Below, in pieces: positions 1 through 64,000 of a stretch of DNA of 64,000 nucleotides (position 1 is its first letter; each line of letters starts with the position of its first letter). Origin of the DNA: Pontibacter aquaedesilientis (lineage in GTDB: Bacteria > Bacteroidota > Bacteroidia > Cytophagales > Hymenobacteraceae). The stretch covers positions 1 to 64,000 of the forward strand of contig NZ_JACXAJ010000011.1 of assembly GCF_014773225.1 (NCBI RefSeq), read 5' to 3'. Position numbers and translations under genes: made by a program. The notes beneath the pieces were generated by a model. The model was not told where the DNA came from, searched no databases, and saw only the letters and a program-made list of their open reading frames with translations.

Positions 1-107
1 TTACTACCTTCATACTGTGGCAGTAGGGGCAATTTACCTGGATAGTTATCTCGCACATAACTTCCTGTAAACACCCTTGCTGCCATACTTATTCCCGCAT
101 CATACAT
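1..107 (-). CDS. possible 5' end of a CDS leaving the window
   Basis: The complement is open from an in-frame stop at 138-140 down to base 1. It offers an ATG at 105-107 and about 35 codons (beginning MYDAGISMAAR) before the window edge. The composition looks protein-like, but no family is recognised. It points away from the truncated integrase that starts at 141. It could equally be chance open frame next to a recombination scar, so it is listed only because the window cuts it. Confidence 0.2.
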   Translation of the reverse strand, partial: MYDAGISMAARVFTGSYVRDNYPGKLPLLPQYEGS

Positions 108-140
108 TGTAGACCACAACCGAAAAAAATAGCCGCCCTA

Positions 141-989
141 ATGAAAGCCAGGGCACAGTACCAGCCCTTGCCTTTCACCGAAATAACTATTCACTTCCTG
201 AAAGATTATGAGAAATGGATGCGCAAGGGAGGCCGCTCCATCACCACGGTCGGCATGTACCTTCGGACGCTTCGGACGCTTTTCAATGACGCTATTGCTG
301 CCGGTGACGTCAGTGCGGAGCTGTATCCGTTTGGAAAGCGAAAATATCAGATACCATCCGGCGTGAACGTGAAAAAAGCCCTCTCCATGGCAGATATAGC
401 AAAGATATTCTCTTATACCCCTTCCAGTGAGAGCGAAGCCCGCTGCCAGGACCTTTGGATCTTTTCCTATCTCTGCAATGGGATCAACATCAAGGATGTT
501 GCCAGGCTACAGTACCGGCAAATAGACAAGGACACCGTTACCTTCACCAGAGCCAAGACCGAACACGCGAACCGCCACCAGTCCAGAGCGATTGTAGCCA
601 TTCTATCTCCACAAGCCCAGGAGATTATCAAGAAGTGGGGCAATAGACCCAGGAAATCGGACAGCTATGTCTTCCCTATCCTCAGGCCAGGCCTAACAGC
701 CGAACAGGAGCAGGCTAATATCAAGCAGGCCATCAAAAATATCAACACCTACATGGCCCGAATTGCGGAGGCTGTCGGCATCGAAAAGAAAGTAACAACC
801 TACACGGCCAGGCATTCTTTCTCCACCGTTTTGAAACGAGCTGGGGTTTCCACCTCCTTTATTTCAGAATCTCTGGGGCATGCCAACGAGAAGACCACTC
901 AGAACTATCTGGACAGCTTCGAGACGGATGCCAAACGTCAGGTAATCTCAAAATTGACAGCCTTTGAAGAGCTTACTTTGAAAACCTGA
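141..989 (+). pseudogene. tyrosine recombinase, N-terminus missing
   Basis: A 282-residue C-terminal part of a phage-integrase-family tyrosine recombinase. It contains the end of the SAM-like core-binding domain (GGRSITTVGMYLRTL near residue 31) and a complete catalytic domain with ARHSFST, SLGHANEKT and the QNYL tyrosine. It is collinear with the intact 432-residue integrase at 47182-48480, and well over half of the aligned residues are identical by eye. About 150 N-terminal residues, including the arm-binding domain, are absent. The frame upstream runs to a stop at 24-26 without any integrase-like sequence, so the gene was cut by recombination rather than mis-started. It is probably inactive. 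As in the intact copy, the position of the first catalytic arginine reads G-I-N, recalling IntDOT-type enzymes that lack that arginine. Confidence 0.85.
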
Positions 990-1041
990 GCTATTGAACC
1001 CTCTATCATTCAAATAGCTCATTCCTTGTTTTTCTAAAAGA

Positions 1042-1094
1042 TGTTCACTATTTTTAAATGTTCACACATAATGAACAATAAAAATAAGTGAACA
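1042..1094. promoter_or_regulatory. nested palindromic operator of the abiE operon
   Basis: Four copies of one half-site are arranged symmetrically about base 1068: TGTTCAC at 1042-1048 and 1059-1065 (17 bp apart), then TGAACA at 1072-1077 and GTGAACA at 1088-1094 (also 17 bp apart). The last half-site overlaps the start codon of the antitoxin gene. AbiEi antitoxins are known to repress their own promoter by binding inverted repeats cooperatively, so this is the likely autoregulatory site. The repeats are seen directly; the binding is inferred. Confidence 0.7.
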
Positions 1095-2098
1095 TGAACA
1101 CAGACAAAATCATAGGCTTGGCACTGGAGAATTTAGGAAAGCTGGATCTCTTTAAAGTAGAATGGCAACATCATAGGGAACCTGGTGCCCTGGACGGAAC
1201 AATCCATTTCCATTATAATGGACAAAAAATCGAGCTACCCGCGGATGTCAGAAAGGAATTGCGCGCCAGCCAGCTCCTGCAGCTAGAGAAAATAGCCAAA
1301 GAGCATAAAAACGGTTTTATGATGGTTGCCTACCGGATTGAGCCCAAGGTAAAGGAGGAATTGCGGAGACTGGATATTCCCTATCTGGAGAGCAACGGCA
1401 ACCTCTTCTTGCACAAAGGAAAGCTCTTCCTGTGGCTGGATCATAGCAAGCCTTTAAAATTGGATAAAGAGAGCGGCAACAGAGCTTTCACCAAAACAGG
1501 TCTGCGGGCAGTTTTTCATTTCCTACGTTATGAGGACGATATCAACCTGCCTTACCGTACCGTTGGCGAGAAAACCGGCACCGCACTGGGCAATGTCCCC
1601 AATATCCTGAAGGGGCTGAAAGCAGAAGGCTTCTTACTCCAGCTTAGCCAAAAAGAGTACCGGCTGCAGCACAAAAAAGAATTATTAGATAAATGGGCAG
1701 CCGCTTACAAGCAGGACCTGAAACCCAGCCTGCATATAGGCACATTCCGGTTCCTTAAACCGGAGGACTTTCATGCCTGGAAACAACTGCCTTTGGAAAG
1801 CGGTCGGTCATGGTGGGGAGGTGAGCCTGCAGCTGACCTTTACACCAATTATCTCAAGCCAGAGAAACTAAGCATCTATACGCTGGAGAGCAGAAGTGAA
1901 CTCATGAAGAACTATCGCCTCGTACCGGACCCGAAGGGCAACGTTCTGATATATGAGAAGTTTTGGAACGAGGATGAAGGAATCACTAAACTGGCGCCCC
2001 CTCTTCTGGTCTACGCCGATCTAATGAGCACAGGTGACAGAAGGTGCCTTGAAACAGCAGAGAAGATATACCATGAGCTCCTACAAGACAAGTTATAG
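1088..2098 (+). CDS. abiEi: type IV TA antitoxin, AbiEi family
   Basis: A 336-residue protein of the AbiEi antitoxin/transcriptional regulator type. Family members have an N-terminal winged-helix DNA-binding region and a C-terminal antitoxin domain that counteracts a nucleotidyltransferase toxin without direct binding. The identification rests on the overall pattern and on the toxin gene directly downstream, which it overlaps by 26 bp. The start is either GTG 1088 or ATG 1094 (codon 3). Both lie in the last operator half-site, so repression would block initiation as well as transcription. A single short operon with its toxin is expected. Confidence 0.8.
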   Translation: MNMNTDKIIGLALENLGKLDLFKVEWQHHREPGALDGTIHFHYNGQKIELPADVRKELRASQLLQLEKIAKEHKNGFMMVAYRIEPKVKEELRRLDIPYLESNGNLFLHKGKLFLWLDHSKPLKLDKESGNRAFTKTGLRAVFHFLRYEDDINLPYRTVGEKTGTALGNVPNILKGLKAEGFLLQLSQKEYRLQHKKELLDKWAAAYKQDLKPSLHIGTFRFLKPEDFHAWKQLPLESGRSWWGGEPAADLYTNYLKPEKLSIYTLESRSELMKNYRLVPDPKGNVLIYEKFWNEDEGITKLAPPLLVYADLMSTGDRRCLETAEKIYHELLQDKL

Positions 2099-2942
2099 CC
2101 AGCTTCGACAAAGCCCGGAGACCGCGCAGATGCTGGAAGCATTGGAGCGGGGGCTCCACCGCTTTAACGTGGACTTTTATTTGGTCGGTGCGGTCGCAAG
2201 GGATGTGTGGATGAGGGCTATCCACGATATTACCCCCAGACGAACCACTGGTGACATCGATTTCGCTGTACTGATCAACAGGGCAGGCGTGTATGAGGAC
2301 CTAAAAGATTACCTAGTAGAAAAAGAGGGCTTTCGCCCCTATCATGCCAACTCTTTCGTACTCCTTTGGCATAATGGCCAAGAAGTTGACCTGCTGCCCT
2401 TCGGCAGTATAGAACAGGACGGCAAGGTACGAGTGGAGGGCACCGGGCTGACCACCCTGCATGTGACTGGTTTCAAGGAAGTCTATGAGGCAGGCCTACC
2501 TGAGCTTGAGCTGGAAGACAACCAAAGGTTCAAGTTCTGCACCATACCGGGTATTGTGCTGCTGAAGCTGATCGCTTGGGACGATCGCCCGGAAGTAAGG
2601 TCAAGTGACATCCAAGATCTAACAGATATCCTGCTCAACTACTTTGATATGTTCAGCGAGCATATCTTTGAGTCTCACAACGATTTGTTTGAAGAGCGGG
2701 AGGAGGAGAATTTCCTGCTAAAGGTAGCTTCACAGGCGCTGGGGCGTGAAGTTGGCAGGATAGCCGGCAGAAGTGAAACCCTCATGGAAAGAATAAAACG
2801 AATCATGCTGGATAATACAAAAAGTGCTGCCACAAGCCGTATTGCGGCCATCATGGCAAGAACGCTCGACTGTACCGTTGAGGAGAGCGTAGATTTGCTA
2901 CGCCGGATACAACGGGGAATAGAAAATCCTATATCCTATTAA
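2073..2942 (+). CDS. abiEii: type IV TA toxin, AbiEii/AbiGii nucleotidyltransferase
   Basis: A 289-residue nucleotidyltransferase of the AbiEii/AbiGii toxin family. The catalytic signature is visible as LVGAVARD near residues 37-44, GDIDF with D61 and D63, and a third acidic residue D106 in EVDLLPFG, so the active site appears intact. Family toxins transfer nucleotides to tRNA or other targets and cause growth arrest or abortive infection. ATG 2073 is preferred because it gives a normal N-terminus and translational coupling inside the antitoxin gene. An upstream in-frame ATG at 2034 would add 13 residues. A terminator follows 47 bp after the stop. Confidence 0.85.
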   Translation: MSSYKTSYSQLRQSPETAQMLEALERGLHRFNVDFYLVGAVARDVWMRAIHDITPRRTTGDIDFAVLINRAGVYEDLKDYLVEKEGFRPYHANSFVLLWHNGQEVDLLPFGSIEQDGKVRVEGTGLTTLHVTGFKEVYEAGLPELELEDNQRFKFCTIPGIVLLKLIAWDDRPEVRSSDIQDLTDILLNYFDMFSEHIFESHNDLFEEREEENFLLKVASQALGREVGRIAGRSETLMERIKRIMLDNTKSAATSRIAAIMARTLDCTVEESVDLLRRIQRGIENPISY

Positions 2943-2988
2943 CTCCCTCAGAGAGATGACGTCCATTTCTCTCCCAAGTTCAAGAAGT

Positions 2989-3019
2989 AAAAAGGCTCCT
3001 GTATAGCAGGAGCCTTTTT
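2989..3019 (+). terminator. rho-independent terminator after abiE
   Basis: A perfect 10-bp stem AAGGCTCCTG / CAGGAGCCTT with a 5-base loop (3002-3006), preceded by A-rich and followed by T-rich sequence. It would end the abiE transcript. The A/T symmetry means it could also stop transcription from the opposite strand. Confidence 0.85.
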
Positions 3020-3120
3020 ATTACAGAAGATTTTACTTATTGATTTGAACAAACTAAAAAGTTAAGAGCAATAACATCATTTTTTTCTTTCAGATCATTT
3101 GAAAAGAACAACTGCCATTT

Positions 3121-6100
3121 CTAGTTTTTCATAAACTTATAAGATACGTACGTGCCGTTTTCTAATTCAATTTGCATGATGTACAAACCTGGTAGTAATT
3201 TTCTGACGTCAATGATTTGTGTTAACACAGCGGGAAGTTTTTGCTGCGTCATGAAGTGGCCTTTGGTATTGTAGATAGTATATCCTAACATCTTGTGCTC
3301 TTTTGACTCCAGGTTAAAGGTAGTAGCGGCAGGATTTGGAAAAGCGGTTACTTTGCCTTCAGAAGCAGCTACAGTGATCTGAACTTCTTCTGACATGATT
3401 TCACATCCTGCTACACTGATGCTAACTCTATATTTTCCACTCTCTGTAACTACTAATGTGTTAGAAGATTCCAGCATCAACGAATCGTTTCTGAACCAGC
3501 GGTAGGATTCGCCTTCAGACGCGGTTAATTGCAAGCCATTTACGAAGATGGTGGCAAGTGGTGCTGCTTTTACCGTAATGGACTGTTGGATAGAGCTGGT
3601 ATTCCCTTTGCTACCCTGTATAGTGAGTGTAATTAGATATTGCCCAGGTTTATTATAAGCATGGCTGATCTGTGCTGCCGTTGAAGTTGCCCCATCCCCA
3701 AAATTCCATTCCCTGCTTATAACTTCCTCTGTAGGTGTATGTTGGCTCACATCCTGAAAAGAAACCGGTTGTCCAGGGCAAGTTTGATCCACTTGCATGG
3801 CAGCAGCCAGTTTGTACCCTATTTTAGCTGTAAATATGGTGGAATACAGCGTCGTAGCGTTGCTCTGCGGAAGCACCAAATCATCCAGCGTCATTGTTTT
3901 GTGATAGCCGCTGTGGAGCACCAATTGGTTTTCACTGTCAAATGCCCCATTCAAGCGATACAACTGCTTTGTGGAGTAAGAGGTCACATTGTTAAGACCC
4001 TTGGCCCAGCTAAAATCTCCTTGGGCTGTGTATTTTACGACATAGGAATAGGGGCTACCGGATGTTGTATGGGGCTGCAGCACAAAGCCGTCAAAGGAAG
4101 TAGGACCTGTAGCGGTACCTATTACATAGGGATCACCAAGCTTATCAAGTAATAAGTCATAGGCATCCACAGCTGCTGATTGTTTTCCTTCAATTGCTTT
4201 GACCCAGATCAAGTTGCCATCCGTATCAAACTTGGCAAGAAATACTTGAGCATTATCGACAAAAGTAGTAAAAGTGCTTCCAATTCTGGTAGTTGCATTA
4301 TTTTTTACAGTAGTTGTTCCAAGCACATATAGGGCGTTATTATGGTAAAGCACTTTCTTGGGCGTAGCCCCAAAGGAACTGGACGCAATCGTTTTATCCC
4401 AGATCTTTTTCCCATCAGCCCCATACTTAATCAAGACAGTGGTAAAAAAGGTATCTGCGTAAGACCCAAGCAAGGTTTCCGTCTCGACCCATGTTCGGGA
4501 TTTGAAGGCCCCGGTTTGATAGAGTGCATTTGCTTCATCAGATGCTGTAAAGGAAGGACCTACAAAATAATCATTGTAGGAATAGGTAGTATTCTTGACA
4601 AAGTAGTCCATAGAACCGACTTTACGGATGGAGGCAAGTGTCCCGTCCGAACTATACTGCAACACATAACGAGTCCAGTATGTCTCCGAAGGGTAATAAT
4701 GGTAGGTTGAACTGCCTAATCGTTGCCCTTCAAAAGTAGCAGCGCCTTTCAGCAGGAGATCACATGTAATGGTTCCATCCCTGGCTACCTGTATCCCTAC
4801 CTGGTAAGAGGACCAACCATATGAATTGCCGTCTTCACTGGAAACCCTTCTATGCCATATTACCTCTCCGGCAGGGTTCAGTTTGATAACAAAATAGCCG
4901 GTAGCTGACCAGGTGCTTTTTTCGGCAATTTCAACTGTTCCGTCCAGTTTTCCTGTTAAATAAATGTTGTTGTCTGCATCCGAGTAGACACCTTCAAGAG
5001 AAAGCGAACCACTATCGTTTACCAGGCTTAAGATCCGGCTGCTGCCAATCACTTGGCCGGTTGCATCATGTTTAAATAAATAAAAATTTCTTCTTTGTCT
5101 GTTGACAGGGGCCACGTCAATTGTTGTTTGATCCATGGACACGGTGGCAGAACCCTCATAATCTCCTACAGTCCATAAGGTGCCGGTCGTGCTGCCGGCA
5201 ATACCTACCGTGTTAGACCAGCCGGTCGATCCTCCTGCTTTCACCCATGCAAAATGAGGGATTACAGGTGCCTTTTCATGCACATAAGCCGTTACTCTTG
5301 TCATGGAGAGCGACTGACATCCTGAATTGCTCACAGCTTGCACATACAGCGGCTGTGTTTTACTGAAGTGACGTTCATATACCGGTCCCACATACACCGG
5401 TTTTGCACCAATATGCATGGTTGGATTCGCTTCATACCATGAGAAAGTTATATCCTTTCTCCCGTCAGGATCTCTGGCCTCCAAACGCAGGGTAGCTGGA
5501 CCTTTGTAGCTGCTAACATCTTCTACTAGCGGAGGTCTCGGGGTAAGGTATTGACGGATATAAACTGGTACCCGTTTACTGGCACAGCCGGCTTGATTTA
5601 TCTTCTCGACATACATCGTCATCTCATAGCGAGCTAGTGGGAAGGAGTTGCCAGTATAAATTAATGGCATTGCGCCTCCCATGTCCCCATACCATTTATA
5701 AGACATGCCCTGTTCTGCAGGAGGAATCGTCAGAGTAAAAGGCATGCTGCCTTCACAGTACCAGATCTCAAACTTATCTTCAATTGGAGGAGGAGACGTA
5801 ATAGTTATGGTTTTGCTGAATGAACTGCTGGTGCCATCATTTTTACGAACCAGCAAGTTAACATCATAATGACCTGGTGTAGCATACGCATGAGTGGCAT
5901 TTTTCGAAGTCGCCGTAGCCCCGTCACCAAACGACCAGCTCCATGCAACAATGTTTTGCCCTAAACTCATGTCTGTGAATTTAACTTCTGATAGGGTGCA
6001 GGGTGTAACCTCAGCTCGAAAGTCTGCTCGAATGCCTTCGAAAGCCGGCATATTATTTTTATAAAAACCCACAATACGCCAGGCATAATCCGTAGTTACC

Positions 6101-7158
6101 AAATCTATCTTCCCATCAAAGTCCATATCCGCTGCACGCATAGCACCTTGGTTGTCGATGCCTGGTGTGGAGGTTGTAATGGAAGAAACAGTGAATACAC
6201 CCTTCCCATCATTTCGAAGAAAGCGCATACTGCAGCTGGTAGGGCATCCTACGACAATATCAGGCAATCCATCGTTGTTAAAATCCTGCACTAAAACGGA
6301 TTTGAAGTATCCCGATATACCTGTGATTTCATGTTTTTGAAATTCCAGATTGCCTTTGTTTTCATACCAAGCAAGTGTGTTAGTAATATCATATGGGCCC
6401 GCAACAATATCTAGATCTCCGTCGCGATCCATGTCAACTGCCGTCATTGGCATATCATCTCGTTCGAAGCTCTTTTTTGTTGAAAAGTTCGGACCCGAAT
6501 ATATATCCCAACCATCGACAATTTCAGGAGAACCATCAGCATCTAGATCAGCCACCAATATGTGCTGTTTAGAATCGATTTGCTCCACTAGATTGACTGG
6601 CCAGGAGGTATAGCGTCCTCTGTTTTGCAGCCAAACTACTTTATTAGATTGATGTAAACCAGACAAGACAATATCTGTTTTACCATCTTTGTTCATGTCG
6701 TAAAAATGAAGGTTATAGGTGTAGCCGCTTTCAGCTAGGTTATCAATCAGGATTTGTGGTGATCCAGCCAGGCTGCCATTGTCATTGTACCATACTAACA
6801 CCCTGTTGTTACCATAAGTGTAGCTGTTCTCTGTCAAGGCCACAATGTCTTTATAGCCATTACCATCCAAGTCAATAACCTCAATAACACTGATGCTGCC
6901 TTGTTTAGCGGAGCCGGCCAGTGGCGTTTCAGTAAATGTACCATTCGCGTTATAAATAAAATAAGAGGCGGATGCGCTATAGTGATCACTGGCAACAACT
7001 AAGTCTGGCCGATTATCATTATTCAGATCCCCAACCGCCATGGTGCTGGGAATACTTTTAAATGAGTAATCAATTAGTACTTTACGGGCATCAAATTGCC
7101 CCAACGCTACAGCATGAAAAAGAAACAAGAATACAATAATAGTAAAGGTTGTTTTCAT
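3121..7158 (-). CDS. giant secreted protein, VCBS/PKD modules, T9SS sorting signal
   Basis: A 1345-residue protein with a clear signal peptide (about residues 1-20, ending ALG-Q). The N-terminal third holds at least seven FG-GAP/VCBS-type calcium-loop repeats (DLNNDNRPDL, DMNKDGKTDI, DMDRDGDLDI, DFNNDGLPDI, DMDFDGKIDL and others), the kind that fold as a beta-propeller. A PKD domain follows near residues 390-455 (WSFGDG...HAYATPG), then repetitive beta-rich sequence, and a second PKD domain near 1140-1195 (WNFGDG...HAYNKPG). The last about 80 residues (FPNPAATTFNLES to the end) are a type A sorting domain for the type IX secretion system, so the protein should be exported and surface-attached or released. 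Its role is unknown; adhesion or polymer binding is a guess. It is monocistronic. Confidence 0.9.
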   Translation of the reverse strand: MKTTFTIIVFLFLFHAVALGQFDARKVLIDYSFKSIPSTMAVGDLNNDNRPDLVVASDHYSASASYFIYNANGTFTETPLAGSAKQGSISVIEVIDLDGNGYKDIVALTENSYTYGNNRVLVWYNDNGSLAGSPQILIDNLAESGYTYNLHFYDMNKDGKTDIVLSGLHQSNKVVWLQNRGRYTSWPVNLVEQIDSKQHILVADLDADGSPEIVDGWDIYSGPNFSTKKSFERDDMPMTAVDMDRDGDLDIVAGPYDITNTLAWYENKGNLEFQKHEITGISGYFKSVLVQDFNNDGLPDIVVGCPTSCSMRFLRNDGKGVFTVSSITTSTPGIDNQGAMRAADMDFDGKIDLVTTDYAWRIVGFYKNNMPAFEGIRADFRAEVTPCTLSEVKFTDMSLGQNIVAWSWSFGDGATATSKNATHAYATPGHYDVNLLVRKNDGTSSSFSKTITITSPPPIEDKFEIWYCEGSMPFTLTIPPAEQGMSYKWYGDMGGAMPLIYTGNSFPLARYEMTMYVEKINQAGCASKRVPVYIRQYLTPRPPLVEDVSSYKGPATLRLEARDPDGRKDITFSWYEANPTMHIGAKPVYVGPVYERHFSKTQPLYVQAVSNSGCQSLSMTRVTAYVHEKAPVIPHFAWVKAGGSTGWSNTVGIAGSTTGTLWTVGDYEGSATVSMDQTTIDVAPVNRQRRNFYLFKHDATGQVIGSSRILSLVNDSGSLSLEGVYSDADNNIYLTGKLDGTVEIAEKSTWSATGYFVIKLNPAGEVIWHRRVSSEDGNSYGWSSYQVGIQVARDGTITCDLLLKGAATFEGQRLGSSTYHYYPSETYWTRYVLQYSSDGTLASIRKVGSMDYFVKNTTYSYNDYFVGPSFTASDEANALYQTGAFKSRTWVETETLLGSYADTFFTTVLIKYGADGKKIWDKTIASSSFGATPKKVLYHNNALYVLGTTTVKNNATTRIGSTFTTFVDNAQVFLAKFDTDGNLIWVKAIEGKQSAAVDAYDLLLDKLGDPYVIGTATGPTSFDGFVLQPHTTSGSPYSYVVKYTAQGDFSWAKGLNNVTSYSTKQLYRLNGAFDSENQLVLHSGYHKTMTLDDLVLPQSNATTLYSTIFTAKIGYKLAAAMQVDQTCPGQPVSFQDVSQHTPTEEVISREWNFGDGATSTAAQISHAYNKPGQYLITLTIQGSKGNTSSIQQSITVKAAPLATIFVNGLQLTASEGESYRWFRNDSLMLESSNTLVVTESGKYRVSISVAGCEIMSEEVQITVAASEGKVTAFPNPAATTFNLESKEHKMLGYTIYNTKGHFMTQQKLPAVLTQIIDVRKLLPGLYIMQIELENGTYVSYKFMKN

Positions 7159-7387
7159 ATAAATTGTAAAGGGTGAATTTCATTAAAATCAGAACTATAA
7201 TTAATTCTGTACAACACAAATCAGTTTAGTTTTTACCTAAGAATTTGCCTGGGTTAGCTGGTCAAAATTACACATAATTTAGGTTTTAGAAATCTATCCC
7301 GTTCTAAAATAGGTTGACGGTAAAATCACCCCTCTATGGAAAAAGCAGCAGAGAAAAAAAGCAAGCGCAGCCAGAGCGACTACGCTT

Positions 7388-7447
7388 ATGCAAAGTATCG
7401 CCACCTCCATCATTCTGGATACCCGGCGTGCACTAAAAGATGGCACT
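7388..7447 (+). pseudogene. integrase N-terminal scrap
   Basis: From ATG 7388 the frame reads TSIILDTRRALKDG, which aligns with the start of the intact integrase at 47182 (TSIFFDNRRSLKDG). The match stops at a Gly-Thr pair, after which the sequence switches frame and becomes RadC-like. This is a 20-codon remnant joined to unrelated DNA by recombination, and it hits a stop at 7457-7459. Confidence 0.65.
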
Positions 7448-7803
7448 ACAACGTGTTGAAGGAAAGCTGGGATACCGGCAGAATAGAATTTGTAGAGCAG
7501 TTCAAGGTACTCCTTTTCAACCGCCCCAACCGGGTGCTGGGCATATACGAAGTCTCCACTGGGGGCGTGGCCGGAACGGTAGCCGATCCCAAGCTTATCT
7601 TTGCAGCTGCTCTCAAAGCCTGCGCCTCCGGCATCATCCTCACACACAACCACCCCTCAGGTAACCTTAAGCCTAGTTCAGCGGACCTGTAGCTGACAAA
7701 AAAAATGAAACGAGGCGGGGAACTTCTGGACATCGCCTTTTTAGATCATATCATCCTGACCAGTGAAAGTTACTACTTGTTGGGAGCCGAGGGGCTCCTG
7801 TAG
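7448..7803 (+). pseudogene. radC: RadC/JAB-domain protein fragment with amber codon
   Basis: The frame reads VLKESWDTGRIEFVEQF, then VLGIYEVSTGG, then HNHPSGNLKPS, which is the JAMM metalloprotease-like core of RadC family proteins. TAG at 7690-7692 interrupts it, yet the same frame continues with recognisable C-terminal sequence (LDIAFLDHIIL, then YYLLGAEGLL) to the natural stop at 7801-7803. The N-terminal UPF0758/HhH part is missing, and the 5' side is fused to the integrase scrap. RadC-like genes are frequent passengers of Bacteroidota mobile elements. Confidence 0.8.
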
Positions 7804-7865
7804 CCCCTTTTATGGTCATCTTATCTAAGTCGACCCAACTATCAACAAAGTAAATTTTCGTGCAA

Positions 7866-7948
7866 TTCGAATCCCCCAACGGCTACGAGAAAGCCTCTCA
7901 GTTATTTTTAAAAGGTTTTCCCATACACTTTGGACACTATTCGGACAC
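7866..7948 (+). other. att-site remnant: tRNA-3'-like end plus arm-type repeats
   Basis: TTCGAATCCCCC at 7866-7877 has the form of a T-loop plus the 3' strand of a T-stem and is followed by acceptor-like sequence. The 5' strand of the stem is absent, as expected for the tRNA 3' fragment left at one end of an integrated element. Directly downstream are two copies of a 9-mer, TTTGGACAC (7929-7937) and TTCGGACAC (7940-7948), 11 bp apart, like integrase arm sites. No integrase follows. The reading is tentative. Confidence 0.35.
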
Positions 7949-8095
7949 CAAAGCTACCTCTCACCTACTGCTACTGAGGGGCAGGAACCCCCTGCTGGTA
8001 GTGACGCTTAGGAACAGGCCGCACAGGCAGGTTCACTACCCCAACTATTTTCACTGACTTGCCAATCATAAAATTTAGCGACACGCCTCGTAGTC

Positions 8096-8732
8096 TTAAT
8101 CATCATATTTCCGAATTTGAAAGGCGTCTCGGCCTATTGCAATGCCATGGGCAGCCATAAAAGGTGACATCATCACCAGCAGTTTGCGCGCCCCCAGCCG
8201 CTTCTGAGAGCGACGGATTCGCAGTGCCTCCTGCACCAGCAAGTCCTCTTGCAGCGCTTGCTGCTGCCTTGTTTTGATATGTTGGTAATACGCCTGTACT
8301 GTAACCAAACAAGCGGCAAAGCACTCCAACTACTTGGAAGGGCGTTCTTTGCTCCACTCTCAGGATTGATTGGTACCAGACTTTTTTAAGATGGGAGTGC
8401 CGAGCTCCTCCACGGCTATCTTGATCACTTCCAAAAGCACCTCCTTTTCAAGCCTTACCTTACGCAGCTCGGCCTAGAGTTCCTTCACGTCAGTGGGAAG
8501 GGGGGGCATCTCTTTGCAAATCCGCAGAGAGCTTGACGCTCTTGAATTTTGGTGGACTCTTCATCTGGCCTTGGTGTTTGAGAACCCAACGGCGGATCTG
8601 GTAAAAGTTGATGCCGTGTTTCTCCCTAAGTCTACTGTAACTCAGCCCGCCCAGGAGGTACTCGGCTACAATACGTTCTCTTAATTTTCTTTCCTGCATT
8701 TTTGTCGACTTTGTGTCAACCTATTCAGGACA
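8096..8732 (-). pseudogene. degenerate IS3-family transposase remnant
   Basis: On the minus strand the orfA part (8490-8699) shows an HTH transposase pattern (RIVAEYLLGGLSYSRLREKHG). An in-frame TAG at 8474-8476 interrupts it. The orfB part is recognisable in two different frames (LCRLFGYS, then AYYQHIKTRQQQALQEDLL and RSQKRLGARKLL), so it carries at least one frameshift. It ends near IAIGRDAF before any of the DDE catalytic residues. An IS-end-like sequence, TCCTGAATAGGTTGAC read inward, lies at 8716-8731. The element is dead and truncated. Confidence 0.8.
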
Positions 8733-8922
8733 AGACAAATATCGGATTCCTTGATCTGGTAGACAATACCACTGAATTCCCATGGAATATCCTTTCCTGC
8801 CTTAGCATGTAGAGGCGCGTGAGGATTATTAAATTATTATTAAATAAAGAACATAGTGAAGTATAATAAGTAATTAATATATTTAATGGTTAGTCTTCCC
8901 CAGTTATAATCCTTTCACTAAT

Positions 8923-9435
8923 ATGAGAAAACAAGCAAAAAACTTTCTGCTGCTGCTCCTGATGCCGTTGCTCTGTTCCTGCCCGGGCAGCGTAGATCCT
9001 ATGCCGGAATCAGCTTACGCTCCCATTCTGATGAGCCGGCAGCAGCTCGAGTCCTCCATTCTAAAGAAGGAGCCACGGACGATCTCGAACCCTGGTAAAA
9101 TTTACCGCTACGGCAGCTATATACTTATAAACGAGCAGTACAAAGGCGTGCACATCATCAACAACCAAAATCCGAAGATGCCTGTGAATATGGCCTTTAT
9201 TCAGGTGCCGGGCTGCGTGGATATGGCCGTGAAAGATGACGTGTTGTACGTGGATAATGCCGTAGACCTTGTTGCCATAAAATTAAGCGGGATGGAGGAT
9301 ATTCAGGTTGCCAAGCGTGTGCGCGATGCGCTGCCAAGCCTGTTGCCACCAGATAACCTGGAAGTATACTATAACAGGGCAGGCGCTCCGGAAGATGCCA
9401 TTGTTGTAGGTTGGGAACTTAAAAAGCCGGAATAA
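8923..9435 (+). CDS. LVIVD-type lipoprotein
   Basis: A 170-residue predicted lipoprotein: a hydrophobic leader followed by a lipobox ending at Cys (LLCSC near residues 16-20). The body has the beta-propeller-like repeat style of LVIVD proteins (GSYILINEQYKGVHIINN, then DVLYVDNAVDLVAIKL). The function is unknown and an outer-membrane or periplasmic location is expected. It lies 1 bp before the next lipoprotein gene, so the two are co-transcribed. Confidence 0.75.
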   Translation: MRKQAKNFLLLLLMPLLCSCPGSVDPMPESAYAPILMSRQQLESSILKKEPRTISNPGKIYRYGSYILINEQYKGVHIINNQNPKMPVNMAFIQVPGCVDMAVKDDVLYVDNAVDLVAIKLSGMEDIQVAKRVRDALPSLLPPDNLEVYYNRAGAPEDAIVVGWELKKPE

Positions 9436-9436
9436 C

Positions 9437-10186
9437 ATGAAAAGACTTCTACATATCGCTTCTTCCGTTCTGGTTTGCATGGCAGCCATTTCCTGCACCA
9501 GCGATAACGCTGCCTCGCCCTCGGCGGATGGCGCACAGGGCCAGGGTGGTTCTATGGCCAGGTTTGCCATCAGCGGAAATCATTTGTATACGGTAGATCA
9601 CTCAAGCCTGAACATTTTCGATATTAGCACACCCGAAGACCCACAGCAGGGGCAGTCGCTCCCGATAGGGTTTGGCATCGAAACGATCTTTCCTTTTGAG
9701 GATATGCTTTTCATTGGCACCCAAACAGGCATGCACATTTTTAGCGTCAAAAACCCGGCGTTTCCCCAGCATATCTCGCAGTATCAGCACGTGGTGAGCT
9801 GCGACCCCGTGGTGACAGACGGGCGCTACGCCTACGTTACCCTTAGCACCGGCACTGCCTGCAGGTTGGCCATAAATGAGCTGCAGGTGATTGATCTGCA
9901 AAACATAAACGATCCGACACTCCTGAAGCAGTACAGCATGACGAACCCGAAAGGTTTAGGTTTAGCCAACACCAGGCTATTTGTATGCGACGAAGGGCTG
10001 AAAGTATACAATGCTACCGATGTAATGAACCTGGAGCTGGAGCAACACTTCCGGATAAACGCTTTTGATGTGATACCGGATAACGGCAGACTGCTGGTTA
10101 TAGGCAGTGATGGCCTTTACCAGTACCAGTATGAGGATGAGAAAATGGTTTTGCTGAGCACTATTTCAATCAAGCCGGCTATCTAG
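9437..10186 (+). CDS. LVIVD-repeat lipoprotein
   Basis: A 249-residue protein with a lipoprotein signal (VCMAAISC near residues 13-20) and several LVIVD-like repeats: HLYTVDHSSLNIFDIS, MLFIGTQTGMHIFSV, YVTLSTG, LQVIDLQN. These repeats form propeller-like folds in Bacteroidota and other lipoproteins of unknown role. It is the second gene of a three-gene operon with a related lipoprotein upstream and an outer-membrane-type protein 19 bp downstream. The set may form a surface assembly. Confidence 0.8.
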   Translation: MKRLLHIASSVLVCMAAISCTSDNAASPSADGAQGQGGSMARFAISGNHLYTVDHSSLNIFDISTPEDPQQGQSLPIGFGIETIFPFEDMLFIGTQTGMHIFSVKNPAFPQHISQYQHVVSCDPVVTDGRYAYVTLSTGTACRLAINELQVIDLQNINDPTLLKQYSMTNPKGLGLANTRLFVCDEGLKVYNATDVMNLELEQHFRINAFDVIPDNGRLLVIGSDGLYQYQYEDEKMVLLSTISIKPAI

Positions 10187-10205
10187 CCCAAAACAATCTC
10201 TTGTG

Positions 10206-10892
10206 ATGCTAAAAAGGATTGCTGTCGTCGTTATACTTCTTTTTTTCTCTTCTCTGCTACAGGGCAACGCACAGGCTTTAGAGGCTGCTTCTGATAAAAC
10301 CATAAGTATAAAATTCAGTCCGCAGCATTTGCTCATAAACGGCTTGCACCTGTACCTGGAGCGCATTCCGGAGCAAGGGAGCAGGCATGGCTTTGTTTTC
10401 TCACCACGGGCTTATAAGGGTAACTCGAAAACCGTGGATCTTTTTGCGGGGCGTAATTGGGAAGACAGCGAGGATGACCGTGTGTTAGGTTATGGTGCAG
10501 AGGTGCAGCACAAAATCTACATAAACAACTACACCAGCCCAGATAAAAGCAGGGTGTACTTGGCCTATGGCGTTAATTACCACCATTTTAATTTAGAGTT
10601 CAAAAGAGAGGGCTGGGTTAAAGAAATGGACCCGGAGGGTTTGGAGGTATACAAATACCGCCTCCGGCCTTTTAACGAGAAGATCAACCGCATAGGAGGG
10701 GTGGCTTTGTTTGGCCTGCAGGTTCCTGCATTGGATGGCCACCTCCTGTTTGATTTTTACTCCGGCGCGGGCATCAAAAACAGCTCTATCCAAACTGATT
10801 ATTCCCATGAGCGCTACAACAGAAATGCCATGGACTATGGCTATTCCGGCTTGCATTTGCTGCTCGGGATAATGATCGGGGCGGCTTTCTAA
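10206..10892 (+). CDS. outer-membrane-type protein, unknown
   Basis: A 228-residue protein with a signal peptide (hydrophobic stretch to about residue 22, NAQA-like cleavage region) and alternating beta-strand character ending in a hydrophobic terminal strand with a final Phe (GIMIGAAF), typical of outer-membrane beta-barrels. No family is recognised. ATG 10206 is preferred over the adjacent GTG at 10203. It is the last gene of the operon with the two LVIVD lipoproteins. Confidence 0.7.
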   Translation: MLKRIAVVVILLFFSSLLQGNAQALEAASDKTISIKFSPQHLLINGLHLYLERIPEQGSRHGFVFSPRAYKGNSKTVDLFAGRNWEDSEDDRVLGYGAEVQHKIYINNYTSPDKSRVYLAYGVNYHHFNLEFKREGWVKEMDPEGLEVYKYRLRPFNEKINRIGGVALFGLQVPALDGHLLFDFYSGAGIKNSSIQTDYSHERYNRNAMDYGYSGLHLLLGIMIGAAF

Positions 10893-11067
10893 ACTTTTTA
10901 GCGAAACATGATTTCCTAAGAAGCTGTTTTAAATTGGATGTAGGGGAATAAAAGTAGTGCCCACTTTGGTTAAGAAAGCATACAGAGAATCTGCTATATT
11001 GAGGCATGGCTGAGAAAAATGACATTGGCTTAATCCACAATCCTCACTTTCAATTAAAAGGCTAAAG

Positions 11068-11223
11068 ATGGCTTCCGACCAAAATTTTGTGGACTTTGTT
11101 TTAGAGCAAATCAAAAATGCAGGGGAAATAACACCTAGAAAAATGTTTGGTGAATACGGTACTTATTCTGATGAAAAACTATTCGGACTAATATGCGACA
11201 ATAAACTATTCCTAAAACCGACC
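11068..11223 (+). pseudogene. tfoX N-terminal domain, truncated by insertion
   Basis: The frame gives 52 codons of a TfoX/Sxy N-terminal domain (DFVLEQIKNAG, TPRKMFGEYG, KLFGLICDNKLFLKPT). Similarity ends abruptly after K-P-T at 11223, where about half the domain is still missing. Five bases later the first gene of a mobilizable element starts. The open frame runs on to 11352, but as foreign sequence. The missing half is not visible in the window. Confidence 0.75.
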
Positions 11224-11227
11224 AGCT

Positions 11228-12208
11228 ATGAAACACCTCAAGAAGTTCCTGACTCGACTGCAGACCCTCGAGCTTTGTGTGATACAGAGGAATGTTTATG
11301 GGCAATCCCTCGGACCTGCAAAGGATGTACCTATCTACGACATCAGTCATGAAACAAAATATTACGATGCCTTCACTTTCGAAAGCGAGCTTCGACTGCT
11401 CTCTGAAATGGCCTGTCTGGACCTGATCCCCCTCCAAAGTGGCCGACTTCGCATCTTAGTAGATCAGATTCAGGGGGTCGAGCAGCGCTTTAAGCAGTTC
11501 TGGATCAACTACCATCGCCATTATGATGGCTATGGGGCATCTTATTCTAATCACTACATATTGCAGATCGGACTAGACAAGCTCTTCTTGGTCAGGCAAC
11601 TGATGCCCGATAACTCGTCTATTTTAGTGGAGGAGAAGTTCGTAGAGGATCTGGGAGAGTCGGTGAAGCTGCGGGAATCTTTTCTACAAAAACTGACAAA
11701 GTGCATCCAAGACCTACTTCGTGATGAAGGTAAACTACCTTCGGTTGCTCCAGCATCTTCATATCCCCAGCCTGAGCCATCACCGGTGAAGAGCTATCCG
11801 CAGTTTGTGGAGGGAATGGCCGAGGATTTCGCTCAAATACTCAAAGGGTACTTCGACAAAAGCGACCGTGAGCAGCTTCTACCCCTTCTGAGTGAAAATC
11901 AGTCCCCTGCCGCTCTCCTCGTTTTCCACGGCAATGGCAACCAGCTGGCGGACGCCTTCAAACAGCTCTACGAGGCTAACCTGATCGTCGGCTGCCTCAA
12001 ATCAGACCTAGAGGAGTGGATCTCCAGCCACTTCGCTTACGTGCTGCGCAAACAGCAAAGAATGCTGCCCCCAAACTACCTGGCCGCCATCATCTCCTCC
12101 AATGCCAAACCCTGCCAGTCCCCCATTCTTGACGTGCGGAAGCAACCAGACGGCACCTATTCCATTGTCCCGGTGCTCCGCACGCAAAAAAACTATAACT
12201 ACCAGTAG
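11228..12208 (+). CDS. hypothetical protein of a mobilizable element
   Basis: A 326-residue soluble protein with no family I can name. It has an acidic, helix-rich N-terminal part, a proline-rich linker around residues 175-195, and a C-terminal region (AALLVFHGNGNQLADAF, then LPPNYLAAIISSN) of the kind found next to excisionase-like HTH genes in Bacteroidota mobile elements. The first codon is only 5 bp past the tfoX breakpoint, so its natural 5' end or promoter may have been lost. Confidence 0.6.
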   Translation: MKHLKKFLTRLQTLELCVIQRNVYGQSLGPAKDVPIYDISHETKYYDAFTFESELRLLSEMACLDLIPLQSGRLRILVDQIQGVEQRFKQFWINYHRHYDGYGASYSNHYILQIGLDKLFLVRQLMPDNSSILVEEKFVEDLGESVKLRESFLQKLTKCIQDLLRDEGKLPSVAPASSYPQPEPSPVKSYPQFVEGMAEDFAQILKGYFDKSDREQLLPLLSENQSPAALLVFHGNGNQLADAFKQLYEANLIVGCLKSDLEEWISSHFAYVLRKQQRMLPPNYLAAIISSNAKPCQSPILDVRKQPDGTYSIVPVLRTQKNYNYQ

Positions 12209-12294
12209 GCAACAAGAAGGATACCGGACTACCTACTTGTAACCTGATAAACATAGCCATTACCATTGCAGTGTAAATCAAACTAAACGCTGTT

Positions 12295-12603
12295 ATGGAA
12301 ACTTTTACCTTCGACCAACTGCCTCAGGCCATGCGCCTGCTGCACGAGAAAATGGACCGTCTCGAACTGCTGCTGGCCCGGCAACATTCCCCACAAGATG
12401 CTGAGACGATCTTCAATGTCACGCAAGCCGCCGCCTTCCTTCACCTTTCTGTCTCCACCCTCTACGTGAAGGTCTGCCGCCGGGAAGTCCCTTATAACAA
12501 ACAGGGCAAACGGCTTTATTTTTACAAAAGCGAACTGGATGAATGGGTACGCAAGGGGCGCAAAAAGACTGTCTCGGAAATACAGGAGGAAGCAGGACAA
12601 TAG
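12295..12603 (+). CDS. HTH protein, excisionase/MerR-like
   Basis: A 102-residue protein with an N-terminal coiled-coil-like region (residues 1-35) and a C-terminal HTH_17/excisionase-type winged helix: NVTQAAAFLHLSVSTLYVKV, then LYFYKSELDEWV. In Bacteroidota elements such proteins act as recombination directionality factors or regulators. It shares its layout with the 48766-49077 protein. It precedes the mobilization genes. Confidence 0.8.
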   Translation: METFTFDQLPQAMRLLHEKMDRLELLLARQHSPQDAETIFNVTQAAAFLHLSVSTLYVKVCRREVPYNKQGKRLYFYKSELDEWVRKGRKKTVSEIQEEAGQ

Positions 12604-12809
12604 CTGTTACAGGCAAAAAGAAAGTCCTAATGATGTCTCTACCTTTAAGGGTAAACAGGCAAACCCTGGAACCTTCTTGAGAGATAAGCGAGATGACTTG
12701 AAGGTGGGTAGCAAGTTTGTGTTTTTGTCATACAAAAACTCTTCTTCTGCCCCTCTGCTCCCGGTGGTCGCAGCAGGCAATTTATCCCCCAACCTAAAAC
12801 AAAACCGAC

Positions 12810-13205
12810 ATGGATACAGCGGTAGCGCAGGGGCGGCAAAACCCCGACAGAAAGAAGGGCGCCCGTCCCGCCAAGCGGGTGAGGCGGAGCCATACCCTCT
12901 CGGTGCGGGTGACCGACACGGAGCGGCTGCTCATCGAAGGCAAGGCGCGGGAGGCGGGTATGCCCCTTTGGACTTAGTTCCGGGCGGCGGCTAAGAAGGT
13001 GGTGGTCGTGGCACGGCTGCGCCCGGGGGATGCGGCCACGCTGCGCATGCTCGCGGGACTGGCCAACAACCTCAACCAGCTGGTGCGGCTGGCCCACCGC
13101 GAGGGGCTGCTCTCGGTGCAGGGTAAGTGTCGCCAGGCGCTCGACCAGATCAACCACACCCTTCAGCAACTAGGCAACGATGATCGGAAAGGTGACGGCA
13201 GGTAA
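12810..13205 (+). pseudogene. mobC: mobC relaxosome protein, amber-interrupted
   Basis: From ATG 12810 the frame encodes a basic MobC/ribbon-helix-helix type relaxosome accessory protein (HTLSVRVTDTERLLIEGKA), hits TAG at 12975-12977, then continues in the same frame with FRAAAKK, ARLRPGDAATLRMLAGLAN and NLNQLVRLAHREGL to TAA 13203-13205. The homologous position normally holds Trp in a W-F-R motif, so a single TGG to TAG change explains the break. The 3' end overlaps the relaxase gene by 26 bp, as in intact operons. GC content is clearly higher than in neighbouring DNA. Confidence 0.8.
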
Positions 13206-13698
13206 GAGCTTTGCGGGCTGCGTGCGCTACGTTGTGCAGAAACTAGGGGCGGTGGTGCTGGATTCGGACGGCATCCGTACGGACGCTGTCGCCTCGATGG
13301 TGGCCGACTTCAACCTGCAGCGCAAGCTCAACCCTGAGTTGGAGAAGGCCGTGGGCCACATCTCCCTGAGCTGGAGCGTGCACGATAAGGCCAAGCTCAG
13401 TGATAAGGTGATGGTTGAGCGGGCAAGGGAGTACATGGAGAGGATGCAGATCACCAGCACGCAATACCTGATCGTCCAACATAAAGACAGAGAGCACCTG
13501 CACATCGTCTACAAATACAGGCGGGGATCGGAACAGCTGCAGTGCGTGAGCTTTCGCATGGGCGAGCTCAGTTTCAAGGGTTCGGGCATTGACAGGAGCC
13601 TGAGTTACGTGGCCATCAGCAAACAGGTGAATGCAGTAGCGGCAACAGCTGCTGCATTCACCTGGCCCCAAGCTGCAAAAGAGCGTGCCCGGTGCTAG
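13180..13698 (+). pseudogene. relaxase (MobB/VirD2-like) fragment
   Basis: The first about 110 residues match MobB-type relaxases (MIGKVTAGKSFAGCVRYV, DFNLQRKLNPELEKAVGHIS, TSTQYLIVQHKDREH). The HUH metal site is damaged: intact proteins read H-P-H-x-H-I-V followed by Asn, whereas this copy reads EHLHIVYK, lacking two residues and the Asn. Beyond it similarity is lost and the frame ends at 172 residues, far short of the usual 300 or more. The catalytic tyrosine region near the start is present, but nicking activity is unlikely. Confidence 0.75.
13624..13664. repeat. perfect 13-bp inverted repeat
   Basis: CAGGTGAATGCAG (13624-13636) and CTGCATTCACCTG (13652-13664) are exact reverse complements separated by 15 bp. 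It lies in the degenerate 3' part of the relaxase remnant. It could be an internal hairpin, a transfer-origin remnant or a recombination scar. Confidence 0.7.
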
Positions 13699-13857
13699 CA
13701 AAACTTCACCTGACCTTTCGACAGGCGGGGACCCTGTGTACTACCCCGCTCTTAACCTGCTTGACAGCCTACTCACCCCGTGCGCGGCGCAGGCAGCGGA
13801 CGCAAATGACTACCATTACAGGAAAAAGAAACGCAAAAAGAAAAAGAGGATTCGCCT

Positions 13858-14262
13858 ATGAAAACAGAGGAACTGGAGGAGCACCTCCTGGACGTGGAGC
13901 GCGTGCTGGTCCTGCAAGGCAGGCGGTTGGAAAAGCTCGAAGAAGGGACTGAACCGACTCCGCCACAGGTGGTAAAAGCACCTGACTATGGTAGCCAGTT
14001 TGAGGAGCTAAAGGCGCTCCTCAAGCGGCAGGATCTAAGCGCGCAGGCCCTGCAAATTTACGCCCAGATCGCCTCCTTCCGCGAGTCGATCACCAGGCTG
14101 CCCAAGGTGCTGCCCGTTCGGCACTATCACCATTTCGAGTACAGGTCCAGGGGCTTTGTGATCGGGGGGGGCGTGTGTTTGCTGATGACTGCCATTTCAG
14201 CAGGACTGTGCTTTAGTCTTTACCGGGAGAACAGCAGATTGCAAGAAAGTAACATGAAGTAA
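13858..14262 (+). CDS. membrane-anchored mobilization accessory protein, probably shortened
   Basis: A 134-residue protein with an N-terminal coiled-coil-like region, a linker, and one transmembrane segment near residues 109-126 (VIGGGVCLLMTAISAGLCFS), followed by a short charged tail. Proteins of this build follow relaxase genes in Bacteroidota mobilizable elements. After the TAA at 14260-14262 the same frame is open for another 36 codons (R-M-I-R-Q-A-Y-P-E to TAA 14371-14373) in sequence that looks like a natural continuation. The stop is therefore probably a nonsense mutation. Confidence 0.6.
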   Translation: MKTEELEEHLLDVERVLVLQGRRLEKLEEGTEPTPPQVVKAPDYGSQFEELKALLKRQDLSAQALQIYAQIASFRESITRLPKVLPVRHYHHFEYRSRGFVIGGGVCLLMTAISAGLCFSLYRENSRLQESNMK

Positions 14263-14373
14263 AGGATGATCCGGCAGGCTTACCCGGAGGTAGTTCATCG
14301 GGCTGACTCAGCTTACATTCATGTACCTGAGGAGGTCAAACAGTTAGAGACAGAGGTCGTGCCAAAACGGTAA

Positions 14374-14725
14374 GTCCTGATAATGGCCCAAAAAGATGGC
14401 TTAATATAATAACCCTGGCAGCCGTTTTAGCGGGCTAGTTATAAGATTTGAATAAAGCACAAGAAGAGTTATTTACTTTGGCCAAAAGCTAAAGAAGCTT
14501 TTACTACAGGTCTATTCTTAACTTTAATCTATTCGGAATGCTTTCTCTTTTAGAGCAATTTAGCCTTCTATATAGTAAATGACTATTAGAGTTATCACAT
14601 AACCATCACATAAGATTTTGCTAAAAAAAGTCCTCCAATCTACATCCAAAGGCATTTTTAAAAAATAAAATGTGGATAACTTGTGGACTAATCACATAAC
14701 CGTCACATAAGATTATGACAAAGGC
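14374..14725. other. non-coding gap with paired CACATAA repeats
   Basis: No gene is seen. Four copies of CACATAA occur as two pairs, 14596-14602 / 14607-14613 and 14693-14699 / 14704-14710. Each pair is spaced by 11 bp and the pairs are 97 bp apart. This stretch is the right margin of the decayed mobilizable element and lies downstream of the convergent AlbA_2 gene. Confidence 0.6.
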
Positions 14726-16177
14726 TCAAGCCCAGATAGGAATATACTTAGCATGCTTCTTTGATTTATTTTCAGGATCAAAGTCTTTAATAAGGCTAGC
14801 CTGTTTTGTGTCATCAATAATTCTTGAAACGATAGAGTAGTTATGAGCTTCAATGTTGAACCTCTCCCGTAGACTCTGGTTCGTCATTTTTTCATTTGAC
14901 ACATATTTCAAGCAGCAATGCTGATAACAGGCTCTTATCTTGTCTGCTTTATCCATTTGGTTAAGCTCCTGAAAAGCATACACCGTAACCTTTGTGTGCG
15001 TTTCCTGCTCCTGAAAGTTTGGAGCAGGTAACTGAGCCATTTCTACTTCTGAAATGACTTTATCAATACCGCTGCCTTTTTCCTCACAGATGCCTACTTT
15101 CCGCATAAAGGCAGCCAACGTTTCATTTCGTGATTGGTATTCGTCGATGAACCTCAGCGTTGTTATGATAGGCTTTCCCGGGTTTGTGATCTCTATTCTA
15201 TCAGAGTAGATTTCAACCATGGGCCCTGTACCCGTTTCATGGAAGTCCTGATGAATCAAGGCATTTGCAACAAGCTCGCGTATAGCTAATTCAGGATACA
15301 TCGACACCTTTTCTCTGAAGGCTCTTCCAATCGCTTCGTTAGATGGAAGTTTATCATTTATATAATCAATCAACCCAGCGAAGCCAGAGGCATACCCCTT
15401 TACTCCCGTAATATCTTTTACAGTCTTCAGCTTATTCTTTCCTTCATATATGATAACCCTCACAGCCTTTCTGGATAGTCTGTCGAACTCACTTAAGTTC
15501 TTTGCAAACAGAATGCCTCCAAGATTGGTGATATTAAAGTAGCTATGCGAGCGCACAATAAATTTTTCCCTAACAAAGCGATCCAGCACAGCTTCCCTAG
15601 TAGATGGGTAGGGCAGCTTCATTAGATCAAAGTAGCTTTGGGTATCAAGCAGGTTTACGACAGTTTCTCCTGTGATATGCTTCATAGCGATACCTTGCTC
15701 AAACTGACTTCTTGTCTCCTTTTGCCATATCTTCTTTTCCTTTTCCGGATACTCACCCAAGTTTTTTGTTAAGCTTCCTATCCTGATATAGGCAATGTTG
15801 GTGAATTTTACAGGCCTGTTTGCAGCTGCAGGTATCTCAAATATCACAACGTTTTTATCCTCAAAGGAGAACTCATGAATCCTGAAGTCAATCTTCGGAT
15901 CCAGCATGCGCGAAAGCCAGGCTTCCAGCTCCTCATTCCCTTTCTTTGCACGCTTAGGGCTAAATGAAGTACCTACAATAGCATGTGAATCGTCTTCCAC
16001 CCCAAAAACGAGGTATCCAAAAGGGTGATGGTGCAGACAGGCGCTGTTGGCAAGGGCAGATATTCTCTTTCCTACCTCTTCAGGGTTGGCGTTATTCACT
16101 TTAAACTCCAGCCATTCACTTTCTTTTGGCTGCTCTACCAGCTGAACAAGTAATCTGTAGAGGTCATCTGTATTCAT
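14726..16177 (-). CDS. AlbA_2 (Schlafen-type) DNA-binding / ATP-binding protein
   Basis: A 483-residue protein. Residues about 10-130 form an AlbA_2 divergent DNA-binding domain (ESEWLEFKVNN, GYLVFGVEDDSHAIVGT, AYIRIGS). Residues about 300-350 carry a GHKL/HATPase_c_4-type ATP-binding motif (ELVANALIHQDF, EIYSDRIEITNPGKP), and a winged-helix-like region lies at the C-terminus. The family (COG2865 type) is annotated as putative transcriptional regulators and is common in defence islands. It is transcribed in the same direction as the KAP gene upstream (221 bp gap), so it is separately or weakly co-expressed. No catalytic role can be assigned. Confidence 0.8.
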   Translation of the reverse strand: MNTDDLYRLLVQLVEQPKESEWLEFKVNNANPEEVGKRISALANSACLHHHPFGYLVFGVEDDSHAIVGTSFSPKRAKKGNEELEAWLSRMLDPKIDFRIHEFSFEDKNVVIFEIPAAANRPVKFTNIAYIRIGSLTKNLGEYPEKEKKIWQKETRSQFEQGIAMKHITGETVVNLLDTQSYFDLMKLPYPSTREAVLDRFVREKFIVRSHSYFNITNLGGILFAKNLSEFDRLSRKAVRVIIYEGKNKLKTVKDITGVKGYASGFAGLIDYINDKLPSNEAIGRAFREKVSMYPELAIRELVANALIHQDFHETGTGPMVEIYSDRIEITNPGKPIITTLRFIDEYQSRNETLAAFMRKVGICEEKGSGIDKVISEVEMAQLPAPNFQEQETHTKVTVYAFQELNQMDKADKIRACYQHCCLKYVSNEKMTNQSLRERFNIEAHNYSIVSRIIDDTKQASLIKDFDPENKSKKHAKYIPIWA

Positions 16178-16398
16178 CTCAAAAAAGTAAGGCTACTACT
16201 GGTAATTATAGATGGTATTTACCCGATAATTGAACGATTGGTAAAATTAAGAAAATATCAAAACCCAGACCATTACTATACTAAAAGCCCTACGGTACGC
16301 CCAGCCACTTCTATTGACGCAAAATTTCTACCATTATACATTCCGGAAATAGAGACAAAGGCTGCAGGCCCGGGTCAGCGGAAGCGATAAAATCGGAC

Positions 16399-18540
16399 CT
16401 AATGTAAGCTTGATTTTTCTAAATGAATCTTTTGAAACCAGCCAACAAGTTGTTCATCCGTTAATTCTTCTCTGCCTGATTTGGGTTCAAAAGAAGACTG
16501 ATCCCCATAAAGCTGAAGGGATTTCTTGTAAAAAGAATCGATGTCAACAATGTCCTGCAGTTCTTCATAATAAGACTCATTGAATGCGCTTTTAAATTCC
16601 TTTGATTTACTGTTTTTCGCACCTAAAGACTTGGAGATAGTAGTCTGACTATACGCATGCAAAATCTTAATAAAATTTTGGTTGTCACCATCAATAAGCC
16701 CTTTTACTTCGCCTTTTGTTTGAGTACTATCCAAACCGGCTCCTATATTCAGGATAAACCTTAAATCCGAATCTTCTAAATCTGTAAGAAGTTCCTCCAG
16801 ATTTTTCCCTAACCTGCAACGCTTATACAATTCAGTGGAGAGTAATTGGTACTCCGTATCAGAAAATTGTGACTCTTTTTCTCTCGGATCCAATTTGTAC
16901 CATAAAGCAATAGCAAAGTTTAAAGGCTCGGCACGGAGGATAAGTGAAGAGGCAGCCGCAAGCCTTTTGGGTGCACTTAGTCCAGTGACTGCTTTTTTCA
17001 TAAAACCAACCATTTGATTAAACGGCCCTGTGAAGCTGAAGACGTCTTTTACATCGGGGAAGTATTCTCCTAATAAAGCGATGTTTTTGGCGAGGTTGTA
17101 CCTGTAATTATTATCAAATGTATCCTCCAAAAACAGTAACCTGATAGCAACTTCGTCGGCTTCCAAGTCCTGCAGTAGCTGATATAATTCTTCTTCTTTT
17201 CCTATATAATCCTCCTTTGCTAATTTCTCCAGCAGTTCGTCGAAATAAACATCAGATATCTCACCTTCGATAACTGTATAAGTAAAGTATCTGTTGATGT
17301 ACCGCCCTGAGCAAAGTCGCTTATTTTTATACCAGTCCTGCCACTTTCTCTCCGGATAAGAGATATTCCCGAATACACTTTTTAACTGTGGAAAAAGCTT
17401 TTGCAGCATAGGCAGAGTTTCTTCCACACTATAATTCATGGCTTTTAAGTGTGCAGTTATTTTACCTTTGGCGGCTTCTTTCTTACTTTGACTCTCACGG
17501 TAGTCTCCAAACCCAGATTCATAGCTCTGGGTAAGCAAACTGTGGTTACTCCTGATAAAGTCATACAAGCTAGGATGTATAACTTTAATCCCTTCCAGAA
17601 TAAGAAGGTCAACCATGTTTACCTCTCCTTTCAGAAGCGGTACGGCAAAGTAAATCGAATTGGCGAACCTAGTGGCTACCCGTGGGTTTTGAATACTCGG
17701 GAGCAGCATTTTGTCCAAGAACTCAACAAACCGATGAACTTCATCCTCTTCTAACTTTACATCATAAGCTGACACAACATCATTCAAGACTTTTAGCGTG
17801 TAGCGCTTTATGGCGAATTGCTGAGCTTTAGGCAATTTCAAAGGTAGTTGCACTATCTTTTCCAAGTAGTCCCTTCCTCCCATAGCGTATTTGGGATCCA
17901 GCGAGGAGGCTACCAACTCATCGTCAAATGATAACAGGTAAATGGTGTTTTTAAAGTCTGCGGCAATTTTAATAAGCTTGAATATTGTCTGTACTTCGTC
18001 GATGCTCAAGCGGTCAATATCATCGATAACCACAAGCACCTTTTTGCCTGAATCTGCGAGCGCTTTACTGATGGTAGATTTATAGTCATCTACAGACTTT
18101 CCTGTTAGTTTTTTACCTACAGCTTCAAAAATATCTTTCCCATTAGGTAAGCCTACAAATGTTCCTACTACCCCTAAAGCACCAGCATAGTCTCTAAGCA
18201 TTTCTCCTAGTTGCTCTTTTTTACTTTTCAGTTTTTTATCCAGGCTTGCCGCTAGAACCTGGAAGAAAGAAAGTAACAGTTGTGCTTCGCCAGAGAACAA
18301 CCACGGGTTAAAATTAACCACGATGATATCATCCTTATCTGCTAATTCAATTTGTATGAAGTTGAGAACAGAAGACTTACCTTCTCCCCATTTACCATAC
18401 ATTCCAATTACAAAGGAGTCTTCTTTCTGGTAAGAGGAAATTAGGTTTGAGATTCTCTCGGCAAAGGAATAGCGTTGAAAAGCGTCCTCTGTCTTTTGAC
18501 TAACTGATTTATCACTATGAATATGATTGTTGTTTCTCAT
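16399..18540 (-). CDS. KAP-family P-loop NTPase
   Basis: A 713-residue KAP NTPase. The Walker A motif is GKWGEGKSS (K55), the family-typical NFNPWLFSG follows near residue 76, and the Walker B motif is VLVVIDDIDRL (D173/D174). The long C-terminal half is alpha-helical. The hydrophobic stretch near residues 117-131 (DYAGALGVVGTFVGL) sits where KAP proteins carry membrane hairpins between the Walker motifs, but it is weak. Bacterial KAP NTPases are frequent in anti-phage loci, where they are thought to act as STAND-like switches or membrane effectors. The gene is divergent from the RT-nitrilase gene, with 288 bp between the start codons, so the two may share control. Confidence 0.85.
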   Translation of the reverse strand: MRNNNHIHSDKSVSQKTEDAFQRYSFAERISNLISSYQKEDSFVIGMYGKWGEGKSSVLNFIQIELADKDDIIVVNFNPWLFSGEAQLLLSFFQVLAASLDKKLKSKKEQLGEMLRDYAGALGVVGTFVGLPNGKDIFEAVGKKLTGKSVDDYKSTISKALADSGKKVLVVIDDIDRLSIDEVQTIFKLIKIAADFKNTIYLLSFDDELVASSLDPKYAMGGRDYLEKIVQLPLKLPKAQQFAIKRYTLKVLNDVVSAYDVKLEEDEVHRFVEFLDKMLLPSIQNPRVATRFANSIYFAVPLLKGEVNMVDLLILEGIKVIHPSLYDFIRSNHSLLTQSYESGFGDYRESQSKKEAAKGKITAHLKAMNYSVEETLPMLQKLFPQLKSVFGNISYPERKWQDWYKNKRLCSGRYINRYFTYTVIEGEISDVYFDELLEKLAKEDYIGKEEELYQLLQDLEADEVAIRLLFLEDTFDNNYRYNLAKNIALLGEYFPDVKDVFSFTGPFNQMVGFMKKAVTGLSAPKRLAAASSLILRAEPLNFAIALWYKLDPREKESQFSDTEYQLLSTELYKRCRLGKNLEELLTDLEDSDLRFILNIGAGLDSTQTKGEVKGLIDGDNQNFIKILHAYSQTTISKSLGAKNSKSKEFKSAFNESYYEELQDIVDIDSFYKKSLQLYGDQSSFEPKSGREELTDEQLVGWFQKIHLEKSSLH

Positions 18541-18828
18541 ATGTCTGAAGGTACTATAACCTTTGCCAAGATTATAGTAATAAGCTTAGCCTTATTGATG
18601 AAGTAAGAGAAAGATAATTAAGATTGGTACTTTACCCTAAGTTTTAATCCATAGAAACTGAATCAATGCAGAAGGTACAGTTCGGATTGTTCTTAAACAT
18701 CAACAAGGGCTAATGTAAGAGACAACTCAGTACATCTCGTTGGAGATAAGCTTAATAATTAACTACTCATATATTTAATATTCCTAATATTAAAGCTTAA
18801 TTTGTATATAATACTATACTGTAAAGCT
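18541..18828. promoter_or_regulatory. divergent intergenic region with AT-rich palindrome
   Basis: This region must hold the promoters of the divergent KAP and RT-nitrilase genes. TTAATATT (18775-18782) and AATATTAA (18786-18793) form a perfect 8-bp inverted repeat with a 3-bp spacer, 36 bp before the RT start codon. An imperfect pair of AAGCTTAATA-like and TATTAAAGCTT blocks surrounds it. It is a candidate operator; no regulator gene lies next to it. Confidence 0.45.
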
Positions 18829-21800
18829 ATGGCAGACAAACCCCAGATCTTACTTCACCGCATCTCTAAAGTAGAAGAGGAAATATTTACGGCCTACAGA
18901 AAGTTTAAATCTCTGATCTACAATGAGAACTACTCATTACCTATTCGTCTGCAATTAGCTGGATACGAATCTGCAGATATCGATAATAAGCTGAACGCTC
19001 TTGCTAAGCAAATATTATTACGGGACGACAAATACTTTGAGCAGTTAATTGGGGAGATTAAGTTCATAGCATACCCTAAACAACTCCAGGGTGAGACACC
19101 GGCCAACTTCAAGGGCGTATTCTTTACAAACCAAAGGAGTAGTGGTAGCTATGAGTGCTCCCGCCTGACATGCTTCATCGACTGCCCTATCGAGATTCAT
19201 CTACTCTCTGTTCTGTGGGTAATGCGCATAGGACACGTACTGGATGGTGAGCTGTCAGATGCATGTTATGCAAACAGACTGCATCGTAACATGGACAATG
19301 ATATTTATAATAAGGGCATTAAGCTGTTCAAAAAATACCATGAGAGATACACCGATTGGAGGAACAACACGATCCAGAAAGCTAAGCGTATGCACACAGA
19401 GGGGATGGATACCGCGATTCTGAACCTCGATATAAAGGACTTTTATCATTCTGTTGACTTTGACCTAAATGAGGAGATTCAGGTAAAGAAGCGATCGGAT
19501 AAATGGCTGAACCATCAATTGTCAAAAATACATGCTGCCTATCTGAAAGTCTTGATAGATGCTAATGTTTTGGGAAATGATAGAAAAATATTGCCGATAG
19601 GCTTAGTTTCCTCTAGTATTCTTGCAAATTACTACTTCAAAGATTTTGATACACAGGTAGAAGAACTTGTAAATCCACTATTCTATGGGCGTTACGTGGA
19701 TGATATTATGCTTGTGTTTAAGTCTCCGGCTAATATCACAAAAGAGGCTGATCCTGTTGCATCATTCATTGACAGGTGTATTGCCAAGCCTTTAGAAAGA
19801 AGTGATGTATTGCAGCTAAGAAGAGAGGAAAAAACAGCTAATGAAGGGGAACAAAACACATCAATTGATTATGATTTCAAGATAGATTATAAGGGTAATA
19901 CACTTATCTTCCAGCAATCGAAGGTAAAACTGTTTAATTTCCTGAAAGATGAACCTATAAGCCTTCTAGAGGAATTTGAGGAAAACATCAGGAAGAACAG
20001 CAGTGAGTTTAGATTGTTGCCAGAGGAAGACAGCTTGATAGATTCTTTTGATAAGGCATCATCACACATAAGTTACTCTGATTCCATAAATAAGGTGCGT
20101 TCGATCGAAGGCTTCAGGTATGATAAGCTTCAGGCATCCAGGCACCTCTCTTTGCTCATAAGTGCCTCTAAAAACACGCAAGCCCTTGAAGGCGGAAAGA
20201 TTGAGCAGGTTTGTAAGAACCTTGAGGATTTCTTTAAAGGGTTGAATAGTATCGAACTTAACGGTATGTGGGAGAAGATCTTTGCTTTCTACATAATCAA
20301 CAAGAGGTATGATAAGGTAATTGCTTTTACAAAATATTTGCTGGATGAAATTGTAAAGGTTAAGTATTCCACTTCAAGACTAAACTATGCTAATAATGAT
20401 GACGATATAACAGAGTGGTTAAGGGTTGATTTGATCCAGCAACTGTTCAACAGCCTGTCAATGGCTGCCACGCTGAATCTTTCTGCTTTTGAAAGTAAAG
20501 TTATAGAGCATTTGCACAAGGATTTCAAGGAGCATACAGGCTTTGCTGCTGGCACTCTTAAAGATCATCTGGAGGCAATTAAACAGAACGCTGAGCAGCT
20601 AATCCATTCCAATTTGCTTAGGCATAATTATATATCATTTCCTCTACTTAACTATTGTGTTTTTAATAGGCCTAAAGTTGATAAGGTTGATCGGCTAAAC
20701 TATATTGACAACAATAGTATTAAGGGTAAGACACTAAAGCTTGCTACAGAGGATAATTTGAAAATCAGGTATTCACCCCGATTTATTCATTTTCATGAAG
20801 TATGCTTGTTCTATGCACTCGCCAAACACTATGGCACAGCAGAGGATAAAAGCGGAGCAGCATTAAATGTAGAATACCTCCTGCTAAATCATACTACTCA
20901 GGATGAACTTGAAGGCTTTCCTGACTCCCCTGCTAATGCTCCAGAACTGCCAGCTGACCCGGACGTTATACAGAACGAATTCAACGAAGACCATTATAGC
21001 CTAATTATAGACAAGTTTTTAGCGGAATATCCTACCTACTTCTCAAATGACCCTAAGCACAGTAAGGATGATAACAAGCTGAATAATGCCGACTTTAAAC
21101 TTATAAAACTTGGGAACAGACCAGGTAAGAAGAAAGTAAAGGTTGCAATGGCGAACATGAAAGTTGATGCCAAGAACTCAATACGCTCCTTCCTTGGCAC
21201 CCCTAACTTAAGCTTCGACAGGTATTTAGATCTTTGTCACATGCTTAACGAAGCTGCTCGAACAAAGTGTGACATTGTGGTCTTTCCTGAGATATCGATT
21301 CCTTTCGCATGGCTTGGAAACATAACGGACTATGTAAGGCGGAACAATATCGCCCTTATCTGTGGTGTGGAGCATGTAGCAGATCTTGATGGGGTTGTGT
21401 ACAACTATGTGGTAACAATACTTCCGTTTAAGCATAAAGTATACAGGAATGCATTCGTTGACTTACGCCTGAAGCGGGACTATTCTCATTCTGAAGAAAA
21501 GCTAATCAATGGGCACGTTGGATTTTCAGTTCCCCCGAGTATAGATAGAAATAAGCACAAACTTAGAGTTTATGACTGGAACGGGCTTATGTTTAGTGTC
21601 TTCAATTGTTTTGAGTTTGCAGATATCACGAAGAGAGCTACCCTCAAAGGAAACGTGGACTTTGTAATTGCGGTTGAACACAACAGGGACACGAACTACT
21701 TCTCCAACATTTTAGAGTCCTCCTCCAGGGATATTCACGCTTATGTTATCCAAGTAAACGACTCATCCTGGGGAGACAGCAGAATCTCACAGCCCTCTGC

Positions 21801-21984
21801 TACTGCCACAAAGGATCTTGTAAGAATTAAGGGAGGTGAGCACGTTCAAATCGTTACCGGAGAAATTGATATTGAAGGACTGCGTGAGTTTCAAATGAAG
21901 AACTTTTCGCTTCAGGAAGACTCTAAAACCTTTAAATCAACTCCTCCAGGGTTCAAAGTTCACGATAATAGAAAGCTTTGGTAA
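18829..21984 (+). CDS. reverse transcriptase-nitrilase fusion, DRT type 1 (UG1)-like
   Basis: A 1051-residue protein with an N-terminal RT domain: motif A LDIKDFY with D201, a motif B-like IGLVSSSILANYYF near residue 256, and the YVDD box with D291/D292. A long helical middle region follows. A C-terminal carbon-nitrogen hydrolase (nitrilase) domain starts near residue 765, with the expected triad E821 (VVFPEIS), K882 (LRLKRDY) and C927 (FNCFEF). RT-nitrilase fusions are the hallmark of defence-associated RT type 1 (UG1); a related nitrilase-bearing RT group is possible. Both active sites look intact. ATG 18829 is chosen because the TTG at 18802 adds nine residues inside a promoter-like AT-rich tract. 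The next gene starts 44 bp downstream, so the two form an operon. Confidence 0.85.
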   Translation: MADKPQILLHRISKVEEEIFTAYRKFKSLIYNENYSLPIRLQLAGYESADIDNKLNALAKQILLRDDKYFEQLIGEIKFIAYPKQLQGETPANFKGVFFTNQRSSGSYECSRLTCFIDCPIEIHLLSVLWVMRIGHVLDGELSDACYANRLHRNMDNDIYNKGIKLFKKYHERYTDWRNNTIQKAKRMHTEGMDTAILNLDIKDFYHSVDFDLNEEIQVKKRSDKWLNHQLSKIHAAYLKVLIDANVLGNDRKILPIGLVSSSILANYYFKDFDTQVEELVNPLFYGRYVDDIMLVFKSPANITKEADPVASFIDRCIAKPLERSDVLQLRREEKTANEGEQNTSIDYDFKIDYKGNTLIFQQSKVKLFNFLKDEPISLLEEFEENIRKNSSEFRLLPEEDSLIDSFDKASSHISYSDSINKVRSIEGFRYDKLQASRHLSLLISASKNTQALEGGKIEQVCKNLEDFFKGLNSIELNGMWEKIFAFYIINKRYDKVIAFTKYLLDEIVKVKYSTSRLNYANNDDDITEWLRVDLIQQLFNSLSMAATLNLSAFESKVIEHLHKDFKEHTGFAAGTLKDHLEAIKQNAEQLIHSNLLRHNYISFPLLNYCVFNRPKVDKVDRLNYIDNNSIKGKTLKLATEDNLKIRYSPRFIHFHEVCLFYALAKHYGTAEDKSGAALNVEYLLLNHTTQDELEGFPDSPANAPELPADPDVIQNEFNEDHYSLIIDKFLAEYPTYFSNDPKHSKDDNKLNNADFKLIKLGNRPGKKKVKVAMANMKVDAKNSIRSFLGTPNLSFDRYLDLCHMLNEAARTKCDIVVFPEISIPFAWLGNITDYVRRNNIALICGVEHVADLDGVVYNYVVTILPFKHKVYRNAFVDLRLKRDYSHSEEKLINGHVGFSVPPSIDRNKHKLRVYDWNGLMFSVFNCFEFADITKRATLKGNVDFVIAVEHNRDTNYFSNILESSSRDIHAYVIQVNDSSWGDSRISQPSATATKDLVRIKGGEHVQIVTGEIDIEGLREFQMKNFSLQEDSKTFKSTPPGFKVHDNRKLW

Positions 21985-22028
21985 AAGGCTCTTTGCGAAG
22001 AAGTAAATGAATTAAAGGCACAGTCGAT

Positions 22029-24119
22029 ATGTTTAAACAGCTAGCCGTTGTAAATGGGGATAATGTAAACCGGTATGGCTACCGGTTTACTATTGGAGCA
22101 TTAGAAGATAGTATGTTCCAAAAATCTTTAACAGGGGTTCCCTCTCTATTAGGTCATGATAGCCACAAACCAATTGGCTGGAATTTTCCTCTAGGATTAT
22201 ACTTTGAGCCCCATTCGACAAGACTGGTTGCATTATATTTGCTTACTGATACTGATGAAGATCAAGAATATATTAATAGAGTCTATCAAAATGAATTGAT
22301 TAGAAGAAACCAGGAGCTTTGTAAACCATTTTTAGATGAGTTCTCGAAGCTGTTGTCCCCTTATACTAACGATACTGGTCATTACATTTATTGCGGTTGT
22401 GTTTCCTATCATGAAAAAGGAATACTTTACAGGCTTTATCCTGAACTACATACCCTCAAGGACAAAGACGGCCTAGTATACTTAGATCAGCTCCTTGAGA
22501 GCTTTGAATATTTAGGTCAGGGTATTTTCAAGTGTAAGAAGAGTGAGATTGCAATCTTTTGTCATTCTTTTTTCCGAAGAAACCTCTCTCGTCACAACAA
22601 CTTCCATTACCATTTTTTGGACCAGTTTATCCGGCTCAATGATACCCCAGATATAACTTTAAGAGTAGCCCTGGATGATGACCTAATAGGTTATTCCAGT
22701 ACCTTTAATGAGCAAATTGAACTTGAATATTGGTGGGGTCCCAAATACAATGACAATATTGACGAAATTCCTTTAGGTGTGACTCATTACGAATGCGATA
22801 AAGGTCAACGGACTTTTTCCGGTGTTTCCGGAACACAATTCTGGTGGAAGGGTGATGAGGAAAGTATGATTCTTGAGCTTGAAGAGCTTAAAGATAACCC
22901 TACCCTAGGAGTAAGCGCGGAGATGTATGGATGTAGATACATTCACTCGATATATCTAAAAGATACATTTTACTTTGATCATTTTGATGGAGCAGTTAGA
23001 ATGTATGAGGAAGACCAAATGCTTCAACGTCTTGAACAGCCAATCAACAAGGCGGGTAAAAATACGGATTACACCAAGCTGTTCAGAATAGATGGTAAAC
23101 TAAGTATATCAACCTGGAAATCTTTAACTACTCATTATTTCCAAGATAATCCATTGCTATATGAGTATTTTGGTCATAAGGAGGAATATCGAAAATTGAG
23201 AGAAAATTTTGATATTCCTCTTCAAACAAAGGGTGTAGTAGAATCTTTAGTCCCTTATAAACTTAAGCGAGAAGAAGGCATAAGGTTGTTTGTTTCATAT
23301 CATAAACCCTCCCCTGTAACTTTAGATTTTGAAAGGACAATAATTAACCCTGATACTATCACCAGCAAAAACGGTAAGATAGATATTATTGAGTTTGATG
23401 CACTAGAAGTGAAAAAGGCGTTGAATAGATTAGGAGAAGATCTGACAATTCCAGATGGGTTGGCATTGATCAAATGCCATGACGCTTACATTAATTATCC
23501 CACAATTTTACACTCTCCAAATAACGTAGAAGAGAACTTGGGATTAACCCTTCAGGCATACTACTTACTATTAAAATCTATTTGTAAAAGGGCTGATAAG
23601 TATGTTTCTTTCACGCTTGCATGGCCATTCGAAGACAAGGAAGCAAAGCTATCAATATACGGTCATGTAGCAGAGATCGTGGAATGGTTAAAAGTAAATC
23701 AGCATATACCCTTAAAGCATAGCGATTTCCGAGTATGGCTTGAGAATCAGAACAAATGGCTCTCAGGTAGATACTCCTGTCAGTCAAACAAGCCGGATCT
23801 TTTCGAATTAGTAAATGGCGATGGGGTTATTTATGTTAAGAGAAGAAGCATCAATCCTGACTGGGTCCAAGACATTACAAATGATGAAAATGGATTAAAA
23901 TACAAACTTGAAATACCGGAAGATAATAGAGACCTACTTGAGGCAATACAGAAAAATGATATTCACCTTGCCTTTTCTACTATAGTTTCGAAAGCGCGAT
24001 GCGGTAAAACTAGTGGGGATTATTTTACCAGCACCACATCAAAATACCTTGATAATGATGTCTACGTAGTGCTTGAAGAATGTTCCTTAGCTGGAGCGTT
24101 TTGGACAGACAAACCTTAA
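22029..24119 (+). CDS. unknown 696-residue partner of the RT-nitrilase
   Basis: I do not recognise a full-length family. The N-terminal about 70 residues (NRYGYRFTIGALED, then PSLLGHDSHKPIGW) resemble the opening of HK97-type prohead proteases (peptidase S78/U35), which pair an NR-G-...-GAF segment with a HD..KPIG histidine motif. A later LGVSAEMYG near residue 298 could correspond to the serine region, but a large insertion would separate the two. The rest is AT-rich coding sequence without visible motifs. It is transcribed with the RT gene (44-bp gap). The first codons contain a perfect 26-base hairpin. It may be a sensor, effector or accessory of the RT system. Confidence 0.55.
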   Translation: MFKQLAVVNGDNVNRYGYRFTIGALEDSMFQKSLTGVPSLLGHDSHKPIGWNFPLGLYFEPHSTRLVALYLLTDTDEDQEYINRVYQNELIRRNQELCKPFLDEFSKLLSPYTNDTGHYIYCGCVSYHEKGILYRLYPELHTLKDKDGLVYLDQLLESFEYLGQGIFKCKKSEIAIFCHSFFRRNLSRHNNFHYHFLDQFIRLNDTPDITLRVALDDDLIGYSSTFNEQIELEYWWGPKYNDNIDEIPLGVTHYECDKGQRTFSGVSGTQFWWKGDEESMILELEELKDNPTLGVSAEMYGCRYIHSIYLKDTFYFDHFDGAVRMYEEDQMLQRLEQPINKAGKNTDYTKLFRIDGKLSISTWKSLTTHYFQDNPLLYEYFGHKEEYRKLRENFDIPLQTKGVVESLVPYKLKREEGIRLFVSYHKPSPVTLDFERTIINPDTITSKNGKIDIIEFDALEVKKALNRLGEDLTIPDGLALIKCHDAYINYPTILHSPNNVEENLGLTLQAYYLLLKSICKRADKYVSFTLAWPFEDKEAKLSIYGHVAEIVEWLKVNQHIPLKHSDFRVWLENQNKWLSGRYSCQSNKPDLFELVNGDGVIYVKRRSINPDWVQDITNDENGLKYKLEIPEDNRDLLEAIQKNDIHLAFSTIVSKARCGKTSGDYFTSTTSKYLDNDVYVVLEECSLAGAFWTDKP
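22065..22090 (+). repeat. perfect 11-bp hairpin at the start of the 696-residue gene
   Basis: GTAAACCGGTA (22065-22075) and TACCGGTTTAC (22080-22090) are exact reverse complements around a 4-base loop. The hairpin begins 36 bases into the coding region. In RNA it would be stable and close to the ribosome binding region; in DNA it is a 26-bp near-palindrome. Confidence 0.85.
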
Positions 24120-24358
24120 ATTGCTAAAATAGGGTGCTAGCCTTACAGCTTGAGGATATAAGCTTCTCCTACAACGCCGTCAAAACTTCACTTTATAACA
24201 AAACAAGATAATTACATTTTTGAAATCATTGGGGAAGTTATCTACCGCTAACGTGTCTCATAAGGAAATAGCCTTAACGAGCAAAACAAGGTAATCAAAG
24301 TGCAAGTATATGTATAAAATGATGTACTTTTATTTCAAAAAGTTTGTAAAAACAAATC

Positions 24359-24622
24359 TTACTGCTTTTTATTCAATCTAAACTTTTCTACTAAAGAAAG
24401 CCCCTTTTCATTCTCCCATGAGGTTGGCTCAATTAACCTTCTAATATCAATTCGTAAAGCTTTAGCTATATGGTATAAATCCTGAAGTTTTGGCTGATGC
24501 ACATTCCTACACCACCTGGATACAGTATCTTTTGATACACCGATCAACTCAGCAAGATCCTTTTGATCCAAATCAAATTCATCTAAAACGATACTGATTC
24601 TATTAAATCTTATTTTTTTCAT
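24359..24622 (-). CDS. XRE-family HTH regulator
   Basis: An 87-residue protein with a single Cro/CI-type helix-turn-helix (DLDQKDLAELIGVSKDTVSR at about residues 17-36, followed by PKLQDLYHIAKALRIDIRRLI). It is probably a DNA-binding repressor of itself or of neighbouring accessory genes. It faces the RT operon, and its upstream region carries a tandem 21-bp repeat that is a good operator candidate. No toxin gene is adjacent. Confidence 0.85.
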   Translation of the reverse strand: MKKIRFNRISIVLDEFDLDQKDLAELIGVSKDTVSRWCRNVHQPKLQDLYHIAKALRIDIRRLIEPTSWENEKGLSLVEKFRLNKKQ

Positions 24623-24681
24623 GCTTCTGTATACCTAGAAGCAAATATAATTATCTATAACAATTTGAAAATCAATACTAT

Positions 24682-24723
24682 ATAGACATTGAATGTATAT
24701 AAATAGACACTTAATGTATATTA
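24682..24723. promoter_or_regulatory. tandem 21-bp direct repeat upstream of the XRE gene
   Basis: Two head-to-tail copies start at 24682 and 24703, each reading ATAGACA, then T/C, T, G/T, AATGTATAT, T/A-rich. Only about four positions differ. They lie 60-100 bp upstream of the XRE start codon, where an autoregulatory operator would be expected. Confidence 0.6.
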
Positions 24724-24861
24724 ATATTGTTTGTTTGTCTATTATTTATTACATTTGAGTAAGTATTAAATATTTACGTTTAGTTAGCTATTACAAGACG
24801 ACTATTGTATAAATAAAGATTGTAACTGCATTACATATCTAATAAGGTGTGCATTGCTTAC

Positions 24862-25030
24862 GAAGCCTCGCCGCGAAATCTGGTAAATTTCAACTCCGCG
24901 AGTGTAAGTGAAGCGCCTAAACTCTATATTTGTGATATAGGGCTGGCGCTCGCTTATGTTTTTGTGGAGAACTATTCAATAGAATAGTGGGCTTTACCAG
25001 AGCCTCGCGACAAAGACAGGCGGGTGTCCA
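24862..25030. ncRNA. candidate structured RNA or folded DNA element
   Basis: No ORF is supported, but nested complementary segments define a compact fold. The closing stem is CGCGA (24872-24876) and CTGGTAAA (24880-24887) with TTTACCAG (24993-25000) and TCGCG (25005-25009). An inner arm pairs GTAAGTGA plus GCGCC (24904-24917) with GGCGC plus TCGCTTAT (24945-24957), and is capped by CTATAT / ATATAG (24924-24929 / 24935-24940). A hairpin ACTATTC-AATA-GAATAGT occupies 24971-24988. The strand cannot be decided. The options are a regulatory or RT-related RNA, or a cassette-like folded DNA site. It matches no RNA family I can recall. Confidence 0.5.
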
Positions 25031-25386
25031 GCCTTTTATATTTCTGGTACTTTCCCTAATGGCTTCGGTTGATAAACTAATTATAGATTTCAACGATGGA
25101 AGCGAACCTATTCTTAATTTCCTGCCGCACTAATCAAACACTACTAATAGTGAAATGGTACTACTTTGGTTCATGCTTTCTATTTCAAGTGCTGTCATTA
25201 CTTTTCAACCTAGACTGGATCCTCCTCATCTCACCCCCTGAGTGAGTTGCCTCTTCCCCTACCGCTCCATTTAACACAGACTGTAGCTACTAGTCAGGAG
25301 CGGTCGTCCCATTTTACACTATACCTTCAGCAGCTCTTTTCCGGAAGCAGCAAGGGAAACTTTTGTCCATTAACCAAGCTAAACCC
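25031..25386. other. intergenic region, nothing recognised
   Basis: No gene, repeat or terminator could be supported between the folded element and the small gene at 25387. The promoter of the downstream nutrient-uptake genes may lie here. Confidence 0.5.
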
Positions 25387-25686
25387 ATGGAAACAACAAA
25401 GGCAAAAACGATTACTTGCACCACCCCGCAATGTATCATTCAGCACTTCTGCCAGTCCTATACCTTCGAGGAGGTGCAGGAAGCACTGTGGCACAGCCAG
25501 CACCCCCATCTTTTGGCTACATTTAACGAACTCGACCCGCTGCATACAGACAAACTCACGGTCTTCTATGAAAACATTGAAATTCTTCTTTCGGCTGTAT
25601 ACCAGCTACCTGACCTGCCGCCCCCACGGCAGGAAGAGGAAGCTACCATGACCCTTTACTTTGCAAGAGACCAGCGCCATGTGTAA
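25387..25686 (+). CDS. small hypothetical protein upstream of tlpA
   Basis: A 99-residue acidic, soluble protein without a signal peptide or recognised domain (FEEVQEALWHSQHPHLLATF near residues 28-47). ATG 25387 is preferred over 25363 because it gives a conventional METTKAK start. It precedes TlpA, SusC and SusD in the same direction (136-bp gap), so it could belong to their regulon; its role is unknown. Confidence 0.6.
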   Translation: METTKAKTITCTTPQCIIQHFCQSYTFEEVQEALWHSQHPHLLATFNELDPLHTDKLTVFYENIEILLSAVYQLPDLPPPRQEEEATMTLYFARDQRHV

Positions 25687-25822
25687 ACACGCCACCTACA
25701 GCTGGGCGCTACTGATCTGCCCACCCGAGTGAGTGGAAGCTAACACCCCACCGCCGATAGGGCTGCATTGCAAAGTTTTTTGCAAGCGGCCATTCCTTTG
25801 TTTTATCTAAATTTTCACCTGT

Positions 25823-27190
25823 ATGAAACCATCTAAATGGCTTCCCGGGCTCCTCATGCCCATTTTGTTCTTACTATTTATCCTGCTGTTGCAGTTATTA
25901 CCAGGCTTCCTTATTCAGATGGCGCGCGCCCAGTCCGTCCCTGCTACGGGCCAAAGCCTGGCTGTCGGGCAGCCCGTGCCAGACGTGCACCTGGAAGAGC
26001 TCATAAACTACTCGGCACCAACAGCCAGGCTCTCAGACTTCAAAGGCAAATTGCTCATCCTGGACTTCTGGGCCACCTGGTGCGGAACCTGCAAGGCCGC
26101 CATGCCCAAGCTCGATGCCATCCAGCGTGAGTTCGAAGGCCAGGTGCAGGTGCTGCTGGTTAACTCAGGTTCCAACAAGGACACCGAAGAAAAGGTAAAG
26201 GCATACTTCGAGCGCTGGCGCCACCCTGACGGAAGATGCTACGCCCTGCCCTCCGTAGTGAACGACACTATACTGGGCAACCTCTTCCCGCACCGCCTCA
26301 TCCCGCACGTGGCCTGGATTGGCCCCGACGGCACGCTGCTGGCTACTACCGGCACCGACCAGGTAACCCCGGAGAACGTGCGCCAGATGCTGGCTAGGGA
26401 GCGGCCGGCGCTGCCCCAGAAAAAAGATATCGACGTTTCGCGCCCCCTCTTCACGATGGAGGAGCTACCCGCCGGGAACATGCTTCGTTACAGCATTCTG
26501 CTGAAAGGGAAAGTAAGCGGCCTGCCCAGTGGCAACCGCATCCGCCAGCAGGGGGATACTGTGAACGGTGCCGCACTAACCAACACGCCCCTGCTCACGA
26601 TGTACCGTATCGTGCAGCGGGCACTGTACCCGGAGCTTGGGGCGAAAGGCCTGCGCGTGGAAGTAAGTGACAGCGCGGCCCTTTATCCTGAGCTATCTCC
26701 CCTCTCCGATACAGACTGGAAGGCAAGACACTTTTACTCTTATGACCTGGTCGTGCCTTCGCACCAGGCTGACAGCCTGTTCCACTACATGCTGGGCGAC
26801 CTGAACACCTTCTCCGGTTACTACGCTACGCTGGAGCAGCGGCGCATGGATTGCCTGGTGCTCGTGCGAAAAGGCAAAGCGCTGCCTGCCTCACAGGGCG
26901 GTGCTCCTACTAACCAGCTTTTCCGGGAGAAGCAGCCCTTCCTGCGCAATATGCCCCTCTCGGCGCTGGTCAGCCGCCTCAACAATCATAGCGGTATCAC
27001 ATTGCAAGTTGTAGACGGTACCGGTTACAACGGACTGGTGGACATCGAATTATCAGAGGGCGTTGGAGACTTGCCTGCCCTCAGGCGAGAGCTGCAGCGA
27101 CAGGGACTGGACCTGCGGCAGGCACGACGCAGAGTGCCCGTGTTTGTGATCCGAGAGAAGCCTGGCGTACCACAGCAAGCTAAAAGATAA
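25823..27190 (+). CDS. TlpA-family thiol-disulfide oxidoreductase with C-terminal extension
   Basis: A 455-residue exported protein with an N-terminal signal/anchor (hydrophobic residues about 8-33) and a TlpA/thioredoxin domain at about residues 50-195. The active site is WCGTC (C87, C90) after ILDFWAT, so redox activity is likely in the periplasm. The C-terminal about 250 residues form an extension with beta-rich repeats (LVSRLNNHSGITLQVVDGTG, LPALRRELQRQGLDL) reminiscent of DUF3738-type or STN-like domains. TlpA proteins with such extensions are commonly encoded beside SusC/SusD pairs in Bacteroidota, as here, and may reduce or load the substrate. Confidence 0.85.
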   Translation: MKPSKWLPGLLMPILFLLFILLLQLLPGFLIQMARAQSVPATGQSLAVGQPVPDVHLEELINYSAPTARLSDFKGKLLILDFWATWCGTCKAAMPKLDAIQREFEGQVQVLLVNSGSNKDTEEKVKAYFERWRHPDGRCYALPSVVNDTILGNLFPHRLIPHVAWIGPDGTLLATTGTDQVTPENVRQMLARERPALPQKKDIDVSRPLFTMEELPAGNMLRYSILLKGKVSGLPSGNRIRQQGDTVNGAALTNTPLLTMYRIVQRALYPELGAKGLRVEVSDSAALYPELSPLSDTDWKARHFYSYDLVVPSHQADSLFHYMLGDLNTFSGYYATLEQRRMDCLVLVRKGKALPASQGGAPTNQLFREKQPFLRNMPLSALVSRLNNHSGITLQVVDGTGYNGLVDIELSEGVGDLPALRRELQRQGLDLRQARRRVPVFVIREKPGVPQQAKR

Positions 27191-27386
27191 GCCTGGGAAA
27201 CCAGGGGCGGCCGGGTTCGCTATAGCTGGGCGGAACGGCGGCGCCAGGGGTTAGTTTTGTTTAGTTTAAGGTTAGAGAATAGTTACCCTGTGCGCTACCT
27301 GGGAACCTACTGATCTGTGGTTCCTGCCGGTCGCCCCAATCTCCCTAAACAACCTGAATCAATCCATCACTTAAAAAATAAACTAC

Positions 27387-30300
27387 ATGAAAAGTACCTT
27401 ACTCTTTCTTTCCCTGCTGCTCCTACCCCTCTGGGGGCTGGCCCAGCAGGCTGTGCGGGGCAGGATTCTCTCCGCTGCCGACCAGTCGCCCCTGCCTGGG
27501 GCCACCGTGCTGGTGAAAGGCACCGAACAGGGCACCACGGCCGATGCAGACGGCTACTTTACCCTGCAGGCGGTACCGGCCGGAGCTACACTGCAGGCGC
27601 ACTTCCTGGGCTATACGCCTCGTGAAGAAGCACTGCCTGCTCCCCTGCCGCAATTGCTGGTTATTTCCCTTACCGAGCAGACGAGCCAGTTAGGAGAAGT
27701 AGTGGTATCCACCGGGTACCAGGACCTGCCGCAGGAACGCGCCACCGGCTCCTTTGCCCATGTTAGTAGCGAACAGCTCCAGCAGCAGGTAGGCACCGAC
27801 GTTCTCAGCCGTCTGGAGGCAGTTGCCAGCGGTCTTACGGTGGACCGGGGCACGAGTTCCCAAGGCCAGTTCCTGGTGCGTGGCCTGAGTACTATCCAGG
27901 GGCCACGCGAGCCGCTCATCGTGGTGGACAATTTCCCCTACGAGGGAGACCTGCGCAATATCAACCCGAATGACGTGGAAAGCGTCACCATCCTCAAGGA
28001 TGCGGCAGCGGCCTCCATCTGGGGTGCCCGCGCTGGCAACGGCGTTATTGTGATTACCACCCGAAAAGGTCGCTTCAATCAGCCTCTGCGCGCCGAGTTT
28101 AACACCAACGTCACGTTCACTGGAAAACCGAATCTATTCTCACTCCCGCAACTCTCTAGCTCCGACTATATCGACTTGGAGCGGTCTCTCTTTGAGAAGG
28201 GGCACTACAACAGCCAGATCAACTCCGCGAGCCGGCCGGCACTTACGCCCGCCGTGGAGATCCTGTTGGCCCAACGCAACGGCACCCTCACTGAAGAGGA
28301 GGCACAAACCCAGCTCAATGCCCTGCGTTCCCGTGACGTACGCAAGGATTACCTGCAACACATGTATCGCACCTCTGTGAATCAGCAATACAGCTTGGGC
28401 CTGCAGGGCGGCACAGACGCACATGCCTGGCGCCTGTCAGGCGGCTATGATCGCAACCTGAGCGTACTGGACGCAGGCTACAAGCGCCTGAACCTGGCCA
28501 TGCAGCACACGCTACGCCCCCTCAAGAACCTGGAACTGACCAGTGGGCTGCGCTACACCCAGAGCCAGAGTACCAGCGGGCGCCCCGCCTACGGAGACAT
28601 CACCTCCCAGTCAGGCAACCTCTACCCTTATGCCCGTTTTGCTGATGACAACGGCAATCCGCTGCCGCTGCCCCGGGACTACCGCCAATCATGGAAGGAG
28701 ACGGCCGGTGATGGCAGGCTGTTGGACTGGAACTATTACCCACTCACAGAGCACCTGCACAACCGCAGCGTGGACTACCTGCATGACCTGGTCGGCCACG
28801 GTAGCCTGCGTTATACCTTACCTTTCGGTCTGGAAGCCAGCCTACGCTACCAGTACCAGCGCCAGCAGGCCCGGGGTGAGCGCCTGCAGGACCCGGAAAG
28901 CTATGGCGCCCGCAGCATCGTGAACCGCTATACCCAAATTAACCCCACCACCGGCGCTTTGACTTTCATTGTACCCCGGGGCGGCATCCTGGACCTGTCT
29001 GATGACCTGGTGGAAGCGCATAACGCACGTGGCCAGTTTAACTTCGATAAAACCATTGGGGAGCACACCATTGTGGCCCTGGCCGGCGGGGAGGTACGTG
29101 ACACCCGCGCCACAGGCAATAGCAACCGTCGCTACGGCTACAACCCGGACCTGCTCACCTTTGGGCAGGTGGACTATGTGAACCTTTACCCCTCCATCGT
29201 CAACGGCTCGCTCTCAAATATCCCCGACAACAGCGGCCAGTACGCAAGACTTACGCGATTCGTGTCGATGTTCGGGAATGCAGCCTATACCTACAAACAA
29301 CGCTATACACTTACAGGCAGCGCCCGCCAGGATGCCTCCAACCTGTTTGGCGTAAAAGCTAACGACCGCTGGAAACCGCTTTGGTCCGCTGGCATGGGTT
29401 GGGAGCTGTCACGGGAGCCATTCTTCCAGTTGGAACAGATGCCCTACCTCAAGCTGCGTGCTACCTATGGCTACAGCGGCAACGTGGACCAGCGCCTGGC
29501 CGCCGTTACAACCATTGCCTATCGCTTGGCCCTCTCGGCACAGACGCAGGCCCCCTGGGCCACTTTTGATAACTTTGCCAACCCCGAACTGCGATGGGAA
29601 ACGGCTCGCATGCTTAACCTGGGCTTGGACTTCCGGCTCCTCCGTGACGCGCTTTCCGGCAGCGTGGAGTACTACCGCAAAAAAGGCACTGACCTGTTCG
29701 GACGGGAATCGATCGACTACACCAGCGGCATCGGCTGGGAAACCGTGAAGAACGTGGCCAGCATGGAAGGCAGCGGGGTGGATGTGCGCCTGCAGGGCGT
29801 GCACTTGCGCCGGGGCGGCTTCCACTGGGAAAGCGACCTGAATTTTAACTACTATGCAGACAAGGTTACCGCCTACCACCTTTCAGAGCTGCGGGGAAGC
29901 CGCTTCATTAGCGGCGGCACCACCATATCAGGCGTTGAAGGTCGGCCGGTCTATGCCATTTTCTCCTATCCCTGGGCTGGCCTGAGCCCGCAGACAGGCG
30001 ACCCGCAGGGCTATCTGGAGGGGCAGGTGAGCACAGACTACACCGCCCTGCTCGGGCCGGACGTGCTTGTTTCAGATTTAGTTTATCACGGCTCTGCCCT
30101 ACCGACTTATTTCGGTTCGCTGGGCAGCACACTGACTTACAAACGCTTTTCCCTCACGGCCCGCCTGAGTTATAAATTAGGTTATTTCTTCCGCCGGGAG
30201 TCAGTCAATTACGGCAACCTTTATAGCACTGGGTTGGCCCATGCCGACTATGCGGCCCGCTGGCAGCAACCGGGGGACGAAGCAAGCACCTACGTACCCT

Positions 30301-30590
30301 CCCAGATTTACCCAGCCATCGGCAACCGCGACACGTTTTATGCCGGTTCAGGGGTACTCGTGGAGAGCGGAGACCATGTGCGGCTACAGTACCTGACGGC
30401 CAGCTACGAACTTTCTGCCACCGAAGGAAGCAAACTACCCTTTAGGCGGCTTCAGGTCTATGCCAACGCCCAGAACCTGGGCCTGTTATGGACAGCGAAT
30501 AAACTGGGCATTGACCCGGACTACAACCTGAGCCGTTATACCATTCCTCCTGCCCGCAGCTATGCCTTAGGCCTGAAGGCTTTCTTTTAA
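27387..30590 (+). CDS. SusC/RagA-family TonB-linked outer membrane transporter
   Basis: A 1067-residue TonB-dependent transporter. It has a signal peptide (residues 1-20), a carboxypeptidase-regulatory-like domain at about 22-98 (VRGRILSAADQSPLPGATV), a plug domain from about 105 (GEVVVSTGYQDLPQERATGS, VLSRLEAVASGL, VRGLSTIQGP, VTILKDAAAASIWGARAGNG), then a beta-barrel ending with the terminal aromatic strand GLKAFF. The length is typical of the family. It imports an unknown large substrate together with the SusD lipoprotein 17 bp downstream. No carbohydrate-active enzyme lies nearby, so the substrate cannot be inferred; TlpA linkage suggests a peptide or metal-peptide complex. Confidence 0.95.
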   Translation: MKSTLLFLSLLLLPLWGLAQQAVRGRILSAADQSPLPGATVLVKGTEQGTTADADGYFTLQAVPAGATLQAHFLGYTPREEALPAPLPQLLVISLTEQTSQLGEVVVSTGYQDLPQERATGSFAHVSSEQLQQQVGTDVLSRLEAVASGLTVDRGTSSQGQFLVRGLSTIQGPREPLIVVDNFPYEGDLRNINPNDVESVTILKDAAAASIWGARAGNGVIVITTRKGRFNQPLRAEFNTNVTFTGKPNLFSLPQLSSSDYIDLERSLFEKGHYNSQINSASRPALTPAVEILLAQRNGTLTEEEAQTQLNALRSRDVRKDYLQHMYRTSVNQQYSLGLQGGTDAHAWRLSGGYDRNLSVLDAGYKRLNLAMQHTLRPLKNLELTSGLRYTQSQSTSGRPAYGDITSQSGNLYPYARFADDNGNPLPLPRDYRQSWKETAGDGRLLDWNYYPLTEHLHNRSVDYLHDLVGHGSLRYTLPFGLEASLRYQYQRQQARGERLQDPESYGARSIVNRYTQINPTTGALTFIVPRGGILDLSDDLVEAHNARGQFNFDKTIGEHTIVALAGGEVRDTRATGNSNRRYGYNPDLLTFGQVDYVNLYPSIVNGSLSNIPDNSGQYARLTRFVSMFGNAAYTYKQRYTLTGSARQDASNLFGVKANDRWKPLWSAGMGWELSREPFFQLEQMPYLKLRATYGYSGNVDQRLAAVTTIAYRLALSAQTQAPWATFDNFANPELRWETARMLNLGLDFRLLRDALSGSVEYYRKKGTDLFGRESIDYTSGIGWETVKNVASMEGSGVDVRLQGVHLRRGGFHWESDLNFNYYADKVTAYHLSELRGSRFISGGTTISGVEGRPVYAIFSYPWAGLSPQTGDPQGYLEGQVSTDYTALLGPDVLVSDLVYHGSALPTYFGSLGSTLTYKRFSLTARLSYKLGYFFRRESVNYGNLYSTGLAHADYAARWQQPGDEASTYVPSQIYPAIGNRDTFYAGSGVLVESGDHVRLQYLTASYELSATEGSKLPFRRLQVYANAQNLGLLWTANKLGIDPDYNLSRYTIPPARSYALGLKAFF

Positions 30591-30607
30591 CCAAACGCTA
30601 ATTTAAA

Positions 30608-31978
30608 ATGAGTCAAAACATGAAACGCCAACTCAAACATATGCTGTGCTTGCTACTGCTGTTTGCCGCCACGGGCTGTGAGAGCTTTTTGGACGAGAAG
30701 CCGGATAATGCCCTGGTCGTGCCCGCCACGCTACAGGACCTGGAGGCCCTGCTCGATGACCACAGCGTGATAGCCAACAATTACCCCAGTATGGCAGAAA
30801 TAAGCGCCGATAATTATTACCTGACCGATGTCGATTGGGCCGGTCTGCCAGAGGAAGAGTACCGACGCGCCTACATCTGGGAGAAGGACCGTGTGTTCCT
30901 TCCGCGCCGCAACGACTGGTACTATGCGTATCGGTCTGTGTACTCGGCCAATACCGTACTGGAAACAGTTGAAAAGATTCATCGGACTCCGGCAGAGGCC
31001 GCACGATGGGACAATGTGAAAGGACAGGCGCTGTTTGTCAGGGGCTCGTCTTTCCTGCAGGCGGCCCTGCTCTGGGCACCGGTGTACCGGGAAGGCACTG
31101 CTGCAACAGATATGGGTATTCCGCTGCGCTTGGGTACTGACTTTAACGAACCCTCTGTGAGGGCAAGTGTCGAACAGTCTTTTCAGCGCATCATCCTAGA
31201 CCTGAAAGCGGCAGTACCGCTGCTGCCGGTCACCCCGGTGCACGTGATTCGCCCTTCCCGTTCCGCGGCTTACGGCCTGCTGGCACGCACTTACCTGTAC
31301 ATGGGCAACTACCCCCTGGCCGAGGTTTACGCTGACTCTGCCCTGCAACTAAACGCCACATTGATGAACTACAGCAGCCTAAACGCAGCGGCGTCTTTTC
31401 CCATTGCACGCTTCAACCCAGAGGTTGTTCAGCACAGCCTGCTCATGTCTCTGAACCCGAGCCTGGCCGTCAGCCGCGCCCGTATCGTACCAGAGCTTTA
31501 TGACAGCTATGCCGACGACGACCTGCGCAAAACAGTTTTCTTTCGCAACAACGGTGACGGCTCTTTTGCCTTCAAGGGAAGCTACAGCAACTCGGGTCTC
31601 TTCGGGGGTATCGCCACTGACGAGCTATACCTGACCCGGGCAGAGGCCAGGGCCCGGCAGGGAAAAGTCCCGGAGGCTCTTGACGATTTAAACGCGCTGC
31701 TGATCACCCGCTGGAAGGATGGCACCTTTGTACCCCTCACGGCCGGCGACCAAGCAGAGGCTTTGGAGATCGTTTTGCAGGAACGGCGCAAGGAGCTTGT
31801 CATGCGGGGCCTGCGGTGGATGGACCTTAAACGCTTCAACCGCGATGGGGCAGGTATTACAATCAACCGCACAATAAACGGCCAAGAGTATACCATGCCG
31901 CCCCACGACCCTCGCTATGCCCTGCCTATCCCCGAAGATGTGATAGAGCTTTCCGGAATGCAACAGAACCCGCGTTAG
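30608..31978 (+). CDS. SusD/RagB-family nutrient-binding lipoprotein
   Basis: A 456-residue surface lipoprotein with a lipobox LLFAATGC (C at about residue 24), followed by ESFLDEKPDNALVVPATLQD, the standard SusD start. TPR-like helices follow, and the C-terminus carries ELVMRGLRWMDLKRFNRDG and a YALPIPEDVIEL signature. It caps the SusC barrel and binds the substrate. ATG 30620 is an alternative start giving the same lipobox. It forms an operon with susC and is followed by a strong terminator. Confidence 0.95.
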   Translation: MSQNMKRQLKHMLCLLLLFAATGCESFLDEKPDNALVVPATLQDLEALLDDHSVIANNYPSMAEISADNYYLTDVDWAGLPEEEYRRAYIWEKDRVFLPRRNDWYYAYRSVYSANTVLETVEKIHRTPAEAARWDNVKGQALFVRGSSFLQAALLWAPVYREGTAATDMGIPLRLGTDFNEPSVRASVEQSFQRIILDLKAAVPLLPVTPVHVIRPSRSAAYGLLARTYLYMGNYPLAEVYADSALQLNATLMNYSSLNAAASFPIARFNPEVVQHSLLMSLNPSLAVSRARIVPELYDSYADDDLRKTVFFRNNGDGSFAFKGSYSNSGLFGGIATDELYLTRAEARARQGKVPEALDDLNALLITRWKDGTFVPLTAGDQAEALEIVLQERRKELVMRGLRWMDLKRFNRDGAGITINRTINGQEYTMPPHDPRYALPIPEDVIELSGMQQNPR

Positions 31979-32010
31979 GCCAGTTTTTATACAGCGCGAA
32001 TAGTAGCACA

Positions 32011-32042
32011 AAAAGGCTGCCGATAGAATCGGCAGCCTTTTA
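32011..32042 (+). terminator. terminator of the susCD operon
   Basis: A perfect 10-bp stem GGCTGCCGAT (32015-32024) / ATCGGCAGCC (32028-32037) with a 3-base loop, flanked by A-rich and T-rich runs. It serves the susCD transcript and probably also the convergent small gene at 32062. Confidence 0.85.
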
Positions 32043-32061
32043 CAGTCATGAAAAAGTAATG

Positions 32062-32367
32062 TTAGTTGCGTCGGGTATCGGCGTCATCGGCCGCGTCTTC
32101 CGGGGTTTTGCCCGACAGCCACGTTTCGATGGATGTATTGATCATCACCGAGCATGGGAGGGTGCCTTCCTCACAGCCCTCTACTTCTTCTGGGTTCTGA
32201 ACCACTGCCCAATGCTCCGGCTTGTTAGCCTGGGACAGATCGTTTCCAGTGAAGCGGTACAGCGTTGCAACAGTCTCCTCAGCTGGAACTGGCTCCGCTG
32301 GGTTGGTAAAGGCTACAGCTGCCACAGCCACCACCATTACGGCTAAACTAAAGATGTATTTCTTCAT
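32062..32367 (-). CDS. small exported protein, DUF6520-like
   Basis: A 101-residue protein with a signal peptide (KKYIFSLAVMVVAVAAVAF) and an acidic body containing two cysteines (EGCEEGTLPCSV). It resembles the small exported DUF6520-type proteins encoded near SusC/SusD/TlpA clusters in Bacteroidota. The two cysteines could be substrates of the nearby TlpA. It is convergent with susD and shares its terminator. Confidence 0.7.
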   Translation of the reverse strand: MKKYIFSLAVMVVAVAAVAFTNPAEPVPAEETVATLYRFTGNDLSQANKPEHWAVVQNPEEVEGCEEGTLPCSVMINTSIETWLSGKTPEDAADDADTRRN

Positions 32368-32916
32368 AATGTAGAATGCTTTTGTAAATCAAAAAGCAAG
32401 CGAAAAACTTTGGTTTTACACATTTTGCTTGCCTACTCTATTTGCAGGTTTTCGGCTCCTCCTGCCCGGACATAAAAGTTCCTTGCCTCTCGCACCCGGC
32501 CTGTTTTTTTGCTCTCTTCCATTCACCTCCTTTCCGTTTGGTATAGTGCTAAGGTAGAGAGTCCTCCCATGAAACTTTCTGTTCCAGAACAGGGAAACAG
32601 GCTATTTTAAAACAACAAGAAGGATGTAAAATCGTAGCATGCAGGCTGCTGATCATTTTATAGGAAAGCCGGTAAATTGGCTTAGTTAAGCAGTTAAAGA
32701 GAGATAATGGCTTGGATCAGTATCCTAAGCCATGTATCTCATAACTACCCATTGACATCTTCCTACTCTTGATAAGTATAATTCCATACTTTTAGCCACT
32801 AATTTTTATTATCTGTCTTCTGAAGAATACAATGCTTCAGGTAATGAAACAGCTTTCTCAATTGCATTTCCATCTCCAAAAACCTATATTTACATATCTT
32901 TATACTACCTGAAAAC
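32368..32916. other. intergenic region before the restriction operon
   Basis: About 550 bp without a supported gene. It should contain the promoter of the hsdR operon and that of the small exported protein. No repeats or RNA genes were recognised. It marks the border between the nutrient-uptake cluster and the defence island. Confidence 0.6.
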
Positions 32917-35280
32917 ATGCTTAATAAAAAGGTCCTCTCCGAACGCGACATCTGCACGAAGTTCATTACGCCCTCTCTTGCAGTGGCTGGCTGGGATATT
33001 CAAAAGCAGGTTCGTGAGGAGTGGCCTTTTACGGATGGCAGAATAATCGTAAGAGGCAGCAAGTATACGCGTGGACAGCGTAAGCGCGCTGACTACGTGC
33101 TCTTCTACAAGTCCACTATGATCGCGGTAATAGAAGCCAAGGACAACAACCACTCTGTTGGCCATGGCATGCAACAGGCAAAAGACTATGCCGAGATTCT
33201 GGACATTCCTTTTGTTTACAGCACCAATGGAGATAGTTTTATAGAGTTTGACAGAACACTCTCAGAAGGTATAGTAGAAAAAGAACTCAACCTAACCGAA
33301 TTTCCCACACCCGAACAGCTTTGGCAGCGATACGCCCTGTCTAAAGGCCTCTCTCCTCAACAACAGGAGGTCATTAAGCAGGAGAACCATACGGATGAAA
33401 CTGACCAGACTCCACGCTATTACCAGCAGGTTGCCATTAACCGCACTATAGAAGCAGCAGCCAGAGGAGAAAGGCGCATGTTGCTCGTTATGGCTACGGG
33501 TACAGGCAAAACCTATACGGCCTTTCAAATCATCTGGCGCCTCTGGAAAACCAAGACAGTGAAGCGGGTGCTATTCCTGGCTGACCGAAACATATTGGTA
33601 GACCAGACCAAAACAGGCGACTTCCGTCCTTTCGGTTCAGACATCATGACTAAGATCGAGAAGCGGCAGATTGATAAGTCTTATCAAATTTACTTCGCGC
33701 TATACCAGGGCTTAACAGGGACTGATGAAGACAAGAACATTTTCAGACAGTTCTCGCCCGATTTCTTTGATATGGTGGTGGTAGACGAGTGCCACCGTGG
33801 CAGCGCCAAAGAAGAATCTGCCTGGCGGGAAGTACTGACTTATTTCGATTCAGCCATTCACCTGGGTATGACGGCCACTCCAAAAGAAACCAAGGACACA
33901 TCCAATATCCATTATTTCGGTGAGGCGATCTATACCTACTCTTTAAAACAAGGTATAGACGATGGCTTCCTGGCTCCTTACAAAGTGGTGCGTGTGAGCC
34001 TAAACGTAGACGAAGGATATAGACCTGAAAAAGGCAAGCGCGATAAGTATGGGCACGAAGTAGAAGATCGTGAGTATAACATTCGAGATTTTGACCGCAA
34101 TCTGGTGATAGACCAGCGTACCCAAAAAATTGCGAAGAAAATAACGGAGTACTTGAGGCAGACCGACCGCATGGCCAAAACCATTGTGTTCTGTGTAGAT
34201 ACAGAACATGCCGAACGCATGAGACAGGCTCTGGTCAACGAAAACAGCGACATGCTGCATAAGCACCCGAAGTATGTAGTGCGCATTACAGGCGACGATG
34301 AAATAGGTAAAAAGGAGCTGTATAACTTCTCTTCAGTGATAGAGAAGGAGCCTGTTATTGCCACATCTTCAAAGCTCCTAACAACAGGCGTAGACACCAA
34401 AATGGTGAAGTTGATCGTGCTGGAGTCAGGTATACAGTCCATGACGGAGTTTAAGCAAATCATTGGCCGGGGCACTCGACTGCGTGAAGATGACGGCAAG
34501 GTATATTTTACGATTCTGGACTTCAGGCAAGTGACCAAGCTATTTGCTGATCCTAATTTTGATGGTGATCCAGTGATGATTTACGAAGCTGGTGAAGACG
34601 ATTCGCCTGTACCTCCTACTGATAAAGGTGGCGAGGGAAAAGATGAGCCAGGTAGCAAACCTATACCTGGAGAAAAGGAAGATGACGATGAACAAGGTGG
34701 TACTGGATCTGACAAGCCCAAGAAGTATTACATCAACGATGTAACGGTAAAGGTGATCAACGAGCGGGTACAGTACTATGGTGCAGATGGCAAGCTGATC
34801 ACAGAATCGTTGAAAGACTATTCCCGCAGCAAAATTCTAAGTGAGTATACCTCACTCGATGATTTCTTGATGAAGTGGAAAGCTAGCGACCGCAAAGAAG
34901 CCATTGTAAATGAATTGGCTGAAAAAGGTGTGCTATTCGAAGAACTGCAGCAGGAGATTGGAAAAGAAATGGATGCTTTTGACCTTGTGGCGCACATTGC
35001 ATTCGACCGTCCTCCCCTCACCCGCAAAGAAAGAGCGGAACAGGTGAATAAACGAAACTACTTTGAGAAGTATGGCGCTGGTGCCCGTGAGGTGCTGCAA
35101 ACCTTGCTGGATAAGTATGCTGATGAAGGTATAAGCTCTCTTGAAAACAACTCTGTGCTGACAGTGAAGCCGCTGAATCAATTTGGTACTCCAATCGAGA
35201 TTGTGAAACGATTTGGGAAAAAGGCAGATTTTGAGAAAGCTATAAACGAACTTGAGCAGGAGCTTTATAAAACAGCATAG
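32917..35280 (+). CDS. hsdR: type I restriction endonuclease subunit R
   Basis: A 787-residue HsdR of the EcoEI-like type. A PD-(D/E)XK nuclease lies at the N-terminus (D59 in ADYVLF; E73-x-K75 in VIEAKDN). An SF2 helicase motor follows, with motif I MATGTGKT (K198), motif II DECH (D290), motif III LGMTATP and motif VI QIIGRGTRLRED. Near residues 565-615 is a charged, low-complexity linker. It translocates DNA and cleaves when HsdM/HsdS find an unmethylated site. It is the first gene of a tightly packed operon (2-bp gap to the next). Confidence 0.95.
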   Translation: MLNKKVLSERDICTKFITPSLAVAGWDIQKQVREEWPFTDGRIIVRGSKYTRGQRKRADYVLFYKSTMIAVIEAKDNNHSVGHGMQQAKDYAEILDIPFVYSTNGDSFIEFDRTLSEGIVEKELNLTEFPTPEQLWQRYALSKGLSPQQQEVIKQENHTDETDQTPRYYQQVAINRTIEAAARGERRMLLVMATGTGKTYTAFQIIWRLWKTKTVKRVLFLADRNILVDQTKTGDFRPFGSDIMTKIEKRQIDKSYQIYFALYQGLTGTDEDKNIFRQFSPDFFDMVVVDECHRGSAKEESAWREVLTYFDSAIHLGMTATPKETKDTSNIHYFGEAIYTYSLKQGIDDGFLAPYKVVRVSLNVDEGYRPEKGKRDKYGHEVEDREYNIRDFDRNLVIDQRTQKIAKKITEYLRQTDRMAKTIVFCVDTEHAERMRQALVNENSDMLHKHPKYVVRITGDDEIGKKELYNFSSVIEKEPVIATSSKLLTTGVDTKMVKLIVLESGIQSMTEFKQIIGRGTRLREDDGKVYFTILDFRQVTKLFADPNFDGDPVMIYEAGEDDSPVPPTDKGGEGKDEPGSKPIPGEKEDDDEQGGTGSDKPKKYYINDVTVKVINERVQYYGADGKLITESLKDYSRSKILSEYTSLDDFLMKWKASDRKEAIVNELAEKGVLFEELQQEIGKEMDAFDLVAHIAFDRPPLTRKERAEQVNKRNYFEKYGAGAREVLQTLLDKYADEGISSLENNSVLTVKPLNQFGTPIEIVKRFGKKADFEKAINELEQELYKTA

Positions 35281-35282
35281 AA

Positions 35283-36518
35283 ATGGAAGAAATAATTGAG
35301 CAAGAGCTGCAACAGGCTTATCTCAAATTAGTTCGTGACACAAACTTTGACAGATTAGAATTAGCGCTGAACGAGCCTAATATATTTTCTATCCTCTCCA
35401 TTGAGCATATGGAAATAAGACATTCAAACTTTCTGGGCTGGTTATTGAACCCAAGAGAAAGCCATGGTTTAAACGATCTGTTTCTAAAGCGCTTTTTGAG
35501 AGAGATTTTTTCTGATGAAAAGGTCAACGGTATAAGTGCACTCCATGCAGAGTCACTTAATTTTCAGAAAGTAGAAATACTTAGAGAATGGAAGAGCATT
35601 GACCTGCTTTTGAAGTTTCCTGAAATTGTCATCTGTATTGAGAACAAGGTTCATTCAAAGGATCACTCAAACCAACTTGCCAGGTATAAAGAGATCGTTA
35701 GAGAAGAGTTTCCAGAACCAGAGTTTAAGAATGTATTCATATACTTAACTCCCTATGGTGATGCCAGCTCTCAGGAGCAGGAATCATATGCATTTTTTTC
35801 CTATCAAATCATCATTGACATTCTTGACAGAATTTTGGAAGTCTACAAAGAACTTATTCCTGCTCAATCCATCATTTACATAAGAGATTATATAAAATCG
35901 CTCAAACGAAACTTAATGGCTACCGATACTACTAATGACTTGGCTAAAGAGATATACAGAAATCACCAGAAGTTGCTTGATTTTATATTTGAGAATAAGC
36001 CGGATTACATGGATGATTTTTCTAAAATGATTGAGCAGTTTCTTTTGGAAAATGGCTATCTAATAGGGTCTAAAGGAAAAGGTATAGTAAGGTTTATCAG
36101 TAAAGAGCTAAAAGCGATTGTCCCAGCATATTCAGAATCAAACGGCTGGACCGAGAAAGAGGCATTCATGTTTGAGCTGGATTTCCGAAACAAGAAGAAA
36201 CTCATGTTCAAAGCCACAGGAGCCCCTGCCCCATCAAACCCGATTTACAAAAACAGACTGGCTGAGATACTGAAAGGTCTAGAAGGAGCGAGAAAAACAA
36301 CAGAAATCTGGCAGGTTTTCATATCCGAGGAAACTTCTCTGGAATTGAAAAAGCTCGCCTTAGAAGATCCTGAAAAACTTAAAACAAGGCTTGAGGGGTT
36401 TTGGAAAAAAATATTACCTCTTATTCAAAGAGTAGAGAGTACTATGCTTTCGCATAAAGAAGAGCTATTAGCTCTAAAAAAAGAAGTACAGGTTAAAAGA
36501 CGCTTAGATTTATTTTAA
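35283..36518 (+). CDS. PD-(D/E)XK nuclease-superfamily protein within the hsd operon
   Basis: A 411-residue protein. The N-terminal half carries a nuclease-like core: D107 in KSIDLLL and E120-x-K122 in CIENKVHS, followed by QLARYKEIV, matching the PDDEXK_4 type. The C-terminal half (IGSKGKGIVRF, WQVFISEET) is of unknown fold. It sits 2 bp after hsdR and directly abuts hsdM (no gap), so it is translated with the restriction system. It may be an accessory nuclease or an anti-counter-defence component rather than a core subunit. Confidence 0.75.
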   Translation: MEEIIEQELQQAYLKLVRDTNFDRLELALNEPNIFSILSIEHMEIRHSNFLGWLLNPRESHGLNDLFLKRFLREIFSDEKVNGISALHAESLNFQKVEILREWKSIDLLLKFPEIVICIENKVHSKDHSNQLARYKEIVREEFPEPEFKNVFIYLTPYGDASSQEQESYAFFSYQIIIDILDRILEVYKELIPAQSIIYIRDYIKSLKRNLMATDTTNDLAKEIYRNHQKLLDFIFENKPDYMDDFSKMIEQFLLENGYLIGSKGKGIVRFISKELKAIVPAYSESNGWTEKEAFMFELDFRNKKKLMFKATGAPAPSNPIYKNRLAEILKGLEGARKTTEIWQVFISEETSLELKKLALEDPEKLKTRLEGFWKKILPLIQRVESTMLSHKEELLALKKEVQVKRRLDLF

Positions 36519-37958
36519 ATGAGTAACCTTTCAGGTATAATTAAATCCATCCGCGACATCATGCGCCAGGATGCAGGAGTAGACGGAGATGCACAGCGTA
36601 TCTCCCAGATGGTTTGGATGCTTTTTTTGAAAGTTTTCAGCAACAAGGAGGAAGAGTGGGAACTGACCATTGACAACTATAAATCGCCAATACCTGCCAA
36701 GCTGCAATGGAGTAACTGGGCTGCCGACGAGGAAGGTATGACTGGCGACGAGCTGCTCGACTTCGTGAACAACGAACTGTTCGAGACGCTGAAAAATCTG
36801 GATGTAGCACCGAAGACCGACCCGCAGGGCTGGATCGTGAAGCAGGTGTTTGAGGATACCTATAACTACATGAAGAGCGGCACGCTGATCAGGCAGGTGA
36901 TTAACAAAATCAACCAGATTGACTTTAACTCTTCCTCGGACCGCCATCTGTTCAACGACATTTACGAGAACATGCTCAAGGAACTGCAAAGCGCTGGCTC
37001 CTCGGGCGAGTACTATACCCCGCGTGCCGTTACGCAGTTTATGGTAGACATGACGGCTCCGCAGATGGGTGAAAGTGTGCTTGACCCAGCCTGCGGAACG
37101 GGTGGTTTCCTGACCTGTGCCATTGAACATGTCCGCACCCAGCTGAGCAACCCCAGTGACATACAGACGCTGCAGGAGAGCTTTCAGGGGGTAGAGAAAA
37201 AGCCGCTGCCGCACATGCTGGCTACTACTAACCTGATGCTGCACGGCATGGATGTGCCGGTGATTCGCCACGATAACCTGTTGGTGCGTTCTTACGACAG
37301 CTGGGGGCCGAAAGACCAGGTAGATATTATCCTGAGCAACCCACCTTTCGGGGGGACCGAAGAAGAAGGCACCGACGCCAATTTCCCACCTAAGTTCAAG
37401 ACCAAGGAAACAGCCGACCTGTTTATGGCCCTTATCATGCGCCTGCTCAAAGACAACGGACGCGCCGCCGTGGTACTACCCGACGGTACGCTGTTTGGCG
37501 AGGGCGTGAAAACGCGCATTAAGGAAGAGTTGCTGAGCAAGTGCAACCTGCATACCATCGTGCGCCTGCCCAATGGTGTGTTTAACCCTTACACCAGCAT
37601 TAAAACCAACCTGTTGTTCTTCACCAAAGGCCAGCCTACCAAAGAGATGTGGTACTTTGAGCACCCTTACCCTACCGGGCAGAAAAGCTACAACAAGGGC
37701 AAACCGATCAACATAAAGGAGTTTGATCTGGAAAAAACTTGGTGGAACAACCGCGAGGAGAACGAGTATGCTTGGCGCGTGCCAGTGGAGGAGATCGTAG
37801 CCCGCAACTATAACCTCGACATCAAGAACCCGCATGCCCCGGAAACGGCTCTCGGTGATCCAAACGAGCTACTGGCCCAACTGCAGCAAACAGCACAGCG
37901 CGTGAAGGCGCTGCAGCAGGACATTGTAAACGCATTAGAAGAATCCCTATTAAGCTAA
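36519..37958 (+). CDS. hsdM: type I restriction-modification methyltransferase subunit M
   Basis: A 479-residue N6-adenine methyltransferase. It has an N-terminal HsdM helical domain (IRQVINKINQIDF) and a catalytic domain with SAM motif I DPACGTGGFL (D189) and catalytic motif IV NPPFGG (N274). The C-terminus is a coiled coil (LLAQLQQTAQRVKALQQDIV) for HsdS contact. The length is normal. It would modify host sites if a working HsdS is made; the hsdS gene 7 bp downstream is disrupted. Confidence 0.95.
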   Translation: MSNLSGIIKSIRDIMRQDAGVDGDAQRISQMVWMLFLKVFSNKEEEWELTIDNYKSPIPAKLQWSNWAADEEGMTGDELLDFVNNELFETLKNLDVAPKTDPQGWIVKQVFEDTYNYMKSGTLIRQVINKINQIDFNSSSDRHLFNDIYENMLKELQSAGSSGEYYTPRAVTQFMVDMTAPQMGESVLDPACGTGGFLTCAIEHVRTQLSNPSDIQTLQESFQGVEKKPLPHMLATTNLMLHGMDVPVIRHDNLLVRSYDSWGPKDQVDIILSNPPFGGTEEEGTDANFPPKFKTKETADLFMALIMRLLKDNGRAAVVLPDGTLFGEGVKTRIKEELLSKCNLHTIVRLPNGVFNPYTSIKTNLLFFTKGQPTKEMWYFEHPYPTGQKSYNKGKPINIKEFDLEKTWWNNREENEYAWRVPVEEIVARNYNLDIKNPHAPETALGDPNELLAQLQQTAQRVKALQQDIVNALEESLLS

Positions 37959-38713
37959 GCCGCGCATGTTACTACTGGAGCAATTCGAAAACCTGACGCT
38001 GCACCCCAAAAACGCAGCCAGGCTAAAAGGACTCGTCCTGCAGCTGGCCGTGCAGGGAAAACTGACAGAGAACTGGCGCAGGCAAAATCCTGACGTAGAG
38101 CCTACCACTGAACTGATGAAGCGCATTGAAGCAGAGAAGTTGGTGCAATCAAAAGGTAAGAAATTAAAGGATAAAAATTTAAAGCCAATTTCAGCTGATG
38201 AGCCATCGCATGACCTGCCTAAAAGCTGGTTATGGTGCAGGCTAGGTGAAATAATACATATTTCCTCTGGTAACGGATTAACAGCTAGGGATATGGCAGC
38301 TGAAGGCACTATACCTGTTTATGGAGGGAATGGCATAAATGGCTATCACAACACTTACAATGTAGAGGAGCAAACTATAGTAATTGGTAGAGTAGGTTTC
38401 TATTGTGGAAGCATACACTTAACTCAAACAAAGGCTTGGGTAACAGATAATGCTTTTATTACAACTTTCTCAAAGCAGAATATTCACCGAGACTTTCTAG
38501 TTTGGCTTCTCAAGGCAACTAATTTAAAAGAAGATGAAAATGCTACTGCACAACCAGTAATATCTGGCAAGAAAGTTTATCCTATTCTGATTGCGCTCCC
38601 TCCCCTTGCCGAGCAGGAAGCCATTGTGGCGCGGGTGGAAGTGCTAATGCAGAAAATAGAGGAGCTGGAGATGTAAGCTTCCCCGTATTTTAGGCCATTG
38701 TAAAGTTGGTTTT

Positions 38714-39499
38714 TCAAGTTACAATTTCCTCCAATAATTCCACCGGTGTTCTGAAATTCAGTGCCTGATGCGGCCGGTGGTGGTTATAGTCCTGCATCCA
38801 CTCCTCGCTCTTCTGCCGCACCTCGGCAAGGGTCTTGAACACGTAGGCGTTTAGCAATTCTCTTCTGATACTGCCGTTGCAGCGCTCGATATAGGCGTTT
38901 TGCGTCGGCTTGCCTGGCTGAATAAAGACCAGCCTCACCTTGTTCTCTCTGCACCAGTCCTCGAGTTTGTGGGAGATGAACTCCGGCCCGTTGTCGACGC
39001 GAATCATCTCGGGTAGCCCCCTGAACTCTTTCAGGTACTCGAGCACTCTTATCAGCCGCAGGGCAGGTATGGACAGGTCCGCCTCCATGGTGAGAATCTC
39101 GCGGTTGTAGTCATCGACAATGTTGAGCAGCCTGAACTTGCGGCCATCCCAGAGGCTGTCACTCATAAAATCCACCGACCAAACCTGGTTGATCCTCTCG
39201 GGCTGAAACAGGGCCTGCTTGACGCGCGCCGGCAATCTTTTCCGGTGCCTTCTCCTGATATTGAGCTTCAGCTGGCTGTAGACCCGGTATACCCGTTTGT
39301 GGTTCCATCCGTGGCCCATCCTCCTGATGCGGTGGAAGCATTGCCAGAACCCGATCGAGGGATGCTTCTCCACCAGCAGTTGCAGCTGCTCCTCCACGAG
39401 GCTGTCGTCTTTCTCCACCGGCCTGTACTCGTAGCTGCTTCTGGCCACACCTGCGGCCTTGCAGGCCTGACGAACGCTTACCCCGTGCTCCTCCACCAT
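38714..39499 (-). CDS. IS3-family transposase, orfB (DDE catalytic part)
   Basis: A 261-residue integrase-core transposase with an intact DDE triad: D in WSVDFMSDS, D in RVDNGPEF, E in NAYIERCNG. Codons upstream of the ATG (KKALGPDEKKALAG) are open and would be reached by a -1 shift from orfA at an A7G run on the minus strand (39545 down to 39538). It is therefore normally expressed as an OrfAB fusion that performs transposition. Confidence 0.9.
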   Translation of the reverse strand: MVEEHGVSVRQACKAAGVARSSYEYRPVEKDDSLVEEQLQLLVEKHPSIGFWQCFHRIRRMGHGWNHKRVYRVYSQLKLNIRRRHRKRLPARVKQALFQPERINQVWSVDFMSDSLWDGRKFRLLNIVDDYNREILTMEADLSIPALRLIRVLEYLKEFRGLPEMIRVDNGPEFISHKLEDWCRENKVRLVFIQPGKPTQNAYIERCNGSIRRELLNAYVFKTLAEVRQKSEEWMQDYNHHRPHQALNFRTPVELLEEIVT

Positions 39500-39531
39500 G
39501 AACCCTGCCAGCGCCTTTTTCTCGTCAGGCC

Positions 39532-39825
39532 CTAAAGCTTTTTTTCAACCGCGTCCTTGAGGGCGTGGTGCACCAGCGAGAGCTCGGCGAACATCTTCTT
39601 GAGGCGGGCGTTCTCCTCCTCAAGCTCCTTCATCCGCTTGAGTTCCTTTACCTCCAGGCCTCCGTAGCGCTGGCGCCACTTGTAGAAGGCTGCGGTGCTG
39701 ACACCCAGCTCCCGGCAGAGTTCCTGGGCGTTGCGGCCCTGCTCATGCTCCTTGAGGGCCTTGATGATCTGCGTCTCTGTGAATCTTGTCTTTTTCATTC
39801 CATCTAAAGTTAAACATTTTGTCAA
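39532..39825 (-). CDS. IS3-family transposase, orfA (HTH part)
   Basis: A 97-residue DNA-binding protein with a transposase HTH (TETQIIKALKEHEQG, then AQELCRELGVSTAAFYKWR) and a leucine-rich coiled coil (RMKELEEENARLKKMFAEL). It ends VEKKL-stop, with the codons GAA-AAA-AAG that form the slippery run for programmed -1 frameshifting into orfB. On its own it acts as an end-binding regulator. Confidence 0.9.
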   Translation of the reverse strand: MTKCLTLDGMKKTRFTETQIIKALKEHEQGRNAQELCRELGVSTAAFYKWRQRYGGLEVKELKRMKELEEENARLKKMFAELSLVHHALKDAVEKKL

Positions 39826-40867
39826 CTTCTAAATGGCCAACTTTCAGGGAAGTCTACAGAGAAACAAACTTCGGAACGCATACAACTGAAACAGCAATTA
39901 GGAACCGCTGCCTTACAACAATTAACAACCGCCACAGACGAAGAACTAGAGCAAAATTGGCTTTTCCTGAAGCAGCACTTCCACACCATGTTTGATGAAG
40001 CCGCGAACGTAAAAAAACTCCGCGAAACCATCCTCCAGCTGGCCGTACAAGGGAAACTTACCGCCACCTGGCGCACCCAAAACCCCACCACCGAACCAGC
40101 CTCCGAACTCCTGAAACGCGTTCAGGCTGAAAAGGCGCAACTGGTAAAGGACAAAAAAATTAAAAAGGAAAAACTGCTGGATCCGATTTTAGAGGTCGAT
40201 GTGCCTTATACTTTGCCTGAAGGTTGGGTGTGGAGCAGGTTTGGTGATTTATTGTTAGATATTGAAGCTGGTAAAAGCCCAAGCTGCAATCCACAAGAGG
40301 CAAATCTTGATGAATGGGGTGTGATCAAAATTAGTGCAGTATCATGGGGAGAGTTCTTAGACAGAGAAAATAAGAAGTTACCACCATCTGTGCTTCCATT
40401 CAAAGACAAAGAGATTATGCCTGGAGATTTTATTATGTCCCGTGCTAATACTGCTGACTTGATTGCAAGAAGTGTAATAGTTGGAGATTCGGTTCGTTCG
40501 AAGCTGCTATTAAATGATAAGACGTAAAGGGTTCGCTTCCAATCTAATACAGTCAAAGCTTACTGTAACCTGTTTAACAATTGTTCAGTTGCAAGGGCCT
40601 ATTATAAAGAAGTAGCTTCAGGAACTAGCGACTCAATGAAAAATATAGGGAGAGAGCAGATTAAAGATTTGCTTATACCTCTACCTCCCGAAGTTGAACA
40701 GCAAGCTATATTCAGCAAAGTGGATCAACTGATGCAGCTTTGTGGTAAACTGGAGCAGCATATTCAGCAGTCAAAGGAAGAGGCAGAGGCGCTAATGAAA
40801 GCGGTTATGCAGGAAGCTTTGCAGGTGCAAGAGGAGGTTATCTTTTAACTAAACCTAGAAAATCTAA

Positions 40868-42844
40868 ATGCGAATAACAAAAAGAGTAAAATCAGAATTA
40901 TTAGGTTTCCTTTTGAAGGCTCCTAATGCTTTTGGTGAGTTTGATGAAAATGAAGGAATTATACCTTTTCTCAATGAAATTTGGGATTTGAGGGCGATGC
41001 CTTCTACTGATGAAAGGTTCCAAGATGCATATAGAGATATTTATCATCATACGATTAATAATGATGATTGGAGTTTAGAATATCTTTTTATTGATCGGCT
41101 AAATTTATTGGAGGATGATGAAAGCTTCAAGAAGTTTATAGAGACAATTGTAAATCCTAGGTACAAAAAAAGTGAAGATGAAATTTTCACTTTTGTAGCA
41201 AGCATAAATAAGTATTTGGGAAAAGGCAAACTACAATTAGCTATAACAGCTTACAACGAAGACAACCTACCAATTTACTCCCTACAAACAAAGGAAGATG
41301 TTGATGACTTACCTGCTCATATAAAATTAAATGACTATCCATTTTATGTAGTCAAAACACCTAAGAGTAGGTCAAAGTACAAAAGCTCCCATTCTAATCC
41401 CCCTACTACTCCTGCTTTTGTACTTGTCTTTAATGATGGATGGAATGATTTTAGTGTATGGTCAGAATTTTCATTATTTTACTATAATGATGGTGATACA
41501 TGTGAGTACATCGGGGATACTAAAATAATCTTTAAAGAAGAGTTGAATACCCCCGAGTTTATTCCTGATGAGTTTAATAGACTAACACGAGACTTTTGCT
41601 CACTTGGTCAAGAAGTTAGCTATTATCACAACCTTCAAAATTCTGTAGAGAGAGACTTTGAGAGTGTTCTTTACGCATTAAGAGATGCAGCTTTCTTCCC
41701 TCAAATTCAAGAAGCGTTCGAAGAACAAGGAAATTTTGTAAACTCACTTGTTAGAGATGATAAGGCTGAGAGGTTATTAAGAGAAGCAAAACATATTATA
41801 ACTAATGGAGATAATTCATCCGAGTTATACAATTTTACTTATACTTTTAAACCAGCATTTTCAGATACACCTGTTGATGTCAATTTTGGATTCAATGCAG
41901 ACTCTTCGACACCTAGCAGAATTTATGGCCTGATTGGTAAAAATGGTACTGGGAAAACTCAATTAGTTACTTCTTTGCCAAACAAGATAGCAAAAAGAGA
42001 GGATGGTTTCTTTTCCCCAAAAGCACCTCTTTTTAGTAAAGTAATAGCCATATCTTATAGCATCTTCGATAGATTTGAAATACCTCAAACAACAGCATCT
42101 TTCAACTATATTTATTGTGGTTTACGCAACGAGAAAGGAGAATTTGTTTCTGAGGAGATTCTGGTAGAGCGCTTTCATAAAACTTGGAAGAGAATTGAAG
42201 AATTAAAGCGCATCAATAAATGGAGAAAAATTCTCCTAAATTTTATTGATGAAGAGTTGGTGAATCAATTTATAGTGGAGCGAGATGAAATTGAATTTCG
42301 AACAAACAAATATGAAGTTAAGATAAGTGGTTTTAACATTATCAAAAACATACTAAGTTCAGGTCAGAGCATTTTACTATATATTATATCTGAAATTGTC
42401 GCGCACATTCGATATGACTCTCTATTAATCTATGATGAACCAGAAACTCATTTACATCCAAATGCAATTACACAGCTAATGAACACTATTTATGAGCTTG
42501 TAAATGAATTTGAGTCTTATTGTATCATAGCCACACATTCACCGCTTGTAATTAGAGAATTATTCTCTAGAAATGTGTATGTCATTGAAAGGCACGGCGA
42601 CATTCCATCTATACGGCTTATAGGAATTGAATCATTTGGTGAGAACTTAACGACCCTTACTGATGAGGTCTTTGGAAATAAAGATGTTGACAAACAATAT
42701 AAGATGATAATTCAGAATCTTGTTAATGACGGTGCATCTTATGATAGTATTGTCTCAACTCTGTCATCTAATGATACTCCTTTAAGTCTTAATGCACGAT
42801 TGTATATCAAAAGCCAAATAAAAGTAAGAAATGAGAACGCTTAA
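40868..42844 (+). CDS. AAA/ABC-type ATPase, PtuA-like (Septu-type)
   Basis: A 658-residue ATPase: about 340 residues of family-specific N-terminus, Walker A GLIGKNGTGKT (K363), an ILSSGQS signature-like motif, Walker B LLIYDEPETHLHP (D523, E524) and a switch ATHSPL. This is the layout of SMC/OLD-like ATPases such as PtuA. The next gene, an HNH nuclease, overlaps it by 14 bp, which is the classical Septu arrangement. In Septu the ATPase complex licenses nuclease action on infection. The coding sequence is AT-rich compared with hsdM upstream, suggesting separate acquisition. It lies 20 bp after the hsdS remnant. Confidence 0.75.
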   Translation: MRITKRVKSELLGFLLKAPNAFGEFDENEGIIPFLNEIWDLRAMPSTDERFQDAYRDIYHHTINNDDWSLEYLFIDRLNLLEDDESFKKFIETIVNPRYKKSEDEIFTFVASINKYLGKGKLQLAITAYNEDNLPIYSLQTKEDVDDLPAHIKLNDYPFYVVKTPKSRSKYKSSHSNPPTTPAFVLVFNDGWNDFSVWSEFSLFYYNDGDTCEYIGDTKIIFKEELNTPEFIPDEFNRLTRDFCSLGQEVSYYHNLQNSVERDFESVLYALRDAAFFPQIQEAFEEQGNFVNSLVRDDKAERLLREAKHIITNGDNSSELYNFTYTFKPAFSDTPVDVNFGFNADSSTPSRIYGLIGKNGTGKTQLVTSLPNKIAKREDGFFSPKAPLFSKVIAISYSIFDRFEIPQTTASFNYIYCGLRNEKGEFVSEEILVERFHKTWKRIEELKRINKWRKILLNFIDEELVNQFIVERDEIEFRTNKYEVKISGFNIIKNILSSGQSILLYIISEIVAHIRYDSLLIYDEPETHLHPNAITQLMNTIYELVNEFESYCIIATHSPLVIRELFSRNVYVIERHGDIPSIRLIGIESFGENLTTLTDEVFGNKDVDKQYKMIIQNLVNDGASYDSIVSTLSSNDTPLSLNARLYIKSQIKVRNENA

Positions 42845-43685
42845 TTTCTACGATGAAGACGCTTTTGATTTTTATGAAGATGTCATCAAGAGCAAAAGGA
42901 ATTCAAAAGATGATCCACATTATAAGCAGCGAGTATCCTCCCACAATGAGACAATAAAGCTACTATATTCTAATTATGACAGAAATTTTGGCCGCAATTC
43001 ACTGCAGTTACTATCCAAGCATGGTTTCGCTGGGAGTGATAAAGAGGATCTTCATAGACTTTATTCCTACAAAGCAAAAAAATTTCAGAGTCTCAAAATA
43101 AAATTAACAACTACAGAATCAAACAAGAAGTTAAGCACCTGTCAAAATTGTACAATAGGTGAGGTAAACTCATTTGATCATTTCGTGCCTCAGGAAGAAT
43201 TTGCGGAGTTTGTAGTAAACCCTAAAAATCTTTTCCCAAGCTGTACTAAATGTAATGGGTATAAGAGCACCGCTTGGCGTAATGGAAATAAGAAGCTTTT
43301 CCTAAATTTATATCTTGATTCTTTACCAGAAGAACAATATCTATTTGTAAATATTATAAATGGTAATGGATCAATAGAAACGGAATTTTATTTAGCTAAC
43401 ACTAATGGTATTGACCAGGAGTTGTACGAATTAATTCATAATCACTATATTAAACTACACCTGTGCCCTAGATTTAGTGAAAATGCTGATACAGTAATAA
43501 CTGAATTAGAAAATAGTATTAAAAATATAGCTAAAAAACTTCCTAAGAATGAAGTAATAGAAACCATTGTTGAAACAGCTTCAGATAATAAAGTAGCTTT
43601 TGGTCATAACTATTGGAAGTCTGTTTTAGAAATCGCCTTAGTCAGAGATGCTACTTTCATGAATACGTTCGAGTGGAGCAATTAA
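42831..43685 (+). CDS. HNH endonuclease, PtuB-like
   Basis: A 284-residue nuclease with a zinc-bound HNH fold: C104-x-x-C107, D116-H117 (SFDHFVP), then N in FVVNPKNLFPSC and C138-x-x-C141-N (CTKCNGYKS). This is the usual order of a His-Me finger nuclease with two zinc knuckles, and the catalytic His is present. The gene overlaps the ATPase gene by 14 bp, so the proteins are made together, presumably as a PtuA/PtuB-like effector complex. It could also be a variant ATPase-HNH system outside Septu. Confidence 0.75.
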   Translation: MRTLNFYDEDAFDFYEDVIKSKRNSKDDPHYKQRVSSHNETIKLLYSNYDRNFGRNSLQLLSKHGFAGSDKEDLHRLYSYKAKKFQSLKIKLTTTESNKKLSTCQNCTIGEVNSFDHFVPQEEFAEFVVNPKNLFPSCTKCNGYKSTAWRNGNKKLFLNLYLDSLPEEQYLFVNIINGNGSIETEFYLANTNGIDQELYELIHNHYIKLHLCPRFSENADTVITELENSIKNIAKKLPKNEVIETIVETASDNKVAFGHNYWKSVLEIALVRDATFMNTFEWSN

Positions 43686-43688
43686 ATT

Positions 43689-44062
43689 TTGTTTAAAAAC
43701 GGGAGCCGCAGCAAGATCAAAACAGATATTGTCATCAATAAGGATAGAGATGATTGTGTGGTACTGGACACCAAATGGAAAAACCTAAATGGCTATAATC
43801 CTTTCCCCGATGACCTGCGACAGATGTATGTGTATCACCAGTATTACAATGCCAAGAAAGTCGCTTGGTGTATCCCAATACAAACTATAACTTAAAAAGC
43901 GGCAAATACCTCGACCAAGATAACGGAAAAGAAACAGACAAGGAATGTAGCGTACTCTCACTTCCTGTTCTGCATAGAATTGATTTATGGCAGAAGTCTA
44001 TTTATAAAGAAGTAAAAGATTGGTTGATACTCCCGTTTTTAATTAAAGGCTCCGATCCTTAA
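43689..44062 (+). pseudogene. McrC-like C-terminal fragment, frameshifted
   Basis: The first frame carries the nuclease core of McrC-family proteins (KTDIVIN, then [10 protein letters not shown] and [18 protein letters not shown]). After about 43865 the matching sequence continues in another frame as [14 protein letters not shown] to KEVKDWL, so a 1-base indel broke the gene. The N-terminal two thirds of McrC and any McrB are absent. It begins 3 bp after the HNH stop, suggesting the ATPase/HNH module replaced an older mcrBC locus. Confidence 0.7.
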
Positions 44063-44078
44063 ACATCCAGAAACTAAC

Positions 44079-46745
44079 ATGCCGTTAATACTACTAATTG
44101 TAGCCGCCGTTGGCTACTTCCTATTCAAGTGGAATAGTAATCAAAAAGCAAAGACTCACCTAACGCAACTACTGTCTATTAATCTGCTAGATATAGAAGC
44201 AGCAGTTGCGGTGTTTGAGGAAAATATCAATCATAGGCTTGGCTATTTTACCAACTCCAAACTGGAAGCATGGTTAGCTATTTATCAAGAGCTATACAAC
44301 TCTCTAAATGGTAAATCAATTGAGAAAGCCAAGCTAGAGCATAAAAGCACAGTAGGGGTGAAAAAGTTTCTTGACTATTACAAAAATGCACAAATTAACA
44401 GGAGCAAGCATAATGCTGCCTTTGTTAAACAAGAACTTAACACCTACAAAGACTTCTTTGACACAGCCGCTGGCAAGCCGCTTGACCTGCAGCAAAGAAC
44501 CGCCATCGTGGAGGACGAGGATGCCAACTTGGTGATTGCCGGGGCAGGCTCGGGTAAAACCATGACCATTGTGGGCAAGGTGAAGTACCTGGTGGAGCGC
44601 TACAAAACAGATCCGGAGAACATCCTGCTTATCTCTTTTACAAGAAAGTCGGCCGTCACGCTGGCCTCCCGCTTAAAAGCGGAAGGGGTGATTGCGAAAA
44701 CCTTCCATAGCTTGGGTATCGACGTGATCAAGCAGGTTGAGGAAAAGCGCCCGTCCATCTTCGAAGAGCAGCAGTTTAAACCCTTTATCAAGAAGACATT
44801 CATTGAACTAATTGAACAGGAAGAGTACTTAGCTTCAGTTACAGACTACTTTACCAACTTTCTGAAGCCTGTTAAAAACCAGTTTGATTTCAAGAATCAG
44901 GGCGAGTACATCCAGTACATCAAGGACCAGAATTTCAGGACCTACAAAGCACACACAACCTCCAATAACGGCAGGACTACCCACCGAATGGAGATAGTCA
45001 AAAGCATTGAAGAGTGCCGGATCGCCAACTTCCTGCTCTTCAACGGGATCAACTATGAGTATGAGTACCCCTACGAGTTTGAAACGGCCACATCAGACAA
45101 ACGACAATACAAGCCTGATTTCACCATTCTTCAGGATGGCAAGCGGGTTTACTTAGAGCACCAAGCAATTTCCAGGGATAACAGCGTGCCCCCCTTCTTT
45201 GCGAAAAGAGATGAAACGCAGGAGCAGGCGAACCAGAAGTACTGGAGCAAAATCAACTGGCAACGGGATGTCCATAAGCAGAACAGAACCCGAATGATAG
45301 AGACCTACAGCTACGAAATGTTTGATGGCACCTGGGTTGACAGTCTCACAGAGAAGCTGCAGGATGCCGGAATAAAGCTGTCTCCAAAGTCGCTTCAAGA
45401 GATCTGGGCAATCATCAACTATACTGCTGGCGAGGAGGTGGATGGCTTCATAACGCTGTTCCAGACATTCATCACCCTCATGAAGTCGAACAACTACACC
45501 ATAAGTGATTTAGTCGAACGCAACGGATCAGTGAAGGATGAAATGTTGGCTGAAAGGAACAGGCGCTTTATTCAGATTATAAAGCCCATCTTAGAAAGGT
45601 ATGAAGCATACCTGGCTGAAAGGCAAGTGATAGATTTCAGCGACATGATCAATAGAGCCACGGACTATATTGCTGCCGGCGCTTACCAAAAGAAGTTTGA
45701 CTATATCATCATCGATGAGTTTCAGGACATCTCCATTGGCCGCTATAAACTGATAAAGGAGTTAAGGGACACTAACCCTGGATGCAGGCTGTTCTGTGTG
45801 GGCGACGACTGGCAATCCATTTACCGTTTCACGGGCAGTGATATTACCCTGTTCAAGGACTTTGAGCGATACTTCGGGTATTGCATCAAATCAAAGATAG
45901 AGACCACCTACCGCTTCTGCAATCCGCTTATTAACCTGTCAAGCGAATTCATACTCAAAAACGACAGCCAAACCGCCAAATCTCTCAGACCTGCGTTTCC
46001 AGATAAGATGACCAACTACAACCTTGTCTACGCGCCTTCTGGCGACCAAGGGGATGCGATAGCGTTAAAGAATATCTTCGATGAGCTGCAGTCTAAACAT
46101 GTTGATTTAGACAAAAAGTCCATCTTCATACTTGGCCGGTACAGCTTTGATCTAAGGAGATTGGAGGAAAAGAACAGTGCCTTTAACATTAAGCGAAACA
46201 TATCAGTCACGGAGGTTGAAGCAGGTCACGAATTTAGGCGTGAGGCGGACATCGTAGATTACAGTCCCATTGGCAGGCCGAAGGTTAAGGCTGAGTTCCT
46301 GACGGTGCACAAATCAAAGGGACTTGAAGCGGATATTGTGATTATTATTAATTGCAATTCAGGCAGACATGGTTTCCCTTCTGAGATGTCGGACGATCAG
46401 GTGCTTAACCTATTGCTGAGTGATGCTGACCAATACGAGAACGGCGAAGAGAGACGCCTGTTTTACGTGGCCATGACCAGAGCCAGGGAGCGGGTTTATT
46501 TTGTGGCAGACGAGACATACAAGTCTAAGTTTATCACCGAACTGGAAGCAGGTAAAAAGGATAAGAAGGTAAAAAAGTGTCCGGACTGCAAAACCGCTGA
46601 CTTAGTTGTGAAGAAGAAAGGTGTCGCAAAAAACGGGAATCTCTACACGTTCTGGGGCTGCACAAACTTTCTCTACGGCTGTGACTATTCAAAAACGGAG
46701 TGGGACAATAAGACAGAAAGGGACAGGACTATAAGTAAGGCTTGA
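44079..46745 (+). CDS. UvrD/helicase IV-type SF1 helicase with zinc finger
   Basis: An 888-residue protein with an N-terminal membrane segment (residues 1-16, PLILLIVAAVGYFLF). The SF1A helicase motor has motif I AGAGSGKT (K160), motif II IIDEFQD, motif III GDDWQSIYRF, motif IV TTYRF, motif V TVHKSKGLEAD and motif VI YVAMTRARE. Inserted between motor halves is a KPDF...VYLEH segment typical of helicase IV relatives. A topoisomerase-type zinc finger (CPDC to GCTNFLYGCDY) ends the protein. It is likely a 3'-5' DNA helicase; being the last gene of the defence island it may serve that or general repair. Confidence 0.85.
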   Translation: MPLILLIVAAVGYFLFKWNSNQKAKTHLTQLLSINLLDIEAAVAVFEENINHRLGYFTNSKLEAWLAIYQELYNSLNGKSIEKAKLEHKSTVGVKKFLDYYKNAQINRSKHNAAFVKQELNTYKDFFDTAAGKPLDLQQRTAIVEDEDANLVIAGAGSGKTMTIVGKVKYLVERYKTDPENILLISFTRKSAVTLASRLKAEGVIAKTFHSLGIDVIKQVEEKRPSIFEEQQFKPFIKKTFIELIEQEEYLASVTDYFTNFLKPVKNQFDFKNQGEYIQYIKDQNFRTYKAHTTSNNGRTTHRMEIVKSIEECRIANFLLFNGINYEYEYPYEFETATSDKRQYKPDFTILQDGKRVYLEHQAISRDNSVPPFFAKRDETQEQANQKYWSKINWQRDVHKQNRTRMIETYSYEMFDGTWVDSLTEKLQDAGIKLSPKSLQEIWAIINYTAGEEVDGFITLFQTFITLMKSNNYTISDLVERNGSVKDEMLAERNRRFIQIIKPILERYEAYLAERQVIDFSDMINRATDYIAAGAYQKKFDYIIIDEFQDISIGRYKLIKELRDTNPGCRLFCVGDDWQSIYRFTGSDITLFKDFERYFGYCIKSKIETTYRFCNPLINLSSEFILKNDSQTAKSLRPAFPDKMTNYNLVYAPSGDQGDAIALKNIFDELQSKHVDLDKKSIFILGRYSFDLRRLEEKNSAFNIKRNISVTEVEAGHEFRREADIVDYSPIGRPKVKAEFLTVHKSKGLEADIVIIINCNSGRHGFPSEMSDDQVLNLLLSDADQYENGEERRLFYVAMTRARERVYFVADETYKSKFITELEAGKKDKKVKKCPDCKTADLVVKKKGVAKNGNLYTFWGCTNFLYGCDYSKTEWDNKTERDRTISKA

Positions 46746-46937
46746 AATTACAAGAGCCTTTGTACTTAATAAAATTTTATAAAAAGCACCAAGATTTGAA
46801 AGAAGCCTTCTGCTGAAATCAAAAGGTTTAAGGCGTTGAGCTAAATTTGTGATAACAGCTATTTAGGTCGAAGTTGTGAACACCATCATACAGCTAGATC
46901 ATGCCTTCAGAAAATGTATACAAATTGTATGCAAATG

Positions 46938-46975
46938 AAAAAAGCACTTACAAGTTTTACCTCGTAAGTGCTTGA
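46938..46975 (-). terminator. tRNA terminator on the minus strand
   Basis: A 10-bp stem AAGCACTTAC (46942-46951) / GTAAGTGCTT (46964-46973) with a 12-base loop. Read on the minus strand it follows the tRNA 3' end by about 10 bases and is followed by a T run, so it is the natural terminator of the tRNA gene whose 3' half remains here. Confidence 0.8.
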
Positions 46976-46983
46976 TTTTCAGT

Positions 46984-47023
46984 GGGCCCACCTGGAATCG
47001 AACCAGGCACCTACTGATTATGA
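46984..47023 (-). tRNA. tRNA (CAU anticodon) 3' half: attachment site remnant
   Basis: The minus strand reads an anticodon loop CTCATAA, the 3' anticodon stem TCAGT, a 5-base variable region, a perfect T-arm CCTGG-TTCGATT-CCAGG, the acceptor strand TGGGCCC and a discriminator A. The 5' half is missing; upstream bases cannot form the D-arm or pair the acceptor. It is the 3' fragment of a tRNA-Met or tRNA-Ile2 gene left where an element recombined into the anticodon-loop/3'-half region. An intact integrase starts 159 bp away, so this is the left boundary of the integrated element. The intact tRNA copy is expected at the other end, outside the window. Confidence 0.85.
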
Positions 47024-47140
47024 GTCACAACCCCCATTTATCACTTGTTATCATATATTCTCAAATTATCTCAAAATCAACTATTTAGACACTGCTAAAT
47101 ATCTTTAATTATCTTATATTTGCCTTTGTTAACATGAAAT

Positions 47141-47162
47141 ATGTGCAAATCATGTGCAAATC
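47141..47162. repeat. tandem integrase arm-type repeat
   Basis: Two head-to-tail copies of ATGTGCAAATC (47141-47151 and 47152-47162) stand between the tRNA fragment and the integrase start codon. Their position is that of arm-type integrase or excisionase binding sites in attP. Confidence 0.7.
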
Positions 47163-47181
47163 ACATTTAAGATGATTCTGT

Positions 47182-48480
47182 ATGAAAGGCGTCACCACCT
47201 CCATTTTTTTTGATAACCGCCGATCTTTAAAAGATGGGACTTATCCCGTTAAACTTCGGATAACTTATAAAGGCAAAAGGAAATACTATCCTACACCTTA
47301 TAGCTTTACTCAAGAAGTCTTTGACAAAGCTCTCTCTTCAAAGCCAGGAAAGGAACTAAAAGACTGTAAACTGGCGCTGCAGGCGATAGAGTATAAGGCA
47401 AATCAGATCATCGACAAACTCTCCAGCTTTTCTTTTAGTGAATTTGAAAAGCGCCTGCTCAATAACTCTGTGAGTAATGAAGTATTTTCTGCCTATGACC
47501 TCACCATAGCTAGACTTAACGAGGAGGGCAGGGCTGGCACAGCAGACAGCTATCAAAGCGCACGCAATTCACTCTGGTGCTTTAGCCACAGAAAAGCTTT
47601 TACAGAGAGAAAAGGGGTTTCTACAAAGGAGGTTGAAGCCAGAAAGGAAGCCATGAAGCGCTATACCCCTCTCCCATTTACCGACATCACTCCGCAATTC
47701 CTGCGTGATTATGATCAATGGATGAAAGAGGGTGGCCGTTCTTCAACGACCATCGGCATGTACCTAAGAACCCTAAAAGCCCTTTTCAATGATGCCATTG
47801 CTTCAGGGGATGTCAACCCCGATCTATATCCTTTCGGAAGAAGAAAATATCTAATCCCCTCTGGAGAGAACATAAAGAGAGCCCTCACAAAGGCTGATAT
47901 AACAAAAATCATCAAATACGAGCCTTCCTCAGACAGTGAGGCTCGCGCTAGAGATTTATGGGTATTCTCTTACCTATGCAACGGAATAAATGTAAAAGAT
48001 ATAGCCCGTTTAAAGTATAAGCAAATCGGGGAAAGCTCCATCAGCTTTGTCCGCTCCAAGACGGAACGCACCACTCGCCAAAAACTCAAAACAGTCGTTG
48101 CCGCTTTGAAACCACGGGTACAGCAAATCATTGAAAAATGGGGAAATGAGCCAGTATCTCCTGAAACCTATGTATTCCCGATACTTTGTAGTGACCTCAC
48201 ACCTAAAGAGGAATTGGCCAAGGTTAGGCAAGCCACCAAAACCATCAATTCATATTTACATCGGATTGCCGAGGCTGTAGGGATTGAGAAGCATCTGACG
48301 ACTTATACCGCACGGCATTCATTCTCAACTATACTAAAGAACTCCGACACACCTATAGCTTTTATTTCTGAATCCCTAGGTCATAGCAGCGAGAAGACAA
48401 CCCAGCATTACTTAGATTCTTTTGATGACAGTACTAGGCATGAAATCATTGATAAGTTAACAGACTTTCTAGATGAGTAA
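47182..48480 (+). CDS. int: tyrosine recombinase/integrase, intact
   Basis: A 432-residue phage-integrase-family protein. It has an arm-binding domain at residues 1-95 (TSIFFDNRRSLKDGTYPVKL), a SAM-like core-binding domain about 105-220 (GGRSSTTIGMYLRTLKALFN), and a catalytic domain about 230-425 with box II ARHSFST, SLGHSSEKTT and nucleophile Tyr in QHYLDSF. The position of the first catalytic Arg reads C-N-G-I-N, recalling IntDOT-like enzymes that lack this Arg. It sits beside the tRNA 3' remnant and tandem arm-type repeats, so it should mediate integration and excision of the element to the right. A truncated homologue lies at 141-989. Confidence 0.92.
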   Translation: MKGVTTSIFFDNRRSLKDGTYPVKLRITYKGKRKYYPTPYSFTQEVFDKALSSKPGKELKDCKLALQAIEYKANQIIDKLSSFSFSEFEKRLLNNSVSNEVFSAYDLTIARLNEEGRAGTADSYQSARNSLWCFSHRKAFTERKGVSTKEVEARKEAMKRYTPLPFTDITPQFLRDYDQWMKEGGRSSTTIGMYLRTLKALFNDAIASGDVNPDLYPFGRRKYLIPSGENIKRALTKADITKIIKYEPSSDSEARARDLWVFSYLCNGINVKDIARLKYKQIGESSISFVRSKTERTTRQKLKTVVAALKPRVQQIIEKWGNEPVSPETYVFPILCSDLTPKEELAKVRQATKTINSYLHRIAEAVGIEKHLTTYTARHSFSTILKNSDTPIAFISESLGHSSEKTTQHYLDSFDDSTRHEIIDKLTDFLDE

Positions 48481-48535
48481 ACTACTCTAAAATAAATTTT
48501 TTATATTTTCTGGCAGCCCAACCTATCACGTTTAT

Positions 48536-48552
48536 TAATTGATAATCAATTA
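48536..48552. repeat. 17-bp perfect palindrome downstream of int
   Basis: TAATTGAT-A-ATCAATTA is an exact palindrome about 55 bp after the int stop and 214 bp before the next gene. It is a candidate operator for the HTH gene; the AT-rich setting makes chance possible. Confidence 0.5.
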
Positions 48553-48765
48553 TTTAAAATTCATAATCTTGGCTTAGCAATTCCGCTTACATCCTTTCCA
48601 AAAAAATACAAGAACGTTTGGGTATAGTGCCCTGTTTAGTAGTAAGAGCATTGATACATGCTACTATGTATAGGTACAATAATCCAATGCGATCGGATTC
48701 TACCGCCCCTCAATAAGTATCATTCAATAAGCAGAGTGCATTTTTTATTCTTTAATTCTAGCAGA

Positions 48766-49077
48766 ATGCAGAATTATCACGAAGTGCTTGAAAGGCTCCA
48801 AACAATAGAGCAGGCACTATTATGTCAAAAAATTTATTTAAAACCAGTACTGAACCTAAAAGAGGCCAGCAGATACATGGGAGTGAGCGATAGCTTCCTT
48901 TACAAGTTAACTAGCGCGAAGGCAATTGCTCACTCTCGCCCAAATGGTAAGTTATTATTTTTTAAAAGAGAGGTTTTGGATGCTTGGATGCAAAGCAATC
49001 CGCAAAGAACTAAAAATGAGATAACACAAGAGGCTATGAGAAGCATAGTAGGGAAAGGAGACCAGAAGAATGGATAA
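48766..49077 (+). CDS. HTH excisionase-like protein
   Basis: A 103-residue protein with a short N-terminal coiled coil (VLERLQTIEQALL) and an HTH_17/excisionase winged helix (NLKEASRYMGVSDSFLYKL, then LLFFKREVLDAWM). ATG 48766 is used; an upstream in-frame ATG at 48658 would add 36 residues of unlikely sequence. Such genes next to int and DUF3987 genes act as directionality factors or replication regulators in Bacteroidota elements. It overlaps the next gene by 8 bp. Confidence 0.85.
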   Translation: MQNYHEVLERLQTIEQALLCQKIYLKPVLNLKEASRYMGVSDSFLYKLTSAKAIAHSRPNGKLLFFKREVLDAWMQSNPQRTKNEITQEAMRSIVGKGDQKNG

Positions 49078-50401
49078 GAACGCCATGCTCCTGCCTCAAT
49101 TACATCAACAGGTAGAGAATCTTCCCATGTTTCCAGAAGAGATTTATAACTTTATCACTCCATTCCTTAAAAAAGTAATAGAACGAATTCCTCCTGGCCA
49201 TCAACGGGATGCTTGCTTCCTGAGCACGCTCGCTTTATTAAGCGGTTGTATGCCAGGAGTGCGTGGGGTGTATGACCAAAGGATTTGCCATGCTAACTTC
49301 TTTTCGATGATTCTTGCCCCATTTGGTAGCGGGAAAGGCCCTTTGGATGAAATTAGGTTATTAGGAAATACTTATGATGATCACTTGGCAAAGACTAGCA
49401 CAGACCCTAAAACCCCATCTCGACTCTTTGCATCTGCTGATGCGAGCACTGCAGGGATAAGGGAACACTTAACTATCTCAGATGGCAGAGGTATAATTTT
49501 TGAGACTGAGGCAAAAGCCTTAGCAAACAGTTTTAAGCAAGATTGGGGAAACTTTAGTGATAACCTATGCAAGGCTTTTCATCATGAGACAATCAGCTCT
49601 ACACGCAAGGATGAATACTACAACATTCCAAGCCCCAAGATGTCTGTCGTGCTCTCTGGTACACCTGGAGCATTTCGGTTGCTCTTCCCTTCCCCTGAGG
49701 ATGGATTATTTAGCAGGTTTGCCTTTTACAATTTTGTCGCAACACCAAATTGGCGGGATGTTACACCTATCGATGGGATACCTAATCTTACGGATTATTA
49801 TACTAATCTAGGAAAGTTCATTGCAGAGCTTGCTGTGGCCACAGAGGTAAATCCTTCACATTTTACCTTGACCAAGGAGCAGTGGGTCATTTTTAATGAT
49901 ATATTCTCTGCATGGCATGATCAAACAGCATTGCTTTTTGGAAATGATAGTCTTGGTATCCCCAGACGAGTAGGCCTCATAGCATTCCGTATAGCAATGA
50001 CACTTTCTACAATTCGGAGATTTGACGAGGGAGACCCTAAAACACTAAGACAGGAATTCACCTGCCATGACGATGACTTTTATATAGCTATGGATATGGC
50101 TAAGGTGTTGCATGAGCATGCTTATTACCTCTATAATCAATTTCCGGACACCAAGGCCACTGAGAGGAATCACCCAGTCTATAAGCTTCTGGCAAAATTA
50201 CCAGATAAATTCACGAGAGGACAGGCTTTATCCATAGTGGAGGATATGGGTTTCCATGGAAGCAGTACTGCTAACTACCTGAAACGCCTTGAAAATGAGG
50301 GATTGACTGAATGGCTGAAGCAAGGTCATTACAGAAAGACTGTGTCGGACGACTTCAAAACGGAACCGGGAGCTAAAAGGAAAGTAGTAACAAGGAATTA
50401 A
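49070..50401 (+). CDS. DUF3987 protein (putative element primase/helicase)
   Basis: A 443-residue protein of the DUF3987 type: a P-loop-like APFGSGKGP near residue 83, ADASTAGIREHL, FETEAKAL, a VLSGTPGAF segment and GLFSRFAFY, then a C-terminal winged helix (TRGQALSIVEDMGFHGSST). DUF3987 proteins accompany replication/primase functions of mobile elements. It overlaps the HTH gene by 8 bp, giving a two-gene operon, and ends just before a large inverted repeat. Confidence 0.8.
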   Translation: MDKNAMLLPQLHQQVENLPMFPEEIYNFITPFLKKVIERIPPGHQRDACFLSTLALLSGCMPGVRGVYDQRICHANFFSMILAPFGSGKGPLDEIRLLGNTYDDHLAKTSTDPKTPSRLFASADASTAGIREHLTISDGRGIIFETEAKALANSFKQDWGNFSDNLCKAFHHETISSTRKDEYYNIPSPKMSVVLSGTPGAFRLLFPSPEDGLFSRFAFYNFVATPNWRDVTPIDGIPNLTDYYTNLGKFIAELAVATEVNPSHFTLTKEQWVIFNDIFSAWHDQTALLFGNDSLGIPRRVGLIAFRIAMTLSTIRRFDEGDPKTLRQEFTCHDDDFYIAMDMAKVLHEHAYYLYNQFPDTKATERNHPVYKLLAKLPDKFTRGQALSIVEDMGFHGSSTANYLKRLENEGLTEWLKQGHYRKTVSDDFKTEPGAKRKVVTRN

Positions 50402-50413
50402 AGTTTATACTAC

Positions 50414-50504
50414 TTGCAAATGTTATAAAACGTGTAAAAGTACAGAATGTCACTCCAGCACATGGGATGTTTTGTACTTTTTACACGTTTTACATGTTTT
50501 GCAA
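50414..50504. repeat. long imperfect inverted repeat, about 37 bp arms
   Basis: The left arm runs from TTGCAAA (50414) through AAAACGTGTAAAA to GTACAGAATGT (50450). The right arm from 50467 reads ATGTTTTGTACTTTTTACACG, interrupted here: it ends GTTTTACATGTTTTGCAA at 50504. The arms are complementary over nearly their whole length with a few mismatches and bulges around a 16-bp loop. The left part of the 353-bp gap after the DUF3987 gene is thus occupied. The repeat could be a terminator, a replication origin or a protein-binding cruciform. Confidence 0.8.
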
Positions 50505-50754
50505 CAGCAATTTTTCAAGCTGTAAGTTTTAGTGTTTTCCTCTCAGACTAACTATACATCAGTTGATATTTCAATTTTGAGAAACTACCTATCTGAGGAA
50601 AAGCCGCAGCCATACTGTTATCACTTTGTTTATTTATCAGTCTAATCATATACCCATACAGTCCGTGGTAATCTAGCTAGGCGAGAAGGGACAGAGAATC
50701 CCACAGTAGCTTTCTATTTAATTTGATCAGTGATTTATAAAGTTGTTTCCGGCT
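50505..50754. other. intergenic remainder after the inverted repeat
   Basis: No gene or further repeat is seen between the inverted repeat and the convergent secreted-protein gene. Confidence 0.5.
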
Positions 50755-51168
50755 TTATAAGATTGGATCATAGATTAAAACCAGAAATTTATCTTTCTCT
50801 ACTTTCGCTGTTATTTTCGTCTTCATGTCTTTTGTCACCCATACGTTCTCATTTTCACGATAATTTTCTTCATTTAAAGTGCTTATCATCATTGAAAGCA
50901 TTTCTTTAGGCATCAGTCTCGTAATACGAACGCAGACATCATCTATGACAACAAAATCTAACAGTATAAAGGGGTCATCTTTGTGCCTATATTTAATAAA
51001 AATACCATTATTACCATATGGTTGATCACCCCTCGTTTCCCAAGTATTCTGATAGTAGGCTTTCATGTTAGTCTTTATTTCTGATTGGGTATGTCCTAGC
51101 ATATTTTGAGCCGAGGTACTTACAATTGCAATGAAGAATATGCATAGTGTCAAGATACTAGCTTTCAT
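50755..51168 (-). CDS. small secreted hypothetical protein
   Basis: A 137-residue protein with a signal peptide (SILTLCIFFIAIVSTSAQN, cleavage near residue 20) and a soluble mixed alpha/beta body (LLDFVVIDDVCVRITRLMP). No family is recognised. It is monocistronic and flanked by element genes, so it is probably cargo. Confidence 0.65.
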   Translation of the reverse strand: MKASILTLCIFFIAIVSTSAQNMLGHTQSEIKTNMKAYYQNTWETRGDQPYGNNGIFIKYRHKDDPFILLDFVVIDDVCVRITRLMPKEMLSMMISTLNEENYRENENVWVTKDMKTKITAKVEKDKFLVLIYDPIL

Positions 51169-51322
51169 TTATTATATCTTTTAAAGTTAAACCTAATTAA
51201 GATGGCAGTTCTAAATCATTGCTACATCAAGCCTTTCCACTGAAATGATAGAAATAGAATAATCCTGTTCATAGTTTTGATGAGCTAAAATTTATTAGAG
51301 TGAAAGTATATCAATTATTCAA

Positions 51323-51344
51323 TATACACAATATATGGTGTATA
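51323..51344. promoter_or_regulatory. inverted repeat upstream of a small XRE gene
   Basis: TATACAC (51323-51329) and GTGTATA (51338-51344) are exact reverse complements with an 8-bp spacer, and a further GGTGTA half-site follows at about 51351. They lie about 50 bp before the XRE start codon and are the likely autoregulatory operator. Confidence 0.5.
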
Positions 51345-51390
51345 ATTTTATGGTGTAATCTTAAAACTATATAAATCTCAACTTTCGCTC

Positions 51391-51618
51391 ATGGAGAGTG
51401 AAGAAGAGATATTAAAGGCCATCGGGAACAGGTTGAAAGCAATCAGAATCAATAAAGGCTATAAAAGCTACGAATCCTTTGCGTTGGATCACGACCTAGG
51501 GCGTATGCAGTATTGGAGGCTGGAGAAAGGAGAAGCTAACCTGACTATGAGATCTTTGCTGAAAGTACTAGCCATTCATAAAATGACATTACAGGAGTTC
51601 TTTTCCGAGGGCTTCTGA
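51391..51618 (+). CDS. small XRE-family regulator
   Basis: A 75-residue Cro/CI-type HTH protein (SYESFALDHDLGRMQYWRLE forms the helix-turn-helix, followed by TMRSLLKVLAIHKMTLQEFF). It is probably a transcriptional regulator of the mobile element. An inverted repeat lies upstream of its start. Confidence 0.85.
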   Translation: MESEEEILKAIGNRLKAIRINKGYKSYESFALDHDLGRMQYWRLEKGEANLTMRSLLKVLAIHKMTLQEFFSEGF

Positions 51619-51869
51619 TTTTAACCGTGCTGTTGAGAGTTTACTCTCATTCAATAAGCTCCCATCATAAGCTAGGCCAGGATTATTCTCCCCAATATTT
51701 TGGACTATCATTCCGCCGCGCTTTAGCGAAGTAATTTTTCATCTCGCAAAGGCAAGTAAGAAGACTGAAAGACTGTTTGACTCTTATCAAACTGTAACAT
51801 ACTTCATCGAAGTAAGGCAAGAAGCAACCTTTACGGATTACTTCCCACCATACCTCTGGGACCAATACC

Positions 51870-52874
51870 CTAACCTAGATACCAGCTTGTATCTCTTCCA
51901 TTTAAAGCACCCTGTATCTGAGCGGCAAAGTCCAGCGCATTAACCGAACGGTCTAAAAACTGGTCTATGTAAGTCGATTTATTTGCACTTGTCAGTAGAT
52001 TGTAAAACTTCCAAAGGGAAATGTCACCATTCTCCTGCTTGCGAAATGCAGTGTCTCTATAGTAATCCTTGCAAACAGTTGTAAGTTGGGAATCCCCATA
52101 GAGCATTGGTGGAATTAATTTCTTCTCTTTAGATGGCAGGTGATGATACATCCTGCAGCGACCCAGCAATTGTGCGAACTGCCGCTCCGTGATGGAGTGT
52201 TCAGTCAGGGCTCTCATCTGTTCCAAGTGGAACTGCAAGTTATATGAACCTATCAGCTGTTGAATACTATGATGAAGCTGGTCCAAACTGCTTACCCTCA
52301 GGTCGGCCAAATACCCATCCGTCCTTATGCATAGGTTAGTGCATACTTGGTTCTGAAAACCAATGAACACTTTGAAGTACTCACCAGCCCCTTTCCTACC
52401 GTAGAGGTTATCCAGATTGTATGCCTTTACACCTCCTACTGTGAGGTTGAGTCTGTTTCCGTCTATCATGCTAACTACTGATGGAATCTCTAAGGCAAAC
52501 ATCATTCGCTCATAATAAAGTGTCTTCTCCCATTCCTCCAGTTGATTAGAGGGCTTATCCTTGGCCTCTGGCACCCTGCCCTTAATAGGATGGCTGCATC
52601 GAATCTGTGGGGGCTGAATTTGTTCTCCACTATAGAGCATGGAAACTATATCCTGTGTTATCTGGATAAAGTCTGACTGGCTGATTAATGGCTCGTTATC
52701 CTTTACATAGACTGGTATGATATGGTCCTGACTAAGCTCTGCTAATTGAATGGCTAAGGTATTGGCTTCTATGAAAGCAGAAGAGGCAGACTGTACGTCA
52801 ACCCCCATGCTACTGTTTGTAGTATGTTCTGATTGAGAATTAACCTTCATGAGTACATTTTTCATAACTATCAT
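51870..52874 (-). CDS. DUF3871-like protein
   Basis: A 334-residue soluble protein (SAFIEANTLAIQLAELSQDH, IIPVYVKDNEPLISQSDFI) that I read as the DUF3871 family, common in Bacteroidota conjugative and integrative elements and of unknown function. It is transcribed with the 86-residue gene upstream (3-bp gap). An internal Met at residue 4 is an alternative start. Confidence 0.65.
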   Translation of the reverse strand: MIVMKNVLMKVNSQSEHTTNSSMGVDVQSASSAFIEANTLAIQLAELSQDHIIPVYVKDNEPLISQSDFIQITQDIVSMLYSGEQIQPPQIRCSHPIKGRVPEAKDKPSNQLEEWEKTLYYERMMFALEIPSVVSMIDGNRLNLTVGGVKAYNLDNLYGRKGAGEYFKVFIGFQNQVCTNLCIRTDGYLADLRVSSLDQLHHSIQQLIGSYNLQFHLEQMRALTEHSITERQFAQLLGRCRMYHHLPSKEKKLIPPMLYGDSQLTTVCKDYYRDTAFRKQENGDISLWKFYNLLTSANKSTYIDQFLDRSVNALDFAAQIQGALNGRDTSWYLG

Positions 52875-52877
52875 TTC

Positions 52878-53138
52878 TTAATGTTGCTTGGATATGGTTG
52901 ACTTGATTACCATTAAATGGAAGAACATGTGGTGCGTGAGCCCTTTTGCCTGACAAAGCTTCATCAACTTTTCCAGTGAGTCAGTGGGTTGAATAATGTA
53001 TCCTGTCTCTTCCTGGAATTTCTTCTTTTCTCTTTCCCAAGTTTGGTCTACAAATTCCTGCAGTTGTGATAGGGCGTTATTGCTTTGTGGGCTTCCATTT
53101 AAAGAATCATTGTGCAGAATAATAAGTGGTTTCTTCAT
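52878..53138 (-). CDS. small hypothetical protein, operon with DUF3871 gene
   Basis: An 86-residue protein, probably helical (SQLQEFVDQTWEREKKKFQE), with no recognised domain. Its 3-bp gap to the DUF3871 gene indicates co-translation. Similar small genes precede DUF3871 in other Bacteroidota elements as far as I recall. Confidence 0.6.
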   Translation of the reverse strand: MKKPLIILHNDSLNGSPQSNNALSQLQEFVDQTWEREKKKFQEETGYIIQPTDSLEKLMKLCQAKGLTHHMFFHLMVIKSTISKQH

Positions 53139-53327
53139 GCTTAATATCAGTTGAAGTTGTGAAAAGATTATCAGTGCAGCTTAGGGGAAGTGCAGCTAGA
53201 CTTCCCCCTACCCCATTGACTGCAGCTTATTGTATGGGTCGTGCTACGTTCTTTCAGTGGTTTGATTTTGAGGAGTAACCATCTCACAGAACAATGCCTA
53301 AGAAATTCAGCATAACTCCCAATTCAG

Positions 53328-53603
53328 CTACTTTACCCCCGTAGCGACGAACTGCACAGGAGGTTTATAACTGAAATGACTATGAGGGTACAGCTTACCC
53401 TTGATGAAATAGAGAATTACTACCGAATCCCAACTCAGCACCTTGTCTACCTGTTTTCTATCCCCGATACCGATATCTCTAATGGGCTTGATACAGATTA
53501 CATCGAAAGGACAATGTGCCCTTTGGAGTTTGTATTTGGATAAGAATAGGCAACTGTTAGAAAACCTGCTGGGTTCTGGGCTAAGAAGTAGTTTTGATAG
53601 CAT
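53328..53603 (-). CDS. doubtful 91-codon ORF
   Basis: An open frame on the same strand as its neighbours (KQVDKVLSWDSVVILYFIKG in the middle). It has no recognised family and an atypical cysteine- and serine-rich start. It is the only candidate in the 526-bp gap between 53139 and 53664. It may be a small real gene of the element or chance. Confidence 0.3.
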   Translation of the reverse strand: MLSKLLLSPEPSRFSNSCLFLSKYKLQRAHCPFDVICIKPIRDIGIGDRKQVDKVLSWDSVVILYFIKGKLYPHSHFSYKPPVQFVATGVK

Positions 53604-53664
53604 AAGCGTATTGACTGAAAGTTAGGAAAAGAAAAAGGGTAGCCTTTAGACTACCCTAAGTGCG

Positions 53665-54006
53665 CTAAGCCGCAGGTTTCATCTGGAACACCTCCTGTTC
53701 CATGGTTCTGTCTACTGGGTCGTAGTAGTAGGTGTGAGCCAGCGAAATTATCTCGTCTGTACCGGGAATGTGATAGTCATAAGGGTCACACTCTATCTTT
53801 TCAATGTTTCCCGGGAGGGTCTTGCCAATAAGGCCCTGACACATCAGGTCATTGAATGTGCAGGGGATAGTGCACACCTTGGCTGTAGCATAGAACCGGC
53901 CAGATTCTTTGGATTGAATCAGTTCAATGTCACCCTGCAGTAAAAGCACATTGAAATCCTTGCCATCTTCAGATTTGCGCTTTTTAAAATCGGTAATTGT
54001 CACCAT
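53665..54006 (-). CDS. hypothetical protein of the integrated element
   Basis: A 113-residue beta-rich soluble protein (VTITDFKKRKSEDGKDFNVL, then GDIELIQSKESGRFYAT). The pattern is that of small single-strand-binding-like or OB-type accessory proteins of Bacteroidota elements, but this is only an impression. It is preceded by a 348-bp non-coding region. Confidence 0.6.
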   Translation of the reverse strand: MVTITDFKKRKSEDGKDFNVLLLQGDIELIQSKESGRFYATAKVCTIPCTFNDLMCQGLIGKTLPGNIEKIECDPYDYHIPGTDEIISLAHTYYYDPVDRTMEQEVFQMKPAA

Positions 54007-54354
54007 TGTCTTTTATTTTTTTAAGTGAAATAAAACAACGGGGGGTACCTCCGCCCCGCAGGTACGGGTGGGGGGCTTTCTACAGGGAACCCTGCGTTTA
54101 TTCTTATCCGGAAAATATATCAGCCTTGTTATTTAAGGCTATCTTAGTATAATGTCCACTATTAGATCTGTAAGGCTTTTACTCTATTTATCGGGGAATT
54201 CCTGCAGTGTGGTTAATAGCTTTCCTTGCAGAAATGGCATGAGCGATGCTCCGCACCAGTTGCTTAAAAACTGGATGTAAAGCGAAAAAAGATATGAATT
54301 TCAGATTTGAAGTCAGATAAAAAGCATTCTGATCAATATAGTTATCACTCTAGG
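54007..54354. other. non-coding region with a GC-rich hairpin
   Basis: An otherwise AT-rich gap carries a short G/C-rich block at about 54040-54076 with the hairpin GTACCT (54045-54050) / AGGTAC (54060-54065). No gene is seen. It is a possible regulatory or transfer-related site; no nicking motif can be assigned. Confidence 0.4.
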
Positions 54355-55275
54355 TTAACAGTTACTATCCATTGTCAGGTGCTTGGCTATAAAATCGTAC
54401 GTTACCTCTACAAAGGAAATATCTGCGGGTCTAAGTATATCCCAGTTATAGACATACCATCTAATCAACTCTCTCTCCTGTAGAGGCAAAGCATAAAGGG
54501 CCTTAGCTGTGTGCAGACACCTTATCCCGGTAATGATTACACATCGCACCCTGTCCGTGTTATAGTGGTTCATAAGATGGGTACGGTACCTTAAAGCCTG
54601 TTCCACCAATCTGTTGTCCCCATCCTTATGCTTCAGTTCTACAACCACGTGATTTCCTTCCTTATCTGTTGCCTTAAAGTCCAGTCTGTCTTTTGTTCCG
54701 TCGGGTTTGAATTGCCGGTCAGACATATGGTCAGTACCATCTACAGGCAGGCACATTTCAAGCCCTAATAATTTATACCAATGGTTGATAGCAAAGGCAT
54801 CCTCCATTTCTTTTTCCATGTTGAAAATATCCCCCAGTCGCTCTACAGGAAAACTGTGGATTCTTACATTTTTATTCCAGTTAGTGTCTGTCATTGCCTT
54901 TCTGCAAAGGAATAGCCCTTCCCTCTCCAGACACTCACGTACTTGCAACACATTAGAGTGGCCTCTCTGCTTATAGCCATAAAGCTGAAACAGGGACTTC
55001 ACTTTTATACTACAATAGCCATTTCTGCTGACAATAAGCTTCATCTGCTCAATTGTCTGAAGCTCTTTATCTGTATTTCTCTTTACCTTTCTTGTTCTTT
55101 TTGGGCTCTTCCCTGCTTTTACTATATCAGCACTATGGCCAATTGAGCGTGTAAACAATGATTTTAACTTTTCGAAAAGTGGAGACATAAAAGACAGCTC
55201 TAGGTTAGAAGAACATTTTTCACAAATACCTGCAGAATAAATAAATTTATATATAATATTCCTATATATTGACAT
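54355..55275 (-). CDS. PD-(D/E)XK nuclease-like protein, divergent from the Hsp70 operon
   Basis: A 306-residue protein. The N-terminal region is basic (KAGKSPKRTRKVKRNTDKEL) with a helical segment resembling a winged helix at about 70-115. The C-terminal half has a NucS/DUF91-like nuclease arrangement: E in MEDAFAINHWYKLLG, D in RLDFKATD, E-x-K in VVVELKHKDGD, then VEQALRYRTHL. All catalytic positions look present. An internal ATG at 55188 (residue 30) is a plausible alternative start. It is divergent from the Hsp70 gene with 82 bp between them, so shared control with that operon is likely. Confidence 0.65.
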   Translation of the reverse strand: MSIYRNIIYKFIYSAGICEKCSSNLELSFMSPLFEKLKSLFTRSIGHSADIVKAGKSPKRTRKVKRNTDKELQTIEQMKLIVSRNGYCSIKVKSLFQLYGYKQRGHSNVLQVRECLEREGLFLCRKAMTDTNWNKNVRIHSFPVERLGDIFNMEKEMEDAFAINHWYKLLGLEMCLPVDGTDHMSDRQFKPDGTKDRLDFKATDKEGNHVVVELKHKDGDNRLVEQALRYRTHLMNHYNTDRVRCVIITGIRCLHTAKALYALPLQERELIRWYVYNWDILRPADISFVEVTYDFIAKHLTMDSNC

Positions 55276-55357
55276 TTATATGCCTATGTGCATCACATCA
55301 TCCCACATCGAGACAGTTTAAAGCTCAGGAAAATCAGGTCAAATCAGAGATACACTT

Positions 55358-57787
55358 ATGACAGATATTACTCTTAACAACCTTCTTCCAGTAAGAGTAT
55401 CAGGCTCTGGCATTGATGATACTACATTTGTAGGTATCGATTTTGGAACATCCACCACTGTAATTTCAATTGCCACCCATAGTAATGCTACGTCTGAATT
55501 TATCGTCCGATCATTACCAATTGTGCAGGAACTTGAAGACGGCAGGACCCATACTTCAGAGAAAATACCGACCGTAATAGCTTACCTGAAAACTCTTGGA
55601 CGCAACAAGATTATCGTTGGACAGGGTGCGGCGGAATTGAAGCACAACCATAGCTTCAAACTTGGCAGAAATATCTGGTATTCATTTAAGACTGCCTTAG
55701 GTACGGATGCGGGGGCGCTTTATTATAATTGCGAAATTGAAAATGAAACCCTTAAGTTAAGAAACCCTAAGGATGCCTTAAAGCTGTTTGTCAGGTTTTT
55801 GAAATCTAGAGTAGAGGATTACATTAAGAACAACAATCTTGCACCACATACACAGTATGCATTCAGTATTCCTGCATCCTTCGAAGCAAATCAGAGGAAG
55901 GAACTACTTGATGCCTTAGCACAAAATGGAATTCCAGTAGCCCGACAAGCTCTTATTGACGAGCCCAATGCTGCTTTCATAAGTTATTTACAGGAATCAT
56001 TTTCTGATAAATCACCCTTGAAAGTACCTGACCACAGAAATGTAAACGTGATGGTATTTGACTTTGGCGCTGGCACCTGTGATGTTTCTATTCTGGAGAT
56101 TGGCAATGGACTCAAAGGTACTTATTCGAAGAACCTGTCCATTTCGAAATACTATGAGATAGGTGGTGATGATATAGACAAGTACCTGGCTCTGGAATTT
56201 CTGCTGCCCCAATTGGCTAAACAGAACAATCTCAGCCTTACAGATTTCAGGAAAGGCGAAATCAAGAAAGACATCTTACCCTTGCTTTTAAAAACTGCTG
56301 AACAGCTGAAGATAACCATCTGTGAGAAAGCGAACTTAAAGCATCAGAACCATACCCTCCCCTCACATGCATTAGCACTGAATGATGAATCAGTCGGCTA
56401 TGACATCAATATTGGAATTCCGAGGTTAGGCACCCTGACATTGAGTAAACCCAGTTTGTCATACAGCCAGTTTGCAGAAGCCATGAAGTACTTCTGTTCA
56501 GATGCATCTGAGAGTCAGCCACAAAAGTATGAATACATAAAATCCTTTAAGAGCATTTTTACTCCTATCAGATCAGCAATCAAAAAAGCTTCATTAGAAC
56601 ACGAAGACATTGATTATGTTCTGTTCATTGGGGGAAGCTCCAAGAATCCTTATGTACGCGCAACTATAAAAGAACACTTCCCAGAATCTGAAATTTTAGT
56701 GCCTGGTGATCTGCAAACACATGTCTCCAAGGGAGCTGCAATTCATTCCTTGGTATTTAATGGCTATCGCAAAAATTTGATACAGCCAATAACCAGTGAA
56801 CCTATACTGATTCTCACAAGAGAAGGAACAGTGACCCTCATGCCTGCCGGTACAGAGGTACCAAGTGAAATAACAAAAATTGAAGACCTTGAGGTTGCAG
56901 AAGATAATCAGGAGATTATTGAGCTACCGATTTTTATAGGTAATACCCGTAAAATGCTCTTCAATTTCAAGCTCTATATGCCTGAAAACAAAACATTGAG
57001 GAAAGGAACACCGGTCAAGGTTATGGCAGAGATCAGCTCCGACAAGGTGTTGGGCCTGCGAGCTTTTATTGAAGGTATTGAGATGATCGCTGAGCCCCTG
57101 GCTCCATTTTCAAACGCAGAGAAAACTACTGAAGAAAGAGAAGTGCTCATAGCGGAAAAACAATTCAACCTGCAGGCAGAACGGAACGGCGGCAGACCGA
57201 CAAAAGATGGATTTGAGGCTCTGTATAGGGCTTATAAAAATGCCGGCTTGGATTTACAGGCAGCTCAAACTCTAGAAGAAATGAACGACCTGTTTCCTGA
57301 GACATCCAATCTGAATCAAATAGGTGTTCTCTTTTCATCTGCAGGTGATAGGGTAAAGGCATTGGAATACTACAAGAAAGCACACGAAGCCAACCCTTCC
57401 AATGTAACTGTAGCATTTAACTTGGCATTACAGTACAAGCTTTCTGATGCAAGTAAATTTCAGGATATGCTGGAAAAAGTGCTTCAGTTAGACCCTAATG
57501 ATCCGGAAGCACTTCTTGAAAAAGGAAGGCTTCAGAATAAGAGGTCTGCTGACAGCGGAAGAGATTTAATCGAGACAGCTTTTAACATTTATAAAAAGAA
57601 ATTCGACAATAATTCACTAAGCGAATGGGAATATAGCTGGTTTGCTTCTACAGCCTCTGAACTGGGCAAAAATGACATGGCGATGATAATAAGAGAAAGT
57701 CAGCCGAAACATAAAGCTGCTGGCTTATGGAATGAAAAGAATCTAACAAAGATTAAGAGCAACGAGGGCTTAATTAAAATTCAATAG
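55358..57787 (+). CDS. Hsp70-family ATPase with C-terminal TPR
   Basis: An 809-residue protein. An actin-like ATPase domain spans about 22-480 with phosphate-1 GIDFGTSTTV, phosphate-2 VFDFGAGTCDVS and adenosine motif FIGGSSKNP. A beta-rich segment follows about 490-600. In place of the usual lid are TPR-like repeats at about 620-720 (AYKNAGLDLQAAQTLEEM, ALEYYKKAHEANPSNVTVAF, LEKVLQLDPNDPEALLEKGR). It is thus not a housekeeping DnaK but a dedicated Hsp70, probably acting as a sensor or assembly switch for the two downstream proteins (2-bp gap to the helicase gene). Confidence 0.85.
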   Translation: MTDITLNNLLPVRVSGSGIDDTTFVGIDFGTSTTVISIATHSNATSEFIVRSLPIVQELEDGRTHTSEKIPTVIAYLKTLGRNKIIVGQGAAELKHNHSFKLGRNIWYSFKTALGTDAGALYYNCEIENETLKLRNPKDALKLFVRFLKSRVEDYIKNNNLAPHTQYAFSIPASFEANQRKELLDALAQNGIPVARQALIDEPNAAFISYLQESFSDKSPLKVPDHRNVNVMVFDFGAGTCDVSILEIGNGLKGTYSKNLSISKYYEIGGDDIDKYLALEFLLPQLAKQNNLSLTDFRKGEIKKDILPLLLKTAEQLKITICEKANLKHQNHTLPSHALALNDESVGYDINIGIPRLGTLTLSKPSLSYSQFAEAMKYFCSDASESQPQKYEYIKSFKSIFTPIRSAIKKASLEHEDIDYVLFIGGSSKNPYVRATIKEHFPESEILVPGDLQTHVSKGAAIHSLVFNGYRKNLIQPITSEPILILTREGTVTLMPAGTEVPSEITKIEDLEVAEDNQEIIELPIFIGNTRKMLFNFKLYMPENKTLRKGTPVKVMAEISSDKVLGLRAFIEGIEMIAEPLAPFSNAEKTTEEREVLIAEKQFNLQAERNGGRPTKDGFEALYRAYKNAGLDLQAAQTLEEMNDLFPETSNLNQIGVLFSSAGDRVKALEYYKKAHEANPSNVTVAFNLALQYKLSDASKFQDMLEKVLQLDPNDPEALLEKGRLQNKRSADSGRDLIETAFNIYKKKFDNNSLSEWEYSWFASTASELGKNDMAMIIRESQPKHKAAGLWNEKNLTKIKSNEGLIKIQ

Positions 57788-57789
57788 CT

Positions 57790-58992
57790 ATGGCATGGAT
57801 GATCAGTGAGGAAAGGCTGGACCCGAATCAGAAGGAAATTTTTAACAGCAGAATAGACAAAAACCTCTGGATAAAAGGCTTTGCAGGCAGCGGAAAATCT
57901 GTTCTGCTAATTCACAAGCTCAGAAGAATTATTAAAAGTAATCCAAACGTTGAGACCTGTGTAGTTGTATTCACATGGTCAATGATTGATATGTTTAAAA
58001 CAGGGATGAAGGAGCTTGAAATGCCATCGAGCATACCTGTGATAACATACTTTAAATTTAAAAGCGAGGGTTCTTTTAGAACTTATGACTATATATTTTG
58101 CGACGAAGTACAGGATTTGCCGGAAAGCATCCTTAACCTAATGAAAAGCAAATTAAAACCTAACGGAAAGATTGTAGTTGCAGGTGACTCAAACCAATCC
58201 ATTTATGAGATGGCTCCAGGCATACAGGAACCTACTGTAAATCCTAAACAGATTGGGGTGATAATAAATGCTGAAGAGGTCAGCTTGAATTACGTCCACA
58301 GGGTAACACGCACAATTATCAATGCAATCCAAAAGCTGCTCCCCTCAACAAACATCTGGAGTGCTAACAGAGAGTTTACTCCCCCTGACAGATCCATTGC
58401 ATTATGCATGGCTGATTTTGAGGAGCATGAAACAGAATATATCTATAAGGAAGCACTGAAAGGTCCTGACTCTTCCGGCAGGGACAGAAAAGAAACAAGT
58501 GTAATTCTTCTACCAACCCACAGGGATATCATCAAATTTATACAGCTACTATTAAGGCAGCTGAATGCCCCTGAATGGGTTGAGAAAAAAGACGGCTATG
58601 GGAAGAACCCTGATTACATTGACATGAATAAACATCTAAGATCAAACAGGATCAGGATTCAGTATATTGGAAACGGGAATGGTAGCTTGGAGGACGCAGA
58701 AGATAACAAGGACATTATCCTGATGACATATCACAGCTCAAAAGGTCTTGACTTCGATAATGTATTTTTGCCCTTCCTGTCTTGGGATCTTTTCATCTCA
58801 AATTACAGAGCTGATGTGTTGTTGATGGTTGCTATGACAAGAAGCAAAAAGAACTTGTATATATCCTACACTGGAAACCCCCACCATCTGATAGAGAAGT
58901 TTATTTCAGATAAAAATATTGTTACTGATATACCAATAACTAAACCAACTACTTCCACATTTCACACAGAAGAAATTGATCTTGGCTTTTAA
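57790..58992 (+). CDS. compact UvrD-like SF1 helicase/ATPase
   Basis: A 400-residue SF1 protein: motif I GFAGSGKS (K36), motif II IFCDEVQD (D105, E106), motif III AGDSNQSIYEM, a motif IV-like NYVHRVTRT, motif V TYHSSKGLDFD and motif VI LMVAMTRSKKNLY. It is much shorter than UvrD or Rep, lacking the large 1B/2B insertions, so it may be an ATP-driven switch or a minimal translocase rather than a processive helicase. Gaps of 2 bp on both sides show it belongs to one operon with the Hsp70 and the 501-residue protein. Confidence 0.85.
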   Translation: MAWMISEERLDPNQKEIFNSRIDKNLWIKGFAGSGKSVLLIHKLRRIIKSNPNVETCVVVFTWSMIDMFKTGMKELEMPSSIPVITYFKFKSEGSFRTYDYIFCDEVQDLPESILNLMKSKLKPNGKIVVAGDSNQSIYEMAPGIQEPTVNPKQIGVIINAEEVSLNYVHRVTRTIINAIQKLLPSTNIWSANREFTPPDRSIALCMADFEEHETEYIYKEALKGPDSSGRDRKETSVILLPTHRDIIKFIQLLLRQLNAPEWVEKKDGYGKNPDYIDMNKHLRSNRIRIQYIGNGNGSLEDAEDNKDIILMTYHSSKGLDFDNVFLPFLSWDLFISNYRADVLLMVAMTRSKKNLYISYTGNPHHLIEKFISDKNIVTDIPITKPTTSTFHTEEIDLGF

Positions 58993-58994
58993 TC

Positions 58995-60500
58995 ATGAAA
59001 GACATTTACGCCCCCTTTACCAGTGAGCAGTTTGACCAGGTTTTCAGATTTGGTTATATTTATATACCTGCCTTTTTGACCGTAGAAGCAACAGAAAACA
59101 ATGAAGAACTTCAACGCAGTCTGGCCAGAGTTTTTACGTCGTACCTTCCTTTTGTGTATGATGAAAATTATTTGATTATTAAGTCTAATTCACTTTTTAA
59201 AAGTGATGAAAAGTCTTACCTGATCAGGGTAACTGATATTGAAGCCGTATTTCCTATTTCAGAAGAATGTGAAAAAGCGGTTACACTGAAGAAGTCTGCC
59301 AAGATTAAATTCTCTCCACCAATATTTTCCAAAAGTACATATACCCAAATAAATAACTCATTCTTTAGTTCTGAGGCAAAGCGAGGAACAGAATGCTTGG
59401 CTGCAGTTTTTTCAAGTGAATTTGATCGGGGGACGTCATACGCTTTTGGTTTAGATGAGGTATTAGATGCTTCCTTGAAGCTCAGAAACAATGTAAGAAT
59501 AAATACCTTACCTGAAGGTACCCCTCTGGTTGACTATGTATTTCTGTATATGTACCAGGCATATTATCCGTTAACTACCTTAGGCTATTTTTACAGGACA
59601 GCTGAAATCCTTACTAGGAAAGCACTGACAGACATGGGAGTTTCCTATAATGAAGCCTTACTGGAAAAGACGGACATATATCAGTTGCTTAATGAAACGA
59701 ACTACACCAGATCCGCTATTAACCTGAAAGATATAGTTGAGCTGATTGAGAATGATACCAGGTCGGTTAAGTTTGTTAACAATTTAACAAAGGATGGCCT
59801 GCGTTTTTACATTACAATTCCAATGTTTCTCAAAGTAATTGATGAGTTCAATGAACGAAATCAACAGTTAGCTAACACCTCCATGCAGGATATGATCAGA
59901 TCCTACAAAGACAGATATCCTAAGGAATGCGAATTACTTATAACTTGGCTTGGTGCTTACTTGGGATATGGAAACTGCTATGACTTCTGCTATGAGAAAT
60001 CTAACCTTAAATTTTTTAAAGGGTATGTGGCAACTGATACAGAGAAAGACAAAGGCCTTATCAGCTCGGATAATTATTCTGTTGAGGATTTTCCCGAGAA
60101 TATAGATGAAACTCCAACAGTAACCAGTCACGATGTGGAAGAAGTTACAGAGGTAAGGAGTACAGATACTGTAGTTTCTCAGATGGTAAAACAAGATGGG
60201 GAAGAAGCCATGGATTTGGAAGCAGCTACAAAACCTATACCTTTAATTGGTAGCGAAAAGCCCAGTGAGGAACCAGGTCAGTTTATAGAACAGTCATTCC
60301 TAAAGAATAATAATAGATTAAAAACAACTGAGATTATCTCTATGCTTCAGTCACAAGGATATAACAACCTCAATGGACAGAAAGTCAATAAAAATAACTT
60401 GAGAGCTTTCCTAAAGCAAATGAAAATGTTCAATAAAAAAGGGACTGGAGAAAATGAATACTACGAAATGAAAACCGGAGCTCCCTTATTCACAAATTAA
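58995..60500 (+). CDS. unknown third protein of the Hsp70/helicase operon
   Basis: A 501-residue protein of no family I recognise. Residues 1-330 look like a mixed alpha/beta globular domain (FGYIYIPAFLTVEATENNEE, FVYDENYLIIKS, SYLIRVTDIEAVFPISEE). Residues about 345-435 are an acidic, low-complexity linker (EVTEVRSTDTVVSQMVKQDG). The last about 65 residues (LKTTEIISMLQSQGYNNLNG, NLRAFLKQMKMF) resemble a winged-helix or OST-HTH-like module. No nuclease or toxin motif is visible. It is the last gene before a strong terminator. Confidence 0.6.
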   Translation: MKDIYAPFTSEQFDQVFRFGYIYIPAFLTVEATENNEELQRSLARVFTSYLPFVYDENYLIIKSNSLFKSDEKSYLIRVTDIEAVFPISEECEKAVTLKKSAKIKFSPPIFSKSTYTQINNSFFSSEAKRGTECLAAVFSSEFDRGTSYAFGLDEVLDASLKLRNNVRINTLPEGTPLVDYVFLYMYQAYYPLTTLGYFYRTAEILTRKALTDMGVSYNEALLEKTDIYQLLNETNYTRSAINLKDIVELIENDTRSVKFVNNLTKDGLRFYITIPMFLKVIDEFNERNQQLANTSMQDMIRSYKDRYPKECELLITWLGAYLGYGNCYDFCYEKSNLKFFKGYVATDTEKDKGLISSDNYSVEDFPENIDETPTVTSHDVEEVTEVRSTDTVVSQMVKQDGEEAMDLEAATKPIPLIGSEKPSEEPGQFIEQSFLKNNNRLKTTEIISMLQSQGYNNLNGQKVNKNNLRAFLKQMKMFNKKGTGENEYYEMKTGAPLFTN

Positions 60501-60611
60501 CTACTCTAAAATCCAGACATGAGCAGACTTTGTCAACATTTTTGTTTCTTGTAACAGAGTACATCGATTATAATTAATACTGACGCGAATTTAAGTAATA
60601 AATAAAAATCT

Positions 60612-60650
60612 AAACAGGCCCTGATTAATAGTTATCAGGGCCTGTTTTGT
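60612..60650 (+). terminator. terminator of the Hsp70 operon
   Basis: A perfect 13-bp stem AACAGGCCCTGAT (60613-60625) / ATCAGGGCCTGTT (60634-60646) with an 8-base loop and a T-rich 3' side, 112 bp after the last gene of the operon and before the convergent hsdR. Confidence 0.85.
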
Positions 60651-60786
60651 TTGATGCCAGAAAAACTGTTACGTCTGATAATCAATCACAAAACATAAGT
60701 GTCAATCGTGCCCTGATAGGAGCCTAAATAGTAGGTCAACACTACAACTCATTCGTAAAATTAAATAGTATTAAGTGCACAAATTA

Positions 60787-63700
60787 TTAAGCTGCAAAAC
60801 CATACCCCTGCTCCGCTTGCTCATACAAGTGCTGAAACACAACATCAGTCTTCTGCATAAACACTGTTCTGTCATAAGAAGTAGGCAAGTGCTCGTTTAG
60901 AATCTCTTGAATCTTATGCCTTACCGCTTCCTGCGTCTTCTTCTCTTTGTGCCACTCTTGGATTAGAATCTTGTTTTTAGCATCAAACAGTACCTGTAAG
61001 AGATCTTGTGCTGCCAGCTTTACCTGCTTTTCCTCCTCTTTTGTGAGCTTTCTGTCCTTGCTCAAAAGGTCAAAAACCTGAAGCTGCTCCTCCGTCATCC
61101 CTTCTTTGGCGGCACGGCTTTGTTCTTCACTCAAGTCCTCCGCCTGCTTGACCAGTTCTTCGTAAGCTTCTTCTATGGAAAGGCTGCCTGAGTTATAGTC
61201 ATCTATCACTCTCTGGAACCGTTCTAGGAAGTGACCTCTCATCTTGTTTTGCCCCATCATCTGCTTCAGCTTGATTTCCAGTAGTTCACGCAGGTCAGCG
61301 AACTGAATATGCTTGTATTGTTTCTCCGGGAACTGCTCCCGCAGTTTTGCGAAGTTCAGTTTACTAAGGTCAATCAGGCTGGCCGTCTTCATGATCACCC
61401 GCTCATGCGCAACCTGCAGATCACCCTGCCCTACAATACTGGTATCCAGCAGTTCCTCTATCCTTCTCTTGGCGCGCTCAATTTCTTCATCCTGATCTAC
61501 CTGACGGTCTACCACCTTCCGCAGATACTCAAACACATCACGTGCTTTCTTGGCCTCTGGGATTTCATATATCTCAGGCTTGGCCGAATCATAAAGCGTG
61601 GATATGGTGTTATCGTACAAGTTAAGCTGCTTTCTGTACTCATCCTTTTCAAGAATGATGTTAGCATACTCGTTGAATAGCTCCACTTCACGGAAGCCCT
61701 TCTCTCCAATGGCTAAAATGGCGTCAATGTCCGCTCCTAAACTTTTGCAATACTCTTTAGCCTCAGCGATAGCCTGATTCAATATCTCCAGGAGCTCTTC
61801 AAATTCTTGCACTGGAAACTCCTCTTGGATTTCTTCTTTGTTCCTGCCCTTTGAGCCTTCCGCGTAGTCTGCTAATGCTTTCTTAAGGTTCCTGAACACG
61901 CCGAAGTAATCAATCACCAATCCGTTCTTCTTCCCCTCAATCACACGGTTGGCTCTGGCAATGGTCTGCATCAGGGTATGGTTTTGAAGCGGCTTATCCA
62001 GATACAGCGTGGATACTGATGGAGCGTCGAAACCCGTCATCCACATAGCGGTTACAAACACAATGCGATAGGTGTTATTCGGATCTTTGAAGAAATCTTC
62101 AATGTTCTGCCCATCTTCATTGGGGTAATCCATCAGTCTGCGATGCGGACGGATATCTAAGTTCTCTTTTTTAAACGCCTCCTCTTCTTCCCGCTCACTT
62201 CCCTCCTGGCTTACCACAGCCGCCATCCGCGTCTCTTTCATGAAAGCAATGGCCCGCTCATACCTCGCTTTTTTAGCAATGTCCGTTTCCAGCTTCGCTT
62301 TCTTATGGAGTTCCTTTAATTCCTCCTTTAGATAGAACTGCACCTTTTCATACATTCTGACAGCTGTGAACTTGTCAATAGAAATCACCATGGCCTTCAT
62401 GGGCTTTCTGGCTCCGTTTTCATCTACTGCATCCAGGCGGTATGGGAAATGCTGCACGATATGCTTGGCAATCTCATTCAGGCGGTCGTCACGGCGAACT
62501 ACGTGCAACAGGGTAGAATACTCTTTATCCAGTTTTTTTCTTTGCTCTTCGCTCAGGTTCTCATCCTCCAAGATCTGAGCGGCCTCACCTACCAGATTCT
62601 CATTCACCTGCTCTACACGCGGTACGCTCTTCTTGTAGAACATGGGTACGGTTGCACCATCTTCTATACTTTGCGCAAAATTGTACTCTGATACGTAAGG
62701 TCCAAACCAATCCCTCGTCAGCTCATTTTGCAGCAGTGGGGTACCCGTAAAAGCTATGTACTGGGCTCTAGGCAAGCCAATACGCATATTCTCAGCCAAG
62801 CCTTTGTATTGCGTACGGTGGGCTTCGTCTACAATCACAATCCAGTTGTCACGGTCTGCCAGCTTAGGAAAGGTCTTGCCCTTTTCTATACCAAACTTAT
62901 GGATGAGGGTGAATAAATAAGTCCTGTTTGACTGCAGGTATTCCTGTAGCTTCTCTCGGGTAGCGGGACGGTAATAGTTCTGTTTCTGGTCTTTGGTCAG
63001 TACGATTGTCTCAGTTTCTACAAAGTTCCTGTAGATTTGCCCATCCAAATCCTTACGGTCTGTGATAATGAGAAATGACCAGTTTCCGTCTAGCTTGTAG
63101 TTGATTTTCCTTGAAAAGAAAATCATGGAGTATGATTTACCAGAGCCTTGCGTATGCCAGAACACCCCTAGCTTTCCATCCCTCTTTCCTCCTGTATTAG
63201 CAAGTGTGAGGGCATTTACTGCATTGTTCACCCCCAAAAACTGGTGGTTCTTCGCCAATATCTTGACCTTGTTCTTATGATACAGAACAAAATTCTCAAA
63301 GTAGTCAAGCAGATTTACTTTGTTGCACAGACCTTCCCCGAATAATTTCAGGCTAAGTCTTTTGTTCTCTTCTTCACTGATTGCCTCTACCTCGTCAAGG
63401 GTTAGCTGCTCCTGATCAATTGCTGTATCTTTCAGCTTTACCCAGGTGAAAAAGTGCTCCCAAGGTGCATTAAAGCTTCCTACCCTAGTTTCTATTCCGT
63501 TGGATACACATACAAGGAGATTATACCAGAAGAGCTGTGGTATATCCCGCTTGTAATCCTTAAGATTTTTGTCATAGCCTACTTTTGCCTTTTCGGTGGC
63601 ATTCTTTAGCTCAATCATTACCAGCGGAAGCCCATTCACATACAACAACAGGTCTGGCCTGCGCGTGATGGTGTCTGTCTGGAGGTATTCTATGCTCAGT

Positions 63701-64000
63701 TGTGATACAACTAAAAATTCGTTGTCTGGACTCTTAGGGTTACTGAAGTCTATCACTTTCGCGTATCCGTTCTGCTCTTTACCTTCCTGATTGGTGTAGG
63801 TAACAGGAACACCCTTCCTGATGAGTTCATATACTTCCTTGTTCGCCATAAGAGGCGTAAGGCTTGCCCGGCTCCTGGTAAGTTCATCAGCAGCGTAGTT
63901 TAAACAGCTTCCAGGAAGATCAGGGTTAAGATGCGTTAAAGCACTTATCAGCCTATCGCGCAGCACAACATCTTTCAGACTATCTCTGCCAATTTTTTCA
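60787..64000 (-). CDS. hsdR: second type I restriction endonuclease subunit R, 5' end outside the window
   Basis: A large HsdR different from the one at 32917. It has an N-terminal nuclease core (RRPDLLLYVNGLPLVMIELK), an SF2 motor with WHTQGSGKSYS, VDEAHRTQYK, FTGTPL and MQTIARANRV, and a long helical C-terminus. The frame is open to base 64000: codons before GTG 63964-63966 read GRDSLKDVVLRDRLISALTHL, which matches the normal HsdR N-terminal pattern. The true start therefore lies beyond the right edge and at least 1070 residues are encoded. Its hsdM/hsdS partners are presumably further right. It is part of the element that begins at the tRNA remnant. Confidence 0.93.
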   Translation of the reverse strand, partial: EKIGRDSLKDVVLRDRLISALTHLNPDLPGSCLNYAADELTRSRASLTPLMANKEVYELIRKGVPVTYTNQEGKEQNGYAKVIDFSNPKSPDNEFLVVSQLSIEYLQTDTITRRPDLLLYVNGLPLVMIELKNATEKAKVGYDKNLKDYKRDIPQLFWYNLLVCVSNGIETRVGSFNAPWEHFFTWVKLKDTAIDQEQLTLDEVEAISEEENKRLSLKLFGEGLCNKVNLLDYFENFVLYHKNKVKILAKNHQFLGVNNAVNALTLANTGGKRDGKLGVFWHTQGSGKSYSMIFFSRKINYKLDGNWSFLIITDRKDLDGQIYRNFVETETIVLTKDQKQNYYRPATREKLQEYLQSNRTYLFTLIHKFGIEKGKTFPKLADRDNWIVIVDEAHRTQYKGLAENMRIGLPRAQYIAFTGTPLLQNELTRDWFGPYVSEYNFAQSIEDGATVPMFYKKSVPRVEQVNENLVGEAAQILEDENLSEEQRKKLDKEYSTLLHVVRRDDRLNEIAKHIVQHFPYRLDAVDENGARKPMKAMVISIDKFTAVRMYEKVQFYLKEELKELHKKAKLETDIAKKARYERAIAFMKETRMAAVVSQEGSEREEEEAFKKENLDIRPHRRLMDYPNEDGQNIEDFFKDPNNTYRIVFVTAMWMTGFDAPSVSTLYLDKPLQNHTLMQTIARANRVIEGKKNGLVIDYFGVFRNLKKALADYAEGSKGRNKEEIQEEFPVQEFEELLEILNQAIAEAKEYCKSLGADIDAILAIGEKGFREVELFNEYANIILEKDEYRKQLNLYDNTISTLYDSAKPEIYEIPEAKKARDVFEYLRKVVDRQVDQDEEIERAKRRIEELLDTSIVGQGDLQVAHERVIMKTASLIDLSKLNFAKLREQFPEKQYKHIQFADLRELLEIKLKQMMGQNKMRGHFLERFQRVIDDYNSGSLSIEEAYEELVKQAEDLSEEQSRAAKEGMTEEQLQVFDLLSKDRKLTKEEEKQVKLAAQDLLQVLFDAKNKILIQEWHKEKKTQEAVRHKIQEILNEHLPTSYDRTVFMQKTDVVFQHLYEQAEQGYGFAA

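Follow-up and report, generated by a model that had tools for sequence, protein, structure and literature searches.

A conserved RNA element with two alternative folds, likely a regulatory leader, ahead of a thioredoxin-like/SusC/SusD uptake operon in Pontibacter and a second family

The window that we analyzed is the whole 64,000-nucleotide stretch at the start of contig NZ_JACXAJ010000011.1 of Pontibacter aquaedesilientis, which includes a low-GC region where defence and mobile genes are plentiful. At positions 24862-25030 it contains a strongly folded segment that a preliminary description, made from the sequence alone, had taken to be either a structured RNA or a folded, cassette-type recombination site. 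What is this element, and does it belong to the genes on its left, which include a reverse transcriptase, or to those on its right? We think it likely that the plus strand of the element encodes a structured regulatory leader RNA, placed before a thioredoxin-like/SusC/SusD uptake operon, and that this RNA can exist in two states.

The strong fold was confirmed. RNA of the plus strand at 24862-25030 folds with -71.3 kcal/mol, compared with -45.6 +/- 3.6 kcal/mol for 200 dinucleotide shuffles (z -7.1; reached by none of the 200), and in a scan of 160-nt windows across all 64 kb, the plus strand of 24861-25020 gave the best GC-corrected fold. The minus strand folds more weakly (-59.2 kcal/mol, z -5.8), and its GC-corrected fold at 24861-25020 ranks fourth in the same scan. 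As single-stranded DNA the element is less exceptional (z -3.9 and -3.3). G-U pairs of the plus strand account for 9 of the 55 pairs in the element fold. The closing stem, the long inner arm with a capped hairpin and the 7-bp hairpin noticed earlier are all present, the last at 24971-24988 (ACTATTC-AATA-GAATAGT). Elsewhere in the window, a further strong fold at 2861-3040 ranks with the best on both strands; it lies between two convergent genes whose ends are at 2942 and 3121. The features of the locus are as follows.

24359..24622, minus strand: divergent HTH (XRE) regulator gene, 87 aa (HTH_3, E 3.8e-11)
24679..24720, plus strand: candidate operator, two 21-nt direct repeats (86% identical), the first containing the palindrome ACATTGAATGT at 24686-24696 (repeat search, letters checked)
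24727..24757, plus strand: candidate promoter TTG-N20-TACATTTG directed at the element (pattern match; 51 of 1000 shuffles also have one)
24862..25030, plus strand: structured RNA element as a whole (fold scores, models, covariation)
24872..25009, plus strand: rod core (helix list; some letters checked)
24872-24876/25005-25009, plus strand: closing stem P1 (helix list)
24879-24887/24993-25001, plus strand: closing stem P2 (helix list)
24894-24969, plus strand: arm P3-P6 (helix list)
24971..24988, plus strand: side hairpin (helix list)
24932..24955, plus strand: putative switching strand, the 3' side of the P6-P5-P4 arm, whose partner is either its own 5' side or 25018-25044
25018..25044, plus strand: downstream segment that competes for the arm strand in the alternative helix, with the core CCAGCC at 25028-25033 (duplex -30.9 kcal/mol, p 0.001)
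25034..25043, plus strand: U-rich tract TTTTATATTT, in the window partly within the alternative duplex (sequence)
25028..25047, plus strand: possible weak third hairpin CCAG...CTGG, which would draw on the same competing segment (read by eye)
25189..25245, plus strand: possible 18-codon ORF with a GTG start, ending WILLISPPE-stop
25363..25686, plus strand: 107-aa protein of the uptake locus, without a Pfam match
25823..27190, plus strand: thioredoxin-like (TlpA-type) protein (AhpC-TSA/Thioredoxin)
27387..30590, plus strand: SusC-like TonB-dependent receptor (CarbopepD_reg_2 and Plug)
30608..31978, plus strand: SusD-like protein (SusD-like_3, SusD_RagB)

The nearest genes on the left invite the reading that the element is an RNA component, template or cofactor, of a reverse transcriptase system. 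The reverse transcriptase at 18802-21984 matches RT_UG5-nitrilase (PADLOC, E 3.1e-252). Its 696-aa neighbour has no Pfam or PADLOC match at E 0.001, and a single distant relative (28% identity) was seen in one of 294 other genomes of the class. The RT operon (18802-24119) ends 743 nt from the element, in agreement with the distance of about 740 bp given before; the same account had called the interval gene-free, although the divergent HTH gene lies there on the opposite strand. Seven other genomes with a UG5 reverse transcriptase were found, and the element was absent from all six of the loci examined (8-13 kb each; G763 was left out), so we dropped the tie to these enzymes. Conversely, neither the RT nor its partner occurs in the seven element loci tested, which come from four genomes outside the second family described below, and a related-locus search with the RT in genome contigs found nothing. 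A link between element and RT operon is thus unsupported in the loci tested, their nearness looks accidental, and we regard an RT-associated RNA as highly improbable. The defence and mobile genes of the window (1-63966) comprise two tyrosine integrases (141-989 and 47182-48480), AbiEi, a relaxase, a Schlafen-like protein, a KAP NTPase, type I RM, an AbiJ-like protein and UvrD helicases. A DUF805b RNA (RF02914) lies at 32430-32465 on the minus strand (40.7 bits, above threshold).

Simple searches retrieved little. With the element as query, blastn gave nothing useful in its own genome, phages or plasmids, and three family matches of 23-25 nt were read as chance. Rfam had no match for the window element. 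Pattern scans of viral contigs gave 0 matches, and a related-locus search of viral contigs with the HTH protein found nothing. A single-sequence model run over 204 genomes of the family reported the window alone at E <= 0.1; three members of the genus that were located afterwards by position, and a fourth that a later model detected, escaped it, so negative genome counts are no proof of absence. Members were collected with three models: R1, from the window element alone; R2, from the elements of L080, L086 and L089; and R3, from a joint alignment of five elements.

In the genus, R1 matched at the equivalent place in 3 of 17 uptake loci (L080 in genome G149, L086 in G185 and L089 in G194), and neither R1 nor R3 matched in the other 14 of these TlpA/SusC-type loci. 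Another locus entry from G149, L045, has a strong fold at the equivalent place (z -8.5, best of 23 windows, 40 shuffles) together with an R1 match of 23.0 bits (E 0.0026 in 114,523 bases). R2 added L054 in G183 with 159 bits, which R1 did not detect, and matched 4 of 50 genus genomes in total. With default filters R2 did not detect the window element; with filters off it found it weakly (10.7 bits, E 1.4), in a search that gave 14 matches, the antisense and weak ones being disregarded. A degenerate pattern scan of genome contigs retrieved Pontibacter virosus, Pontibacter sp. FD36, P. amylolyticus and one unrelated record. A genome-contig match in a Lysobacterales MAG (L094) was dropped, as it had neither an R1 nor an R3 match.

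Across 370 genomes of the order, R2 gave two matches at E <= 0.01, in G729 (L099/L101) and G1074 (L100/L102). Because this threshold may yield a few false matches over so many genomes, both were tested with R1, which was built without second-family sequences. R1 scored L102 at 45.0 bits (E 2.6e-9) and L101 at 28.0 bits (E 3.4e-5), and the two were retained because of this detection and because they have the same kind of gene context. Three elements that had not gone into R3 were detected with it: L054 (100 bits), which is closely related to the L080 and L089 rows of the model; L109 in G1139 (53.6 bits); and L111 in G729 (29.3 bits). Antisense echoes with R3 reach 32.1 bits (antisense of L102) and so exceed the score of L111, which was therefore accepted equally on its fold, divergent HTH gene and thioredoxin-like gene. 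G1139 also carries an element identical to that of L101 (L110), so that G729 and G1139 each have two diverged copies. Among the genomes around G1074, one of 12 has a match (G1074 itself), and around G729 two of 11 (G729 and G1139); the two sets have nine genomes in common.

In all, the family comprises ten loci in eight genomes, five of Pontibacter and three of the second family: the window; L080, L086, L089 and L054 of the same genus; L101 and L111 (G729); L110 and L109 (G1139); and L102 (G1074). Eight of the elements are distinct, since L080 equals L086 and L101 equals L110. The searches covered sampled genomes with strict filters and missed known members, so these counts may understate the spread.

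Does the fold itself persist among these homologues? MAFFT misplaced the 3' arm when the window was aligned with the L080 group, and a model-based alignment was therefore used. In the resulting five-sequence alignment, 92.4% of 291 pair cells are paired. Double changes occur in 39 of 63 pairs, compared with 19.4 +/- 2.8 in shuffled controls (0 of 500) and 7-9 in slid controls; counted by cell, there are 66 double changes, compared with 23 +/- 3.6 when shuffled and 8-11 when slid. We note that this five-row alignment (A13) was fitted to the structure and is thus biased towards it. The L080 group can be aligned unambiguously by sequence: its three distinct rows keep 100% of cells paired over 46 pairs, four of which changed on both sides (reached by 8 of 500 shuffles), with slid controls at 34-51% paired. 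At the place of the side hairpin, L102, L101 and L109 have a hairpin of different letters, that of L102 resembling the window's, and the L080 group has none. A chance hairpin would be consistent with the lack of blastn homologues in the element's own genome and family, and it has next to no probability given the covariation and homologues in two families. The preliminary description had named homologues with compensatory changes as a check on a structured RNA, and this part of it is borne out.

Conservation of the element was compared with that of its surroundings. In the comparison of L080 with L054, identity is 90% over the element, against 58% for the HTH gene, 51% for the promoter region, 53% for the spacer and 45% for the next gene; between L089 and L054 the values are 93% for the element and 39-54% for the other regions. 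In these distant pairs, because the element is kept while its flanks diverge, selection seems to act on the element itself. In the closer pair, L080 with L089, the 89% identity of the element does not exceed that of the spacer (93%) or of the next gene (89%), and the promoter region is 43% identical.

The same contrast with the flanks in the L054 pairs could be read as a sign of recent movement, that is, of an element acting as DNA: an attC-like folded recombination site, a transposon end or a repeat. Its position at the edge of the low-GC defence island, beside GC-rich core genes, and the paired, diverged copies in two second-family genomes would fit such an origin. We nevertheless judge it very unlikely. 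The element has no attC boxes, the longest word shared by its flanks is 5 nt, and it is single-copy in its own genome at the levels searched. In the loci found it is placed similarly with respect to an uptake operon and a divergent gene, its G-U pairs favour RNA of the plus strand, and its single-strand DNA fold is, as noted, less exceptional. The recombination-site half of the preliminary description thus found no support.

The gene context recurs: on one side of the RNA is a small gene that points away from it, usually of the HTH/XRE kind, and on the other a thioredoxin-like/SusC/SusD operon, mostly with a candidate Bacteroidota-type promoter ahead of the RNA. All 10 loci have such a divergent small ORF before the element. 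In 9 of them it is HTH-like, as judged by Pfam (in part with scores under the curated cut-off) or by resemblance to an HTH-like protein; the ORF in L109 has no Pfam match. A thioredoxin-like protein follows in all six loci scanned with Pfam (window, L080, L101, L102, L109 and L111), with its ORF starting about 0.6-1.6 kb downstream of the element. SusC-type domains were found in 3 of 3 loci scanned (window, L101 and L102) and SusD in 2 of 2 (window and L109). In the window, the GC-rich genes that start to the right of the element are those of the 107-aa, thioredoxin-like, SusC-like and SusD-like proteins. In L101 and L102 the divergent gene starts 118-144 nt from the element, the distance varying with the model, and genes for a thioredoxin-like protein and a SusC-like receptor follow; the divergent proteins of these two loci are 40% identical, and that of L101 has an HTH domain. 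The window HTH protein matched no divergent HTH protein of the same genus (BLAST, 1e-5) and is 18% identical to that of L099 when aligned. The regulators thus differ more than the RNA architecture.

A short peptide end is also found in these loci. The pattern W-x-LLI[SC]PPE-stop recurs before TlpA/SusC genes at 22 places in 17 of the 204 family genomes (reversed-pattern control, 0), including 25189-25245 and 25703-25732 in the window and in L051, L052, L053 and L077-L090. Its codon variation suggests a protein-coding stretch, perhaps encoding the C-terminus of a protein family of about 110 aa, or else an arrest or precursor peptide. An initial reading, in which loci with this peptide end were the sole hosts of the element, was abandoned after the second-family matches, and the host context was widened to the uptake operon. 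In G164, of the same genus, blastn shows a right side in common with the window from 25213, and the DNA on the left is different. In L101, a repetitive short ORF (MGCAVYLASPFMGCAGYGLSTAAQS...) occupies 7783-8100, between the RNA element and the thioredoxin-like gene. A different conserved rod lies at the equivalent place in L052 (7485-7570, plus strand) and L078 (2685-2775, minus strand), with z -2.5 and -5.2. These rods have a second pairing, GAGAACC/GGTTCTC, in pseudoknot order and adjoin other divergent genes, so regulator and leader may be exchanged as a module.

Upstream of the element we looked for promoter patterns, in which we take the TTG to be part of the promoter. The pattern TTG-N19-22-TAnnTTnG occurs between the HTH start and the element in all five of the first loci, two of which (L080 and L086) are near-identical, against 13-51 of 1000 shuffles per locus. 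With spacings of 18-23 and no shuffle control, it occurs in four of the five entries of the second set (L109, L110, L101 and L102, where L110 is near-identical to L101; not L111). The Bacteroidota-type -7 consensus is given as TAnnTTTG (PMC9723704).

The 3' strand of the P6-P5-P4 arm has a second possible partner a short way past the closing stem: 24932-24955 of the window can pair with 25018-25044. Against dinucleotide shuffles of the downstream 70 nt, the alternative duplex gave p 0.0005-0.0015 in all eight distinct elements, 0.0005 being the floor of the test, and the six least related elements combine to a Fisher p of 1.4e-13. We note that this test was devised after the pairing had been noticed. 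With the shorter P6-P5 strand alone, 0-42 of 1000 shuffles reach the duplex, L109 being weakest. Segments further downstream give weaker pairing (-7.6 to -18.8), except for one in the window (-24.6). The alternative pairing is thus well supported, and because the two pairings of one arm strand are mutually exclusive, the leader can exist in two states. In all eight elements the rod is the more stable of the two states, by 5.5-21 kcal/mol. Where the alternative helix ends there is a U-rich stretch resembling a terminator tract; its enrichment across loci is not significant (Fisher p 0.13-0.17), and a simple terminator scan of 24100-25900 gave no terminator-like site. Given these two results and the lower stability of the alternative state, termination as the outcome is a guess.

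The conserved fold and its covariation, the recurring context and the second partner are computed features, from which we infer transcription, control by the HTH protein, a signal and a switch outcome, as follows. Transcription would start at a promoter in the gap that separates the element from the divergent HTH gene, and would run through the element towards the uptake operon; the HTH protein would control this promoter, possibly by binding the adjoining repeats at 24679-24720. The nascent leader would fold into the long bulged rod P1-P6, its more stable state. A signal acting on the rod (a ligand, a protein or a ribosome) might then decide whether the downstream segment invades. If the 5' strand of the apical arm were occupied or opened, the downstream segment would capture the 3' strand, with early termination or another change in operon expression as the probable consequence.

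The same promoter and the same fold would be expected of a free-standing small RNA that is controlled by the divergent HTH protein and acts in trans. The distance of 0.6-1.6 kb to the thioredoxin-like ORF would suit such an RNA, as would L054, where the WxLLISPPE end just downstream is degenerate and the element is conserved. However, a co-directional uptake operon follows in the loci examined, the simple scan found no terminator-like site after the window element, and the alternative partner is positioned as in a switch, immediately outside the rod. We therefore consider a free small RNA unlikely, and favour the two-state leader.

A broader proposal is more tentative, and we lean somewhat against it: that the leader represents a new, widespread class of bistable RNA switches in Bacteroidota, of which the Pedo-repair RNA is one Pedobacter branch, with HTH gene and switch forming exchangeable modules before TlpA-SusC-SusD operons. 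Bacteroidota rely mainly on SusC/SusD systems for uptake, and accounts of how these are controlled deal mostly with sigma factors, sensors and antisense RNAs. If the proposal were true, SusCD systems would gain an RNA layer of control, and a conserved leader RNA that can fold in two exclusive ways, in exchangeable modules with a divergent HTH gene, would make this layer directly testable. The orphan Rfam motif Pedo-repair would then have possible relatives, as well as a gene context and a testable mechanism.

How does the element compare with known systems? In the literature on Pontibacter noncoding RNAs and riboswitches and on leaders of SusC, SusD, TlpA and TonB-receptor genes, with subscription journals mostly outside this coverage, we recognised no earlier description of such a leader. 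Integron attC sites resemble the element in being long imperfect hairpins with an extra arm. Their R boxes are RYYYAAC and GTTRRRY, neither of which occurs in 24840-25060 on either strand, and unlike attC sites the element is conserved as plus-strand RNA. For the noncoding RNA of a retron or DRT system an association with the reverse transcriptase is expected, and here it is not conserved, as the six UG5 loci show. For a transposon end or MITE one expects multiple copies or a target duplication, whereas the element is single-copy in its own genome with no shared flanking word longer than 5 nt. As a mode of action, riboswitches and attenuators have in common with the element an apparent leader position and mutually exclusive helices; the element matches no riboswitch family in Rfam.

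The nearest named RNA is Pedo-repair (RF01715), which is listed from Pedobacter only, with the entries 'RNA? y', 'cis-reg ?' and 'Switch n' (Weinberg et al. 2010, PMC2864571, the one paper in the searched library that carries the name). The RF01715 model did not match the window or the other six of the seven relatives scanned with cmscan. It aligned with L097 (Pontibacter virosus, the same element as L089) over positions 1-211 of 211 at 23.2 bits, far below its gathering score of 150 (E 0.0026 in 301 nt, 0.19 in 22 kb), and several pairs are broken in this end-to-end alignment. The printed consensus of Pedo-repair allows a similarly placed alternative helix (-19.1 kcal/mol), which is not significant (305 of 2000 shuffles reach it). 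By this alignment L097 and Pedo-repair appear to have in common the order of the closing stems, a GGAAA junction, a long arm with GCCC and a CUUU loop, and a further hairpin after the rod. The Pedo-repair RNA is probably a remote relative, a relationship that stops short of family membership.
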